Position numbers and translations under genes: made by a program. This document shows, piece by piece, positions 1-45,064 of a stretch of DNA of 45,064 bases. Below the pieces are notes generated by a model. The model saw only the letters and a list, made by a program, of their open reading frames with translations, had not been told where the DNA came from and made no database searches. The first letter of the stretch is position 1, and each line of letters opens with the position of its first letter. Location of the stretch: positions 1 through 45,064 of the IMG/VR virus record IMGVR_UViG_3300047173_000128, one strand, 5' to 3'. This DNA is from a virus.

Positions 1-55
1 ACGCACATTAGCTGAGACTCAGCGCACATTCGGTGAGACGGACGCGCAATAGATA
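1..55 (+). repeat. Fragment of a related transposon end
   Basis: Units GCGCACATT...TGAGAC and GACGCGCAAT occur in the same order and spacing as inner units of the left end of the complete transposon (778-830): ACGCAC..TGAGACT, then AGCGCAC..TGAGACGG, then ACGCG. The copy is diverged, so it comes from a different element of the same family rather than a duplicate. The outer TGTA terminus is not in the window. Confidence 0.5.
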
Positions 56-439
56 ACCGCCGGCGCACGGCGGCCGAAATGCCGCCAGAAGCGTTGCGAG
101 CGCAGCTTTACGCGGTCATTTTGCTCCAATAGGGTCAAGACCATCGGATGCCACCGCCTCAGAATGCCGTAGGCAACCCTATTGAGGCGTGGAAAGTGTC
201 TCATGCCATCGCCCGCTGGGGTATACCCCAACGGAACTAGGTAGAACCATTACGGTGGTTCGCTGTTTATCGTCTTAAGGACGCATATCACTGCAGAGCT
301 GATCCTCGGCAAACTGCCTTTAGAGAGCCCCAATTAGGTCGGGCGGGTGGCGATTACCGGTCTCGCCGCGGCGTGTAGGAAGTCGATCAGCTCCCCCAGC
401 ATCCGGTGCCGCCGCGACGGCCCTCGGCGCAGGATCTAA
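56..439. other. Stretch without a recognisable gene
   Basis: This stretch lies between the transposon-end fragment and the IS21-type repeats. A 70-codon frame runs leftward (231 to 19), but its product, with an Arg-rich middle, matches nothing I recognise, and its 3' end runs into the transposon-end repeats. I see no RNA gene or clear promoter. It is probably debris between insertion elements. Confidence 0.4.
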
Positions 440-500
440 AACAGCGTGCAAAACTTTCCAGATTCCGGGGGTAAACAGCGTCCAATAGTTTCCACCCTGG
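440..500. repeat. Two direct repeats upstream of istA fragment
   Basis: Two similar units start at 440 and 474 (34-bp period). Each reads AACAGCGT followed by CAA and then TTTCCA and CCGG or CTGG. IS21-family elements carry such repeated transposase-binding sites inside their ends, just upstream of istA, which fits the istA start at 549. The outer IS end was not identified. Confidence 0.5.
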
Positions 501-548
501 TCCATGCGATCATCCGGCGGTTTCGCCGGAGAATCTGGGGTGTTGTTC

Positions 549-698
549 ATGGATATGATTGCCGAGATCCGGCGCCGTCATCTGGTCAGCAAGGAGAGCA
601 TCAGCTCGATCGCACGTGACCTGGAGCTGTCGCGTCCGACGGTTCGCAAGCATTGCCGAACCCAGTCTGAACCGGTCTACCAGCGCCACAAGCTGTAG
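549..698 (+). pseudogene. istA: IS21-family transposase IstA, N-terminal fragment
   Basis: The first 49 codons encode the helix-turn-helix start typical of IstA of IS21 elements (IAEIRRRHLVSKESISSIAR, then SRPTVRKHCRT and EPVYQR). The full protein has about 500 residues with a DDE core; here it stops after 'QRHKL' because the transposon beginning at 694 supplies the stop codon TAG. ATG 549 is chosen because the conserved N-terminus begins there. No istA remainder and no istB lie on the other side of the transposon (after 4535), so either a deletion or a false join separates the two flanks. Confidence 0.7.
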
Positions 699-861
699 CG
701 ACGCGCAATGATGTACGGCCCGACGCGCAATCAAGGCCTGTTTCTGGCGCACATTACTTGAGACTGTAGCCGTCGTTCGACGCACGCTATTTGAGACTGA
801 GCGCACGATGCTTGAGACGGACGCGAGATCAGGCAGCTTGACGCACGATCGTTGAGACTGA
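694..861 (+). repeat. Transposon left end, array of binding-site-like repeats
   Basis: Seven units run in one direction: two CGACGCGCAAT units (outer), then units of the form GCGCAC(A/G)NT..TTGAGACTG at 746-766, 778-798 and 799-820, a short GACGCGAGATC unit near 820-830, and another long unit at 840-861. The right end has the same seven in the same order on the other strand. Arrays of this kind are where TnsB/TniA-type transposases bind. Confidence 0.75.
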
Positions 862-1030
862 GTGGGTCGGGTAGAGGCCGGGCGGCACGGCGACGATTCG
901 CCAGGAAAACGGACGGTTATCTTGCGGGTACGAAAGGCCGGGCCGAACCGATTGAAAATCGCCAGAAAACCCATTGCGGAAATGTTCGCAAGCTTGCAGG
1001 GTGAGATCTATCTTTCCTGGCGGTGCCGCG

Positions 1031-1729
1031 ATGCTCATCGGCTATGTTCGCGTCTCGAAGTCCGATGGCACCCAGACGCTTGCGCCGCAGCGGGACGCGA
1101 TGCTTGCCGCCGGCGTTTGCTCCGCCCGCATCTACGAGGACTTGGCGTCCGGCCGTAGCGACGCCCGGCCTGGCCTTGCTGCCTGTCTCAAGGCGATCCA
1201 ACCCGGCAACACTCTGGTGCTCTGGAAACTCGATCGGCTCGGCCGCGATCTGCGCCATCTGGTCAACACGGTCGAAGACCTGCGCACCCGGGGGGTTGGG
1301 TTGAAGGTGCTGACCGGGGCGGGCGCGCAGATCGACACGACGACTGCGAACGGACGTTTGGCATTCGGTATTTTCGCAGCCTTTGCTGAATTCGAAAGGG
1401 AGCTTATCGCGGAGCGCACCATGGCCGGGCTGGCCGCCGCACGCGCACGCGGACGGATGGGCGGACGGCCGCGTAAGATGGACCGCTCGACCCTCATGAT
1501 GGCGATGACGGCAATGGCGGACCGCAAGACGGTTGCGTCCGATGTGGCCATGCGGTTGGGGCTGACCACCACCACCCTCTATGTCTACGTCAACGGCGAC
1601 GGGACGGCGAAGGCGGCTGGTCAAGCGCTGCTCGATGGCGTGGTCCCTCCCGGCGCGGCAGCGAAAGCGCGGATCCGCCCACCCCAAGGACCGCCACTCA
1701 CCGTCCACCTCGAAACCGCGGGCGCGTGA
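1031..1729 (+). CDS. Serine recombinase (resolvase/invertase family)
   Basis: The 232-residue protein has an N-terminal resolvase catalytic domain: YVRVS with nucleophile Ser9, then WKLDRLGRDLRHL and FAEFERELIAERT, which carry the conserved arginines. A Gly/Arg linker (GRMGGRPRK, about residues 148-156) leads to a short C-terminal helix-turn-helix. In transposons of this type the enzyme resolves cointegrates at a res site, normally close upstream. ATG 1031 starts the MLIGYVRVS motif directly; the upstream codons look non-coding. The C-terminal ~50 residues extend beyond the usual family length and are Pro/Ala-rich. Its stop overlaps the transposase start by one base, so the two are probably translated together. 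Confidence 0.85.
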   Translation: MLIGYVRVSKSDGTQTLAPQRDAMLAAGVCSARIYEDLASGRSDARPGLAACLKAIQPGNTLVLWKLDRLGRDLRHLVNTVEDLRTRGVGLKVLTGAGAQIDTTTANGRLAFGIFAAFAEFERELIAERTMAGLAAARARGRMGGRPRKMDRSTLMMAMTAMADRKTVASDVAMRLGLTTTTLYVYVNGDGTAKAAGQALLDGVVPPGAAAKARIRPPQGPPLTVHLETAGA

Positions 1730-3396
1730 TGCCAGCGGCGAGCGCGGTGCCGGTCGAGGCGCTCGCGACTCTCCGCCGCCGTCTTGCGGCGCTGCCGGCG
1801 CGCCATCCCGAGCGCGCCGTGCTGATGGCGTCGACGGCACAGCTTTACGCCGTCAGTCGCGCCACGCTGTATCGCCTGTTGCGCGGCGACCGGCGCCCGA
1901 AAGACGCTCACCGCACTGACCGAGGTTCCCCCCGCTCCATGCCGGCGCCTGAGATTGAGCGCTGGTGCGAGATCGTCGCCGCAATGAAGATCAGGACCAC
2001 CAACCGCAAGGGCCGCCACCTTTCGACGGTGCGAACCTTGCAACTGCTTGTCGAGCACGGCGTCGATACGCCTGACGGGTTTCGGAAGCTCGACCCGGGT
2101 ACGCTGACCGCATCCACCCTCAATCGGCACCTGCGCCGTCTTGGTTACGACCACGAGCGGATGGTTCGCCAGCCTCCGGCCGTGCGCTTCCAGGCGGAGC
2201 GCTCGAACGCACTTTGGCACTTCGACATGAGCCCGTCGGATCTGAAGCAGTTGAAAGCGCCGCCCTGGATCGACGCCGATCGGCAGGGTGCGCCGACTTT
2301 GATGCTGTTCTCCGTTGTCGATGATCGTTCCGGGGTCGCCTACCAGGAATACCGCTGCGTCTATGGAGAAGACGCCGAGACGGCGCTGCGCTTTTTGTTC
2401 AACGCCATGGCGCTCAAGGCGTCTGCTGAGCAAAGCGAGAGCGATGCATTTCAGGGGATTCCGGACACGATCCACCTCGACAATGGACCGGTCGCGAAGT
2501 CGGCGGTGTTTAAGCGCGTGATGGAGAGCCTCGGCGTTGAGGTCCTCACCCACGTGCCCGCCGGTTCCGATGGAAGGCGAACGACGGCGCGTGCCAAGGG
2601 CAAGGTCGAGCGGCCATTCCGCACGGTCAAGGATGCGCACGAGACCCTTTACCATTTCCACGAACCTGAAACCGAAGCCGAGGCGAACCGTTGGCTGGCA
2701 CGCTTCGTTGCCACCTACAACCGCGGCGACCATAGATCCGAGCCGCATTCGCGCATCGACGACTGGCTGTCGCACTTGCCGGCCGAGGGGGTCCGCCAGA
2801 TGTGCGCTTGGGAGCGCTTCTGCGTCTTCGCGCGCGAACCCGAGCGTCGCCTGGTCGACATCGACTGCCGCCTGACCGTCGCGGGCGTCACCTATGAGGT
2901 CGATGCCGAACTCGCCGGCGAGACTGTCGTGGTCTGGTGGGGGCTCTTCGATCAGGAGCTTTGGGTTGAGCACGAGGAGGAGCGCCGCGGGCCGTTCCTG
3001 CCAGTTGGCGGCCCGATTCCGCTACACCGCTACCGCAAGCACCGGAAGTCGCGGCGGGAGGTGCGCGCCGATCAGGTGAGTGAACTCGCCGGTAAGCTTG
3101 CGCTGCCACGTGCGGCGCTGTCGGGCGAGGACGGCGTGGTCATGATCGGCACGCCTGCCGCTGCGGTGCCGGTACGGCCGTTCCGCGATCCCGACCCGTT
3201 CCATGAACTTGGATTTGCGAGCCAGATCGCGGCTCGCCGCGCGATTGCTGAGGAAATCAGACTGCCGCTCGCCAAGCTGTCCGACGAAGACAGGGCCTTC
3301 ATCGACACCCTGCTCAACCGGACCCTGATGCGCCCCGAGATACTCGCGGCGGTGCGGGAACGGTTTCCGCAGGGTCGCAGAGGAGGCGTCGGCTGA
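1729..3396 (+). CDS. DDE transposase (Mu/TniA-type integrase core)
   Basis: The 555-residue protein has an N-terminal helix-turn-helix region (about 1-130), an RNase H-like DDE core and a C-terminal beta-barrel region. Candidate catalytic residues are Asp166 (in WHFDMS), Asp251 (in HLDNGP) and Glu294 (in AKGKVERPF). It would cut and join the TGTA/TACA ends of the element. ATG 1729 is chosen because it overlaps the recombinase stop (TGATG); a GTG at 1726 is the alternative. The downstream ATPase gene overlaps the stop in the same way. The fold class is clear; I cannot say which named IS/Tn family it belongs to. Confidence 0.85.
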   Translation: MPAASAVPVEALATLRRRLAALPARHPERAVLMASTAQLYAVSRATLYRLLRGDRRPKDAHRTDRGSPRSMPAPEIERWCEIVAAMKIRTTNRKGRHLSTVRTLQLLVEHGVDTPDGFRKLDPGTLTASTLNRHLRRLGYDHERMVRQPPAVRFQAERSNALWHFDMSPSDLKQLKAPPWIDADRQGAPTLMLFSVVDDRSGVAYQEYRCVYGEDAETALRFLFNAMALKASAEQSESDAFQGIPDTIHLDNGPVAKSAVFKRVMESLGVEVLTHVPAGSDGRRTTARAKGKVERPFRTVKDAHETLYHFHEPETEAEANRWLARFVATYNRGDHRSEPHSRIDDWLSHLPAEGVRQMCAWERFCVFAREPERRLVDIDCRLTVAGVTYEVDAELAGETVVVWWGLFDQELWVEHEEERRGPFLPVGGPIPLHRYRKHRKSRREVRADQVSELAGKLALPRAALSGEDGVVMIGTPAAAVPVRPFRDPDPFHELGFASQIAARRAIAEEIRLPLAKLSDEDRAFIDTLLNRTLMRPEILAAVRERFPQGRRGGVG

Positions 3397-4367
3397 TGCT
3401 TACCGAAGTCATGCGATTTTACGGCCTGACGCGTCCGCCGATCGATGCCGGCTTCTTCGACACCGAGCACCATACCCAGGTGTCGCGCGACATCCATGCC
3501 GCGATCGTCGGCGGACGCCTGATCGCGCTGACCGCCATCATTGGCTCGGGCAAGACGATCCTGTCGCGACGACTGCGAGGCGATCTTGAACGCGAAGGCC
3601 GGGTCATCGTGTCGCGTTCGCTGTCGGTCGACAAGGCAAAGATCACCTTGCCGCTGCTGATTGCGGCCCTGTTCTACGACCTGAGCCCCGATAAGGTCAT
3701 CTCCATCTCGAATCAGTCAGAGCGACGCGAGCGCGATCTGCAGGAGTTGTTCCGTCGGGCCAAGAAGCCCGTGGCGCTGTTCATCGACGATGCCCACGAA
3801 CTTCATCCCAAGACACTTTCCGCGCTGAAGCGTCTTATCGAACTCGTCACCGAAGGCGGCGGGCAGTTGTCGATCGTGCTGATCGGGCACCCCAAGCTCA
3901 AGAACGACCTGCGCCGTCCAAAGATGGAAGAAATCGGCGACCGCACAACAGTTTTTGAATTCGGCGGTCTGCGGGACCGGCAACGCGACTACATCGACTG
4001 GGTGCTCAAGGCTTCACGCGACGAGCACATCGCGCCCGACGACGTTGTCACTGAAGAGGCGGCAACGATACTCGCGGCCAAGCTGAAGACACCGTTGCAG
4101 ATCGGACAGCATCTCGTGCGTGCTTTCGAGGCCGGGTTCGAAATCGGAGCAAAGCCGATTGATGCCGGCGTCGTCGAGGCGGTCCTCTCCCGTCAATTGA
4201 ATGACCTTGAGCCGCAACTGACGCGCAACGGCTACGATGTCCGCAGCCTTGTCGAGCAGTTCGATGCGAAGCCATCGGAAATCCGTCAGCTTCTCCGAGG
4301 TGATCTCGATCCGCGACGATCGCGAGAGCTCTTGGACGAAATGCGCGCAGCCGGGCTGCCTACATGA
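3396..4367 (+). CDS. AAA ATPase, transposition helper (ExeA/TniB-like)
   Basis: The 323-residue protein has Walker A IIGSGKT (Lys53) and Walker B ALFIDDAHEL (Asp131/Asp132, Glu135), followed by a sensor-type stretch IVLIGHPKL. The architecture matches ExeA-like and TniB/TnsC-like ATPases that load on target DNA and recruit the DDE transposase. Start ATG 3396 overlaps the transposase stop (TGATG). The 127 bases 3878-4004 in the middle of this gene recur exactly at the right edge of the window, joined in frame to a phage gene. Only about 10 bases separate its stop from the right-end repeat array. Confidence 0.85.
   Translation: MLTEVMRFYGLTRPPIDAGFFDTEHHTQVSRDIHAAIVGGRLIALTAIIGSGKTILSRRLRGDLEREGRVIVSRSLSVDKAKITLPLLIAALFYDLSPDKVISISNQSERRERDLQELFRRAKKPVALFIDDAHELHPKTLSALKRLIELVTEGGGQLSIVLIGHPKLKNDLRRPKMEEIGDRTTVFEFGGLRDRQRDYIDWVLKASRDEHIAPDDVVTEEAATILAAKLKTPLQIGQHLVRAFEAGFEIGAKPIDAGVVEAVLSRQLNDLEPQLTRNGYDVRSLVEQFDAKPSEIRQLLRGDLDPRRSRELLDEMRAAGLPT
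3878..4004 (+). repeat. 127-bp exact direct repeat, copy 1
   Basis: This segment is identical to 44938-45064, the last 127 bases of the window, at an offset of 41,060 bp. It lies inside the ATPase gene. The base just left of each copy differs (T versus C), and the right copy is cut by the window end. Confidence 0.95.
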
Positions 4368-4368
4368 T

Positions 4369-4535
4369 GAGTCTCAATGATCGTGCGTCGAACTCCATGA
4401 TCTCGCGTCGGTCTCAATGACCGTGCGCTGAGTCTCAGATAGCGTGCGCTGGAGGACCGCTTCAGTCTCAATCAATGTGCGTCGGGAATCGGCCTTGATT
4501 GCGCGTCGGAGCGTTCATCATTGCGCGTCGCTACA
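4369..4535 (-). repeat. Transposon right end, array of binding-site-like repeats
   Basis: Read on the minus strand from 4535, this 167-bp array carries TGTAGCGACGCGCAATGATG, CGACGCGCAATCAAGG, CGACGCACATT..TTGAGACTG, CGCACGCTAT..TGAGACT, GCGCACGGTCATTGAGAC, CGACGCGAGATCA and CGACGCACGATC..TTGAGACT. This is the same order as the left end and almost the same length (168 bp there). Confidence 0.75.
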
Positions 4536-4565
4536 GGTATGCGGCGATCATCGATATCGTGCCGG

Positions 4566-5207
4566 TCACGCCGCCACCTTCACCGCTTCAAAGAACCCGG
4601 ACGCCCGCGCCTGCTCCAGCATCGCGTCGCGGAGGTCGAGGAACGCGCCCAATGCCGCACGCATCTTCGAAATGTAGGGCTCGTCGCGCGCGACCCGAAC
4701 CAATGCCGGCGGAAGCTGCGGATGGTACGAATAGAAGTCGCAGAACTCGAACTCACCGACCGCAAGTATCCCCTGGATCTGGCACTTATGATCCAGGCCG
4801 GGACCGTCCGTGAGATACGCGATATGGACGGCAGGCGATGGGCACTTGACCTCCAGGCACCCGTTCTGTCCGACGATCAGCCGGTCCGGGCTGCAACCGA
4901 TGCGGCCGCAGTCCGTGGTGATGAAGCCGACCGGCCGCGTCTCGACGTCGAGGGTGAACTCAAACTGCTGCACGGCGACTGGCTCCAACAGCTTGCCGCG
5001 TGCGACCCATTCGAGGTTGCCGATCGACGGCTCGATCGGCTCGCCCATGAGGGTTTCGGCGACGAGCTGCTGGGCGTAGGACCGTGCGGACTTCGATAGC
5101 TCTCCCTTGGCCGGCGTGATGATCTTGGAGAACTCGGACGCGGTCGGCAGGCCCAGCCGGATGGCCAGCCATTCGGTGCTCCCCTGCTCCATATTGTAGG
5201 TGATCAT
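4566..5207 (-). CDS. YqaJ/lambda-type recombination exonuclease
   Basis: The 213-residue protein opens with [18 protein letters not shown], the start typical of YqaJ-type viral recombinases. Core motif Asp108 (CSPDRL) and Glu119-x-Lys121 (LEVKCP) are the metal-binding residues of the PD-(D/E)xK fold, and a Gln-containing helix ([10 protein letters not shown]) follows. The enzyme should resect double-stranded phage DNA 5' to 3' to give single strands for the ERF annealing protein two genes upstream. Its ATG overlaps the stop of the endonuclease gene by 4 bp. It is the last gene of the leftward operon, and only 30 bp separate its stop from the transposon end. Confidence 0.85.
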
Positions 5208-6064
5208 TGTACTGCTCCGTTACGGGCGGCCTTGGCCGCGTCCTCTTGTTGAACCGCCAGGCGCCAGCGTTGCTTGAGCGTCTCTCGGAAAGCCTCGGCG
5301 GCATTCCGGGCAAAGACCGCCTCTTCCTTGCTGTCGAACAATCCGAGACTGATCGAGGCGCCCCATTTCTCCACGCGGGTATCCCAGGAGACGCCGGTTG
5401 CACCGCTTTTGTTGTTCCGATGGATGCGCCGGTTGCGTTGCTGCTCGGAGCCAGTGGCCCACCTGCAATTCGCGGGCTCGTAGTTCCCATCGTTGTCGAT
5501 TCGTTCGAGTGACAGGCCCTTGCCGGGGCGCACGCCCATGTCCGCGAGGAAATTGGAGAAGTCGTTCCAGCGCTCGCAGACTTTGATTCCTCTGCCGCCG
5601 TAGCCAGAAAAATTCTTGGCCTTCGGATTTCGGCAGCGGTCCAACATCGCGGACCAAGCTCTGTGTTCAGGCGTGAATGCCCGACCGTGTTTCGTGATGA
5701 CTTCGCGGTTAAAGCAGCCGCAGGACGTCGTCAGCCTGCGAACGATGCTCGTCCCACTAATGACCTTCTCGTTCCCGCATTCGCACAGGCACAACCAAGT
5801 GACACCCCCATGCGCGGTGCGACCGTGTTCCCGGCGCACCAAGAGGCGTCCCCACGTCTGTCCGGTCAGATCTCTGATGTTTCGGTTGAAGCAGCCGCAA
5901 GACGTTGTCCCCTTATGGATAAGGTGCGCCCCACGAATGACCTTCTCGTTGCCGCACTCGCAGCGGCATAGCCAAGTCACATGACCTTGCGCGCTGCGCC
6001 CATGTTCTCTGAGGACCGTGAGGCGTCCCCACGTCTGGCCGGTCATATCCCGCATGGCTGTCAT
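5204..6064 (-). CDS. Homing-type endonuclease with zinc modules and AP2 domain
   Basis: The 286-residue protein begins with two tandem copies of a Cys-rich module (about residues 6-57 and 60-112): LTGQTWGRL, then CECGNEKVI and TTSCGC. The middle carries [12 protein letters not shown] and [20 protein letters not shown], a signature of phage homing-endonuclease-like proteins. The C-terminus is a short AP2-type DNA-binding domain ([18 protein letters not shown]) that lacks part of the usual beta sheet. It sits between ERF and exonuclease with 4-bp ATGA overlaps on both sides, so it inserted without breaking the operon. ATG 6064 is set by the overlap. Endonuclease activity is inferred from family resemblance, not from a tested catalytic site. 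Confidence 0.75.
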
Positions 6065-6858
6065 CGGGATTGCTCTCGTGCCAGCTTGGCTCTTTGCGAA
6101 AGCACGCCCAATTTCGTTAAAAGCGCGTTCTTCAGGCGCGGGAAATCGGCCGCCGGGGCGTCCTCGATCGAGCGCAGGCCGGGTGCCATCGCGGCCAGGA
6201 AGCGGGGTTCCTCGGTCCGGGTCCTTCGCATCAGGTCGCTGAGTTCGGCGAGCTGTTCGAGGGAGATCCGGCCGGCGGCGGGGCGTGTCCGGTTGCCGTC
6301 GTTGTCCTCGTTTGTCAGCGCGATGTTGAAAACCATCATCATCAAATACCGGCGCAGGTAAGACACCGAGGAGCCCAGCCCCTGCACCGGCGTCTTGTTG
6401 CCGGTGCCTTTCGGTCCGGCGGTGTCGAGCGCGGCCTCGAGGCAGTACTTCTTGGAGTGTCCGCCGACATGCGAGACCTCGCAGACGATGCGCACATTGG
6501 GCCCGTCGAGCGGTTCGCTGTTGAACTCCAGGCAGAAGCCGTGGCGCGCATAAATCGGGCGGATCGCCGCATCGACCGCCTCCAGATTCGCATACCGGCT
6601 GTTGGTCTGGTCGTTGCGGGCGTTGCGCAGGACCGGCTGCATCTCGCCCTGGGCAGCCGACATCGCCCGGTTGAACTGCAGGCGGGCGTCGTCGGCGACG
6701 ATCTCGCGCTGCATCCGCAGCAGCGACTCCAGCTTGGCCACGTCGATCGTCGGGTCCTTCACCGCGCGGGCGACGAAGTTCAGCAGCGAGTCGGGGGCCG
6801 ATTCGGGGGTGCTGAGCGCCGTCGAGGTGCTTGTTGCCGCAATTGTGATCTCGTTCAT
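6061..6858 (-). CDS. erf: ERF-family single-strand annealing protein
   Basis: The 265-residue protein shows ERF hallmarks: [43 protein letters not shown], then [20 protein letters not shown] and [19 protein letters not shown] proteins coat single-stranded DNA and anneal it, working with the exonuclease encoded downstream for phage recombination or genome circularisation. The start at 6858 overlaps the upstream stop (ATGA); an in-frame ATG at 6870 lies inside the upstream gene. The C-terminal ~60 residues are variable, as usual for the family. Confidence 0.88.
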
Positions 6859-7133
6859 GACAGTGCCCACCGTACGCGGACAATGTCGTCGGCCTCGCGT
6901 TCGAGGGCGTACGCGTCGCGTGGCTTCAGCCAGTCGAGCATCGCGCCGGTGATGTCATCGAGGTCCCAGCCGGCGGCCGGCGAGCCAAGCGGGAAATACA
7001 GCTTCTTGGTCTCGGCGATGACGTGGCGGATGAGGTTGCCGAAAGCGGCCGTGTCGGCTTCCTGTTCGGCCAGCATTTTGTCTGCCTCGGCCTCGGCTTC
7101 CAGTTGCGCGTTGGTCGGGTAGGGGTCGTTCAC
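6855..7133 (-). CDS. Small protein, first gene of recombination operon
   Basis: The 92-residue acidic protein has Glu/Ala-rich helices near the start ([16 protein letters not shown]) and Trp-rich later segments ([14 protein letters not shown]). I do not recognise the family. GTG 7133 is preferred because GGAG lies 8 bases upstream; the longer frame opening at an ATG at 7208 would start inside the promoter/operator block and is unlikely. Its stop overlaps the erf start by 4 bp. It would be the first product made from the leftward promoter at 7204-7176. Confidence 0.6.
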
Positions 7134-7175
7134 CGGGTTGATCTCCGTCGAGGCCGGGGTGGCTCGATGGAGGGA

Positions 7176-7194
7176 ATGTTGCCCAAACCAACAT
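7176..7194. promoter_or_regulatory. Operator O1, 19-bp palindrome
   Basis: ATGTTGCCCAAACCAACAT matches the consensus ATGTTGGTTTAACCAACAT shared by four sites in the control region. Confidence 0.6.
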
Positions 7195-7204
7195 ATGCCG
7201 TCAA
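7176..7204 (-). promoter_or_regulatory. Leftward early promoter (PL-like) with operator O1
   Basis: On the minus strand TTGACG (7204-7199), 17 bases, then CAACAT (7181-7176). The rightward promoter at 7884-7912 has the same design: TTGACA, 17 bases, CAACAT. The 19-bp operator at 7176-7194 covers the spacer and the -10, so a bound protein would block RNA polymerase. It drives the gene starting at 7133. Confidence 0.6.
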
Positions 7205-7210
7205 GCAAAA

Positions 7211-7229
7211 ATGTTGGTTATTCCAACTT
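7211..7229. promoter_or_regulatory. Operator O2, 19-bp palindrome
   Basis: ATGTTGGTTATTCCAACTT starts 35 bp from O1, about three helical turns, so two dimers could bind side by side. It lies just upstream of the leftward -35 and of the rightward gene at 7261. Confidence 0.6.
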
Positions 7230-7260
7230 CTGTCACGAGTGACCCGTGCTATGCTGAGGC

Positions 7261-7581
7261 ATGAGCGACAAACCCCGAGACCTCACCCTCGAACGTGTGA
7301 ACCGGCTGACCGCAGCGGTCGCTGATCTGACCGAGAGTCATGCCCAGCAAGGGCGCATGATGATTCGGATACTCGAAGAGTTGTCGGAGCGGATGGGCGG
7401 CTTCAGTGCCGAACTGACGGGCATCCGTGCTGAACTGGTCGACGTGAAAGGGCTGCTTCGGGAGCTGGCCAGCGAACAGGTGTTGCTGGGCAATCGCGTT
7501 GAGAACGCCTTTTCCAAGGCGTTACGCGCCAACATCCGGCTGGATGAGATGGAAGATGCCACTCCTCCGCCTGCCGGCTAG
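7261..7581 (+). CDS. Small coiled-coil protein, control region
   Basis: The 106-residue protein consists of heptad-rich helices throughout (RLTAAVADLTESHAQQ, ILEELSERM, IRAELVDVKGLLREL) and has no recognised domain. It is the first rightward gene after operators O1/O2. A weak TATGCT lies at 7250-7255, and GAGG precedes the ATG closely. The next frame (7591) begins with a similar MSD-P..L opening, suggesting two members of one family in tandem, the second shortened. Confidence 0.55.
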   Translation: MSDKPRDLTLERVNRLTAAVADLTESHAQQGRMMIRILEELSERMGGFSAELTGIRAELVDVKGLLRELASEQVLLGNRVENAFSKALRANIRLDEMEDATPPPAG

Positions 7582-7590
7582 GATGGGGAC

Positions 7591-7677
7591 ATGAGCGACG
7601 AACCCGCGAACCTAGTGCTGAACCTGCTGCGCACCATTCGCAGCGAACTGGCTGAACACCGCACCCTAGATGGATAA
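7591..7677 (+). pseudogene. Shortened relative of the 7261 protein
   Basis: A 28-codon frame with a good ribosome site (GGGG, 5 bases before ATG) encodes MSDEPANLVLNLLRTIRSEL and stops soon after. It looks like the start of a coiled-coil protein similar to the upstream gene. It ends exactly where the oppositely oriented repressor gene ends (7666-7677), as if a recombination joint had cut both genes. Confidence 0.4.
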
Positions 7678-7827
7678 TTTATCGAGTGCCAGGCCGCCGT
7701 TCCCACGTTCAGCGTTCGTCAGGTGAGCGCGAGAAACCCCGATCGCGACTGCCAATTCCACCTGGGTGAGACCCTTCGCAAGGCGGGCCTTTCGAATCCG
7801 GGCGCCGATCGCCTTGTTATCATCCAT
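7666..7827 (-). CDS. Mini XRE-family repressor (helix-turn-helix only, truncated)
   Basis: The 53-residue protein MDDNKAIGARIRKARLAKGL... continues TQVELAVAIGVSRAHLTNAE and ERGNGGLALDKLSI, a clear XRE/CI-type helix-turn-helix. It stops right after helix 4; helix 5 and any dimerisation domain are missing. ATG 7827 begins the conserved fold. Transcription would start between operators O3 and O4, where a CI-like repressor would regulate itself. Either this is a stand-alone short binder or a broken repressor. The match of its end to the end of the 7591 fragment favours breakage. Confidence 0.65.
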   Translation of the reverse strand: MDDNKAIGARIRKARLAKGLTQVELAVAIGVSRAHLTNAERGNGGLALDKLSI

Positions 7828-7833
7828 CGCGCC

Positions 7834-7852
7834 ATGTTGGTCTAACCTGCAT
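7834..7852. promoter_or_regulatory. Operator O3, 19-bp palindrome
   Basis: ATGTTGGTCTAACCTGCAT is a member of the four-site set. It lies 7 bp upstream of the repressor start codon on the leftward side, so it would control the repressor gene itself. Confidence 0.55.
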
Positions 7853-7883
7853 TAGCCGGGGCGTGTCTGACGCACATCTGACC

Positions 7884-7912
7884 TTGACACGGTATGTTGT
7901 TTTAACCAACAT
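7884..7912 (+). promoter_or_regulatory. Rightward early promoter (PR-like) with operator O4
   Basis: TTGACA at 7884-7889, 17 bases, CAACAT at 7907-7912. Operator O4 (7894-7912) overlaps spacer and -10. The expected transcript start falls close to the ATG at 7920, and no Shine-Dalgarno is seen, so the first mRNA may be leaderless. Confidence 0.6.
7894..7912. promoter_or_regulatory. Operator O4, 19-bp palindrome
   Basis: ATGTTGTTTTAACCAACAT is the most symmetric of the set and is extended to GTATGTTG...CAACATAC at 7892-7914. Confidence 0.65.
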
Positions 7913-7919
7913 ACAGCCC

Positions 7920-8204
7920 ATGGAAATGTCGGACATCATCCGCCGAGCCGGTGGCCTCGTGAAGCTAGCGAAGGCCGCAGGCCGACATCACGCGACGATT
8001 TTGGGCTGGACGCGCGTTCCGCCGCAGCATGTGAGGGCCGTGGCGAAGGTAACCGGTATTCCTCCGCATGAACTTCGGCCCGATCTGTGGGACCCGCCCG
8101 CGCCGGCGGAGTCCACTTCCGAAACGTCGGCGACGCGGACGAAGCCAAGGGCGAAGCACTCGGCTCCCGACCCAGATCCGCCGAACCAGGAAGAAGCCGC
8201 CTGA
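7920..8204 (+). CDS. YdaS/Cro-like DNA-binding protein
   Basis: The 94-residue protein has an N-terminal fold typical of YdaS/Cro-type phage regulators: MSDIIRRAGGLVKLAKAAGR, HHATILGW, VPPQHVRAVAKVTGIPPHEL, RPDLW. The C-terminal third is a Pro/Ser/Thr-rich tail. It is the first gene from the rightward promoter and is a candidate ligand for the four operators, playing the Cro role. ATG 7920 fits the start of the fold; an upstream ATG-like frame at 7863 would begin before the promoter. ATG 7926 is an alternative. Confidence 0.7.
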   Translation: MEMSDIIRRAGGLVKLAKAAGRHHATILGWTRVPPQHVRAVAKVTGIPPHELRPDLWDPPAPAESTSETSATRTKPRAKHSAPDPDPPNQEEAA

Positions 8205-8229
8205 TGCCCCGATCGGCTTGGCCAGATTG

Positions 8230-8538
8230 ATGGGCTGGTCGCGCGAGATCGCCAACGCGATGCTGCGGCTGGCCGGCCTCGATGACCTGAGCATGGACCT
8301 GGAGGAAGCGCGGCTACGGCAGGAACTGCGCCGGCTGGAGGCACGCCGCGGGGGATCGCCGGATGTGGAGACGGCTCATACGGCGGATTGCGTTGCTGCG
8401 GGCGGCATGGCGGACGCGCAAGGCAGCGCGTTCAAAGCCGACGACGACCTGAGAGCGCGCGCGATCCAGCGCGCCTACGACGCGCTGCGTGACGCTGAGC
8501 GGTGGCGGCCCTCACCGAAGCATGACGAGGCAGCATGA
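8230..8538 (+). CDS. Hypothetical protein
   Basis: The 102-residue protein is rich in Glu, Arg and Leu with predicted helices (EEARLRQELRRLEARRGG, AIQRAYDALRDAERW). I do not recognise it. The frame continues upstream to 8068, but that part overlaps the regulator gene and encodes only Arg/Pro-rich sequence, so ATG 8230 is preferred even though its ribosome site is weak. The stop overlaps the next small frame (TGATG). Confidence 0.5.
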   Translation: MGWSREIANAMLRLAGLDDLSMDLEEARLRQELRRLEARRGGSPDVETAHTADCVAAGGMADAQGSAFKADDDLRARAIQRAYDALRDAERWRPSPKHDEAA

Positions 8539-8645
8539 TGGACGAAGTCAGATGCACGGTTTCGCTGGATTATAGCCGGCACCTGAGCATCGGACGCTCC
8601 AGGGTTGCGACCCAGACGGTAAATTCTCGCCCCGCTAAAATGTAA
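8538..8645 (+). CDS. Very small protein, 35 residues
   Basis: The frame starts in the stop of the previous gene (TGATG), with GAGG about 8 bases before, and ends just before a strong hairpin at 8658. No family is recognised. It could be chance; only the translational overlap supports it. Confidence 0.3.
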   Translation: MDEVRCTVSLDYSRHLSIGRSRVATQTVNSRPAKM

Positions 8646-8657
8646 CCCAAATAAGCA

Positions 8658-8687
8658 GGCCCCAGTCGACGGCAATCGACTGGGGCC
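8658..8687 (+). terminator. Strong hairpin, possible terminator
   Basis: A 12-bp perfect stem (GGCCCCAGTCGA / TCGACTGGGGCC) with a 6-base loop is followed by a short A-rich rather than U-rich tail. It could attenuate the early transcript, and would be one place for an antiterminator to act. Confidence 0.4.
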
Positions 8688-8736
8688 GGAGCCAATAAAA
8701 TGCTATACCCAGGGACATCTATACCCCCATCCGCAC

Positions 8737-8757
8737 CGATCCGACTAGGTCGGATCG
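8737..8757. promoter_or_regulatory. Perfect palindrome CGATCCGAC-TAG-GTCGGATCG
   Basis: A 9-bp inverted repeat around a 3-base centre lies about 50 bp before the gene at 8806. It could be an operator or a small hairpin. No second copy was noticed. Confidence 0.35.
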
Positions 8758-8805
8758 ATGACACTCCCATAAAGTTCTAGTGAAGCCGCTCGCGAGCATG
8801 TGTCC

Positions 8806-9057
8806 ATGAGGCAGTGTCGCGATTGCGGGGCCACGCCGGACGAGTCGCACTTCGCGACCGCACGCAAGCCGCCGCGCCGGCCCGATCGCTGCGCCGCGTG
8901 CGCGGCTGACCCGGGCGGGGTTGGCGCCGCGGCGCGGATCGTCGCCCGGATTGAAGAGATCGCCAAGCTTCGCGCCGCCGGTCGGTTCCGCCGGCAGGAG
9001 CCGATCCACACCGCACCATTGTTTGCCGGCCTGCCGGCCGGGAGGAGAGAAATCTGA
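8806..9057 (+). CDS. Small zinc-ribbon protein
   Basis: The 83-residue protein has a four-cysteine N-terminal module (CRDCG near the start and CAAC about 22 residues later) likely to bind zinc, followed by a helical basic part (RIVARIEEIAKLRAAGRFRR). Similar short CxxC proteins are common in phage early regions; the function is unknown. ATG 8806 is chosen; a GTG at 8800 is in frame. Its stop overlaps the next ATG (TGATG), starting a tightly coupled run of genes to 11371. Confidence 0.55.
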   Translation: MRQCRDCGATPDESHFATARKPPRRPDRCAACAADPGGVGAAARIVARIEEIAKLRAAGRFRRQEPIHTAPLFAGLPAGRREI

Positions 9058-9422
9058 TGGCCAAGAACCTGTCGGAGCGGCTGCTGGATATGGTCGAGGA
9101 TGACGCCCGCTTCATTGGGTTGGAGGCGGAGACGGTCATCGTGTGGCTGAAGGTGGTGCGGCTGTTTCACCGCGCTTCATCCCGTAGGCCGAATACGCCA
9201 GGGTACTCGTACAGCTACGAAGAGCTGAGTGGCTTTCTCCGCATGACCACAGCTGAGTTGGCGGAGCATCAAAACGTCCTGGTGTCGCGGCGATTGCTCG
9301 TAGCGGAGGAGGGAAAGTTCTTTGCGCCCCCCGAATGCCGGTATGTTGCGCCGTCGCGTCCCGCGAAGCTCGATGTTCCACGACGCTTCGTGCCGCAAGT
9401 CGTGCCGATCGGGCGTCGCTGA
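9057..9422 (+). CDS. Hypothetical protein of replication operon
   Basis: The 121-residue protein has a predicted winged-helix-like middle (YSYEELSGFLRMTTAELAEH, then SRRLLVAEEGKFF), suggesting a nucleic-acid-binding role in replication. No precise family is recognised. It is translationally coupled on both sides (TGATG at 9055 and 9420). Confidence 0.55.
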   Translation: MAKNLSERLLDMVEDDARFIGLEAETVIVWLKVVRLFHRASSRRPNTPGYSYSYEELSGFLRMTTAELAEHQNVLVSRRLLVAEEGKFFAPPECRYVAPSRPAKLDVPRRFVPQVVPIGRR

Positions 9423-10852
9423 TGTCAAGTTCATCGGAACGCGGGCCGGGGCGTCCGCCGGGGCACGATCCCGAGACGCTTGAGCGTATTCGCAGGGTGA
9501 AGGACTACGAACGCGAAGGACGCTCCCTCGCCGAGATCGCCACGCTCGAAAACTGTTCGGTGTCGTATATCAAGCTGCTCAGGCGGGCGCCGGGCGAGCC
9601 GCGGCCGCGCAAACCGCCGCCGCGGCGACTGACGGAGCGTGCGCTGGCGCACCATGCCGTTCTGGCGATGCGTCGGGACACCAGGCTGCGGGCCTTCGAC
9701 CCCGCCAAAAAGCTGTTTTGGCTCGACTGCGTGATGGAGATCCATGCGCTGGGCAACGACGCCGGGCTGGCGTTCGGCGCCGATGGCGATCCTTTCGAAA
9801 CGCATCACGAATTCGCGACCGCGCTCGGCGGCAGGGCGGACGATCTGGAGCACTTTCTTCGCCGGGGGCTCCTCACGCGACTGCCGGACGGCGGGATCGA
9901 CTTCCCGTCTCGGATCGGTCTCAAGCCGAAAGAGCGGCCGCGCGTCATGCTGCCGGGTAGCGGTGAGCAGCCCCTTGCACAGCGGTTCGGGTGTCCAGAC
10001 GACAGCGAAAGCCGCGACCCAGATTTGTTACGAACTAATATCACTGACCCCCCAATTTCACTATCCGAAAGGACAGTGAAAACCCCCCAATTTCACTATC
10101 CCGAGGACAGTGAAACCCCCCCAATTTCACTATCCGACGCCGAACTCGCGCGGGCGGCTATTGCTGCTGCTAATGCTAAAGAAAATCAACCTTCTAGCAG
10201 CAGCAGCAGCAATGGTTGCCGCGCGGGCGGCGAGGATAGCGAAATTCGGCAATTTCACTGTCCACCGGATAGTGAAATTGCGGACAGTGATATTAATCCG
10301 CAACGACCTGCCCTGGCCGAGCTGACCGCCGAGCTGGCGGAACTGGCCAGGCTCGGAAGGGCGCCCAACCCTGACGACCTGGGCACCGTCCAGGGTTGGG
10401 CGAAGGAAGGCGACACGCCGGACGAGATGCGGGACACGATCAAGATCAAGCGTGGCCAAATCAACGGCAAGGCGATCAGGGTGCTGGCCTACTTCAATGA
10501 CGCCATGGCGGACGCGAGAAAAAAGAGAAGGGGTAAGGCCACTGCGTCGCCAGCCGCCGCCTGTCAGCCGCCGCCCAAGCCAGCCGAACCGCTGTCCGGG
10601 GCCGACCAGGCGCTTATGGACCGCGTGCGCGCCGTCAAGCACCGCTATCCCCCGACGCTCGCGGATTTCCGCAATGCCGCGATAGGCCCGACCGCTCACC
10701 GGTGGCTGGAGTTGGCCGAGAGCTCCGTCAAGGCGGCGCGCGACGACCTGGCGATGCCGGATTTCACGCTTTTCCTGGTATCGCGATCGGCCTTCGAAGC
10801 GGACATGGCCGAAATCGAGGAGGCGCTGACCACCCCCGAGGCCGCCGACTGA
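9422..10852 (+). CDS. Replication initiator, lambda O-like layout
   Basis: The 476-residue protein has an N-terminal helix-turn-helix (RRVKDYEREGRSLAEIATLE, NCSVSYIKLLRR) and a following region about 90-200 of possible winged-helix type. A low-complexity linker (about 205-300) is encoded by iteron-like DNA, and a helical C-terminal domain follows. A phage initiator whose own gene contains the origin repeats is the lambda O arrangement; the protein would bind these repeats and recruit a helicase loader. The assignment rests on layout and the iterons, since the sequence itself does not show a recognised O family. ATG 9422 overlaps the upstream stop, and the stop overlaps the dnaA-like gene. Confidence 0.55.
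   Translation: MSSSSERGPGRPPGHDPETLERIRRVKDYEREGRSLAEIATLENCSVSYIKLLRRAPGEPRPRKPPPRRLTERALAHHAVLAMRRDTRLRAFDPAKKLFWLDCVMEIHALGNDAGLAFGADGDPFETHHEFATALGGRADDLEHFLRRGLLTRLPDGGIDFPSRIGLKPKERPRVMLPGSGEQPLAQRFGCPDDSESRDPDLLRTNITDPPISLSERTVKTPQFHYPEDSETPPISLSDAELARAAIAAANAKENQPSSSSSSNGCRAGGEDSEIRQFHCPPDSEIADSDINPQRPALAELTAELAELARLGRAPNPDDLGTVQGWAKEGDTPDEMRDTIKIKRGQINGKAIRVLAYFNDAMADARKKRRGKATASPAAACQPPPKPAEPLSGADQALMDRVRAVKHRYPPTLADFRNAAIGPTAHRWLELAESSVKAARDDLAMPDFTLFLVSRSAFEADMAEIEEALTTPEAAD
10041..10290. repeat. Iteron cluster, candidate replication origin
   Basis: CCCCCCAATTTCACTATCC occurs almost unchanged three times (about 10048-10066, 10083-10101, 10117-10135). The 11-mer TTTCACTATCC or its complement GGATAGTGAAA (A/G at one position) occurs at 10056, 10071, 10091, 10105, 10125, 10253 and 10267, with a shorter piece at 10282. 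Several form inverted pairs around 3-4 bases. Between 10160 and 10216 lies a less GC-rich stretch flanked by GCTGCTGCT and AGCAGCAGC, able to form a hairpin. This is the pattern of a phage origin inside the initiator gene. Confidence 0.65.
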
Positions 10853-11166
10853 TGCCCGGCGCCGACGCGTGCCGCAGCTTCAGGCTTGCCCGGGTCATCG
10901 CCGCGGTCGCCGAGGCGTCCGGCGTGCCGGTCCGGGAGCTCCTGTCGGGGCGCCGCAGCAAGCGGACCGTGCAGTTCCGCCAGGCCGCCATGTGGCTGGC
11001 GCGGGAGATCACCGAGCACAGCTATCCGGCGATCGGGCAGGCGTTCAACCGTGACCACTCGACCGTCATGTACGGCGTGTCGCGGACCGAGGAGCGGATG
11101 ACCCGGGACCCCGCCTTCGCGGCCTTGGTGCGGTCGCTGGAGGCGGGGCTGCTGCTCCATGGGTGA
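10852..11166 (+). CDS. Stand-alone DnaA domain IV protein
   Basis: The 104-residue protein matches the C-terminal DNA-binding domain of DnaA: VIAAVAEASGVPVRELLSGR, RQAAMWLAREIT, and the signature IGQAFNRDHSTVMYGV that contacts DnaA boxes. It has no ATPase domain. Encoded directly after the presumed initiator and origin, it may help bind or remodel origin DNA, or compete with host DnaA; which one is open. Start ATG 10852 overlaps the initiator stop, and the end overlaps the next gene by 8 bp. Confidence 0.8.
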   Translation: MPGADACRSFRLARVIAAVAEASGVPVRELLSGRRSKRTVQFRQAAMWLAREITEHSYPAIGQAFNRDHSTVMYGVSRTEERMTRDPAFAALVRSLEAGLLLHG

Positions 11167-11371
11167 CACCCCACGCGAGGAGCGTGTCTTCGACACGACG
11201 GCGGCTCGTGCGGCGGCCGCGGCGCGGCTGCTGCGGCTGGAGCGGGGCCTGCTCAGGCGCATCCAGATCGAGGCGCGGCGGCAACTGGCCGCCGAGATCG
11301 CCGCTCATCACGACCGGCTGCGGCTGGGTTTGGTGCCGCGGCCCTATAAGGTCGGGCCGCTGGAGTTTTAG
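11159..11371 (+). CDS. Small basic helical protein
   Basis: The 70-residue protein is Arg/Ala/Leu-rich with long helices (ARAAAAARLLRLERGLLRR, IQIEARRQLAAEIAAH). No family is recognised. It overlaps the DnaA-like gene by 8 bp and is the last gene of the coupled rightward run; the next gene is on the other strand 4 bp away. Confidence 0.5.
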   Translation: MGDTPREERVFDTTAARAAAAARLLRLERGLLRRIQIEARRQLAAEIAAHHDRLRLGLVPRPYKVGPLEF

Positions 11372-11375
11372 CCCC

Positions 11376-11738
11376 TCAGTGCAGCCGGCACGGCATCCGC
11401 ACACTTTTCGGATCGTCCCAGCGGCCGGTGGTTTGCAGGGCGACGCTGAAGCCGCACTCGCGACAGGTTACCACCCAGATCCCGCAGCGCGCGGCCGGAT
11501 AGGGCAGCTCCAGCCGGCACGCCTTCATGGCGTCGATCGCCACGTCGATCGTGCAGCCGGACGGGTAAGCCGGATCGGCGGGGTGGTCGCTCTCGCGATG
11601 CTGGTCAACCCAGTCGATCAAAAAGCGTGATTCGCCGGTCGCCGGTGTGCTGGCGGGATCGAACGTGGCCGGCTGATCGCGCCGCATCGTTCCCGCCGCC
11701 ATCCACGCCTCCTCATTGGTGAATTCATCCGGGTGCAT
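11376..11738 (-). CDS. Hypothetical phage protein with CxxC motif
   Basis: The 120-residue protein has a conserved-looking C-terminal half (RLELPYPAARCGIWVVTC, RECGFSVALQT, GRWDDPKSVRMPC) of a type seen in alphaproteobacterial prophages. Three cysteines and a CRECG suggest metal binding. ATG 11738 is chosen because GAGGGA lies 5-8 bases upstream; a longer frame to 11858 has no ribosome site. It is transcribed against the replication genes, so it probably has its own promoter in 11740-11860. Confidence 0.6.
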   Translation of the reverse strand: MHPDEFTNEEAWMAAGTMRRDQPATFDPASTPATGESRFLIDWVDQHRESDHPADPAYPSGCTIDVAIDAMKACRLELPYPAARCGIWVVTCRECGFSVALQTTGRWDDPKSVRMPCRLH

Positions 11739-12110
11739 GGTTCCCTCGTGCGCTCGGTTTCGGCGCGTCCGCCGGTGCTCGTCAACCGTGTTCGCGCAGA
11801 CAGGAATCGCGGTGCGCGGATCCACTGAAATGCATCGCGTTGAAAGTGTGAGCGGCAATATTTTTTTCTGAATAAAACTTTTGTTTGCGCGCTGAATTTC
11901 GCAAACTCCGAAACCGGATTAAACTGGAGTCAAAGAGCCGTCGCGGAACCCTCTCCGCGGCGGTTTTTTGATTCCTGGCGCGGCTGTTCGGCTCCCGCGC
12001 CGCGCGACCAGCGCTCGCGCGTTCCGCAGTGCTGCGCTCTATTTTCTCGCGAAAACGTTATCGTTCGGTCTAGACAAAGCACCGACGATGCAACATCGTG
12101 GAGATCGACG
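11739..12110. other. Gene-free control region before nusG-like gene
   Basis: No coding frame is convincing in this 372-bp stretch. It holds the upstream region of the leftward gene at 11738, an A/T-rich block (11860-11885), an inverted repeat GTTTGCG (11883-11889) / CGCAAAC (11900-11906), an intrinsic terminator (11938-11969), and the leader of the NusG-like gene with GGAG 9 bases before ATG 12111. A short RNA ending at the terminator is possible. Confidence 0.45.
11938..11969 (+). terminator. Rho-independent terminator
   Basis: The stem CCGTCGCGGA / TCCGCGGCGG (one G-U pair) with a 6-base loop is followed by six T. It ends the rightward early transcript, or a short leader RNA, just before the NusG-like gene. 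This is the clearest intrinsic terminator in the window. Confidence 0.8.
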
Positions 12111-12818
12111 ATGATCGACGCGCAAACGGCACCGGCCCCGCGATCTGGGACCAGCGCGCCGTGCGACAGCAGTGCTCAAAACAGGGGTCTATTCAAGTTT
12201 GCCCACGGTGGGGCTCGTCGCGGAGCTGGGCGCAAAACGCATGGCTCGGCATCCGTCCGGCGCGACACAGTGCACTGGTTCTGCGTCCGCACGCTGCCCG
12301 GCCTGCATCTGACCGCCGACATCGAGATCCGTCTCGCCGGCTTCGAGGTGTTCAACCCGACGATGTGGAAGGCCGCCGTGCCGGCCCGCCGTGGCCCCAA
12401 CGGCTCGCTCCGCCCGGCGCTGCCGGTCCGGATCGTCCCGCTGTTCCCGAGGTATCTGATGGCCCGCTTCCATCGCAGCGTCGACCCCTGGACGCGGATA
12501 CGCTCGCTGGCCGGCGTCGACAGCATCCTGGGCACCGATCCCAGGACGCCGGCCGCTGTGCCCGACGAGGCCATCGCCCTGATCCGGAGCCGCCTGATGC
12601 CGAACGACTGCCTGTATCCCGACAACGTCGAACTGCGTGACGCCGGGCCGGTCGTGCACGTGGCGCCTGGCACGCGTGCGCGGCTGTTGGAGGGACCGCT
12701 GGCCGACATCGCCGGCATCTGCCAGTGGTCGGACGACAAGCGGGTCCGGCTGCTGCTGTCGCTGCTGGGCCGCGAGGTGGTGGTGACGGTGGAGCGGTCG
12801 GCGGTGGAAGTGGCTTAG
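12111..12818 (+). CDS. NusG/RfaH-like transcription antitermination protein
   Basis: The 235-residue protein has a 50-residue Ala/Gly/Arg-rich extension (GGARRGAGRK), then an NGN-type domain (HWFCVRTLPGLHLTADIEI, GFEVFNPTMW, VRIVPLFPRYLMARF) and a C-terminal KOW-type beta barrel (VHVAPGTRARLLEGPLADIA, LLGREVVVTVERSAVEV). NusG paralogues ride on RNA polymerase and suppress pausing or termination. This one likely replaces lambda Q/N and lets polymerase read into the late genes. ATG 12111 has GGAG upstream; an out-of-frame ATG lies at 12098. A terminator sits 140 bp upstream, which may be one of its targets. Confidence 0.8.
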   Translation: MIDAQTAPAPRSGTSAPCDSSAQNRGLFKFAHGGARRGAGRKTHGSASVRRDTVHWFCVRTLPGLHLTADIEIRLAGFEVFNPTMWKAAVPARRGPNGSLRPALPVRIVPLFPRYLMARFHRSVDPWTRIRSLAGVDSILGTDPRTPAAVPDEAIALIRSRLMPNDCLYPDNVELRDAGPVVHVAPGTRARLLEGPLADIAGICQWSDDKRVRLLLSLLGREVVVTVERSAVEVA

Positions 12819-12866
12819 AGACGTCGCAATAATGACGTAATATCAACAGATTACAGGGACTCGTAA

Positions 12867-12881
12867 GACACATTATGTGTC
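12867..12881. promoter_or_regulatory. Palindrome over integrase start codon
   Basis: GACACAT-T-ATGTGTC is a perfect 15-bp palindrome containing the ATG at 12875. A bound protein would block translation-start DNA or the promoter of the recombinase gene. Possible autoregulation by the recombinase or by a phage regulator. Confidence 0.45.
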
Positions 12882-13768
12882 CGTTTGACCCCCCGGCAAC
12901 GCACCCGCCAGCGGCTTCGCCTGGCGCCGCCCAGCCGCAGGCCACCAGCGACGACGGGATGATCGCGTTGTGGCTGGCGAGCTTCAGCCGTTCGGCCAAC
13001 ACCCGCTACGCCTATGGCGGCGACATCCGCGCCTTCCGCGCCTTCTCCGCGAAGGCCCTGGGTAGCGTGACCGTCCGCGACATCCAGGCGTTCGCCGAGA
13101 CCCTGACACACCTTGCGCCGGCGACGCAGAGCCGGCGGCTGTCGGCGGTGAAGTCGCTGATCGCGATGGGACACCGTCTCGGCTACCTGGCGTTCGACGT
13201 CGGGGCGCCGATCCAGTTGCCGGCGATCAAGGACCGGCTGGCGGAGCGGATCCTCACCGAGGCCGAGGTCCAGCACCTGCTGTTCGTCGAGAAGCAGCCG
13301 CGCAACGCGGCGATGCTCCGGCTCATTTACGGCGCCGGCTTGCGGATCTCCGAGGCCTGCGAGCTGCGCTGGCGCGACGTGGTCGCGCGTGACGAAGCCG
13401 GGCAACTGACCATCATGGGCAAGGGCGGCAAGACGCGCGTCATTCTGCTGCCGGCTGCGCTGTGGCGGCGCCTCGATGCGTTGCGGCTGAACGCCGGGCC
13501 CGACGACTACGTGTTCCGCTCACGCGAGGGCGGCGGCCTCAAGCGGCTGCGGATACATCGCATTGTGAAACAAGCGGTCAAGCGGGCCGGACTCCCGGAC
13601 ACGGTATCGACGCACTACCTGCGCCACAGTCACGCGTCGCACGCGCTCGATCGCAACTGTCCGGTGCACGTGCTGCAGACCACGCTGGGTCATGCGTCGC
13701 TGCAGACTACGACACGCTATTCGCACGCGCGACCCGGCGACAGCAGCGCGCGCTATTTGACTGCGTAA
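12875..13768 (+). CDS. int: Tyrosine recombinase (XerC/D-like integrase)
   Basis: The 297-residue protein has a Pro/Ala-rich start, a core-binding SAM-like domain (about 30-115) and a catalytic domain with Arg157 (GLRISEACEL), Lys in GKGGKTR, His247-x-x-Arg250 (HYLRHSHASHAL), His273 (LGHASLQTTT) and nucleophile Tyr282. It would integrate and excise the phage genome or resolve dimers. ATG 12875 lies inside a palindrome and has only a distant AGGG; translation could also begin nearer residue 29 (MIALWLASF). Direct repeats just downstream (13775-13805) are candidate arm sites. Confidence 0.85.
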   Translation: MCPFDPPATHPPAASPGAAQPQATSDDGMIALWLASFSRSANTRYAYGGDIRAFRAFSAKALGSVTVRDIQAFAETLTHLAPATQSRRLSAVKSLIAMGHRLGYLAFDVGAPIQLPAIKDRLAERILTEAEVQHLLFVEKQPRNAAMLRLIYGAGLRISEACELRWRDVVARDEAGQLTIMGKGGKTRVILLPAALWRRLDALRLNAGPDDYVFRSREGGGLKRLRIHRIVKQAVKRAGLPDTVSTHYLRHSHASHALDRNCPVHVLQTTLGHASLQTTTRYSHARPGDSSARYLTA

Positions 13769-13774
13769 TACTGC

Positions 13775-13805
13775 AGTATAGCCGACAGTATAGATGAAAG
13801 TATAT
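13775..13805 (+). repeat. Three AGTATA repeats, 12-bp period, candidate att arm sites
   Basis: AGTATAG, AGTATAG and AGTATAT start at 13775, 13787 and 13799. An inverted unit AATACT precedes them (13768-13773), and TATCCAT / ATGGATA flank the downstream side (13802, 13828). Regular repeats beside an integrase gene usually mark arm-type binding sites of attP. The crossover core is not identified. Confidence 0.45.
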
Positions 13806-13893
13806 CCATCCGTCAGGACACACGAATATGGATACAAACGTAACGACAAAGCCGGCGAAGCGCGGGCGCGTGGCGGCGGCGGCGCGTCCCGAT

Positions 13894-13927
13894 CCCGCGT
13901 TTTTCCCGTCTAGGAAAACACGCGCGG
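13894..13927. terminator. Hairpin between convergent int and HNH genes
   Basis: CCCGCGTTTTTCC pairs with GGAAAACACGCGCGGG around a 6-base loop (one bulge). Its position between two converging genes suggests a shared terminator, though there is no long U tract outside the stem. Confidence 0.45.
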
Positions 13928-13960
13928 GGGCGCGCGCGCGAAGGGAATGGCCGCTTTCCG

Positions 13961-14542
13961 CTAGATCAGGAAGCCAAGCGACCGCATATGTTCGACCGGA
14001 TCGCGGGCGTGCTTGGCAGCGTTGCAAGGCCGGCAGGTCAGTTGGATGTTGCGCCGGTCGTTCGCGCCGCCTTTGGACAACGGCACAATATGATCCCGAC
14101 ACCCCTTTCCGCGCAGTGCACATCGGCACAGGGCGCACCTATCACGCTGCATCCGTCGGATGTCGCGGATGTCATCCGCGGTCCATGATCCGGGCACAGC
14201 GAGTTTACGCGCACGCCGCTTGGCAAGGATCGCCAGATGCTTTTCCGGGTTGGCCTTTTGCCAAGCCCGGACGTTCGCCTTCCATCTCTCACGGTTCGCG
14301 GCATAGAGCGTCTGACCGGGCTGTGGCCGCAAGAAGGGAACTCTTCTGTTTCGCAGCGGAACGCCGATCTCGGTTTTGAAATGCTTGCGCAGCGTCTTGC
14401 CGGTAATGCCAATCAGGGCAGCGATGACTTCCTGCGTGATGCCCTCGGCAGTCATTGCATAGACGGTCTCGCGGTCCTGATCGGTCGGTGCGTATGGCGG
14501 CCGCCCATCCGGACGTTTTGCGCTACAATCTTGGTCAGCCAC
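13961..14542 (-). CDS. HNH endonuclease with terminase-like DNA-binding domain
   Basis: The 193-residue protein has a C-terminal HNH nuclease: Cys136/Cys139 (RCALC), Asp150-His151 (RDHIVPLSKGG), NIQLTC with Cys170, Cys173, Asn174. Residues 13-58 (GRPPYAPTDQDRETV, AALIGITGKTLRKHF) align with the N-terminus of the small terminase at 16588 (ARPPYKPTEQDRLTV, KTLRKHF). The two proteins may therefore recognise similar DNA. HNH proteins near terminase genes are known to take part in packaging cleavage or homing. It starts at GTG 14542 with only a weak GAG upstream and is encoded against its neighbours. Confidence 0.8.
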   Translation of the reverse strand: MADQDCSAKRPDGRPPYAPTDQDRETVYAMTAEGITQEVIAALIGITGKTLRKHFKTEIGVPLRNRRVPFLRPQPGQTLYAANRERWKANVRAWQKANPEKHLAILAKRRARKLAVPGSWTADDIRDIRRMQRDRCALCRCALRGKGCRDHIVPLSKGGANDRRNIQLTCRPCNAAKHARDPVEHMRSLGFLI

Positions 14543-14652
14543 TTTTGATGCTCGCTACATCGGGTGGTTAGGGGTGGTGTCGGTGTTGAAGCACCTTCAC
14601 TGCCCCGCACATTTACCAGTAATTCTATGAATTTAGCAGTGGAATTCGGCCT

Positions 14653-15243
14653 ATGGCACAAGTAGACGCGGCCACAAACAAGAGAGCGCCCGGCCGCCCG
14701 CGCACCGTCAACGACCCCAGCGCCGAGCGGTTCGGCAGGCACCGCGTCGAGCGCATCGAGCGGCTGGTCCCCTACGGCAACAATCCGCGCACCCACAGCC
14801 CGGCGCAGATCGCCCGGATCGCCGCCTCGATCGAGGCGTTCGGCTTCGTCAACCCGATCCTGGTCGACGGCAAGCGTGGCGTCATCGCCGGCCACGGTCG
14901 GCTGCTGGCGGCGCAGAAGCTGCGGATGGAGGCGGTGCCGGTGATCGAGCTGTCGCACCTGTCGGCGGCGCAGAAGCAGGCTTATGTCATCGCCGACAAC
15001 AAGCTGGCGCTCGATGCCGGCTGGGACGAGGAACTGCTGGTTCTGGAGCTGGGCGAGCTGCGCGACGCGGGCTTCGACCTGGGGCTGACCGGGTTCGACG
15101 GCCGCGAGCTGGACGCGCTGTTCGGCGAGGGCAACGAGGGGCTCACCGACCCGGACGAGGAGGAGACGGCGACCCTCTGCACGTGTCCCAAGTGCGGCCA
15201 CAGCCACAGCTTCGACGCTCAGCGCGCGAAGGCCGCGGCGTGA
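14653..15243 (+). CDS. ParB-like nuclease domain protein with zinc ribbon
   Basis: The 196-residue protein has a ParB N-terminal-type fold: RLVPYGNNPRTHSPAQIARI, FGFVNPILVDG, IAGHGRLLAAQKL, then a stretch seen in phage 'ParB plus DNA methylase' proteins (AYVIADNKLALDAGWDEELL). In those relatives a methyltransferase follows; here the protein ends instead with CTCPKCGHSH, a small zinc-ribbon-like tail. It could be a regulatory remnant or a stand-alone DNA-binding subunit. ATG 14653 has a weak GGAA upstream. It is preceded by 110 bp without genes. Confidence 0.7.
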   Translation: MAQVDAATNKRAPGRPRTVNDPSAERFGRHRVERIERLVPYGNNPRTHSPAQIARIAASIEAFGFVNPILVDGKRGVIAGHGRLLAAQKLRMEAVPVIELSHLSAAQKQAYVIADNKLALDAGWDEELLVLELGELRDAGFDLGLTGFDGRELDALFGEGNEGLTDPDEEETATLCTCPKCGHSHSFDAQRAKAAA

Positions 15244-15440
15244 GCGGCCATACGGTCCAGGCTGTCACGCACCTCCGGATTGTCCAGCGCCAGGTTCAGC
15301 AGCCGCCATGTCGGTTCAGGCACCTCGATCTGCCGGGCCAGATACCGCTGCACGGTGCGGACATCGACGCCCAGCAGCGACGCCAGTCCCCCGGTCGTCA
15401 ACCCGAGGGCGGTGCGGATCGCGGGCAGGTCGCGGATCAA
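15219..15440 (-). CDS. Small helix-turn-helix regulator
   Basis: The 73-residue XRE-type helix-turn-helix (LPAIRTALGLTTGGLASLLG, VDVRTVQRYLARQIEVP) would regulate transcription in this cluster. TTG 15440 is proposed because it overlaps the stop of the upstream membrane gene (TTGA) and starts close to the fold; a frame open to 15518 would overlap that gene by 82 bp. Its 3' end overlaps the ParB-like gene by 25 bp on the other strand. Confidence 0.6.
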   Translation of the reverse strand: MIRDLPAIRTALGLTTGGLASLLGVDVRTVQRYLARQIEVPEPTWRLLNLALDNPEVRDSLDRMAAHAAAFAR

Positions 15441-15688
15441 TGGAACAGCTTTGCGAAGGCAAACGCCGCCGCAAAGAGGGCCGCGCCCGTGCCCATACTG
15501 CTGATGACGATTACCCACGGCGCAAACCGCATCTCTTGCCGCTTCCGGTCGGCGTCGGCGCGGAGCTGGTCCTGCTGGATGCGGAACGTCTCGGCTTGCA
15601 CGCGCATCATGTCGTGCGAGGCGAGGGCTTGATCGATCTGGGCCATCTTCAGCCGCAAATCGAAATCGGGGACGGGTGTGTCGCTCAT
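15437..15688 (-). CDS. Small coiled-coil membrane protein
   Basis: The 83-residue protein begins MSDTPVPDFDLRLKMAQIDQ, continues as a charged helix and ends in one membrane segment (FAPWVIVISSMGTGAALFAA). It resembles the protein at 41395-41604 (MSDTPERDPIDLRAVIARID, one membrane segment), so the phage has two related copies. Holin- or spanin-like use in lysis or superinfection functions is possible. ATG 15688 begins at the conserved MSDTP; GGA lies about 10 bases upstream. Confidence 0.6.
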   Translation of the reverse strand: MSDTPVPDFDLRLKMAQIDQALASHDMMRVQAETFRIQQDQLRADADRKRQEMRFAPWVIVISSMGTGAALFAAAFAFAKLFH

Positions 15689-15774
15689 TGTTCGTGTCCG
15701 TTGGTCCGGCATGATCGCCGCGACACCAGAACGAATACGACGTATTGTCGCTTTCGTCCAGTCACAATCCTGCG

Positions 15775-15975
15775 TCACAGCGCCGGGTAAACCGCATCGG
15801 CCACAAGCTTGGCTGCGCGGGCTGTCTTGAAATCTGCGCCGCAGCACGGGCAGTACGCGATGACCGGTCGACCGTCACCCGGCCTGACGATCCAGACCGC
15901 CGACAGCGTCTTTGCCACCGTCATGGCAGCGTCGCGCCGGTTGCCCTCCCAGCCCGGAACATCATCTTCGTTCAT
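15775..15975 (-). CDS. Small protein with CxCC motif
   Basis: The 66-residue protein carries a C-terminal half with IAYCPCCGADFKTARAAKLV that may bind zinc. ATG 15975 is supported by an excellent ribosome site (GGGAGG, 6 bases upstream). Start region MNEDDVPGWEGNRRDAA. Family not recognised. It is the first gene of a leftward group with the two genes at 15437 and 15219. Confidence 0.6.
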   Translation of the reverse strand: MNEDDVPGWEGNRRDAAMTVAKTLSAVWIVRPGDGRPVIAYCPCCGADFKTARAAKLVADAVYPAL

Positions 15976-15989
15976 GTCGACCTCCCTGC

Positions 15990-16361
15990 ATGCCACTCGA
16001 TAGCACGACCGGCGCCAGCGTCAGGGCTGCGGCGCTCGAGTACCACGACGCCTCGGTCGGGCTGCGTGACGCCGAGGCGCGGCGCAAGAAGGCGACCGCG
16101 GCGGCGGTGAAGCTGGGCGTGCTGCCGGACCACGAGCGGTTCCCGCTGCCGGTCGGCACCTCCCAGGTGGTCTACGCCGATGGCCTGCTGGTGATCTCGG
16201 TCACCGTCCTGGAGCCGATCGCCGGCATTGACCACGCCGGCTATGTGGCCGATCTGCTGAAGGCCGGGGTGAAGCCGGCGCTGATCAGGCGGCTGGACAA
16301 GAAGCACCGGACGGAGACCCGCCCGGCGCATCGGTTCAGCAGCAGCCTCGTGACGACTTAG
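15990..16361 (+). CDS. Hypothetical protein upstream of terminase
   Basis: The 123-residue protein has an alternating helical start (ALEYHDASVGLRDAEARRKK) and a beta-rich middle (SQVVYADGLLVISVTVLEP). No family is recognised. It starts 14 bp from the divergent gene at 15975; no Shine-Dalgarno is seen because the region carries the complement of that gene's ribosome site. Confidence 0.5.
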   Translation: MPLDSTTGASVRAAALEYHDASVGLRDAEARRKKATAAAVKLGVLPDHERFPLPVGTSQVVYADGLLVISVTVLEPIAGIDHAGYVADLLKAGVKPALIRRLDKKHRTETRPAHRFSSSLVTT

Positions 16362-16376
16362 CGGGGGACGCGATCC

Positions 16377-16595
16377 TTGAGCATTCTGATCGTCGAAGAC
16401 GCGCTCGATGCCGACGTGGCCAGGGCCGACAGCGGCGGCTCGATCCGGCTGACCATCATGCGGCCGGACCGCCTCGGGCAGAGCAATGACATCGTCATCC
16501 GCCTGACGCCCGGGCAGGCGATGCTGCTGTCCGAACGCCTGAACGCTTATTCGGACGTGCTCGCCCACGCCCTCGCCAAGGCGCGCGATGGCTAG
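16377..16595 (+). CDS. Hypothetical protein, start of packaging operon
   Basis: The 72-residue protein (SILIVEDALDADVARADSGG, LTPGQAMLLSERLNAYSDVL) starts at TTG 16377, with GGGGGA 9 bases upstream supporting this start. Unknown function. It overlaps the small terminase by 8 bp, so it belongs to the packaging operon. Confidence 0.55.
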   Translation: MSILIVEDALDADVARADSGGSIRLTIMRPDRLGQSNDIVIRLTPGQAMLLSERLNAYSDVLAHALAKARDG

Positions 16596-16995
16596 GCCGC
16601 CCTACAAACCGACGGAACAGGATCGATTGACCGTCAGGGCGATGGTTGCAGGCGGGATCGATCAGACGTCGATCGCGCGCGTGATAGGCGTCACCAAGGA
16701 ACGGCCATTTGGCGGCGTCGATCAGAAGACCTTGCGCAAGCACTTCCGTCGCGAGCTCGATGCCGGCGCGCTGGAACTCAACGCCGCGGTCGTGGCGTCG
16801 CTGCACGTCATGGCGACCAAGGGCAAGAACGTGGCTGCTGCCATCTGGTGGACCAAGACGCGCATGGGCTGGCGCGAGGCGCCGCAGGAGCTGCAGCACA
16901 GCGGCGTCGACGGCGCCCCGATCGCGGTGGTCTACAGTTGGGCCGAGGCGGAGCAGCCGAAGCTGGCTGTCAGCAAACCGAGGCTCGTCGAATGA
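16588..16995 (+). CDS. Terminase small subunit (putative)
   Basis: The 135-residue protein has an N-terminal helix-turn-helix (PPYKPTEQDRLTVRAMVAGG, TSIARVIGV, KTLRKHFRREL) followed by a helical part. Its place directly before the large terminase, with a 4-bp overlap, is the standard position of the DNA-recognition subunit that starts packaging. An extra stretch (TKERPFGGVDQ) splits the helix-turn-helix compared with the HNH protein at 13961, which has the same motif without it. Confidence 0.75.
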   Translation: MARPPYKPTEQDRLTVRAMVAGGIDQTSIARVIGVTKERPFGGVDQKTLRKHFRRELDAGALELNAAVVASLHVMATKGKNVAAAIWWTKTRMGWREAPQELQHSGVDGAPIAVVYSWAEAEQPKLAVSKPRLVE

Positions 16996-18299
16996 GCCAC
17001 ATCCAGCGCGTCATCCTGCCGTTCGTGCCGCGTCCGTGGCAGGTGCCGCTGATCAACGATCCGGCGCCGCGCATCGTGGCCGTGGTCCACCGCCGCGCCG
17101 GCAAGTCGACGGCGCTGATGTGGATGGGGCTGAAGCGTGCGCTGATCGAGCGCAAACCGATGCCGCGTGTCGTGCATATCCTGCCGTACGGCGTGATGTG
17201 GCAGCGCACGGGTCTGTGGGACCAACTCGCACGCGCCGCCGAGTCGATCCCCGGCTCACTCATCAGGCGCTCCGAACTGGCGATCCGCCTGCCCAATGGC
17301 GGCATTTTCCAGGCCGGCGGTGCGGACCGGCCGGATTCGTGGCGAGGCGGCTACGCCGATCTCGTTACGGTCGATGAATACGACGACGTGCCACCGTCGC
17401 TGGTGCCGCTGGTGATCGAGCCGATGCTCGCCGACCGCGACGGCACCCTGGTGCGCAGCGGCACGCCGAAAGGACGGGGACTGTTGCAGGCCGCTTTCGA
17501 CCGCGCCGCCAAGGCGCCCGGCTACAGCACATACCTGCTGGACCACACCAGAACCGGCGCACTTTCAGATGAGGCGATCGAAAGGCTGCGGCACGAGATG
17601 GATGAAGCCGAGTTCGAACAGGAACTGAAATGTTCCTTCGAGTCGCCCAACTCCGGCAGCTACTACGGCAAGTGGATGGACGCGGCACAGCGCGAAGGTC
17701 GTATCTGCCGCGTGCTGTATGACCCCGCCATGCCGGTCTACACGAGCTGGGACCTGGGCATCAACGACGCCGGCGCCGTCTGGTGGTTCCAGATATCGCC
17801 GCGCGGCGAGTGGCGCTGGCTCAAATACTACGAGGATGTGAGCGTCGGCCTCGATACTTACGCGAAACTGGTGCTGGAGCAGCCATACGTCTATCGCCGG
17901 CATCTGCTGCCGCATGATGTCGAGGTGCGCGAACTCTCGCAGCAGGGCCGCTCGCGCCGGCAGTACCTGCTGGGCTTAGGTCTGCGGCCGATCCAGGTGG
18001 TGGCCGCGTCCAATCCCGCCGATCGGGTGTCGGCAGTGCGGATGATCCTGCCGAAGTCGTATTTCGATGCCGAGGGCTGCGAGGTCGGGATCAGGATGCT
18101 GCGGGCGTATCGCCGGCAGTGGAACGAGCAGATGGGCGTCTGGCGCAATGATCCGGTCCACGATGCCGCCTCGCACGGCGCGGACGCGTTCGGAACCGGC
18201 GTGCAGGGCGCAACCGATCCGCAGGACGAGAGGCCGCGTGCGGTGCAGCCGAAAGGCCCGGCCGAGCCGGCCAGCCCGCTGTCGTGGATGGGGCGATAG
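16992..18299 (+). CDS. terL: Terminase large subunit
   Basis: The 435-residue packaging motor has an ATPase domain with Walker A HRRAGKST (Lys38) and Walker B ADLVTVDEY (Asp128-Glu129), and an RNase H-like nuclease domain with Asp254 (YTSWDLGINDAG), HDVEVRE and the closing DAASHGADAF. It cuts concatemeric DNA and pumps it through the portal. Start ATG 16992 overlaps the small subunit stop (ATGA). The Pro-rich tail (residues ~405-435) is typical of variable ends. Confidence 0.92.
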   Translation: MSHIQRVILPFVPRPWQVPLINDPAPRIVAVVHRRAGKSTALMWMGLKRALIERKPMPRVVHILPYGVMWQRTGLWDQLARAAESIPGSLIRRSELAIRLPNGGIFQAGGADRPDSWRGGYADLVTVDEYDDVPPSLVPLVIEPMLADRDGTLVRSGTPKGRGLLQAAFDRAAKAPGYSTYLLDHTRTGALSDEAIERLRHEMDEAEFEQELKCSFESPNSGSYYGKWMDAAQREGRICRVLYDPAMPVYTSWDLGINDAGAVWWFQISPRGEWRWLKYYEDVSVGLDTYAKLVLEQPYVYRRHLLPHDVEVRELSQQGRSRRQYLLGLGLRPIQVVAASNPADRVSAVRMILPKSYFDAEGCEVGIRMLRAYRRQWNEQMGVWRNDPVHDAASHGADAFGTGVQGATDPQDERPRAVQPKGPAEPASPLSWMGR

Positions 18300-18302
18300 A
18301 CC

Positions 18303-20498
18303 GTGGCACGCGAAACCGATGACGACATCGTCAAGGAGGCGAAGGAGCGCTTCGACCGTGCCAAGGAATGGGAGTCAGAAGCGCGGGTCAACTTCATCGA
18401 CGACATGAAGTTCGCCAACGGCGACAGCGTGAATATGTGGCAGTGGAACAGCTCGGTTGCCGCCTCGCGGCAGGGCCGGCCGTGCCTGACCGTCAACAAG
18501 ACCCGCGTGCATAACCTGCAGATCGTCAACGACGCCCGCCAGAACAAGGCGGCGATCCGCATCAGTCCGACCGGCGACGATGCGACCTATGACGCGGCGA
18601 AGATCTTCGAGGGCGTTTGCCGGCACATCGAATACATCTCCCAGGCGACGCAGGCCTATGACACGGCGACCTACAACCAGGTCTACGGCGGCATCGGCTA
18701 CTGGCGGATCCTCACCGACTACGCGCACGACGACACCACAGACCAGGAGATCTTCATCCGCCGGATACCCGATCCGCTGTCAGTCTATCTCGATCCGGAC
18801 ATCCAGCAGTATGACGGTTCGGACGCGAAATGGGGCTTTGTCTTCTATGACATGACCAAGGAGGAGTTCAAATCGGCCTATCCGCGCCATGCCGAGAGCG
18901 GCGCCGATCCGGTCGGCGACCATCCGATCGGCAACACCGACGGCTGGAACGATGACGAGCACACCCGCGTCGCCGAGTATTACCGCGTCGGGGAAAAGAC
19001 CGACACGCTTCACATGATGCCGGACGGCAGCCACATCCGCGAAAGCGACCTGCCGGACGGCGGCATGGCGACGCTGGCCAAGGCTGGCGTTGTGCCGCTG
19101 CGCTCGCGCGAGATCAGCGAGCCGGAGGTCGAGTGGTTCCTGATCGGCGGTGACACCATCCTCGACCGCAAGCCATGGCCGGGCCGCTACATTCCGATCG
19201 TTCGGGTGCCGTGCGAGGAGACGGTGATCGAGAACAAGCTCGACCGCGTCTCGCACACCCGCCACCTGCGCGACGCGCAGCGGGCCTACAACTACTACGC
19301 CAGCCAGGCGGCGGAGTTCGTCGGCCTGCAGGGCAAGTCGCCGTTCATCTCGCCGGCCGCCGCGATCGAGGGGCGGCAAGGCGCCTGGGAGACCGCCAAC
19401 ACCGAGAACCACAGCGTGTTGACCTACAACCAGTTCGACGACATGGGCCGCGAAATCCGCGCGCCGGAGCGCTCGCAGCCGCCGGTGATGGCGCAGGCCT
19501 ATTTGGAGGGGATGAAGGTGGCGCAGGAGGAGATGATGCTCGCCTCCGGCCAGTATCAGGCGGTGATGGGCGAGCCGTCGAACGAGACCAGCGGCAAGGC
19601 GATCAACGCCAGGCAGCGCCAGGGCGACAACGCGACCTATCACGTCATCGATCACCTGGCCGGGGCGATCCGCTTCACCGGACGGATCCTGATCGACCTC
19701 ATCCCGAAGATCTACGACACCGAGCGGGTGATCACGATCATGGCGGAGAACGGCGATCAGTCGCAGATCCACATCGATCCGCACGCGCCGGCGGCGCACC
19801 AGACGGTGGCCGATCCGACCGCCGGGCCGCCCTCGCCCAACCCGCAGGGCCAGGCCGATCCGGCGCAGGCGCAGGCCGACGCGGTGAAGACGATCTGGAA
19901 CCCCAAGGTCGGCCGTTACGACGTCATCGCCGAGGTTGGTCCGGCGTACGCCACGCGGCGGGAAGAGGCATTCAACGCGTACAGCCAGATCCTGGCGCAG
20001 AACAAGGAATGGGCGGCGATCGTCGGCGATCTGATGATGAAGGCGGCGGACTTCCCTGGCGCCGACGAGATGGCGGAGCGGCTGCGCAACATGGTGCCGC
20101 CGCAGGCGCTGGGCGGTCCCTCGCAGCAGGTGATGCAGCTTCAACAGCAGTTGCAGGCGACGCATGCCAACGGCCAGGCGATCGCGCAGAAGGCCGATGC
20201 CGAGGTCGCGCGGCTGAAGGCCGAGCTGGTCATCGCGCAGGAGAGACTGAAGGATCAGGCCGGCGACCGGGCGATCAAGGACTACGAAAGCGAGACACGG
20301 CGCCTGGCCGCGGTCGGCGCCATCGATCCCGACAGCCTGAAATTGATCGTGCGCGAAATGGTCAGCCAGATGATCGGCATGCCGGCGTTGCCGGTGATGG
20401 CTGCTCACGCCGATGCCGAACAGGCGATGGCCCCGCCTGATCCGGCGACCACCAATGGCACCGGCCAGCCCGACCCGCAAGCCGCGCAAGGACCCTGA
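18303..20498 (+). CDS. Portal protein, P22-like
   Basis: The 731-residue protein is of P22 gp1-type length and sequence style: VNFIDDMKFANGDSVNMWQW, GRPCLTVNKTRVHNLQIVND, DARQNKAAIRISP, GIGYWRILTDYA, and a Gln/Pro-rich C-terminal region with coiled coil (about 640-700). It would form the dodecameric ring at one vertex through which DNA enters and leaves. GTG 18303 directly follows terL (3 bp gap). Confidence 0.9.
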   Translation: MARETDDDIVKEAKERFDRAKEWESEARVNFIDDMKFANGDSVNMWQWNSSVAASRQGRPCLTVNKTRVHNLQIVNDARQNKAAIRISPTGDDATYDAAKIFEGVCRHIEYISQATQAYDTATYNQVYGGIGYWRILTDYAHDDTTDQEIFIRRIPDPLSVYLDPDIQQYDGSDAKWGFVFYDMTKEEFKSAYPRHAESGADPVGDHPIGNTDGWNDDEHTRVAEYYRVGEKTDTLHMMPDGSHIRESDLPDGGMATLAKAGVVPLRSREISEPEVEWFLIGGDTILDRKPWPGRYIPIVRVPCEETVIENKLDRVSHTRHLRDAQRAYNYYASQAAEFVGLQGKSPFISPAAAIEGRQGAWETANTENHSVLTYNQFDDMGREIRAPERSQPPVMAQAYLEGMKVAQEEMMLASGQYQAVMGEPSNETSGKAINARQRQGDNATYHVIDHLAGAIRFTGRILIDLIPKIYDTERVITIMAENGDQSQIHIDPHAPAAHQTVADPTAGPPSPNPQGQADPAQAQADAVKTIWNPKVGRYDVIAEVGPAYATRREEAFNAYSQILAQNKEWAAIVGDLMMKAADFPGADEMAERLRNMVPPQALGGPSQQVMQLQQQLQATHANGQAIAQKADAEVARLKAELVIAQERLKDQAGDRAIKDYESETRRLAAVGAIDPDSLKLIVREMVSQMIGMPALPVMAAHADAEQAMAPPDPATTNGTGQPDPQAAQGP

Positions 20499-20501
20499 AC
20501 G

Positions 20502-20678
20502 ATGGAACTCCTGTTGATAGTGGTCGTGCTGTTCCTGCTGCTCGGCGGCGGCTGGGGCTATCGCACTGGCGGCACCGCATACTTCGGCTCGCCGCTGGGG
20601 CTGACCCTGATCGTCCTTCTGGTCCTGGTCCTGCTGGGTGGCTTCGTCGGCCCGCGCCTTGGCTACTACCACTATTGA
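20502..20678 (+). CDS. Tiny two-helix membrane protein
   Basis: The 58-residue protein has two hydrophobic segments (LLLIVVVLFLLLGGG and LGLTLIVLLVLVLLGG) around a short Gly/Tyr loop, similar in style to DUF3309-type proteins. Function in a phage head operon is unknown. ATG 20502 starts 3 bp after the portal stop. Confidence 0.6.
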   Translation: MELLLIVVVLFLLLGGGWGYRTGGTAYFGSPLGLTLIVLLVLVLLGGFVGPRLGYYHY

Positions 20679-20692
20679 AGGTGGAGATGACG

Positions 20693-20869
20693 ATGGCATC
20701 CGACGCCGAGATCGACCGCGCCGAGGCCATCGCCACGGCGCTGTTGGAAGATTTTGAACCGGATTACGCAATGATCGTCGCCGTGTCGGTCATCGCGCTG
20801 CTGGTCAAGCGGACCAACGGCGATCCGGCGTTCCTGGAGCTGGTGCGCAAGATGATCTTCGACGAATGA
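20693..20869 (+). CDS. Hypothetical protein, head operon
   Basis: The 58-residue protein (MASDAEIDRAEAIATALLED, VSVIALLVKRT, FLELVRKMIFDE) has a short hydrophobic helix in the middle. GGAG 6 bases upstream supports ATG 20693; ATG 20687 is nearly on top of the ribosome site. Unknown family. Confidence 0.5.
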   Translation: MASDAEIDRAEAIATALLEDFEPDYAMIVAVSVIALLVKRTNGDPAFLELVRKMIFDE

Positions 20870-20882
20870 GCGGCATGTGATC

Positions 20883-21149
20883 ATGGGCGCCATGCGCTAC
20901 GCCATAGTGTGGGACAAGGCTCAGGGCCGCGTGCTCTACGACCAGGGCTTGTCCTATGACGTCATGAGCCGGCGCCTGGGGGTCAGCCGGGCGAGTATCC
21001 ACCGCTATGCCGCGACCTACTGGCCGGCGCGAATGACCACAGGCGCACCGCACCGGCCGGCCGGGCAGGCCCCGGCGATGCCAAAAGCGAAGCCGCTTCG
21101 TCCCGGCGAGAGCACCTTGCCTGCGCTGCCCTCCTTGGAGGCCCCATGA
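20883..21149 (+). CDS. Small helix-turn-helix protein
   Basis: The 88-residue protein carries LYDQGLSYDVMSRRLGVSRA followed by SIHRYAATYWP, a helix-turn-helix like that of resolvase tails or phage sigma-like regulators, then a Pro-rich tail. It overlaps the scaffold gene start (ATGA). An in-frame GTG at 20877 is an alternative start. It could bind DNA during head gene expression or packaging. Confidence 0.55.
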   Translation: MGAMRYAIVWDKAQGRVLYDQGLSYDVMSRRLGVSRASIHRYAATYWPARMTTGAPHRPAGQAPAMPKAKPLRPGESTLPALPSLEAP

Positions 21150-21958
21150 GCGAGACCACGACACCCGCCGCGCCAGGCGAGGCCGCTGATGCGACCCCGC
21201 CCTACGTCCCGCAGCACGTCCTGTCATCGGAGGACGATCCGGAGCCGCAGGCCGAAACCGCGACCGGGGCCGCCGAAACCGAGACCGCGACCGAGGCTGA
21301 GACCGAAAAGCCGGCAAAGCCGGAGAAGACGCCGGAGGAGAAGGCCCGCGAGCGCGACAACCGGCGCTATGCGCAGGCGCAGGCCGCGCGCTACGCGGAG
21401 AAGGCGCGTGCCGACGCGGCCGAGGCGCAGCGCGCCGAGCTGGCGGAACGGCTGCGTCGCTACGAGCAGCCGGACCAGGCGCGGACGCCGCCCGCGCCGG
21501 ACATCGACCGCCTGGTCGAGGAACGCGCCGCGCGGCTGGTCGCCGAACGCGAGCACGCGACCAGGATCAGCGCCACGATCGGCGCCGGCAACAGCGAGTT
21601 CGGCCAGGCCGACTTCACCGAACGTTGCAACATCGTCTCCGACCTCGCCTCGCCGGAGCAGCGGGTCAGGCTGATGACCGTGGTTTCCGACATGGAGGAC
21701 GGCCACAAGGCGATCGCCGCGCTGGCGGACAATCCGATCGAGGCCGAACGGATCCTCGCCATGCCGCCGCACCGGATGGCGCTGGCGCTGGCCAAGCTGG
21801 CGACCAGCGCCCCCCCGCCCGCGGCTGCGGTCGCGCCATCTGCCGCGCCGGCACCGATCCGGCCGCCATCGGTCGGACGCGCGCGGGGCGAGCCTGATCC
21901 GTCGGCCGGGATGGATGAATATGTGAAATGGGAATCTAAGCAGCGGTGGCAGCGGTGA
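21146..21958 (+). CDS. Scaffold-like protein
   Basis: The 270-residue protein has an acidic low-complexity start (ETATGAAETETATEAETE), a long charged coiled coil (about 65-140) and a Pro/Ala-rich region before a short basic end (EYVKWESKQRWQR). Position between portal and coat and this composition fit a P22-type scaffold, whose basic C-terminal helix binds coat protein during procapsid assembly. The role is inferred from position and features. Confidence 0.7.
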   Translation: MSETTTPAAPGEAADATPPYVPQHVLSSEDDPEPQAETATGAAETETATEAETEKPAKPEKTPEEKARERDNRRYAQAQAARYAEKARADAAEAQRAELAERLRRYEQPDQARTPPAPDIDRLVEERAARLVAEREHATRISATIGAGNSEFGQADFTERCNIVSDLASPEQRVRLMTVVSDMEDGHKAIAALADNPIEAERILAMPPHRMALALAKLATSAPPPAAAVAPSAAPAPIRPPSVGRARGEPDPSAGMDEYVKWESKQRWQR

Positions 21959-22140
21959 GGAGTTGCCGGCGCTGCAGACACGCCTACCTGCTGGCGTAAA
22001 ATGCAGTTGTGGCTAAGGTCTAACGCCTACCTGTCGGCGCTAAACTCAGTGTGAAGTGCGTAAAGCTCCTGGCGTGGTGAGTAGCTTCCATTTCCGGCCA
22101 AGGAACGGTGTCGCCAAGACCGCTCGCGTGAGGCGATGAA
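21959..22140 (+). repeat. Structured leader with two repeated hairpins before coat gene
   Basis: A 210-bp gap separates scaffold and coat genes, while most head genes overlap or nearly touch. It contains two 43-bp-spaced copies of ACGCCTACCTG..GGCG..TAAA..CAGT (21979 and 22022). Each can fold with CGCC (21981-21984; 22024-22027) pairing GGCG (21993-21996; 22036-22039). The first also has an outer stem CTGCA (21972) / TGCAG (22002). A regulatory RNA or protein-binding leader for coat synthesis is possible. No coding frame is convincing here. Confidence 0.5.
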
Positions 22141-22163
22141 TATCCGTTTATCTTTGCAGGATA
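22141..22163 (+). promoter_or_regulatory. Hairpin hiding the coat ribosome site
   Basis: TATCC (22141-22145) can pair with GGATA (22159-22163). The latter contains most of the AGGA ribosome site 5-9 bases before ATG 22169. Weak, but placed to tune coat translation. Confidence 0.4.
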
Positions 22164-22168
22164 CTTAG

Positions 22169-23395
22169 ATGGCAAATTCGATTATCACGCCGCAGTTGGT
22201 CACGAGGAGAGCTATCTCCTTATTTCGCAACGCTAATCCGTTTCTGCAGGCGATGGATCGCCAGTCGCAGGACGAGTTCGGCAATCCGTCCGTCGCCGGC
22301 CAGAAGCCCGGCGCCACCATCCAGATCCGTCTGCCCAACGACTACACGCTGCGCACCGGGCCGACCGCGGTGCCGCAGTCGACGACCGAGCAGAAGACAC
22401 CGCTGACGGTGGCCAAGCAGATCGGCGTCGACATCGCGTTCTCGCAGGTCGACCGCACACTGTCGATCCAGGACTACAGCCAGCGCATCCTGGAGCCGGC
22501 GATCAACACCATCGTCGGCGGCATCGCGGCTGACGTGATGACCGGCGCCGAGGCGATCTGCAACCTGGTGCACAACGTCGACGGCTCGAACAACACGATC
22601 AGCCCGACGCTGACGACGTGGGCCACCGCCGGGGCGCTGCTGGACAAGCAGTCGACCCCGCGCGGCCAGCGCAAGGTGGTGCTCGATCCGGTCACCATGG
22701 CGCGGACCGTGGCGTCGTTCTCCGGCCTGTTCAATAGCCAGGCCAAGGTGGGCGATCAGTATGCCTCGGCGATGATTGGCCGCGGCGTCCTCGGCATGGA
22801 CTGGATGCAGGACCCGACGGTGATCCCGCACGTCACCGCCGCCTACGGCACGCTGCCCACGGTCAACGGCGCCAACCAGACCGGCTCGGCGATCACCGTC
22901 ACCACGACGACGGCGCCGCTCAATGCGGGCGACGTCATCACCTTCGCCGGCGTCTATGCGGTCAACCGGGTGACCAAGGTCTCGACCGGCTTCCTGCGGC
23001 AGTTCGTGGTGACCGCGGCGGTGCCGACCGGGTCGACCTCGATCCCGATCTATCCGGCGCTGGTTCCGGGCGACGGCGCCGCGCAGGCGCCGTTCCAGAC
23101 GGTGACCGCGTCGCCGGCGTCGGGTGCGGCGATCGTCTGCCTGACCAATGCGTCGGAGACCTACCGGAAGAACTTCATCTTCGTGCCGCAGGCGGTGACG
23201 CTGGCGGTGGTGCCGATGGAGATGCCGACGCGCGGCGTCGTCGAGAGCTACCGCGAGAGCTACGACGGCGTCTCGATCCGGCTGATCTCGTTCTACGATG
23301 GTATAAACGATCAGACGATTACGCGCCTAGACTTACTTTACGGATTCCTTTGGGTTCGGCCAGAATGGGCAGTTGTAGTCCCAGACTCCCTGTAA
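22169..23395 (+). CDS. Major capsid protein, P22 coat-like
   Basis: The 408-residue protein shows P22-type coat features: MANSIITPQLVTRRAISLF, DEFGNPSVAG, IQIRLPNDYTLRTGPTAVPQ, TPLTVAKQIGVDIAFS, and an ending of GINDQTITRLDLLYGF. The first ~25 codons and the last ~30 codons use A/T-rich synonymous codons (AGG AGA, TTA, CTA, GTA), unlike the G/C-ending codons of the rest. The 3' change abuts an endonuclease gene. It would form the icosahedral shell around the scaffold. Confidence 0.9.
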   Translation: MANSIITPQLVTRRAISLFRNANPFLQAMDRQSQDEFGNPSVAGQKPGATIQIRLPNDYTLRTGPTAVPQSTTEQKTPLTVAKQIGVDIAFSQVDRTLSIQDYSQRILEPAINTIVGGIAADVMTGAEAICNLVHNVDGSNNTISPTLTTWATAGALLDKQSTPRGQRKVVLDPVTMARTVASFSGLFNSQAKVGDQYASAMIGRGVLGMDWMQDPTVIPHVTAAYGTLPTVNGANQTGSAITVTTTTAPLNAGDVITFAGVYAVNRVTKVSTGFLRQFVVTAAVPTGSTSIPIYPALVPGDGAAQAPFQTVTASPASGAAIVCLTNASETYRKNFIFVPQAVTLAVVPMEMPTRGVVESYRESYDGVSIRLISFYDGINDQTITRLDLLYGFLWVRPEWAVVVPDSL

Positions 23396-23443
23396 AACCC
23401 ACAGATAGTTGTGTATAAATGTCTGACGTAGAATGTCAATATT

Positions 23444-23461
23444 CTCCCGTTCCAACGGGAG
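23444..23461 (+). promoter_or_regulatory. Hairpin covering the endonuclease ribosome site
   Basis: CTCCCGT (23444-23450) pairs with ACGGGAG (23455-23461) around 4 bases. GGGAG is the best ribosome site for the start at 23470, so the hairpin would keep endonuclease translation low in long coat mRNAs. Sequestering hairpins of this kind are established for T4 homing endonucleases such as I-TevI. Confidence 0.45.
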
Positions 23462-23469
23462 TTATTGAC

Positions 23470-24285
23470 GTGAACATGAGGCCGCCGATCGATCTGAAGG
23501 GGCGCCGTTTTGGGCGCTGGCTTGTGACGGGTTTTGCGGAACGGCGGGGCCGAAATCGGTCTTACTGGCACTGCACCTGCGACTGCGGAAAAACTCGGCC
23601 AGTGCTCGGCCATTCGCTGCGTCGCGGTATTTCGCAAAGCTGCGGGTGTCTGGCGCTGGAAATCGTGTCGCGGGGGAGCACCATCCACGCCCACTGCCGG
23701 CATCCGGCCTACATGAGCTGGCGTGCGATGAAGAACCGCTGCACGAATGAGAATGCAACCAACTATGCGATTTACGGGGGACGGGGAATTACCGTCTGCC
23801 GGCGCTGGCTCGACTTTGAGAAGTTCTGGCTAGACATGGGCCCGACCTGGGCCAAGGATATGTCACTCGATCGAATCGACCCGAACGGTAACTATGAACC
23901 GGGCAACGTGCGGTGGGCGACTGACGCGCAGCAGGGCCTAAACCGCCGCAACCACGTGATGATCGCCACGCCGGACGGGCAGCTACCTCTAGCCGAAGCT
24001 GCGCGCCGGTCTGGCGTCGGATACCAGACCATTTCTGCCCGTATGCGCTACGGCTGGAAGCCGGAAGAACTGCTGCTTCCGGTGACGAAGGACAATTCGC
24101 GACGGCAGGATAACGTCATCATTCCGACGCCGAATGGTCCGATGAACGCCTCCGATGCGGCTCGCAGGTTCGGTTTCAGGCCGGCCACGATCTTCACACG
24201 TCTCCGTCTGGGCTGGCCTGCTGAAGACTTGCTCAAGCCCATCGCCAAAGTCCGCAACCGTAATTCCAAAGGAGTTTTCACCTAA
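23470..24285 (+). CDS. Homing-type endonuclease with tandem C-terminal DNA-binding repeats
   Basis: The 271-residue protein has one Cys module (LKGRRFGRWLVTG, HCTCDCGKTRPVLG, SQSCGC) and a core with AIYGGRGITVCRRWLDFEKF and LDRIDPNGNYEPGNVRWAT, as in the endonuclease at 5204. Two NUMOD-like repeats follow (ATPDGQLPLAEAARRSGV / PTPNGPMNASDAARRFGF, each followed by an R..GW..E..L.P). It sits between the coat gene and a small head gene, with its stop overlapping the latter's ATG (TAATG). GTG 23470 has GGGAG; ATG 23419 and ATG 23476 are alternatives. Activity is inferred from the family. Confidence 0.75.
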   Translation: MNMRPPIDLKGRRFGRWLVTGFAERRGRNRSYWHCTCDCGKTRPVLGHSLRRGISQSCGCLALEIVSRGSTIHAHCRHPAYMSWRAMKNRCTNENATNYAIYGGRGITVCRRWLDFEKFWLDMGPTWAKDMSLDRIDPNGNYEPGNVRWATDAQQGLNRRNHVMIATPDGQLPLAEAARRSGVGYQTISARMRYGWKPEELLLPVTKDNSRRQDNVIIPTPNGPMNASDAARRFGFRPATIFTRLRLGWPAEDLLKPIAKVRNRNSKGVFT

Positions 24286-24485
24286 TGCCCGACAAATACC
24301 CCGCCGCGGCCTATCACGAGGACGGCCGCATCACCACCGTTACCGACGAGGCCGCCGCCAAGGCGCTCGGCAAGGGCTGGTCCGACAAGCCATCGGACAT
24401 CCACACCGACAAGATGCGCGCCTCGGCCGGCGCCATTGGCGAGACCATCGTGCCGGTTCAGCGCACCCGTATGGAGACCCTGTAA
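24285..24485 (+). CDS. Hypothetical head protein
   Basis: The 66-residue protein (MPDKYPAAAYHEDGRITTV, DEAAAKALGKGWSDKP) is a small protein of a type found after coat genes in P22-like phages. A strong AAAGGAG lies inside the end of the upstream endonuclease gene. Function unknown. Confidence 0.6.
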   Translation: MPDKYPAAAYHEDGRITTVTDEAAAKALGKGWSDKPSDIHTDKMRASAGAIGETIVPVQRTRMETL

Positions 24486-24486
24486 G

Positions 24487-25029
24487 ATGAGCGAGACGCA
24501 CCCCGCCAGCGAGCCAGCCGCACCGGCAACGCCGCATGTGACGCCGGACATCGCCCCGGTCGTCCCGCCGGCGGAGCCACCCCCGGCGACGCACGCGCCA
24601 ACGCCAGCCCCGACCCCAGCGGCTGCGACCGCGGGATCGGCGGAACCGGCACCCTCCCCTGGGGCAACGCTCGCCAACCCGGCGCAACCGCTGGCCCCAA
24701 CGGTCGTGCCGGCGCCGGCACCCAAGGCCACCTTCATCCAGAAGGTCGAAGGCTTCTTCGGCTTCCCCAAGACCAAATACCATCCGGTCCATGGTGCGGT
24801 GACGGTCACCGATCCGAACGAGGAAGCCTCGCTGGCGGGACCGGCGACGGACTGGTTCGACACGCCGGAGCTGGCGGACGCATCGCGCACCTGGACCGAG
24901 GCGCACATGGCCGGCGCCGCCAACACCCGGGCGAAGCTCGCGGCCCTCGATGCCGCCGGCCTGCCGATCGTGCGCAATTCGGCCGCCGCGCACGAGGCCA
25001 TCAGGAAGGGCACGCCGGAACCGCTCTGA
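24487..25029 (+). CDS. Pro/Ala-rich head-operon protein
   Basis: The 180-residue protein has a disordered Pro/Ala/Thr-rich first half (1-75) and a folded second half (FIQKVEGFFGFPKTKYHPVH, DWFDTPELADASRTWTEAHM). No family recognised. ATG 24487 begins 1 base after the previous stop; an in-frame start at 24436 would overlap that gene. Confidence 0.6.
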   Translation: MSETHPASEPAAPATPHVTPDIAPVVPPAEPPPATHAPTPAPTPAAATAGSAEPAPSPGATLANPAQPLAPTVVPAPAPKATFIQKVEGFFGFPKTKYHPVHGAVTVTDPNEEASLAGPATDWFDTPELADASRTWTEAHMAGAANTRAKLAALDAAGLPIVRNSAAAHEAIRKGTPEPL

Positions 25030-25071
25030 CCTCATCTCCGGGGCACCGACCGGACTGAAGGGACGCTGAAT

Positions 25072-25794
25072 TTGACCACCGCGCTCGATATCTGCACCGA
25101 TGCGCTCAAGCTCATCGGCGTCCTCGGCGTCGGCCGCACCGCCGCGGCCGAGGACATCAACGACGCCTTCACGACGCTGGTGCGGATGCTCAGGCTCTGG
25201 CAGTCGCGGCGCTGGCTGGTGCCGTCGCTGGCGGAGGTGGTGTTCCAGGCCACCGGCGCACGCAGCTACTCGGTCGGGCCCGGCGGCGACATCAACGTGC
25301 TGCGGCCGGACAACGTCGACGACGCCTTCGTCCGCCTGCTCACGGGGACCGCCGCCGTCGACTACAAGCTGCAGGTGATCGACGCGAACGAGGACTACAA
25401 CAGCATCAGCATCAAGGGGCTCAAAGCGTGGCCGTCGGCGGTCTACTACCTGCCGTCGGTGCCGCTCGGGCAGTTGTTCATCTGGCCGGTGCCGGACAAT
25501 ACCTACGAGATCCACATCTTCATCAAGGCGGTGCTGGCCAACTTCGCCTCGCTGACCAGCGCGCTGACGCTGCCGGCGGAATACGAGGAGGCGATCCTCT
25601 ACAACCTCGCCGGCCGCCTGGCGATCGCCTATGGCCTGCCGGCGCGGCCGGATATCGTCGCACTGGCGGGCGCGGCGGAGAACACCATCCGCAACGCCAA
25701 CGCCCAGGTGGCGACGCTCGACGTCCATCCGGACCTGCAGAGCGGGCGCAACGGCATGACTGTGGGCCAGTTCCTCGGCGGGTGGGTGCCGTGA
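25072..25794 (+). CDS. Head-completion protein, P22 gp4-like
   Basis: The 240-residue protein starts TTALDICTDALKLIGVLGVG and shows LVRMLRLWQSRRWLVPS, LPAEYEEAILYNLAGRLAIA and AENTIRNANAQ, typical of P22 gp4-type head-to-tail connectors that seal the portal after packaging. Start TTG 25072, with AGGGA 12 bases upstream. Position right before the gp10-like gene supports the role. Confidence 0.8.
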   Translation: MTTALDICTDALKLIGVLGVGRTAAAEDINDAFTTLVRMLRLWQSRRWLVPSLAEVVFQATGARSYSVGPGGDINVLRPDNVDDAFVRLLTGTAAVDYKLQVIDANEDYNSISIKGLKAWPSAVYYLPSVPLGQLFIWPVPDNTYEIHIFIKAVLANFASLTSALTLPAEYEEAILYNLAGRLAIAYGLPARPDIVALAGAAENTIRNANAQVATLDVHPDLQSGRNGMTVGQFLGGWVP

Positions 25795-25804
25795 GGATAG
25801 CCCC

Positions 25805-27085
25805 ATGAGAATCGCGCTCACCGGCGGAGCCTATACCGCGCGTTCGCTCATCGCGAGCGCTCAGCGGCAGGTCAACCTGATGAGCGAGAAGAAGCCCGCG
25901 GGCTCAATCATCGATCTCGGGCACGGTGCCGAGGATACGCTCGCCACCCTCTATCCGACGCCAGGCCTGCGGCAGCTCGCAATCCCGCCGACCCCCGGCC
26001 CGGCACGCGGCCTCTACTGGGCGAACAACGACACCCTGTTCTACGCCTGCGGCGGGGCGCTCTACCGGGTCAACGCCGACTGGTCGATGGCCTCCCTTGG
26101 CTCGATTGCCGGGCCGCTGGCGACCCCTTCCACGCCGGTTTCGATGGCCGACAACGGTCTGACCATGGTCCTGGTCGACGGCACGGCGAACGGCTGGCAG
26201 GTCGATCTGACTACGCTGGCGTTCGCCGCGATAAACGCAGCGCCAACACCTTCCGGCAACGCACCGACGGTCGCCTCGACCGCGGTCTACGGCTTCTACG
26301 GCGCCGACCGGATCGTCCCGCTCGACGGCTTCCTGCTGCTCAACCAGCCCGGCACGCGGAACTTCTACTGCACGTATAACGGCGAGGTGGTCTTCGACAG
26401 CCTCTACATCGCCGCCAAGAACGGCTATTCCGATGATCTTGTCTCCATCGCGGTCAATCAGCGCAACATCTGGCTGATCGGCGAGCGGACGACGGAAATC
26501 TGGTACAACGCCGGCGCGTCGGACTTTCCCTTCGCCATCATGCCGGGGCCGTTCGTCCAGCACGGCTGCGCCGCGAAGTATTCCGTGGCCCAGGTCAACG
26601 AGTCGGTCTACTGGCTCACGCAGGACCAGGCCGGCCGCAACATCGTTGTCCGAACCACCGGCTACCAGGCCGCGCGGGTGTCCACCCATGCTATTGAAAG
26701 CGAATGGGGGACGTACACCACCACGACGGATGCCGTCGGTTTTACGTTCCAGCAGGGCGGGCACGCGTTCTATCAGCTCAACTTCCCGGCCGCCGACAAG
26801 TCCTGGCGCTTCGACGAGGCGACCGGCGAATGGCACGAGGCGGTCTGGCTCGACAGCAACGGCACCGAGCACCGTCACCGCGCCGGCTGCGTGGCGCACG
26901 CCTATGGCCAGGTCGTGGTCGCCGACTGGGAGACGGGCGCGCTCTACGCGCTCGATCCGACGGCATTTACCGATGCGGGAAATCCGATCAAGCGGCTTCG
27001 CGCGTTTCCGCATCTCGTCGCGGATGGGAAACGAGTTGTCTATCGCCAGTTCGTGGCGGACATGCAGACCGGCGCAGGAACCTGA
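25805..27085 (+). CDS. DNA-stabilisation hub protein, P22 gp10-like, N-terminal part
   Basis: The 426-residue protein opens with RIALTGGAYTARSLIASAQR and shows beta-propeller-like repeats (ERTTEIWYNAGASDFPF, SVYWLTQDQAGRNIV, AYGQVVVADWETGALYAL). gp10-like proteins close the tail hub and hold packaged DNA. It ends at RQFVADMQTGAGT, where family members normally continue with a D-P..V.L.WSDD..RT domain. That domain is found 1.3 kb downstream at the end of the 28141 gene. So this gene looks split by an inserted cassette. Confidence 0.8.
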   Translation: MRIALTGGAYTARSLIASAQRQVNLMSEKKPAGSIIDLGHGAEDTLATLYPTPGLRQLAIPPTPGPARGLYWANNDTLFYACGGALYRVNADWSMASLGSIAGPLATPSTPVSMADNGLTMVLVDGTANGWQVDLTTLAFAAINAAPTPSGNAPTVASTAVYGFYGADRIVPLDGFLLLNQPGTRNFYCTYNGEVVFDSLYIAAKNGYSDDLVSIAVNQRNIWLIGERTTEIWYNAGASDFPFAIMPGPFVQHGCAAKYSVAQVNESVYWLTQDQAGRNIVVRTTGYQAARVSTHAIESEWGTYTTTTDAVGFTFQQGGHAFYQLNFPAADKSWRFDEATGEWHEAVWLDSNGTEHRHRAGCVAHAYGQVVVADWETGALYALDPTAFTDAGNPIKRLRAFPHLVADGKRVVYRQFVADMQTGAGT

Positions 27086-27088
27086 ACC

Positions 27089-28144
27089 ATGGCACTGATC
27101 GACAGCGAAGGCTTCGGGTTCTCGACCAACGCGGCGGATTACCTGACCTATGGGCGGTTTGTTACCGTCGGCAATTCATTCCCGGCCACTCTCAGCACCG
27201 GCGGCCCGCTCGGCGATAACTACATGCAGCTGAACATGTCGGGCCAGAGCGGCATCGTCTATTGCCGGTACGCCAGAACCGTCCCCGGCACGCCGTCGCA
27301 GATATTCATGGGCGTCCGGCTGAACCTGGCGCCGTCCTATGCCGGCGGCGCGGCGGTGGTGTTCGCTGATATAGCCGGCCTGCCGCAGTGCTGCGTCGAG
27401 TTTTTCGGCACGACCGGCGCGGTGATCGCCTACACCGGCCTGGAAAGCACCGCGCTCTCGCCGACCAGCGCCGCGGGCGTGTTCCCGTCCTCGGGCTGGT
27501 TCTACGCCGAGATCGGCGTCACCATCAGCAACACGGTCGGCGCCATCATTGTGCGGATCAACGGCGCCACAGTGCTTTCGCTGTCGAATGTCAATACGCA
27601 GAACAGCCGAGGCAGCACCATCGGCGCGATTGAGTTCGCCCCTGGCGGCGGCGGGAACGGTTGCGAGATCGCGCATTATTATCTCTGCGACACGACGGGA
27701 TCCGCGCCGTGCAATACGTTTCTGGGCGATGTGCAGGTGCAGACCCTGCTGCCGACCGGCAACGATGCCGTCGCGTTCGCGGCCGCCGGGCTCACCAATA
27801 ACTGGCAGAACGCCGGTTCGGTGCCGCCTGTGCCGGGCAGCGACTACAACTCGAACGGCACGGTCGGCGCGCAGGACACCTTCAACTGCGGCACGATCGC
27901 GCCGGGCCTCGGCACGGTCTACGGGCTGAACGTCAAATCGCTGCTCTCCAAGACTGACGCCGGACCTCGCACGGCCGCTGGCGTGGTGAAGTCCGGGTCG
28001 ACGACGCTGGCCGCAACCGCGGTCGCTGTCAGCACCTCGCCGGAGGTGGTGAGCGGGATCTTCATGACTGATCCGAACACCGGGGCGGCCTGGTCTGACG
28101 CCGCGGTGAATGCCGCCAAGATCGGATACAAGATCGTCTCGTGA
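27089..28144 (+). CDS. Virion decoration or adhesin-like protein in inserted cassette
   Basis: The 351-residue beta-rich Gly/Ser/Thr/Ala protein (ALIDSEGFGFSTNAADYLTY, YAEIGVTISNTVGAIIVRIN) has a first half like a concanavalin/LamG-type sandwich and an alternating C-terminal region ending NAAKIGYKIVS. Probably a structural protein exposed on the virion. It begins 4 bases after the stop of the gp10-like gene, in the middle of where that protein's C-terminal domain should follow, and overlaps the next gene by 4 bp. Confidence 0.6.
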   Translation: MALIDSEGFGFSTNAADYLTYGRFVTVGNSFPATLSTGGPLGDNYMQLNMSGQSGIVYCRYARTVPGTPSQIFMGVRLNLAPSYAGGAAVVFADIAGLPQCCVEFFGTTGAVIAYTGLESTALSPTSAAGVFPSSGWFYAEIGVTISNTVGAIIVRINGATVLSLSNVNTQNSRGSTIGAIEFAPGGGGNGCEIAHYYLCDTTGSAPCNTFLGDVQVQTLLPTGNDAVAFAAAGLTNNWQNAGSVPPVPGSDYNSNGTVGAQDTFNCGTIAPGLGTVYGLNVKSLLSKTDAGPRTAAGVVKSGSTTLAATAVAVSTSPEVVSGIFMTDPNTGAAWSDAAVNAAKIGYKIVS

Positions 28145-28605
28145 CCAGCCTCGTCGCCGCGCAGGCGCTGGCGGAAGTCATTGCCGCCGACGCCAGTCCG
28201 CCGGTGCGCGTCGCGCAGCTTGTCGCCGAGGGTATCGCGGCCAATCCGGCGGCACCGCTGCGGGTCGCGCAGGTCATCGCCGAGGCGGTTGCGGCCAATC
28301 CGGCGGCACCGCTGCGGGTCGCGCAACTGCTGGCCGAAGCGGTCATTGCAACGACGCCGCCGCCGCCGCCGCTACCGCCCGCGGACCTCGACCCTACGGT
28401 CTATCTCTCCTGGTCCGATGACCGCGGCCGTACTTTCTCCGATCCGGTCGGCGCAAGCCTGGGCGCGGTCGGGGAATACCTGACGCAGGTGCAGTGGAGG
28501 CGCCTCGGGATGGGCCGTGATCGCGTGTTTGCCGTCGAGTGGAGCGCGTCGGTTGCCACAGCGCTTCAAGGCGCATGGGTCGAAGCGACACCGGCCGAGT
28601 CCTAG
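28141..28605 (+). CDS. Repeat protein fused to gp10-like C-terminal domain
   Basis: The 154-residue protein has three 18-residue repeats of the form VAQLVAEGIAANPAAPLR (residues ~15-70), then a Pro stretch, then DPTVYLSWSDDRGRTFSDPV, GAVGEYLTQVQWRRLGMGRD and RVFAVEWSASVATALQGAWV. The last part is the C-terminal domain expected at the end of gp10-like hub proteins. It would therefore supply the missing half of the 25805 product as a separate chain carrying a new N-terminus. Start ATG-like GTG 28141 overlaps the upstream stop. Confidence 0.65.
   Translation: MTSLVAAQALAEVIAADASPPVRVAQLVAEGIAANPAAPLRVAQVIAEAVAANPAAPLRVAQLLAEAVIATTPPPPPLPPADLDPTVYLSWSDDRGRTFSDPVGASLGAVGEYLTQVQWRRLGMGRDRVFAVEWSASVATALQGAWVEATPAES
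28183..28344 (+). repeat. 54-bp tandem repeat (three copies)
   Basis: The segment GCGGCCAATCCGGCGGCACC and what follows recurs exactly with a 54-bp offset (28237 and 28291), preceded by a diverged first copy (28183). It encodes the 18-residue repeats of the 28141 protein and may expand or shrink by slippage. Confidence 0.75.
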
Positions 28606-28623
28606 CAAGTCACGGGGTTATTC

Positions 28624-29394
28624 ATGGTTGCCTTGCTTCCAGTTCCCGTCCTGCAATTCAGCGATGCCGACGGCAAACCCTACGCCGGCGGCAGTATCGC
28701 CACCTTTGTGCCTGGCACGACAACGCCCGTTACCACCTGGTCCGAATCAACCGGCACGACGGCGAATTCCAACCCCGTAATCCTGGACGCGGCCGGCCGC
28801 TGCACGATCTACGCCAGTGGCGCCGTACGCATGCAACTGACCGATGCCCTGGGCAACCTGGTGTTCGACAGGCCTAGCAACACGCTGGTCTCGACAGCGA
28901 TGGCGCCGGTCTGCCTGGCGCCCGATATTCCGACCGCACAGGGCCTGCTGGGCATCGTCAACAGCGCCACCACCATCACGGCGCTGACGACCGGCCTGAC
29001 GGCCGAGACGGCCCGCGCCGAGGCGGCTGAGGCGACGCTCACGACCAACCTCGCCGCGGAGACGACCGCCAGGACAGCGGCGATAGCCGGAGCCGCCGCC
29101 GCCATCCTGGCCGAGACGACGCGCGCCGAGGCGGCCGAGGCGGCGATCGCCGGTTCGACGGCCAAATCCGGCAGCGCCGGACCAACCAGCAGCAGCGGCC
29201 ATATCCGGGTGACGTTCGCGACGCCGTTCCCGACTGCCTGCACATCGTTCGTGTCCACCGCCCTCGCCGCCGGCCTGCTCGGTCAGTCGATGTCCGCGCA
29301 GGTCGACCGATACGGCGCCGATGTCTGGAGCATCACCTTCGCCTCAGCCCCGCAGGCCGGGCTTTACTTTAGCTGGGTTGCGTACGGGAACTGA
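28624..29394 (+). CDS. Tail fibre base protein with coiled coil
   Basis: The 256-residue protein begins with a head-binding-like domain (VPVLQFSDADGKPYAGGSIA, VPGTTTPVTTWSE, NPVILDAAGRCTIYASG) as in P22-like tail adhesins. A trimeric coiled coil (TAETARAEAAEATLT, LAAETTARTAAIAG) and a beta-rich tip (HIRVTFATPFPTACTSF) follow. It probably docks the fibre set on the tail hub. Confidence 0.7.
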   Translation: MVALLPVPVLQFSDADGKPYAGGSIATFVPGTTTPVTTWSESTGTTANSNPVILDAAGRCTIYASGAVRMQLTDALGNLVFDRPSNTLVSTAMAPVCLAPDIPTAQGLLGIVNSATTITALTTGLTAETARAEAAEATLTTNLAAETTARTAAIAGAAAAILAETTRAEAAEAAIAGSTAKSGSAGPTSSSGHIRVTFATPFPTACTSFVSTALAAGLLGQSMSAQVDRYGADVWSITFASAPQAGLYFSWVAYGN

Positions 29395-29397
29395 GCC

Positions 29398-29850
29398 TTG
29401 GCCGCACTCAATGCGTCCGTGCCAAATGCACCGCTGGTTGATCCGGCCACGGGCGAAGTGACGCCGGCCTGGCGCGGTTTTCTGCTGGCGCTCTACAACC
29501 GCACCGGCGCCGGCACCGGCACCTCCAGCGCCGGCATCGCCGCCGCGATCGCGGCCGAAACGGTTTCACGGACGGCGGCCGACACCGCGCTTGGCCTGGC
29601 GCTGAGCAACGAGGCAACCGCGAGGACGGTGGCTGACACCGCCGAGACGGCGGCGCGGATCGCCGCGGACGACGTCGAAACGGCGGCGCGCATTGCCGCG
29701 GACGGTGCGGAGACGACGGCCCGGACGGTGGCCGACGGCAACCTGCAGGGCGAAATCACCGCGCTTTCCGGCGCATCCTCCTTCGCCTTGCTGACCCAGG
29801 CCAACAGGCTGCTGTTCGATCATTCCGGCAACCCGATCTGGACGGAATAG
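29398..29850 (+). CDS. Coiled-coil tail fibre protein
   Basis: The 150-residue protein has a short N-terminal adaptor (NAPLVDPATGEVTPAWRGFL), then heptad repeats rich in Ala/Thr (AETVSRTAADTALG, AETAARIAADDVETAARIAA). It ends with a small tip LLFDHSGNPIWTE. Start TTG 29398, 3 bases after the previous stop. Confidence 0.6.
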   Translation: MAALNASVPNAPLVDPATGEVTPAWRGFLLALYNRTGAGTGTSSAGIAAAIAAETVSRTAADTALGLALSNEATARTVADTAETAARIAADDVETAARIAADGAETTARTVADGNLQGEITALSGASSFALLTQANRLLFDHSGNPIWTE

Positions 29851-29853
29851 CGC

Positions 29854-30186
29854 ATGCCCACGATCGCCACCCTGCCGACCAGTTCGAGTGTCCAAAGCAC
29901 CGATCGTTTCCCGGTCGATCACGACAACGGCGACGGCACCTTTACGACGCAACAGGCCACCGGCGCGCAGCTCACCACGCTGCTGTCCAGCGCGGGCACC
30001 TACGTCTTCAACCAGGCGACGCCGCTGGCGACCTGGACGATCACCCACGGCCTCAACCGTTTCCCGAGTGCTACCGTCGTGGACTCTACCGGCACACAGG
30101 TCGAGGGCGACGTTGTCTACAACTCATCCAACCAGGTCACCCTGAGTTTCGGCGGCGCGTTCAGCGGCGTCGCTTACTTGAACTGA
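29854..30186 (+). CDS. Small tail fibre protein
   Basis: The 110-residue protein has a C-terminal domain (ATWTITHGLNRFPSATVVDS, GDVVYNSSNQVTLSFGGAFS) of the kind found at the tip of many phage fibres. It likely joins the neighbouring fibre chains. ATG 29854 begins 4 bp after the previous stop. Confidence 0.65.
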   Translation: MPTIATLPTSSSVQSTDRFPVDHDNGDGTFTTQQATGAQLTTLLSSAGTYVFNQATPLATWTITHGLNRFPSATVVDSTGTQVEGDVVYNSSNQVTLSFGGAFSGVAYLN

Positions 30187-30202
30187 CGAAAGACCCCCAG
30201 CC

Positions 30203-31273
30203 ATGGCACGCTCGTTTCTTACCCCGATATCGCTCAACCAGAACGAACTGCAGAACGCGCGGGTGCAGAACCTGGCCTCGGCGCCGTCCTCGCCGGTGGC
30301 CGGGCAGTTGTATTACGACACCGTCAAGCTGGGCGCGTTCGTCTACAACGGCACGAGCTGGCAGCCGACCGACGCCAGCCTGAGCACGATCATCCCGACC
30401 ACTGCGATCGTTGCTTTCGCATCGACGGTGCAGGGCTACCACCTCAACCAGTTCGCCGTGCCGACGGCGAACATTCCCATGGCGGGTTTTACCCTCACGG
30501 GACTGAACACCGGACCATCCGCGGCAGGACAGGCGGCGGAATACTCGTGGGTGATCGGCCAGGTGCAGAGTGCCGCTGCGGGGATCGCGAGCAAACCCCC
30601 CGTCCAGTGCATATCCACGTCCAACATCACCCTGTCCGGCCTGCAGACGCTCGACGGCTACACGACGCTGGCGAACGATCGTGTTTTGGTCGCCGGGCAG
30701 ACGACGCAAAGCGCGAACGGCGCCTACAACGCCTCGGCCGGGGCCTGGACGCGGGTCACCGACGACGGCGCGGCACCTGGCGAAATCCAGCCGGGATCGA
30801 CCTGGCTGGTGGTCAACGGCACGGTCTATGGCGGCACGCAGTGGCGCTGCTCCAATACGGGCACGATCACGCTCGGCACGACATCGATCACCATGGTGCA
30901 GTTCTCCGCAGCCTCGGTCTACACCGCCGGCAACGGGATCACGCTCACCGGCACGGCGTGGTCGGTCAATGCGGCGGCAAGCGCGGGATCGGGCGGGCCG
31001 GGCGGCGGGCTCGTGGTGTCCGGGTCCGGCGTGGCGATCGATACGACGGTGGTGGCGCGCAAATACAGCGCCACCATCGGCGACGGCTCGACCACGGCGA
31101 TCGTGGTGACGCACGGGCTGGGCACGCAGGACGTGATGATGCAGGTGAAGATGAGCGGCACGCCCTACAGCGAAGTGGAGTGCGACATGGCGGCGACCAG
31201 CACGACCACCGCGACGTTCACCTTCGCCACGGCGCCGGCCTCTGGCGCCTACCGTGTGATCGTGCTGGGCTGA
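30203..31273 (+). CDS. Tail fibre protein
   Basis: The 356-residue protein starts ARSFLTPISLNQNELQNARV, NLASAPSSPVAGQLYYDT, typical of fibre N-termini, contains a carbohydrate-binding-like middle with VLVAGQTTQSANGAYN and WRCSNTGTITLGTT, and ends in a beta-rich tip (VTHGLGTQDVMMQVKM). GACC and AGACC precede ATG 30203. It probably contacts the cell surface. Confidence 0.7.
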   Translation: MARSFLTPISLNQNELQNARVQNLASAPSSPVAGQLYYDTVKLGAFVYNGTSWQPTDASLSTIIPTTAIVAFASTVQGYHLNQFAVPTANIPMAGFTLTGLNTGPSAAGQAAEYSWVIGQVQSAAAGIASKPPVQCISTSNITLSGLQTLDGYTTLANDRVLVAGQTTQSANGAYNASAGAWTRVTDDGAAPGEIQPGSTWLVVNGTVYGGTQWRCSNTGTITLGTTSITMVQFSAASVYTAGNGITLTGTAWSVNAAASAGSGGPGGGLVVSGSGVAIDTTVVARKYSATIGDGSTTAIVVTHGLGTQDVMMQVKMSGTPYSEVECDMAATSTTTATFTFATAPASGAYRVIVLG

Positions 31274-31279
31274 TCGGGC

Positions 31280-34200
31280 ATGGTGCTTCGTCTTTCCTCG
31301 TTCCCGTCCGATGTGCGCGGGGTGGTCCTTACGGGCCTGAGCACGGCCACGAACGCGGTGGTCGCGGCGACGGACACGGTGCTGGCGGCGCTGGGCAAGC
31401 TCCAGGCGCAACTGGCAAACTACACGCTGAACGCCGCCGCGGCGATCACCGGCGGGTCCATCAACAGCGCAACGGTCGGCGCAACGACGCCATCCACGGG
31501 CGCGTTCACGTCGCTCAGCGCCACGGGTGCGGCGGCGCTGAGCAATGGAGCGACGATTGGCACTAACACCTCCGCGCCGTCACTCAATATCAACGGGATC
31601 GTCGGCTTTAATCGCGCGCTTTTTTTTCAGACCTCTGGCGTTTTCCGTTGGGAAATCTGCACCGATGCGTTCGCCGAAACGGGCAGCAATGCCGGCTCGC
31701 AGCTAGAGATTCTCCGGTTTTCGGATGCCGGCACACAAATCGATGCGCCGGTCGTCATCAACCGAGCGACCGGCCTCGTGACGATTGCCGACGGTTTAAC
31801 CGTATCCGGGGGCACGGTCTCCGGCGCCGGGATCACCAGCCTGTTCGCCTCGCCACCGGCGATCGGCGGGACCGCGCCGGCAGCGGGAACGTTCAGTCCG
31901 GGTCTAACGCTTTCGCATCAGTATAATAACGTTGTTTTCTGTGATGCGGTTACCGGGCCGACGTCAGGAGGATATCACCGGATCACATCGTCTGGTGCCG
32001 GCTCTTACGTGTGGCAGATCAACACCGCCTCGGCTGGCGACTTCTCGGCGATCACCACGGCGTTCTCCGTCGGGTCCACGGGTCAGGTTCAGTTCGGCGT
32101 CGCGCCCGCTGGACCCGGCACGACATTGCTATTCGCCTCGCCGCCCGCGATCGGCGGCACCGCAGCGGCGGCCGGCACGTTTACGGCGCTTACCGCCGCC
32201 TCCGGCACGGTCTCCAACGCCGTGATCAACACCGCCGCGCTCGATACCAGCCTGGATCTGAATTTCCTGTCCGGCGTGCTGGACAGCCGGATCACGTTCA
32301 CGCGGGCTTCGACGGCGACGTACTTCGACGCCACGGGCACGATGCAGACAGCGGCCGCGGGCGTTGCGCGGTTCGATCATGCACCCACGTTGGTGGCCAG
32401 CGCGAGCGCGCCCTACGTCTATACGCCGCTGGGGCTGCTGATCGAGGAAAGCCGGACGAACGTTGCTCTCTATAGCGGCAACATCGCCAATGCGGCTTGG
32501 GTGCTGGGAAGCGGTGTCGTGGCGGGGCCGACCGTCACCGCAAACGCGGCTGTGGCGCCAGACGGCACGACGACGGCGGCGCAAATCGTTTACCCGGCGG
32601 TTACGGGTGCATCGGCCTACAGTGCGTCCAATCAGGGGGTCATCGTCACTGCCGCTGTCTATTCATTCTCGGTCTATCTCAAAGGTGCGGCGGGTGGAGA
32701 GACGCTGTATATTTATACGACACCGAATGGCTCGACGTATTATCGCACGCCGGTTACCCTGACGACGGCTTGGCAGCGGTTTACTTTGACTACACCTGCA
32801 TTGACCGCAGCCGCATGGTATTTTGCTATCGGCACTGACCTGAGAGATGGCAGTCAAACCGCCAAATCCGCGCAGACGATCTACGCCTGGGGCGCGCAAG
32901 TAGAACTCGGCGCCTTCCCCACGTCCTACATCCCGACCACCAGCGCGGCGGTGACGCGGGCGGCGGATGTGGCGACGATGCCGGTGGGGAGCTGGTTCAA
33001 CGCGGCGGCGGGAACGCTTGTCGCGGATGCCAACTTTCTCAACAACAACCGTGTCGGCTACCCTGGCGTCTTCCAAATCGACAGCGGCAGCAACACCAAT
33101 CGCTTGCTGACGTATGCTCTGACCGGATCCGACACGATCGCAGCCAACTCCGATACTGCGCAGTTCAACATGGGGTCGTTCACGGCCGGGACGATTTTCC
33201 GGAGTGGCATTGCTTATTCGGCCTCGGGGTTTACCGCCGCGGCTTTGGGGGTCGCTACGTCGCTCAATGGCCACGTTTCGTCCTATGCCTCGTACACGAC
33301 GTTGCGCCTCGGTGTGGCCGACGCCAGCGGCAGCAACGTCGCGGACGGCTACATCGTTCGCGTCCGCTACTGGCCGCGCGCACTCTCGACCGCCGAACTG
33401 CAAACCGTCACCGCGAGCGCCACGCCCGCGCTGCTCAACCTCGCGATCGACCAGTGCCCGATCGGCGCCACGAACCCGAGTTCCGGCGCGTTCACTACGT
33501 TGGCGGCTTCTTCGACAGTCAGTGGCGCTGGCTTCTCGACCTACCTAGCCTCCCCGCCCGCGATCGGCGGAACAGCGCCCTCGACCGGCGCCTTCACCGC
33601 GCTGACCGCGAGCGGCGGCACAATCTCCAACGCCGTGATCAACACCGCCGCGCTCGATACCAGCCTGGACCTGAATTTCCTGTCCGGCGTGCTGGACAGC
33701 CGGATTTCGTTCACCCGAGGCTCGGTCGCGACGTATTTCGACGCGAACGGGGTGATGCAGACGGCGGCGGCGAACGTGGCGCGGTTCGATCATGCACCCA
33801 CGTTGGTGGCCAGCGCGAGCGCGCCCTACGTCTTTACGCCGCTCGGGCTGCTGATCGAGGAGAGCCGGACAAACTCGATACGCAATTCGACGATGGTGGG
33901 CGCGGTTGCAGGGACGCCCGGGACGCTGCCGACGAATTGGGCGGCCAATACCATATCCGGCGTGACCAACAGCGTTGTCGGAACCGGCACAGAAGGCGGT
34001 ATCGCTTATATTGACTTGTCCTATGCCGGAACGCCCGCTTCTAGCGGACAGTTGTTCATCTCGATGGAAGACGGAACGATATCGCTCACTTCGGGGACAA
34101 CATACAGCCAATCCATCTATGTGCGTCTGACTGCCGGAAGCCTGACGAATACCACACTGATGGAAATTTTCGGTGTCGCCGCCGCCGTGACAGTAACGCC

Positions 34201-35314
34201 AACCGGCGCAGCTCTCGTATCGCAGCGGACAATCAACGTTCAGACTGCCGCTTCCACCACCACCACACAGCCCTATTTCGCCTTCAACGTCACCAGCGGA
34301 CAGGCGATTAACCTGACCTTACGCATCGGCGCCCCACAGTTCGAAACCGGCGCCTTCGCGACCTCCTACATCCCGACCACCAGCGCGGCGGTGACGCGGG
34401 CGGCGGATGTGGCGACGATGCCGGTGGGGAGCTGGTTCACGCAGGGTCTGGGCAGCTTGGACACCGAGGCCATGGTTCCAGTATCGGCGGGCAGCCAGTA
34501 TCCGAACCTGGCGTCGATCAGCGACGGCACGAATTCAAATTATGTGTCGGTATTTTATGATGGACCGTACACGCGCTTTGAGTCCGGCATCGTTGTCGGC
34601 GGCACTGCGAACTTCTCCAGCTTTTCTTTGAGCACGGCAGGGCTAACCGCAGGGTCCGTTGCCAAGACGGTCTTGGCGTGGTCGAGCGGCACGGCGAGCT
34701 TCGAGGTCAATCCTGGCTCTGGATCGGTCGCGGTCGCGACAGCGTCGGCGACGATTCCGTCCGGCCTGACGACACTGACGCTGGGCTGCGCGCCTAATTT
34801 GGGCGTCGTCGGCGCTCGGTATCTCCGCCGCGTCCGCTACTGGCCACGCGCCCTCTCCACCACCGAACTGCAAGTCGTCACCGCGAGCGCCACGCCCGCG
34901 CTGCTCAACCTCGCGATCGACCAGTGCCCGATCGGCGCCACGAACCCGAGTTCCGGCGCGTTCACCACGATCACGCTGTCCCAGGCCGAGATCGACGCGT
35001 CCGCCTACACCACCGCACCCGTGACCGGCGGCACGGTGACGATCCCCGGCACAGCGGCGCGCTGCGTCATCAACCCGGCCGGCACCCTGGCCGCGTTGAC
35101 CGTCGTTTCTCCGGCGGCGCTCTCGCTCGGCGCCAACAGCGTGCAGAGCCTCGACATCCTGTTCACCCAGGCGATCACGTCGCTCACCTGGAAGGCGGGC
35201 TCGGGCACCACCTTTGGGGGTGCGGCGATGCCCTCTACCGTGGCGCTGGGAACGTGCGTGCGGCTGTTGTGGGTGCAGTCGCTGTCGCAATGGCTTCATA
35301 CGACGGTGGTGTAG
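31280..35314 (+). CDS. Giant tail fibre/spike with duplicated adhesin modules
   Basis: The 1344-residue Gly/Ser/Thr/Ala-rich protein is the longest of the window. Two large modules (about residues 310-735 and 780-1230) share the start NTAALDTSLDLNFLSGVLDS, DHAPTLVASASAPYV and TPLGLLIEESRTN, plus a middle TSYIPTTSAAVTRAADVATM and end ATPALLNLAIDQCPIGATNP, while the parts between differ widely. The modules resemble 'head spike fibre' LamG-like domains that bind receptors. The shared edges are near-identical in DNA; the inner parts are A/T-richer. Confidence 0.75.
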   Translation: MVLRLSSFPSDVRGVVLTGLSTATNAVVAATDTVLAALGKLQAQLANYTLNAAAAITGGSINSATVGATTPSTGAFTSLSATGAAALSNGATIGTNTSAPSLNINGIVGFNRALFFQTSGVFRWEICTDAFAETGSNAGSQLEILRFSDAGTQIDAPVVINRATGLVTIADGLTVSGGTVSGAGITSLFASPPAIGGTAPAAGTFSPGLTLSHQYNNVVFCDAVTGPTSGGYHRITSSGAGSYVWQINTASAGDFSAITTAFSVGSTGQVQFGVAPAGPGTTLLFASPPAIGGTAAAAGTFTALTAASGTVSNAVINTAALDTSLDLNFLSGVLDSRITFTRASTATYFDATGTMQTAAAGVARFDHAPTLVASASAPYVYTPLGLLIEESRTNVALYSGNIANAAWVLGSGVVAGPTVTANAAVAPDGTTTAAQIVYPAVTGASAYSASNQGVIVTAAVYSFSVYLKGAAGGETLYIYTTPNGSTYYRTPVTLTTAWQRFTLTTPALTAAAWYFAIGTDLRDGSQTAKSAQTIYAWGAQVELGAFPTSYIPTTSAAVTRAADVATMPVGSWFNAAAGTLVADANFLNNNRVGYPGVFQIDSGSNTNRLLTYALTGSDTIAANSDTAQFNMGSFTAGTIFRSGIAYSASGFTAAALGVATSLNGHVSSYASYTTLRLGVADASGSNVADGYIVRVRYWPRALSTAELQTVTASATPALLNLAIDQCPIGATNPSSGAFTTLAASSTVSGAGFSTYLASPPAIGGTAPSTGAFTALTASGGTISNAVINTAALDTSLDLNFLSGVLDSRISFTRGSVATYFDANGVMQTAAANVARFDHAPTLVASASAPYVFTPLGLLIEESRTNSIRNSTMVGAVAGTPGTLPTNWAANTISGVTNSVVGTGTEGGIAYIDLSYAGTPASSGQLFISMEDGTISLTSGTTYSQSIYVRLTAGSLTNTTLMEIFGVAAAVTVTPTGAALVSQRTINVQTAASTTTTQPYFAFNVTSGQAINLTLRIGAPQFETGAFATSYIPTTSAAVTRAADVATMPVGSWFTQGLGSLDTEAMVPVSAGSQYPNLASISDGTNSNYVSVFYDGPYTRFESGIVVGGTANFSSFSLSTAGLTAGSVAKTVLAWSSGTASFEVNPGSGSVAVATASATIPSGLTTLTLGCAPNLGVVGARYLRRVRYWPRALSTTELQVVTASATPALLNLAIDQCPIGATNPSSGAFTTITLSQAEIDASAYTTAPVTGGTVTIPGTAARCVINPAGTLAALTVVSPAALSLGANSVQSLDILFTQAITSLTWKAGSGTTFGGAAMPSTVALGTCVRLLWVQSLSQWLHTTVV
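32211..32292 (+). repeat. Fibre gene duplication, edge A copy 1
   Basis: 82 bp matching 33624-33705 with one difference, at offset 1413. A second shared block follows at 32368-32420 (identical to 33781-33833). Confidence 0.85.
33411..33495 (+). repeat. Fibre gene duplication, edge B copy 1
   Basis: 85 bp identical to 34881-34965. A middle block 32923-32999 is likewise identical to 34363-34439. Together these outline two ~1.4-kb modules with conserved joints and changed interiors. Confidence 0.85.
33624..33705 (+). repeat. Fibre gene duplication, edge A copy 2
   Basis: Second copy of the 32211-32292 block, one difference. Confidence 0.85.
34881..34965 (+). repeat. Fibre gene duplication, edge B copy 2
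   Basis: Second copy of the 33411-33495 block, identical. Confidence 0.85.
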
Positions 35315-35316
35315 CA

Positions 35317-35697
35317 ATGACCCACTACGCACTCACCACGGGCGACAGCGTCCTGCGTTTGGACGACCAGGCGCTGATCCCGGCCGATCCGAACAACCCT
35401 GACTGGGTCGCGTATCTGGCATGGAAGGCCGCGGGCAACACGCCGAACCCGGCGACGCTGAAATCGCCGCCCACGATCCTCCAGGCGGCCGCCTTCTTCG
35501 CCCGCTTCACGCCGGCCGAGCAGGCGGCGATACAGGCGGCAGCGGCGGCCAGCCCGCAGATCGGCGTCGGCCTGACGCTCGGCCTGGCGCAAGGCTACGT
35601 CAACCTGCTGAGCCCGATCCTGGCCGGCTGGATGGCGGCACTCGTCGCCGCCGGGGCGATCACCTCCGCGCGCTCGGCGGTTATCATGACGCCATGA
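35317..35697 (+). CDS. Tail fibre assembly-like protein
   Basis: The 126-residue protein contains IPADPNNPDWVAYLAWKAAG, a phrase typical of fibre-assembly or fibre-accompanying proteins, followed by Ala-rich helices and a hydrophobic end. Following the giant fibre gene by 2 bp, it may help fold or attach it. Its stop overlaps the next gene (ATGA). Confidence 0.6.
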   Translation: MTHYALTTGDSVLRLDDQALIPADPNNPDWVAYLAWKAAGNTPNPATLKSPPTILQAAAFFARFTPAEQAAIQAAAAASPQIGVGLTLGLAQGYVNLLSPILAGWMAALVAAGAITSARSAVIMTP

Positions 35698-36743
35698 CGC
35701 CGCCGCCGTTCGTCGTTTTCAGCCTGCCCCGATCGCGCTCGGCCTGGATGGCGCAATGGCTCAGCCGTGTTGCGAACGCCCCGGTGGGCCATGACCTGGC
35801 CATCGAGACGGACAGCATCGACGCCTGGCTGGAGACCGTGTTCCGCCGGGTGCGCGGTACCTGCGAGACCGGCGCCGTCGAGGCCTGGCCGATCCTGCGC
35901 CGCGCCATCCCCGACTGCCGCATCGTCACGGTGACGCGCGACATCAACGACGTTGGCGAGAGCCTGGGCGATGCTGGCTATCCGGTGCCGTGGGATGATT
36001 TGCGGCGCCGAGCCGAAGCGATGGCCGAACTGGCGCGGCAGCCGGGCGTGCTGTCAGTGACGTTCGCCAACCTCGCCTATCCCCGCACCTGCGCCGCGGT
36101 GCAGGAGCATTGCCTGAGCATCCCGTTCAACTGGCCGGCGTGGCTGGAGGCGGATTGCACCAACGTCCAGGTTGACATGCCGGCGCGGCTGGCGCGGCTG
36201 GCGGAACGGCACCCCGCCATCATGCGGATCCGCGCGGAGCTGATCGAGCGCCTGGCGCATCCGGCGCCGTTCGTGTCCGTCGGCGAGGAACGCTGGCCGG
36301 ACGTGGCGGATCGGTGCGAGGCGCTGGGCGCCGGCCACCACGCCGAGGCCACCGAGGGCCTGGAGGGGCCGTTCCGGCTCAACCGCGATCTGGTCATGCA
36401 GATGGCAAACGCCGGACTGTGGCGGGTGTTCATCGCCCGCGTCGACGGGGCGCTGGCGGGTTACTGCTGCTGGACGCACGAGACCAACCACGAGGCGGAC
36501 GCCCCGCTGACGATGGCGCACGGCCCGTTCTACGTGGTCGCGGCGCACAAGCGGCACCATCTCGGGCTGCGGCTGCTGGAGGCATCGCGCACGGCGTTCG
36601 CGGCGGCGGGTTACCGGGTGCTCAAGCTGCATCACACGATGCACGGCCGGGGCGCGCGGGCCGGGGGGCTCTATTCGTTCCTTGGCGCAACCGAGTATCA
36701 GCGTGAGTATATCTGGCGGATCGGAGAGACATCTGATGGCTAG
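35694..36743 (+). CDS. Sulfotransferase-like and GNAT acetyltransferase fusion
   Basis: The 349-residue protein has an N-terminal half with VVFSLPRSRSAWMAQWLSRV, a phosphosulfate-binding loop as in sulfotransferases, plus CRIVTVTRDINDVGESLG (second phosphate-binding strand-helix). The C-terminal half (about 235-345) has a GNAT fold: FIARVDGALAGYCCW, VVAAHKRHHLGLRLLEASR (acetyl-CoA pyrophosphate loop), TEYQREYIWR. Encoded between fibre and ejection genes, it may modify a virion or host component; substrates are unknown. It overlaps both neighbours (4 and 8 bp). Confidence 0.7.
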   Translation: MTPPPFVVFSLPRSRSAWMAQWLSRVANAPVGHDLAIETDSIDAWLETVFRRVRGTCETGAVEAWPILRRAIPDCRIVTVTRDINDVGESLGDAGYPVPWDDLRRRAEAMAELARQPGVLSVTFANLAYPRTCAAVQEHCLSIPFNWPAWLEADCTNVQVDMPARLARLAERHPAIMRIRAELIERLAHPAPFVSVGEERWPDVADRCEALGAGHHAEATEGLEGPFRLNRDLVMQMANAGLWRVFIARVDGALAGYCCWTHETNHEADAPLTMAHGPFYVVAAHKRHHLGLRLLEASRTAFAAAGYRVLKLHHTMHGRGARAGGLYSFLGATEYQREYIWRIGETSDG

Positions 36744-37500
36744 TATTTCGGCCCCGGCGGCAATTCTCGGCGCGGGCGCACTCGGCGCGGGCACCTCGCT
36801 GCTCGGATCGTCGATGTCCGCCGGCGCGGCAAGCAACGCCGCCGGACTGCAACAGCAGCAGTTCCAGACGACGCGCGGCGACCTGCTTCCGTACAATCAG
36901 GCCGGCCAGTCGGTGCTGGGCAACCTCACCTCGCTGGCGACCTCAGGAGCGAACGGCGGGGGTCCTAACTACCTCGCGCAGGCCGCGTCGAGCCTGCCCG
37001 GGCAGATGACCGAGGCGCAGCTCCAGCAGACGCCGGGCTATCAGTTCCAGCTCAACCAGGGCACGCAGGCCACACAGAACGCCGCCGCGGCGCGCGGCCT
37101 CGGGGTATCGGGAGCGGCGCTGAAAGGGGCTGCGGCCTATGCCACCGGTCTGGCGGACAGCAACTACCAGAACCAGTTCCAGAACGCCCAGACGCAGTTC
37201 TCCGATCTGTACAACCTCAACACCGGCCAGCAGACGAACGTGCAGAACCAGTACAATCGGCTGTCGGGTGTCGCCAGCCTTGGCGAGAACGCCGGCGCGC
37301 AGACCGGGGCGCAAGGCACGCAGGCGGCGTCCAACGCCGGCAACGCGCTGATGTCGGCGGGCAATGCGACCGCAGCCGGGATCAGCGGCGTCGGCAACGC
37401 GGCGACCGGGGCGGCGAACAACTACCTGAGCTACAACGCGCTGCAGAACTACCTGGGCGGTGGCAATTCAGCCGCGACGCAGAGTACGCAGTGGAGCTAG
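36736..37500 (+). CDS. Ejection-type internal virion protein
   Basis: The 254-residue protein has a hydrophobic Ala/Gly N-terminus (PAAILGAGALGAGTSLLGSS), then a Gln/Asn/Ala-rich helical body (YQNQFQNAQTQFSDLYNLNT). It resembles P22 gp7-type ejection proteins in composition, size and place (first of three genes before the transglycosylase). GGAGAG precedes ATG 36736. It would enter the host envelope with the DNA. Confidence 0.65.
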   Translation: MASISAPAAILGAGALGAGTSLLGSSMSAGAASNAAGLQQQQFQTTRGDLLPYNQAGQSVLGNLTSLATSGANGGGPNYLAQAASSLPGQMTEAQLQQTPGYQFQLNQGTQATQNAAAARGLGVSGAALKGAAAYATGLADSNYQNQFQNAQTQFSDLYNLNTGQQTNVQNQYNRLSGVASLGENAGAQTGAQGTQAASNAGNALMSAGNATAAGISGVGNAATGAANNYLSYNALQNYLGGGNSAATQSTQWS

Positions 37501-37508
37501 GTAATCAG

Positions 37509-39047
37509 ATGTCCGGCAGCAGCAACGCCCTCCTCGACAGCCTGGCGCACCCGGCGCAGATCAACCTGCTGGCCGATTACGGCGGCGCGGCGCAGACCGC
37601 CAACGCGATCTGGGAGAACCGCGCGTGGCAGGCGAAGCAGGCGGCGGGACAGAACTTCCTGAACTCGATCAACCCCGATGGCACGCCGAACCAGAACGCC
37701 TTGCTGCAAGGTGCCAAGAACACGCCGGGGATGGCGCTCGTTGCCCAGCCTTCGGCGCAGGCCGGGCAGACGCTGAGCGCCGACACGCAGAACCAGAACC
37801 TGCAACTGCGCGCCACCGTCAACCAGATGCTGCCGAGCCTGCTCAACCTGCCGCCCGACAAGCTTCATGCCGGGGTCGTCAACGGCTTTACCCAGCTTGA
37901 GAACGCCGGACTGATGACGCATCAGCGCTCGCTGCAGATCATGAGCGGGTTCAGCAATGACCCGGCGCAGCTTCAGGTGCAGTTGGGTCAGCTTCAGAAG
38001 TCGCTGCTGCCGGCGCAGGAGCAGATCGACCAGACCTACGGCACCAGGCCAGCAGTCAATACCGGCGGGGCGACGGTGTTCCCGGTGGTGCCGCCCGCGT
38101 CGGCCGGCGGGGCGGGGCCGGTGGTGCCGATGACGATGACGCCGGGTGAGGCCAGCACGCCAACGCCGATCGGCGTCACGCCGCAGGGCCAGACGGTCAC
38201 GGGCACCCGCGGCCAGTTTGTTGGAGCCGCAACCGGCAGTGCGCCTTCGCCGCTCGGGTCGGGCCGACCGCCGCCGGGCTCGCCGTTGCTCAATCCGGCG
38301 GCTCCTGCCGCCGGAACCTCGCCTTCGCCGGCCGGGGCTGCATCTGGAGGAACGGCACCAGCGATCGGCACTGGGGCGCCAGGCGGCGGAATCGTAACCG
38401 GTCTTGGACCGGCGCAAACGGCGGCACTCGACGTGAAAGGCAAGCAAAGCGCGGCCGATTTCCAGGGTTATGCCGCGGACGGTGACAGGGCGGTGCAGCA
38501 GAATGCTATCCTGGGCAACATGCTCGCCGACACCAAAGGCTTTACGACCGGACCGGCCAATGCTCGGATCAAGGCTTTCCAGTCCTTCGCTTCTACCTAC
38601 GCGCCAAAGATGTCCGCGTTTGTCGGTGTTGATCCCAAGACGGTTGCGGCAAACGAGTCCTTCGACAAGCTCGCGGCTCAGCTCGCGAACGCGCAGGGCG
38701 CCGGTTCCGATGCGCGGCTTATGGTTAACCAGGCGGCGAACCCGCACGGGGAAATGGCGCCGGCAAGCGTCGATCTGGTGCTCCGGCAACTTCAAGGCAA
38801 TGCTGATTACAAGATCGCCAAGCAGACACTCGCCAACGCCTACCCGGACAAGACCGATTCGACCGGTTTCGAGACTGCGATGCAACGCAACCTAGACCCA
38901 CGAGCGTTCCAGTTCGCCCGGATGACAGTGCCACAGCGGAAAACCTATGTCGCAGCATTGTCGCCGCAGGACCTGACAGCGGTAAAGGGCGGCTATAACT
39001 GGGCGGTGACGCATGGAATGATCGGCGCGGGCAATGCCGCTCAATGA
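37509..39047 (+). CDS. Second ejection-type internal virion protein
   Basis: The 512-residue protein has a helical N-terminal third (NALLDSLAHPAQINLLADYG), a Pro/Gly/Ala-rich linker (about 185-300) and a helical C-terminal part (ADFQGYAADGDRAVQQNAIL). Probably P22 gp20-like by position. ATG 37509 with AGG 9 bases upstream; GTG 37491 is also in frame. It overlaps the next gene by 14 bp. Confidence 0.6.
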   Translation: MSGSSNALLDSLAHPAQINLLADYGGAAQTANAIWENRAWQAKQAAGQNFLNSINPDGTPNQNALLQGAKNTPGMALVAQPSAQAGQTLSADTQNQNLQLRATVNQMLPSLLNLPPDKLHAGVVNGFTQLENAGLMTHQRSLQIMSGFSNDPAQLQVQLGQLQKSLLPAQEQIDQTYGTRPAVNTGGATVFPVVPPASAGGAGPVVPMTMTPGEASTPTPIGVTPQGQTVTGTRGQFVGAATGSAPSPLGSGRPPPGSPLLNPAAPAAGTSPSPAGAASGGTAPAIGTGAPGGGIVTGLGPAQTAALDVKGKQSAADFQGYAADGDRAVQQNAILGNMLADTKGFTTGPANARIKAFQSFASTYAPKMSAFVGVDPKTVAANESFDKLAAQLANAQGAGSDARLMVNQAANPHGEMAPASVDLVLRQLQGNADYKIAKQTLANAYPDKTDSTGFETAMQRNLDPRAFQFARMTVPQRKTYVAALSPQDLTAVKGGYNWAVTHGMIGAGNAAQ

Positions 39048-41055
39048 CCTCGATCCGATCTTCGAGGCTGCCGGCGCGGAATGGAACGTCGATCCGCGGC
39101 TGCTGAAGGCGATTGCCGGTCAGGAAAGCGACTTCGATCCGGCGGCGGTATCAAAGGTCGGTGCGCAGGGCATCATGGGGATAATGCCGCCGACGCAAAA
39201 GGCGCTCGGGGTGTCCGATCCGGCCGATCCGGTCCAGTCGATCTATGGTGGCGCGAAATACCTTTCGCAGGCGCTCGATGCCGAGAAGTCGCCGGAGGGG
39301 GCGCTGCTCTACTACCACGGCGGCCCTGATTGGCGGAAAGCCTATGGCCCTGAAAGCGCCGGCTACGTCCCAGCAGTGACCGCGCGCTACCAGCAGCTTG
39401 CCAGGGCCAGCGCGCCTGCCACGACACAGGGAGCACAGACAGCCGTGCCCGCATCCTCCGCCCCGGTCGATCCGTTTACCGCTGCCCTCAATGGCGGCGC
39501 CCCGGCAACACTGGGCGGCGCCGCGCCGGCGCCGGATGATCCGTTCACGCAAGCCATGTCTGGTGGAGATGATCCAAGCCCGACGACGAAGGCCGCGGGC
39601 ACTGATGCCGCGCTTCCCCCCAACAGCGGGCTCGGCGCATCGATTTTGCGGGGGGTCCACGAAGCCACCGACGTCCCCGCGATCGCCTTGGCGCGCGGCG
39701 CCGACTACGTCGCCAACACGCTGGGCTTTCACCCGGACTTCGCGAAAGGGGCGGCTGAAACGGCCGCGCCATTCAACCAGTCCTACGACGCAGATCCAAA
39801 CAACCAGGGCTGGGAGCCGGCAGCGGCGCGACTCGCCGGCAACGCGCTGATCACCGTCCCGGCGTCACTCAGCGCCGGAAAGCTCGCCAGCACAGCCGTC
39901 GGCGAGCTTGCCGGGCCGATCCTTAACCGCCTCGCATCGCCCGTCGTATCCGGCGCAGCGCAGGGAGCGACAGCGTCCGCCATGACTGGCGGCGATGTTG
40001 GAGAGGGAGCAGGGATCGGTGCCGCGCTCGGCGGTGTCGGAGGCGTCCTCGGCGCTGGCGTCAACAAGCTCATGACAACCAACAACCCGCTCGTCGAGGC
40101 GGCCGTCAACAAATTCGCCATTCCTCTGCGCGCAGGCCAGACATCGGACAGCAGGTTCATTCGCTATCTGGACAGCCAGCTCGGCAACCTGCCCTTCTCC
40201 GGCCAGGAGGCATCGAACGCCGCGCAGCGGACCGCGTTCAACCGAGCCGTTTCACAGACGTTCGGCGAAGACGCGGGAAAGATTACGCCCGCCGTCATGC
40301 AGCAGGCCAAGGATCGCATTGGCGGCGTGATGAACGACATTGCCGGCCGGACCACGATCCAAGCCGATTCTCAATTGCTCGACGACCTCGGCCGCATCGA
40401 GGCCAACGCCCAAAAGATGCCCAGTATCACGGGGGACATTGCGCCGCACATCACGGACATCCTGGATACCGCTTCGCAGAACAACGGTGCCATTTCCGGA
40501 AGCGCCTATCAGGCTCTGACAGGCCACGGCAGCGCCCTCAGCGTCGCGCAGCAGTCGGGCGAAGGGACGGTTCGTAACTATGCCAACCAAATCCGCGAGG
40601 CGTTGGACGACGCATTCCAGCGGTCGGCCTCGCCCGAGGATATCGAGGCGCTCTCGGAAGCGCGGATGCAGTACAAGAACATGATGACTGTTGCGCCGCT
40701 GGTCAACAAAGGTATCCCTGGCGACATCAGTCCGTTGCTGTTGCAGGGCGCGGCAAACCGCTCGTTCAAGGCCAACGCATTTCGCGGCGCCGGCGATCTC
40801 GGAGAGCTAGGGGATATCGGGCAGACCAACCTAAAGCCGCCTCCGGACAGCGGGACGGCAACCCGAAGCATGATCAACAGTACGCTCTACGGCGACACCA
40901 AGGCGGCCGGAACCATGATGCTAGGGGCTACGGCTGGCCGCCTCGCCGGGTCATTTATGCGCGCGAATCCACTTACCGGCCCATCGGGTATCCAGGGCGT
41001 CATTCCGACCATGGTTATTTTGCGCAACAGGCTGATAAGCCGACAGCCGGAATAA
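39034..41055 (+). CDS. Ejection protein with lytic transglycosylase domain
   Basis: The 673-residue protein has an N-terminal SLT domain (1-120): LLKAIAGQESDFDPAAVSKV with catalytic Glu31, GAQGIMGIMPPTQKALG and YGGAKYLSQALD. A Pro/Ala linker and a long body with helical and Gly-rich parts follow. Internal virion transglycosylases (P22 gp16/T7 gp16-like) open peptidoglycan for DNA passage. A small leftward membrane gene overlaps its last 105 bp on the other strand. Confidence 0.8.
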   Translation: MPLNDLDPIFEAAGAEWNVDPRLLKAIAGQESDFDPAAVSKVGAQGIMGIMPPTQKALGVSDPADPVQSIYGGAKYLSQALDAEKSPEGALLYYHGGPDWRKAYGPESAGYVPAVTARYQQLARASAPATTQGAQTAVPASSAPVDPFTAALNGGAPATLGGAAPAPDDPFTQAMSGGDDPSPTTKAAGTDAALPPNSGLGASILRGVHEATDVPAIALARGADYVANTLGFHPDFAKGAAETAAPFNQSYDADPNNQGWEPAAARLAGNALITVPASLSAGKLASTAVGELAGPILNRLASPVVSGAAQGATASAMTGGDVGEGAGIGAALGGVGGVLGAGVNKLMTTNNPLVEAAVNKFAIPLRAGQTSDSRFIRYLDSQLGNLPFSGQEASNAAQRTAFNRAVSQTFGEDAGKITPAVMQQAKDRIGGVMNDIAGRTTIQADSQLLDDLGRIEANAQKMPSITGDIAPHITDILDTASQNNGAISGSAYQALTGHGSALSVAQQSGEGTVRNYANQIREALDDAFQRSASPEDIEALSEARMQYKNMMTVAPLVNKGIPGDISPLLLQGAANRSFKANAFRGAGDLGELGDIGQTNLKPPPDSGTATRSMINSTLYGDTKAAGTMMLGATAGRLAGSFMRANPLTGPSGIQGVIPTMVILRNRLISRQPE

Positions 41056-41385
41056 AACAAAGGCGATGATCCGGCCTAGCTTATACGCTGACGAGTGGCC
41101 TCGTGGGGGTTTGACCCCTCGTGCATCCGTGCCGTGCGTGTCCTTCGTACGTAATAGGTACGCCGGAACAGAGGAAATGATCCAGCCCAGCACGGCGCAG
41201 AGAAGCAACCAGATTACGACAACACCGTGACCGGCGCCAGGTCCTACCACCTCTGCCACCCGGCCAAACCAGTCGTCGCCCCAAATAACCAACCCTACGG
41301 TGAAGCACGGCCACAGTAGAACACGGCCAATCCAATTACCGCCGAACCACAGTATAGCGACGACGAGGCCGATCACAATGTGCAT
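40951..41385 (-). CDS. Membrane protein overlapping ejection gene
   Basis: The 144-residue protein has two hydrophobic segments (HIVIGLVVAILWFGGNWIG, GHGVVVIWLLLCAVLGWIIS) followed by a basic soluble part. AGGAG 6 bases before ATG 41385 is a strong ribosome site. Its 3' third lies antisense to the end of the transglycosylase gene, and an earlier end may be the true one in relatives. A superinfection or lysis role is possible; unproven. Confidence 0.55.
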   Translation of the reverse strand: MHIVIGLVVAILWFGGNWIGRVLLWPCFTVGLVIWGDDWFGRVAEVVGPGAGHGVVVIWLLLCAVLGWIISSVPAYLLRTKDTHGTDARGVKPPRGHSSAYKLGRIIAFVLFRLSAYQPVAQNNHGRNDALDTRWAGKWIRAHK

Positions 41386-41394
41386 GTCAGTCTC

Positions 41395-41604
41395 CTAGCC
41401 GCGCCCGAACGCGTGCAGTATTTCCGGCAGCCGGGCGATCACTGCGGCCAGGATGGCGCCCGCGACGGTCAGCGGCACAATCCAGCGCTCGCGGTTGAAC
41501 TTGCGCGCTTCGGCCAACAATTTGACGTTCTCAGCAAGGTCTCGGTCAATTCTGGCGATGACCGCCCGCAGGTCGATCGGATCCCGTTCGGGGGTGTCGC
41601 TCAT
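41395..41604 (-). CDS. Small membrane protein, relative of the 15437 product
   Basis: The 69-residue protein (MSDTPERDPIDLRAVIARID, RDLAENVKLLAEARKF) ends in one membrane helix (WIVPLTVAGAILAAVIARLP). It shares its MSDTP start and layout with the 15437-15688 protein. ATG 41604 is chosen by this match; no good Shine-Dalgarno is seen. It starts a leftward pair with the 40951 membrane gene, opposite to the lysis genes. Confidence 0.6.
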   Translation of the reverse strand: MSDTPERDPIDLRAVIARIDRDLAENVKLLAEARKFNRERWIVPLTVAGAILAAVIARLPEILHAFGRG

Positions 41605-41760
41605 CGCGGAACACCCGCGCCAATGCTGACACGGGTGATGATTTTTTCTATGTAACGGGAAGCCTTCGGCATGGGTCAACTCCATACGGTGGGTCAGAGG
41701 TGGCCGGTGTGTCGAGCACCGCGCCGCCTCGTCCATGCCGCTTTCCTTGGTGTTTGTCAA

Positions 41761-41800
41761 CGAACGTTCATCCTACGTTCGCGTGTCCGGTTTTAACCGG
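41761..41800. promoter_or_regulatory. Two palindromes before the lysis genes
   Basis: CGAACGT (41761) / ACGTTCG (41775-41781) and CCGGTTTTAACCGG (41787-41800) lie back to back 60-100 bp before the gene at 41858, in the 250-bp gap between divergent genes. They may be operators of the lysis transcript. Confidence 0.4.
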
Positions 41801-41857
41801 CTGGCAACCGTTCGCATGCGATGAGCGCCAGCACCGAGATCGTTTCGCTGTGGTGCC

Positions 41858-42625
41858 ATGAAAATCCTGTTGGTCGACGACGACGACGCGCAGCGCAGGG
41901 TCGCCGCCCAGTTGCTTGGCCACGACGGTAACGAGGTTGTCGAGGCGTCGAGCGGTGAAGCCGCGGTCGCCGCGGCCGCAGCGGCGAACTTTGATCTCGT
42001 CCTGATGGACGTCCGTATGGCCGGCGGGATCGACGGCATCGAGGCCACCCGCCGCATCCGCAGTCTCGCCGGCACCCGCGGGCGTCTGCCGATCGTGGCG
42101 ATGAGCGCGGCGGGCGTGCCGGAACAGACCTGGCGCGGCGCAGGTGCCGATGGCTTCATGGACAAGAATCGCGCCTTCGACGACGGGCTGGTCGAGGCGG
42201 TGAAAGCAGCGATCGGGAGCGCTTCGAAGGGCAGGACAGTATCGTTCGAGGTGCCGCCGGCTGCCCCGGCCAAAGTCGAGACCGATGGTTTCTACGTTCC
42301 GCGCATCGTGTTCATTACGGTCTTGCTGGGATTTCCGGCGCTCATCGCCAGCGGCGCCTGGTACATGGGCACGCAAGCGGCCGAGGCCCGGAACCTGGCC
42401 AAGGTCCAGGTCGACGATGCGCGGCGCCTGGCCGACGCGGTGGTGACCGCGCGGACCGAGATCGAGGCCGAGCAGGCGGCCCTGAACGCCCGCGTGGCGG
42501 TGAACGGTGAGGCTGTGGTGAAGCTGGATCGTGATCATACCGAGAGCATCAACCGGATCGACCAGCGGCTGACCCGGCTGGAGGCGCAGATGAGTTTCTT
42601 CGTCAGTACCGGCGGCCGCAGATAA
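41858..42625 (+). CDS. Receiver domain fused to membrane anchor and coiled coil
   Basis: The 255-residue protein starts with a complete-looking response-regulator receiver domain (1-115): acid cluster in ILLVDDDDAQ, phosphoacceptor Asp51 (LVLMDVRMAGG), Ser83 (IVAMSAAG) and Lys103 (FMDKNRAF), with spacing as in CheY. After a Pro-rich linker comes one membrane helix (about 148-170, IVFITVLLGFPALIASGAWY), then a long coiled coil (about 175-245). No output domain or kinase is present. The next gene encodes a lipoprotein and overlaps by 1 bp, giving an inner-membrane/outer-membrane spanin-like pair. That pairing is inference. Confidence 0.8.
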   Translation: MKILLVDDDDAQRRVAAQLLGHDGNEVVEASSGEAAVAAAAAANFDLVLMDVRMAGGIDGIEATRRIRSLAGTRGRLPIVAMSAAGVPEQTWRGAGADGFMDKNRAFDDGLVEAVKAAIGSASKGRTVSFEVPPAAPAKVETDGFYVPRIVFITVLLGFPALIASGAWYMGTQAAEARNLAKVQVDDARRLADAVVTARTEIEAEQAALNARVAVNGEAVVKLDRDHTESINRIDQRLTRLEAQMSFFVSTGGRR

Positions 42626-43056
42626 TGCGGTGTGTCGCGCTGCTGCTGCTGACGAGCACGTTGTGCGGCTGCGGCTGCACCTGCGGATCAAAGGCAGAGC
42701 CGCCGGCGGCGGCGGTGGAGGCGCCACGGCCCGCGACACCCGCGCTGAAGCCGCCGCCCTCGGCCGGCCCGGCGAAGGCAAGTGCCGATCCGGTCGCCGA
42801 GGTCGCGAGCCTTTCGCCGCACCAGGTGATCGTTGCCGCGGAGGCGGCGCACGACGACGCGGCCGGCTATGTGGCCTGGCGCGAGAGCAAGCCCACAAAC
42901 ATCGAACGACTGACGGTGCTGACCCGCGATCTGGACGGGGCGATCACCCGGATGCGGGCGCATGAGGTCGGCCACAAATACCCGCCGGGCGATGTCTTCG
43001 CCGCGCGCGCGGCGCTGCGGGCACTGCGGTTGTTCCTGCGGGAGAAAGGAGACTAG
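42625..43056 (+). CDS. Proline-rich lipoprotein, o-spanin-like
   Basis: The 143-residue protein has a signal sequence CVALLLLTSTLCGC with lipobox-like LCGC (lipidated Cys16 likely; Cys14, 18 and 20 nearby). A Pro/Ala-rich stretch (EPPAAAVEAPRPATPALKPP) and a helical C-terminal half (HQVIVAAEAAHDDAAGYVAW) follow. Outer-membrane spanins are short proline-rich lipoproteins next to i-spanin genes; this one is longer than most. TAATG overlap with the receiver-domain gene. Confidence 0.65.
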   Translation: MRCVALLLLTSTLCGCGCTCGSKAEPPAAAVEAPRPATPALKPPPSAGPAKASADPVAEVASLSPHQVIVAAEAAHDDAAGYVAWRESKPTNIERLTVLTRDLDGAITRMRAHEVGHKYPPGDVFAARAALRALRLFLREKGD

Positions 43057-43058
43057 CC

Positions 43059-43280
43059 ATGGCATCAGCCGACGCCTGGACCAAGGCGCAGACCGCCCAA
43101 TTCATCCACGCGACGGGTGTGTCGCTGACCAACCCGGCGCTCAAGGCAGAAGAGCGCGCAGTGCTGGAGGCCGAGCGCGACGGTGCCAACGCCTGGCTGC
43201 GCTACCTGGAGGCCATCGAGGTGATGAAGGTGCCTGCGGACAGCGCACCTCGCGGCATGACCCGGGGGGAGCGCCTGTAG
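43059..43280 (+). CDS. Hypothetical protein of lysis region
   Basis: The 73-residue protein (SADAWTKAQTAQFIHATG, LKAEERAVLEAERDGANAWL) is helical. Strong GGAGAAAGGAG precedes the ATG at 43059. Not recognised; perhaps a helper of holin or spanin. Confidence 0.6.
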   Translation: MASADAWTKAQTAQFIHATGVSLTNPALKAEERAVLEAERDGANAWLRYLEAIEVMKVPADSAPRGMTRGERL

Positions 43281-43281
43281 G

Positions 43282-43875
43282 ATGGCCAACTTCGGCGCCG
43301 ATGTGCTTGATATAGTAGGAGCGGTCGCGCCGACGATCGCGACGGCGCTCGGCGGCCCGTTGGCAGGTCTCGGGGTGCGCGCGATTTGTGGGGCGCTCGG
43401 CCTGGCGCCCGACACGCCGCCGGAAAAGGTGGCCGACGCGGTGACCGCCGCGACACCGGATCAGCTTCTGGCGCTGAAGCAGGCGGACAATGCCTTCGCC
43501 GCGCAGATGAAGCAATTGGACGTCGACTTCGCCAAGCTGTCGCAGGCCGACGTGGCGAGCGCGCGCCAGCGCGAGGTCGCCGTGCACGACCACACGCCGT
43601 CGATCCTGGCCTTCTCGCTGACGCTTGGCTTCTTCGGCCTGCTCGGGCTGATGGCGTTTCACGCGCTGCCGGCCGACAACATGGCGCCGGTCAATATCAT
43701 GCTGGGCGCCCTGGGCACGGCATGGATGGCCGCGATGAACTATTTCTTCGGCAGCACATACGGGTCGAAGACCAAGGACGCGATGCTGTTCCAGTCGGTG
43801 CCGGCCTCTTCTTTGCCGGCTCCGCCGGTAGGGAGGTCGCCTAGTCTTGTCGGCGCGGGAGCAAACCATGGATAA
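43282..43875 (+). CDS. Holin, 3-TM GTA-type
   Basis: The 197-residue protein has a helical N-terminal part with a first hydrophobic segment (APTIATALGGPLAGLG), then QADVASARQREVAVHD, TPSILAFSLTLGFFGLLGLM and VNIMLGALGTAWMAAMNYFF, ending in GSTYGSKTKD. This matches 3-TM holins known from gene-transfer agents and alphaproteobacterial phages. It would form holes that release the endolysin. Overlaps the endolysin gene by 8 bp. Confidence 0.8.
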   Translation: MANFGADVLDIVGAVAPTIATALGGPLAGLGVRAICGALGLAPDTPPEKVADAVTAATPDQLLALKQADNAFAAQMKQLDVDFAKLSQADVASARQREVAVHDHTPSILAFSLTLGFFGLLGLMAFHALPADNMAPVNIMLGALGTAWMAAMNYFFGSTYGSKTKDAMLFQSVPASSLPAPPVGRSPSLVGAGANHG

Positions 43876-44497
43876 GCCGCATCAGTATGTCCGCGGCGGC
43901 GTATCGTGGGCGGTTCTGCCTGACGGGATCAGCATCGATGGTGCCGCACCGGTCGGCACCGCTGGGCCGCCGGAGACAGTGCGGCGCGTGCTCGGATGGT
44001 TTGGCCCGGCGATCGAAGCCGCGAGCGATGTGTTCGGCGTGCCGAAAGCGGTGCTGGTCGCGATCATCTGCAACGAGAGTGCCGGCGGCGTGACCGACCT
44101 TGAGCAGGTGCAGACGGCGCGGCGGGAGGAGCCGGGCTATGTTTCGGAGCATGCGACGCCGGACCGGGTCAGTGTCGGCTGCTGCCAGACGCTGGTGTCG
44201 ACCGCGCGGGCCGCGCTGATGCGCCCGGCGCTGTCAGCGCTCGATCTGTGCGTGCCGGAGACCTCGATCCTGGCAGCGGCTGGCTACATTGCCTCGCAGC
44301 GTCGCGTGACGCAGTTCGATCCGGTGCTGATCGCGGCGGCCTACAATGCCGGCGGCCTGCACCCGGAGCCCATCTCTGTGAACCGCTGGGGTCTGCGCTG
44401 CTATCCGCTGAACACGGGACAATACATCGACCGGTTCGTGCTCTGGTACAACGATGCGGTGGCGGTGCTGGGGCACCTGAATGGCTCTCCAAGTTAG
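43868..44497 (+). CDS. Endolysin, transglycosylase-like
   Basis: The 209-residue protein has a lysozyme/SLT-like fold: VFGVPKAVLVAIICNESAGG (candidate catalytic Glu70), VSVGCCQTLVSTA and PVLIAAAYNAGGLHPEP. It should cut peptidoglycan at the end of the lytic cycle. ATG 43868 has GGGAG 7-11 bases upstream; it sits directly after the holin, the usual place. Confidence 0.8.
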   Translation: MDKPHQYVRGGVSWAVLPDGISIDGAAPVGTAGPPETVRRVLGWFGPAIEAASDVFGVPKAVLVAIICNESAGGVTDLEQVQTARREEPGYVSEHATPDRVSVGCCQTLVSTARAALMRPALSALDLCVPETSILAAAGYIASQRRVTQFDPVLIAAAYNAGGLHPEPISVNRWGLRCYPLNTGQYIDRFVLWYNDAVAVLGHLNGSPS

Positions 44498-44669
44498 CGA
44501 GCTTGGCCGGCTTGCTCTCCACAACGCCGGCCCTGGTCCGAAACGCGGCTCGGACGCTGCCATGGCCGCGCGTCTTGATGACATCATCCCCAAACTTGGC
44601 CCGGCGGGCGGGGACCTCCCGCCGGGTTCCTTTCGAGGACTGACCAATGTTCATGGTGAACGAGGGTGA
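44481..44669 (+). CDS. Hypothetical frame after endolysin
   Basis: A 62-residue product (ALQVSELGRLALHNAGPG, RLDDIIPKLGPAGGD) spans a strong hairpin at 44600-44626 and overlaps the endolysin end by 17 bp and the next gene start by 23 bp. No family recognised. It may not be translated. Confidence 0.35.
   Translation: MALQVSELGRLALHNAGPGPKRGSDAAMAARLDDIIPKLGPAGGDLPPGSFRGLTNVHGERG
44600..44626 (+). terminator. Hairpin after lysis genes
   Basis: A 9-bp perfect stem (CCCGGCGGG / CCCGCCGGG) with a 9-base loop is followed by TTCCTTTC. Likely a terminator of the lysis transcript; U tract incomplete. Confidence 0.55.
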
Positions 44670-44841
44670 GGCCGCGCTGATCCGCGCAGCTTACGAGCAC
44701 GGCGGCGAGGTGTCGGCGGCGGCTGAGATGTGCCGGCTGTTCCCGGGCCTGACCGACCAGGTGCAGGCGCGGCTGTCGGCGCGGATGATCGCGGGGTGGC
44801 GGCCGATTGTGCTAAAGTCGGGCGATGAAGATCACCGTTGA
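44647..44841 (+). CDS. Small helical protein
   Basis: The 64-residue protein (FMVNEGEAALIRAAYEHGGE, VSAAAEMCRLFPG) has GAGGA about 9 bases before the ATG at 44647. Perhaps a late or early small regulator; unknown. Overlaps the next gene by 17 bp. Confidence 0.5.
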   Translation: MFMVNEGEAALIRAAYEHGGEVSAAAEMCRLFPGLTDQVQARLSARMIAGWRPIVLKSGDEDHR

Positions 44842-45064
44842 GCCGACCGAGGAATTCTTCATGGCCGGCGATGTCATGTGCCGGATGTGGCAAGGGACCG
44901 CCGATCACGGCGACGGGCGGACAGAACCGTGCGTCGCGCTGATCGGGCACCCCAAGCTCAAGAACGACCTGCGCCGTCCAAAGATGGAAGAAATCGGCGA
45001 CCGCACAACAGTTTTTGAATTCGGCGGTCTGCGGGACCGGCAACGCGACTACATCGACTGGGTG
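44825..45064 (+). CDS. Phage small gene joined in frame to the transposon ATPase (partial)
   Basis: The first 38 codons encode a phage-type start (MKITVEPTEEFFMAGDVMCR, MWQGTADHGDG). From codon 39 on the DNA and reading frame are those of the AAA ATPase gene (LIGHPKLKNDL..., ATPase residue 162 on). The frame is open to the end of the window. If the 127-bp repeat marks circularity, translation would go on to 4367 and give a ~200-residue chimera; if it is an assembly joint, the true gene continues differently. Confidence 0.55.
   Translation, partial: MKITVEPTEEFFMAGDVMCRMWQGTADHGDGRTEPCVALIGHPKLKNDLRRPKMEEIGDRTTVFEFGGLRDRQRDYIDWV
44938..45064 (+). repeat. 127-bp exact direct repeat, copy 2 (window end)
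   Basis: Identical to 3878-4004. It touches the very end of the window, as an unresolved shared k-mer of an assembly would. Confidence 0.95.

Follow-up and report, generated by a model that had tools for sequence, protein, structure and literature searches.

A predicted phage inner-membrane spanin with an intact response-regulator receiver domain

Spanins are held to be passive devices freed by the loss of peptidoglycan, and the timing of lysis is credited to holins. The locus described here, in which a CheY-type receiver domain stands at the head of a phage lysis cassette on a membrane protein whose gene overlaps that of a lipoprotein, raises the question of whether the signalling state of the host might act on the last step of lysis. 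The window analysed is the whole of the IMG/VR virus record IMGVR_UViG_3300047173_000128 (45,064 bases), and the coordinates of the features discussed are collected in Table 1.

The protein set of the record is that of a P22-like podovirus, with profile matches to the portal (phrog_156), coat (phrog_283), terminase and head-closure (Hc3) proteins. DNA-ejection proteins and a transglycosylase ejection protein are also encoded, an integrase and a transposase lie in the left half, and no tRNA genes were found in the 45,064 bases. The relatives of the head-closure protein include Acetobacter phage phiAX1, Belnapia rosea gave the best endolysin match among the three genomes tested, and prophage-like places in Acetobacteraceae hold relatives of the probable holin, making an Acetobacteraceae-type host likely. 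A by-eye look at the predicted genes of the left half revealed no phage-borne histidine kinase.

Several other features of the record were observed. Positions 693-4536 hold a transposon-like element with 167-nt inverted ends that are 84% identical. Like Tn5053/Tn402-type elements, it carries genes for a resolvase, an AAA ATPase and a DDE transposase (phrog_310). The 1344-aa tail gene (31280-35314) contains internal repeats of 97-300 nt, spaced at ~1.4 kb and 85-95% identical, which suggests domain duplication. The last 131 bases of the contig (44934-45064) are a 99% duplicate of 3874-4004, in the middle of the AAA-ATPase gene (3396-4367), which suggests a join made in assembly or a junction left by a transposon; an 80-aa ORF at 44825 runs into this duplicate, and the related contig described below continues differently there.

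Table 1. Features of the lysis region and its flanks (positions in the window)
Feature	Position	Strand	Basis
LexA-box-like GTTC-N7-GTTC, 77 bp before receiver gene	41766..41780	+	motif scan
Upstream block, 93% DNA identity to relative, ending where the swapped pair begins	41597..41823		blastn, alignment
Receiver-TM-coiled-coil gene, 255 aa, proposed i-spanin with N-terminal receiver	41858..42625	+	ORF, coding score, Pfam, AF2 model
CheY-type receiver domain, residues 1-123 (D8, D9, D51, S83, K103)	41858..42226	+	Pfam, AF2, PDB searches
Disordered Pro/Ala-rich linker, residues 127-158, includes TM start	42236..42331	+	pLDDT < 50
Single transmembrane (TM) helix, residues 150-168	42305..42361	+	hydropathy 2.08
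Predicted periplasmic rod: helix to 216, hinge 217-219, helix 220-250	42362..42607	+	sequence, AF2
Lipoprotein gene, 143 aa, proposed o-spanin	42625..43056	+	lipobox, sequence
Pro-rich segment of lipoprotein, residues 24-56	42694..42792	+	sequence
Downstream block, 86% DNA identity to relative, beginning at lipoprotein gene end	43041..44944		blastn
73-aa protein of unknown function, between proposed spanin pair and probable holin	43059..43280	+	85% identity in relative
phrog_1544 membrane protein, probable holin	43282..43875	+	profile, cassette context
SLT-domain endolysin	43868..44497	+	Pfam SLT E=1.2e-07

The first gene of the pair has a high coding score, and the N-terminal part of its product matches the receiver family PF00072 over residues 3-108 (E=3.3e-19; 69.5 bits against a cut-off of 30.2). 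All other Pfam domains fell below their cut-offs, and no output domain of known type follows the receiver. The phosphotransfer residues are intact, with the acid pair D8/D9 and the phospho-Asp D51 accompanied by S83 and K103; a first-pass annotation of this DNA had reported Asp51, Ser83 and Lys103 in CheY-like spacing, and they occupy exactly these positions. The two prolines conserved among receivers, which follow Met54 and Lys103, are replaced, and one residue is inserted at 55-57. An AlphaFold model, for which the input alignment consisted of 25 cellular receivers, gave the alternating receiver fold over residues 1-123 with a pLDDT of about 87-98, and searches of the PDB by sequence and by fold returned receivers only. 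It is probable that the predicted receiver is able to be phosphorylated.

The membrane helix (mean hydropathy 2.08) is internal rather than N-terminal. The 87 residues C-terminal to it contain neither Pro nor Cys and are predicted to form two helices (to 216 and 220-250), the first of which takes in the end of the membrane anchor in the AlphaFold model, and heptad periodicity in this part is modestly above that of shuffled sequences (p about 0.025-0.05). Of the membrane helix and coiled coil originally proposed, the helix is confirmed, and the coiled coil stands as two predicted helices with modest heptads. We saw no export signal ahead of the receiver that might place it outside the cytoplasm; a receiver lacking such a signal, with a cytoplasmic fold and an internal anchor behind it, points to an N-in topology in which the receiver would be cytoplasmic. 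A second, receiver-less internal start, as in lambda S/S', was considered and rejected: in-frame starts exist at residues 101, 115 and 132, and none of them pairs a strong Shine-Dalgarno match with the receiver-TM interval.

The ATG of the lipoprotein gene begins on the last base of the stop codon of the receiver gene (TAATG), and by the usage of PMC6139136 this 1-nt overlap places the pair in the 'separated' gene class. With a lipobox (TLCGC, Cys16), Gly at +2 (no Asp), 10% Pro and a Pro-rich segment near its start, the product agrees with the overlapping, Pro-rich lipoprotein first described. The i-protein contains no Cys, and the mature lipoprotein contains Cys18 and Cys20. The probable holin and the endolysin, previously placed within 900 bp, start 226 nt and 812 nt, respectively, after the lipoprotein stop. 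The family of the former, phrog_1544, is listed as 'unknown function' in PHROGs; its members have one or two TMs and in several of the examined phages and prophages adjoin the gene of an endolysin or cell-wall hydrolase, and it is probably an unrecognised holin family.

Evidence on the role of the pair comes from a near relative, the viral contig IMGVR_UViG_3300048502_000085 (L092), which shares a tail block (34746-38150) with the window at 97.5% DNA identity. In the lysis region, protein identity is 85% for the 73-aa protein, 73% for the probable holin and 86% for the endolysin. Between the conserved flanks, exactly the receiver gene and the lipoprotein gene are replaced, by two genes without recognisable sequence relation to them. 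The product of the first (L092 9189-9740; 183 aa) has no receiver; 28 N-terminal residues lead into its one TM, which is followed by a coiled-coil-like tail. The second (L092 9737-10087) overlaps it and encodes a 116-aa lipoprotein with the lipobox VAGC and a Pro-rich start. A spanin module would be expected to behave in this way, with two genes swapped together, in either phage a TM/helix protein and a lipoprotein, immediately ahead of the probable holin and endolysin genes. The relative also shows, to judge from the layout of these genes, that the same site works without a receiver.

Consistent with this, a scan of both strands of the 45-kb window for a TM-plus-tail protein paired with a lipoprotein found one such pair and no second spanin-like pair, and the only credible lipoprotein in the record is that of 42625-43056. 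Applied to related loci (512 kb, reverse strands), the same scan gave 2 pairs, indicating that the pattern is rare by chance. Neither protein of the pair showed significant similarity to characterised spanins in profile or blast searches. Weak profile echoes were obtained between the TM/coiled-coil part and the Rz-like spanin phrog_10152 (E=0.0097), and between the relative's lipoprotein and the Rz-like spanin phrog_456 (E=0.039). Given the swap for a receiver-less TM/lipoprotein pair, and since the scan of the window found no rival spanin, we have good confidence that the locus encodes a two-component spanin pair. The i-spanin/o-spanin reading of the first-pass annotation is accordingly well supported: the relative has a lipoprotein partner, and no separate spanins were found elsewhere in the record.

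The layout is that of known two-component systems such as lambda Rz/Rz1, T4 PseT.3/PseT.2 and P2 LysB/LysC, with a one-TM inner-membrane protein bearing a helical periplasmic domain, followed by the gene of a Pro-rich lipoprotein in a lysis cassette. According to excerpts of the spanin survey PMC6139136, 507 of 528 known two-component spanins have a periplasmic Cys in one or both proteins, and their commonest combination is that seen here, an i-spanin without Cys beside an o-spanin with 2. The same excerpts describe lambda Rz as having two periplasmic helices with a hinge, which the predicted rod resembles, and count more than 120 i-spanins without a predicted coiled coil; they also report an N-terminal addition of 19 residues. 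Unlike known two-component spanins, the protein described here carries a 123-residue receiver and a linker ahead of its anchor, and it showed no significant sequence similarity to known spanin families. The inner-membrane spanins of phiCbK-like Caulobacter phages likewise come from alphaproteobacterial phages and have extra N-terminal parts, for which the authors suggest an additional role in lysis (PMC3556154). In those spanins the addition is hydrophobic, with one or two more TMs, whereas here it is a signalling receiver.

The fusion is known from one contig of an uncultivated phage. We fetched 80 further viral loci (L135-L214), one of them the relative itself, with the alignment of the probable holin as query, and a profile search detected a receiver in none of these 80 other phrog_1544 cassettes. 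Among the viral contigs and phage records searched, no relatives of the full protein, the TM/coiled-coil half or the lipoprotein were found, and a scan of the viral contigs with one pattern from the receiver alignment likewise gave none; the scans of viral contigs used short peptide patterns of low sensitivity, so the fusion may not be unique. Other viral receivers among the fold matches belong mostly to histidine kinases and soluble regulators, and one viral fold match, the BFVD entry A0A8S5LY51 (298 aa, 'Response regulator protein', Myoviridae sp. ctrnx29), aligns with the AlphaFold model over 259 columns. The fusion had been called new at the outset, and searches of the literature on spanins with a receiver domain or CheY turned up no such protein and no link between spanins and two-component receivers. 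Two papers that use both terms deal with other matters, one of them to judge by its title and abstract. In the other, PMC12642591, the N4 pinholin gp63, also a membrane protein of phage lysis, is proposed to have a regulatory part in the cytoplasm, but its 'Receiver domain' is a label for a cluster of lysis-timing mutations, and the paper mentions neither response regulators nor two-component systems; we rejected it as a precedent, the likeness being a coincidence of words.

Cellular relatives of the receiver point to its source. Across 299 Acetobacteraceae genomes the best receivers were 44-52% identical over the matched stretch and lay in ORFs of ~700-1400 aa; the four best-match ORFs that were scanned all encode HisKA-HATPase-REC kinases, three of them also with HPt. 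The closest cellular receiver matches overall have about 50-57% identity. In a small tree, whose sampling is biased by similarity, the phage receiver groups with Acetobacteraceae hybrid-kinase receivers on a long branch (support 0.7-0.84). It shares its phosphotransfer residues and fold with the receivers of hybrid kinases (GacS D1, RcsC, RpfC and the Acetobacteraceae HisKA-HATPase-REC-HPt proteins, the last at about 50% identity), but is detached from a kinase and fused to an anchor and a periplasmic rod. For the TM/coiled-coil half and the lipoprotein, matches in Acetobacteraceae genomes were no more than marginal and are put down to composition, and the holin relatives in Acetobacteraceae prophages are without receivers nearby, the lone receiver found sitting in an ORF of >1000 aa (L134). 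Most likely, the receiver was added at the i-spanin N-terminus from a host hybrid histidine kinase.

The explanation we favour overall, at a probability of roughly 0.4, is that the pair is a two-component spanin in which host phosphorylation of the i-spanin receiver tunes the outer-membrane step. The first gene would encode an i-spanin with a cytoplasmic receiver and a flexible linker ahead of its inner-membrane anchor. The two helices behind the anchor would form a periplasmic rod, whose tip the o-spanin lipoprotein would bind after its sorting to the outer membrane. Once the endolysin had stripped the peptidoglycan, the pair would fuse both membranes, like Rz/Rz1. Before the holin fires, host hybrid kinases or their HPt domains would phosphorylate D51, and the phosphorylated receiver might alter self-association of the i-spanin or its gathering place in the inner membrane, so that the signalling state of the cell would bear on the readiness of the outer-membrane step. 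Holin triggering should collapse ATP and membrane potential before the spanins act, which would limit phosphorylation at the time of spanin action. The disordered linker of ~30 residues makes stiff mechanical gating across the membrane unlikely, and speaks for a receiver that acts through clustering or tethering, or as a kinase decoy, more than for one that passes on a signal rigidly.

That phosphorylation modulates the spanin or lysis at all is thus a tentative hypothesis, somewhat short of even odds, and the stronger version, in which the phosphorylation state of the receiver sets whether or when the outer membrane is disrupted, as a post-translational host-state checkpoint on release, is doubtful. 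The proposal of the first-pass annotation, that host kinases could gate lysis or the phage sense the state of its host, is likewise hypothetical. If true, a spanin with an intact two-component receiver would open the outer-membrane step to input from signalling and show that phages recruit parts of host phosphorelays into lysis proteins. The idea of an alphaproteobacterial phage tying lysis to a host phosphorelay is shared with CtrA-dependent lytic deferment, which acts by transcription via the host regulator (PMC9437464), whereas here the phage lysis protein itself would be the point of control.

In one of the two main rival readings, the receiver sits on a working spanin without controlling it: tethered to the membrane, it would act as a sink and draw phosphate off host hybrid kinases or HPt proteins late in infection, for example those of envelope-stress relays. 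Its closest relatives are hybrid-kinase receivers, which are phosphorylated by the kinase core of the same protein and hand the phosphate on to HPt, the disordered linker suits tethering close to membrane kinases, and some phage proteins alter host two-component systems (abstract of PMC10714779). However, a free receiver would serve equally well without fusion to a lysis protein, and late lysis genes are made once host signalling matters little; we consider this unlikely. In the other, an ordinary spanin would carry the receiver as an inert passenger, captured by recombination and tolerated since an i-spanin needs only a membrane tether, which is what the replaceable transmembrane domain of lambda Rz is thought to be (PMC3556154). 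The use of a receiver-less pair at the same site in the relative and the singleton distribution of the receiver fit such a history, but the retention of all phosphotransfer residues at ~50% identity does not, as an unused domain on a long branch should lose them, and 122 codons are costly for a phage; this, too, seems improbable.

There is a small chance that the locus is not a spanin, but a phage membrane signalling protein and an unrelated lipoprotein (e.g., for superinfection exclusion) that were inserted where the lysis operon begins. While neither protein has a characterised homologue, the genome would then have no detectable spanin, and the relative's two-gene swap to the same TM/coiled-coil and lipoprotein layout would be a coincidence. 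To an assembly artefact, by which the receiver would be joined to the TM/coiled-coil gene only in this contig, we assign next to no weight. The duplicate of an internal gene at the contig end indicates that the record is not free of joins, but the relative matches on either side of the pair, no break interrupts the reading frame, and the receiver and membrane halves have equal composition (GC 0.69/0.66, GC3 0.84/0.84); moreover, the receiver begins with its own Met and has no kinase remnant, and the searches gave no close cellular match, the best being about 50-57% identical. The fusion of the receiver to a membrane/helix protein is real in the sequence.

Upstream of the operon, the GTTC-N7-GTTC motif, which we take to resemble the alphaproteobacterial SOS motif (LexA box), lies inside the block common to the relative. 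This motif is expected 1.17 times per window by chance, and SOS control of the lysis operon is therefore only a lead. A CtrA site (TTAA-N7-TTAA) was also considered, and none was present near the receiver gene; RNA structure in the upstream region gave a z of -1.55, short of significance. Two similar-looking small proteins, encoded in opposite orientation at 41395-41604 and 15437-15688 (minus strand), both start with MSDTP and have a coiled coil followed by a C-terminal TM, and one of them is divergent from the lysis operon. Finally, stand-alone OmpR-type winged-helix (Trans_reg_C) proteins were observed in related phages of the Acetobacteraceae type, close to lysis or structural genes, one at L084:11465-11809 (Pfam E=3.6e-15) and another, identified by eye only, at L116:3951-4319 (minus strand).
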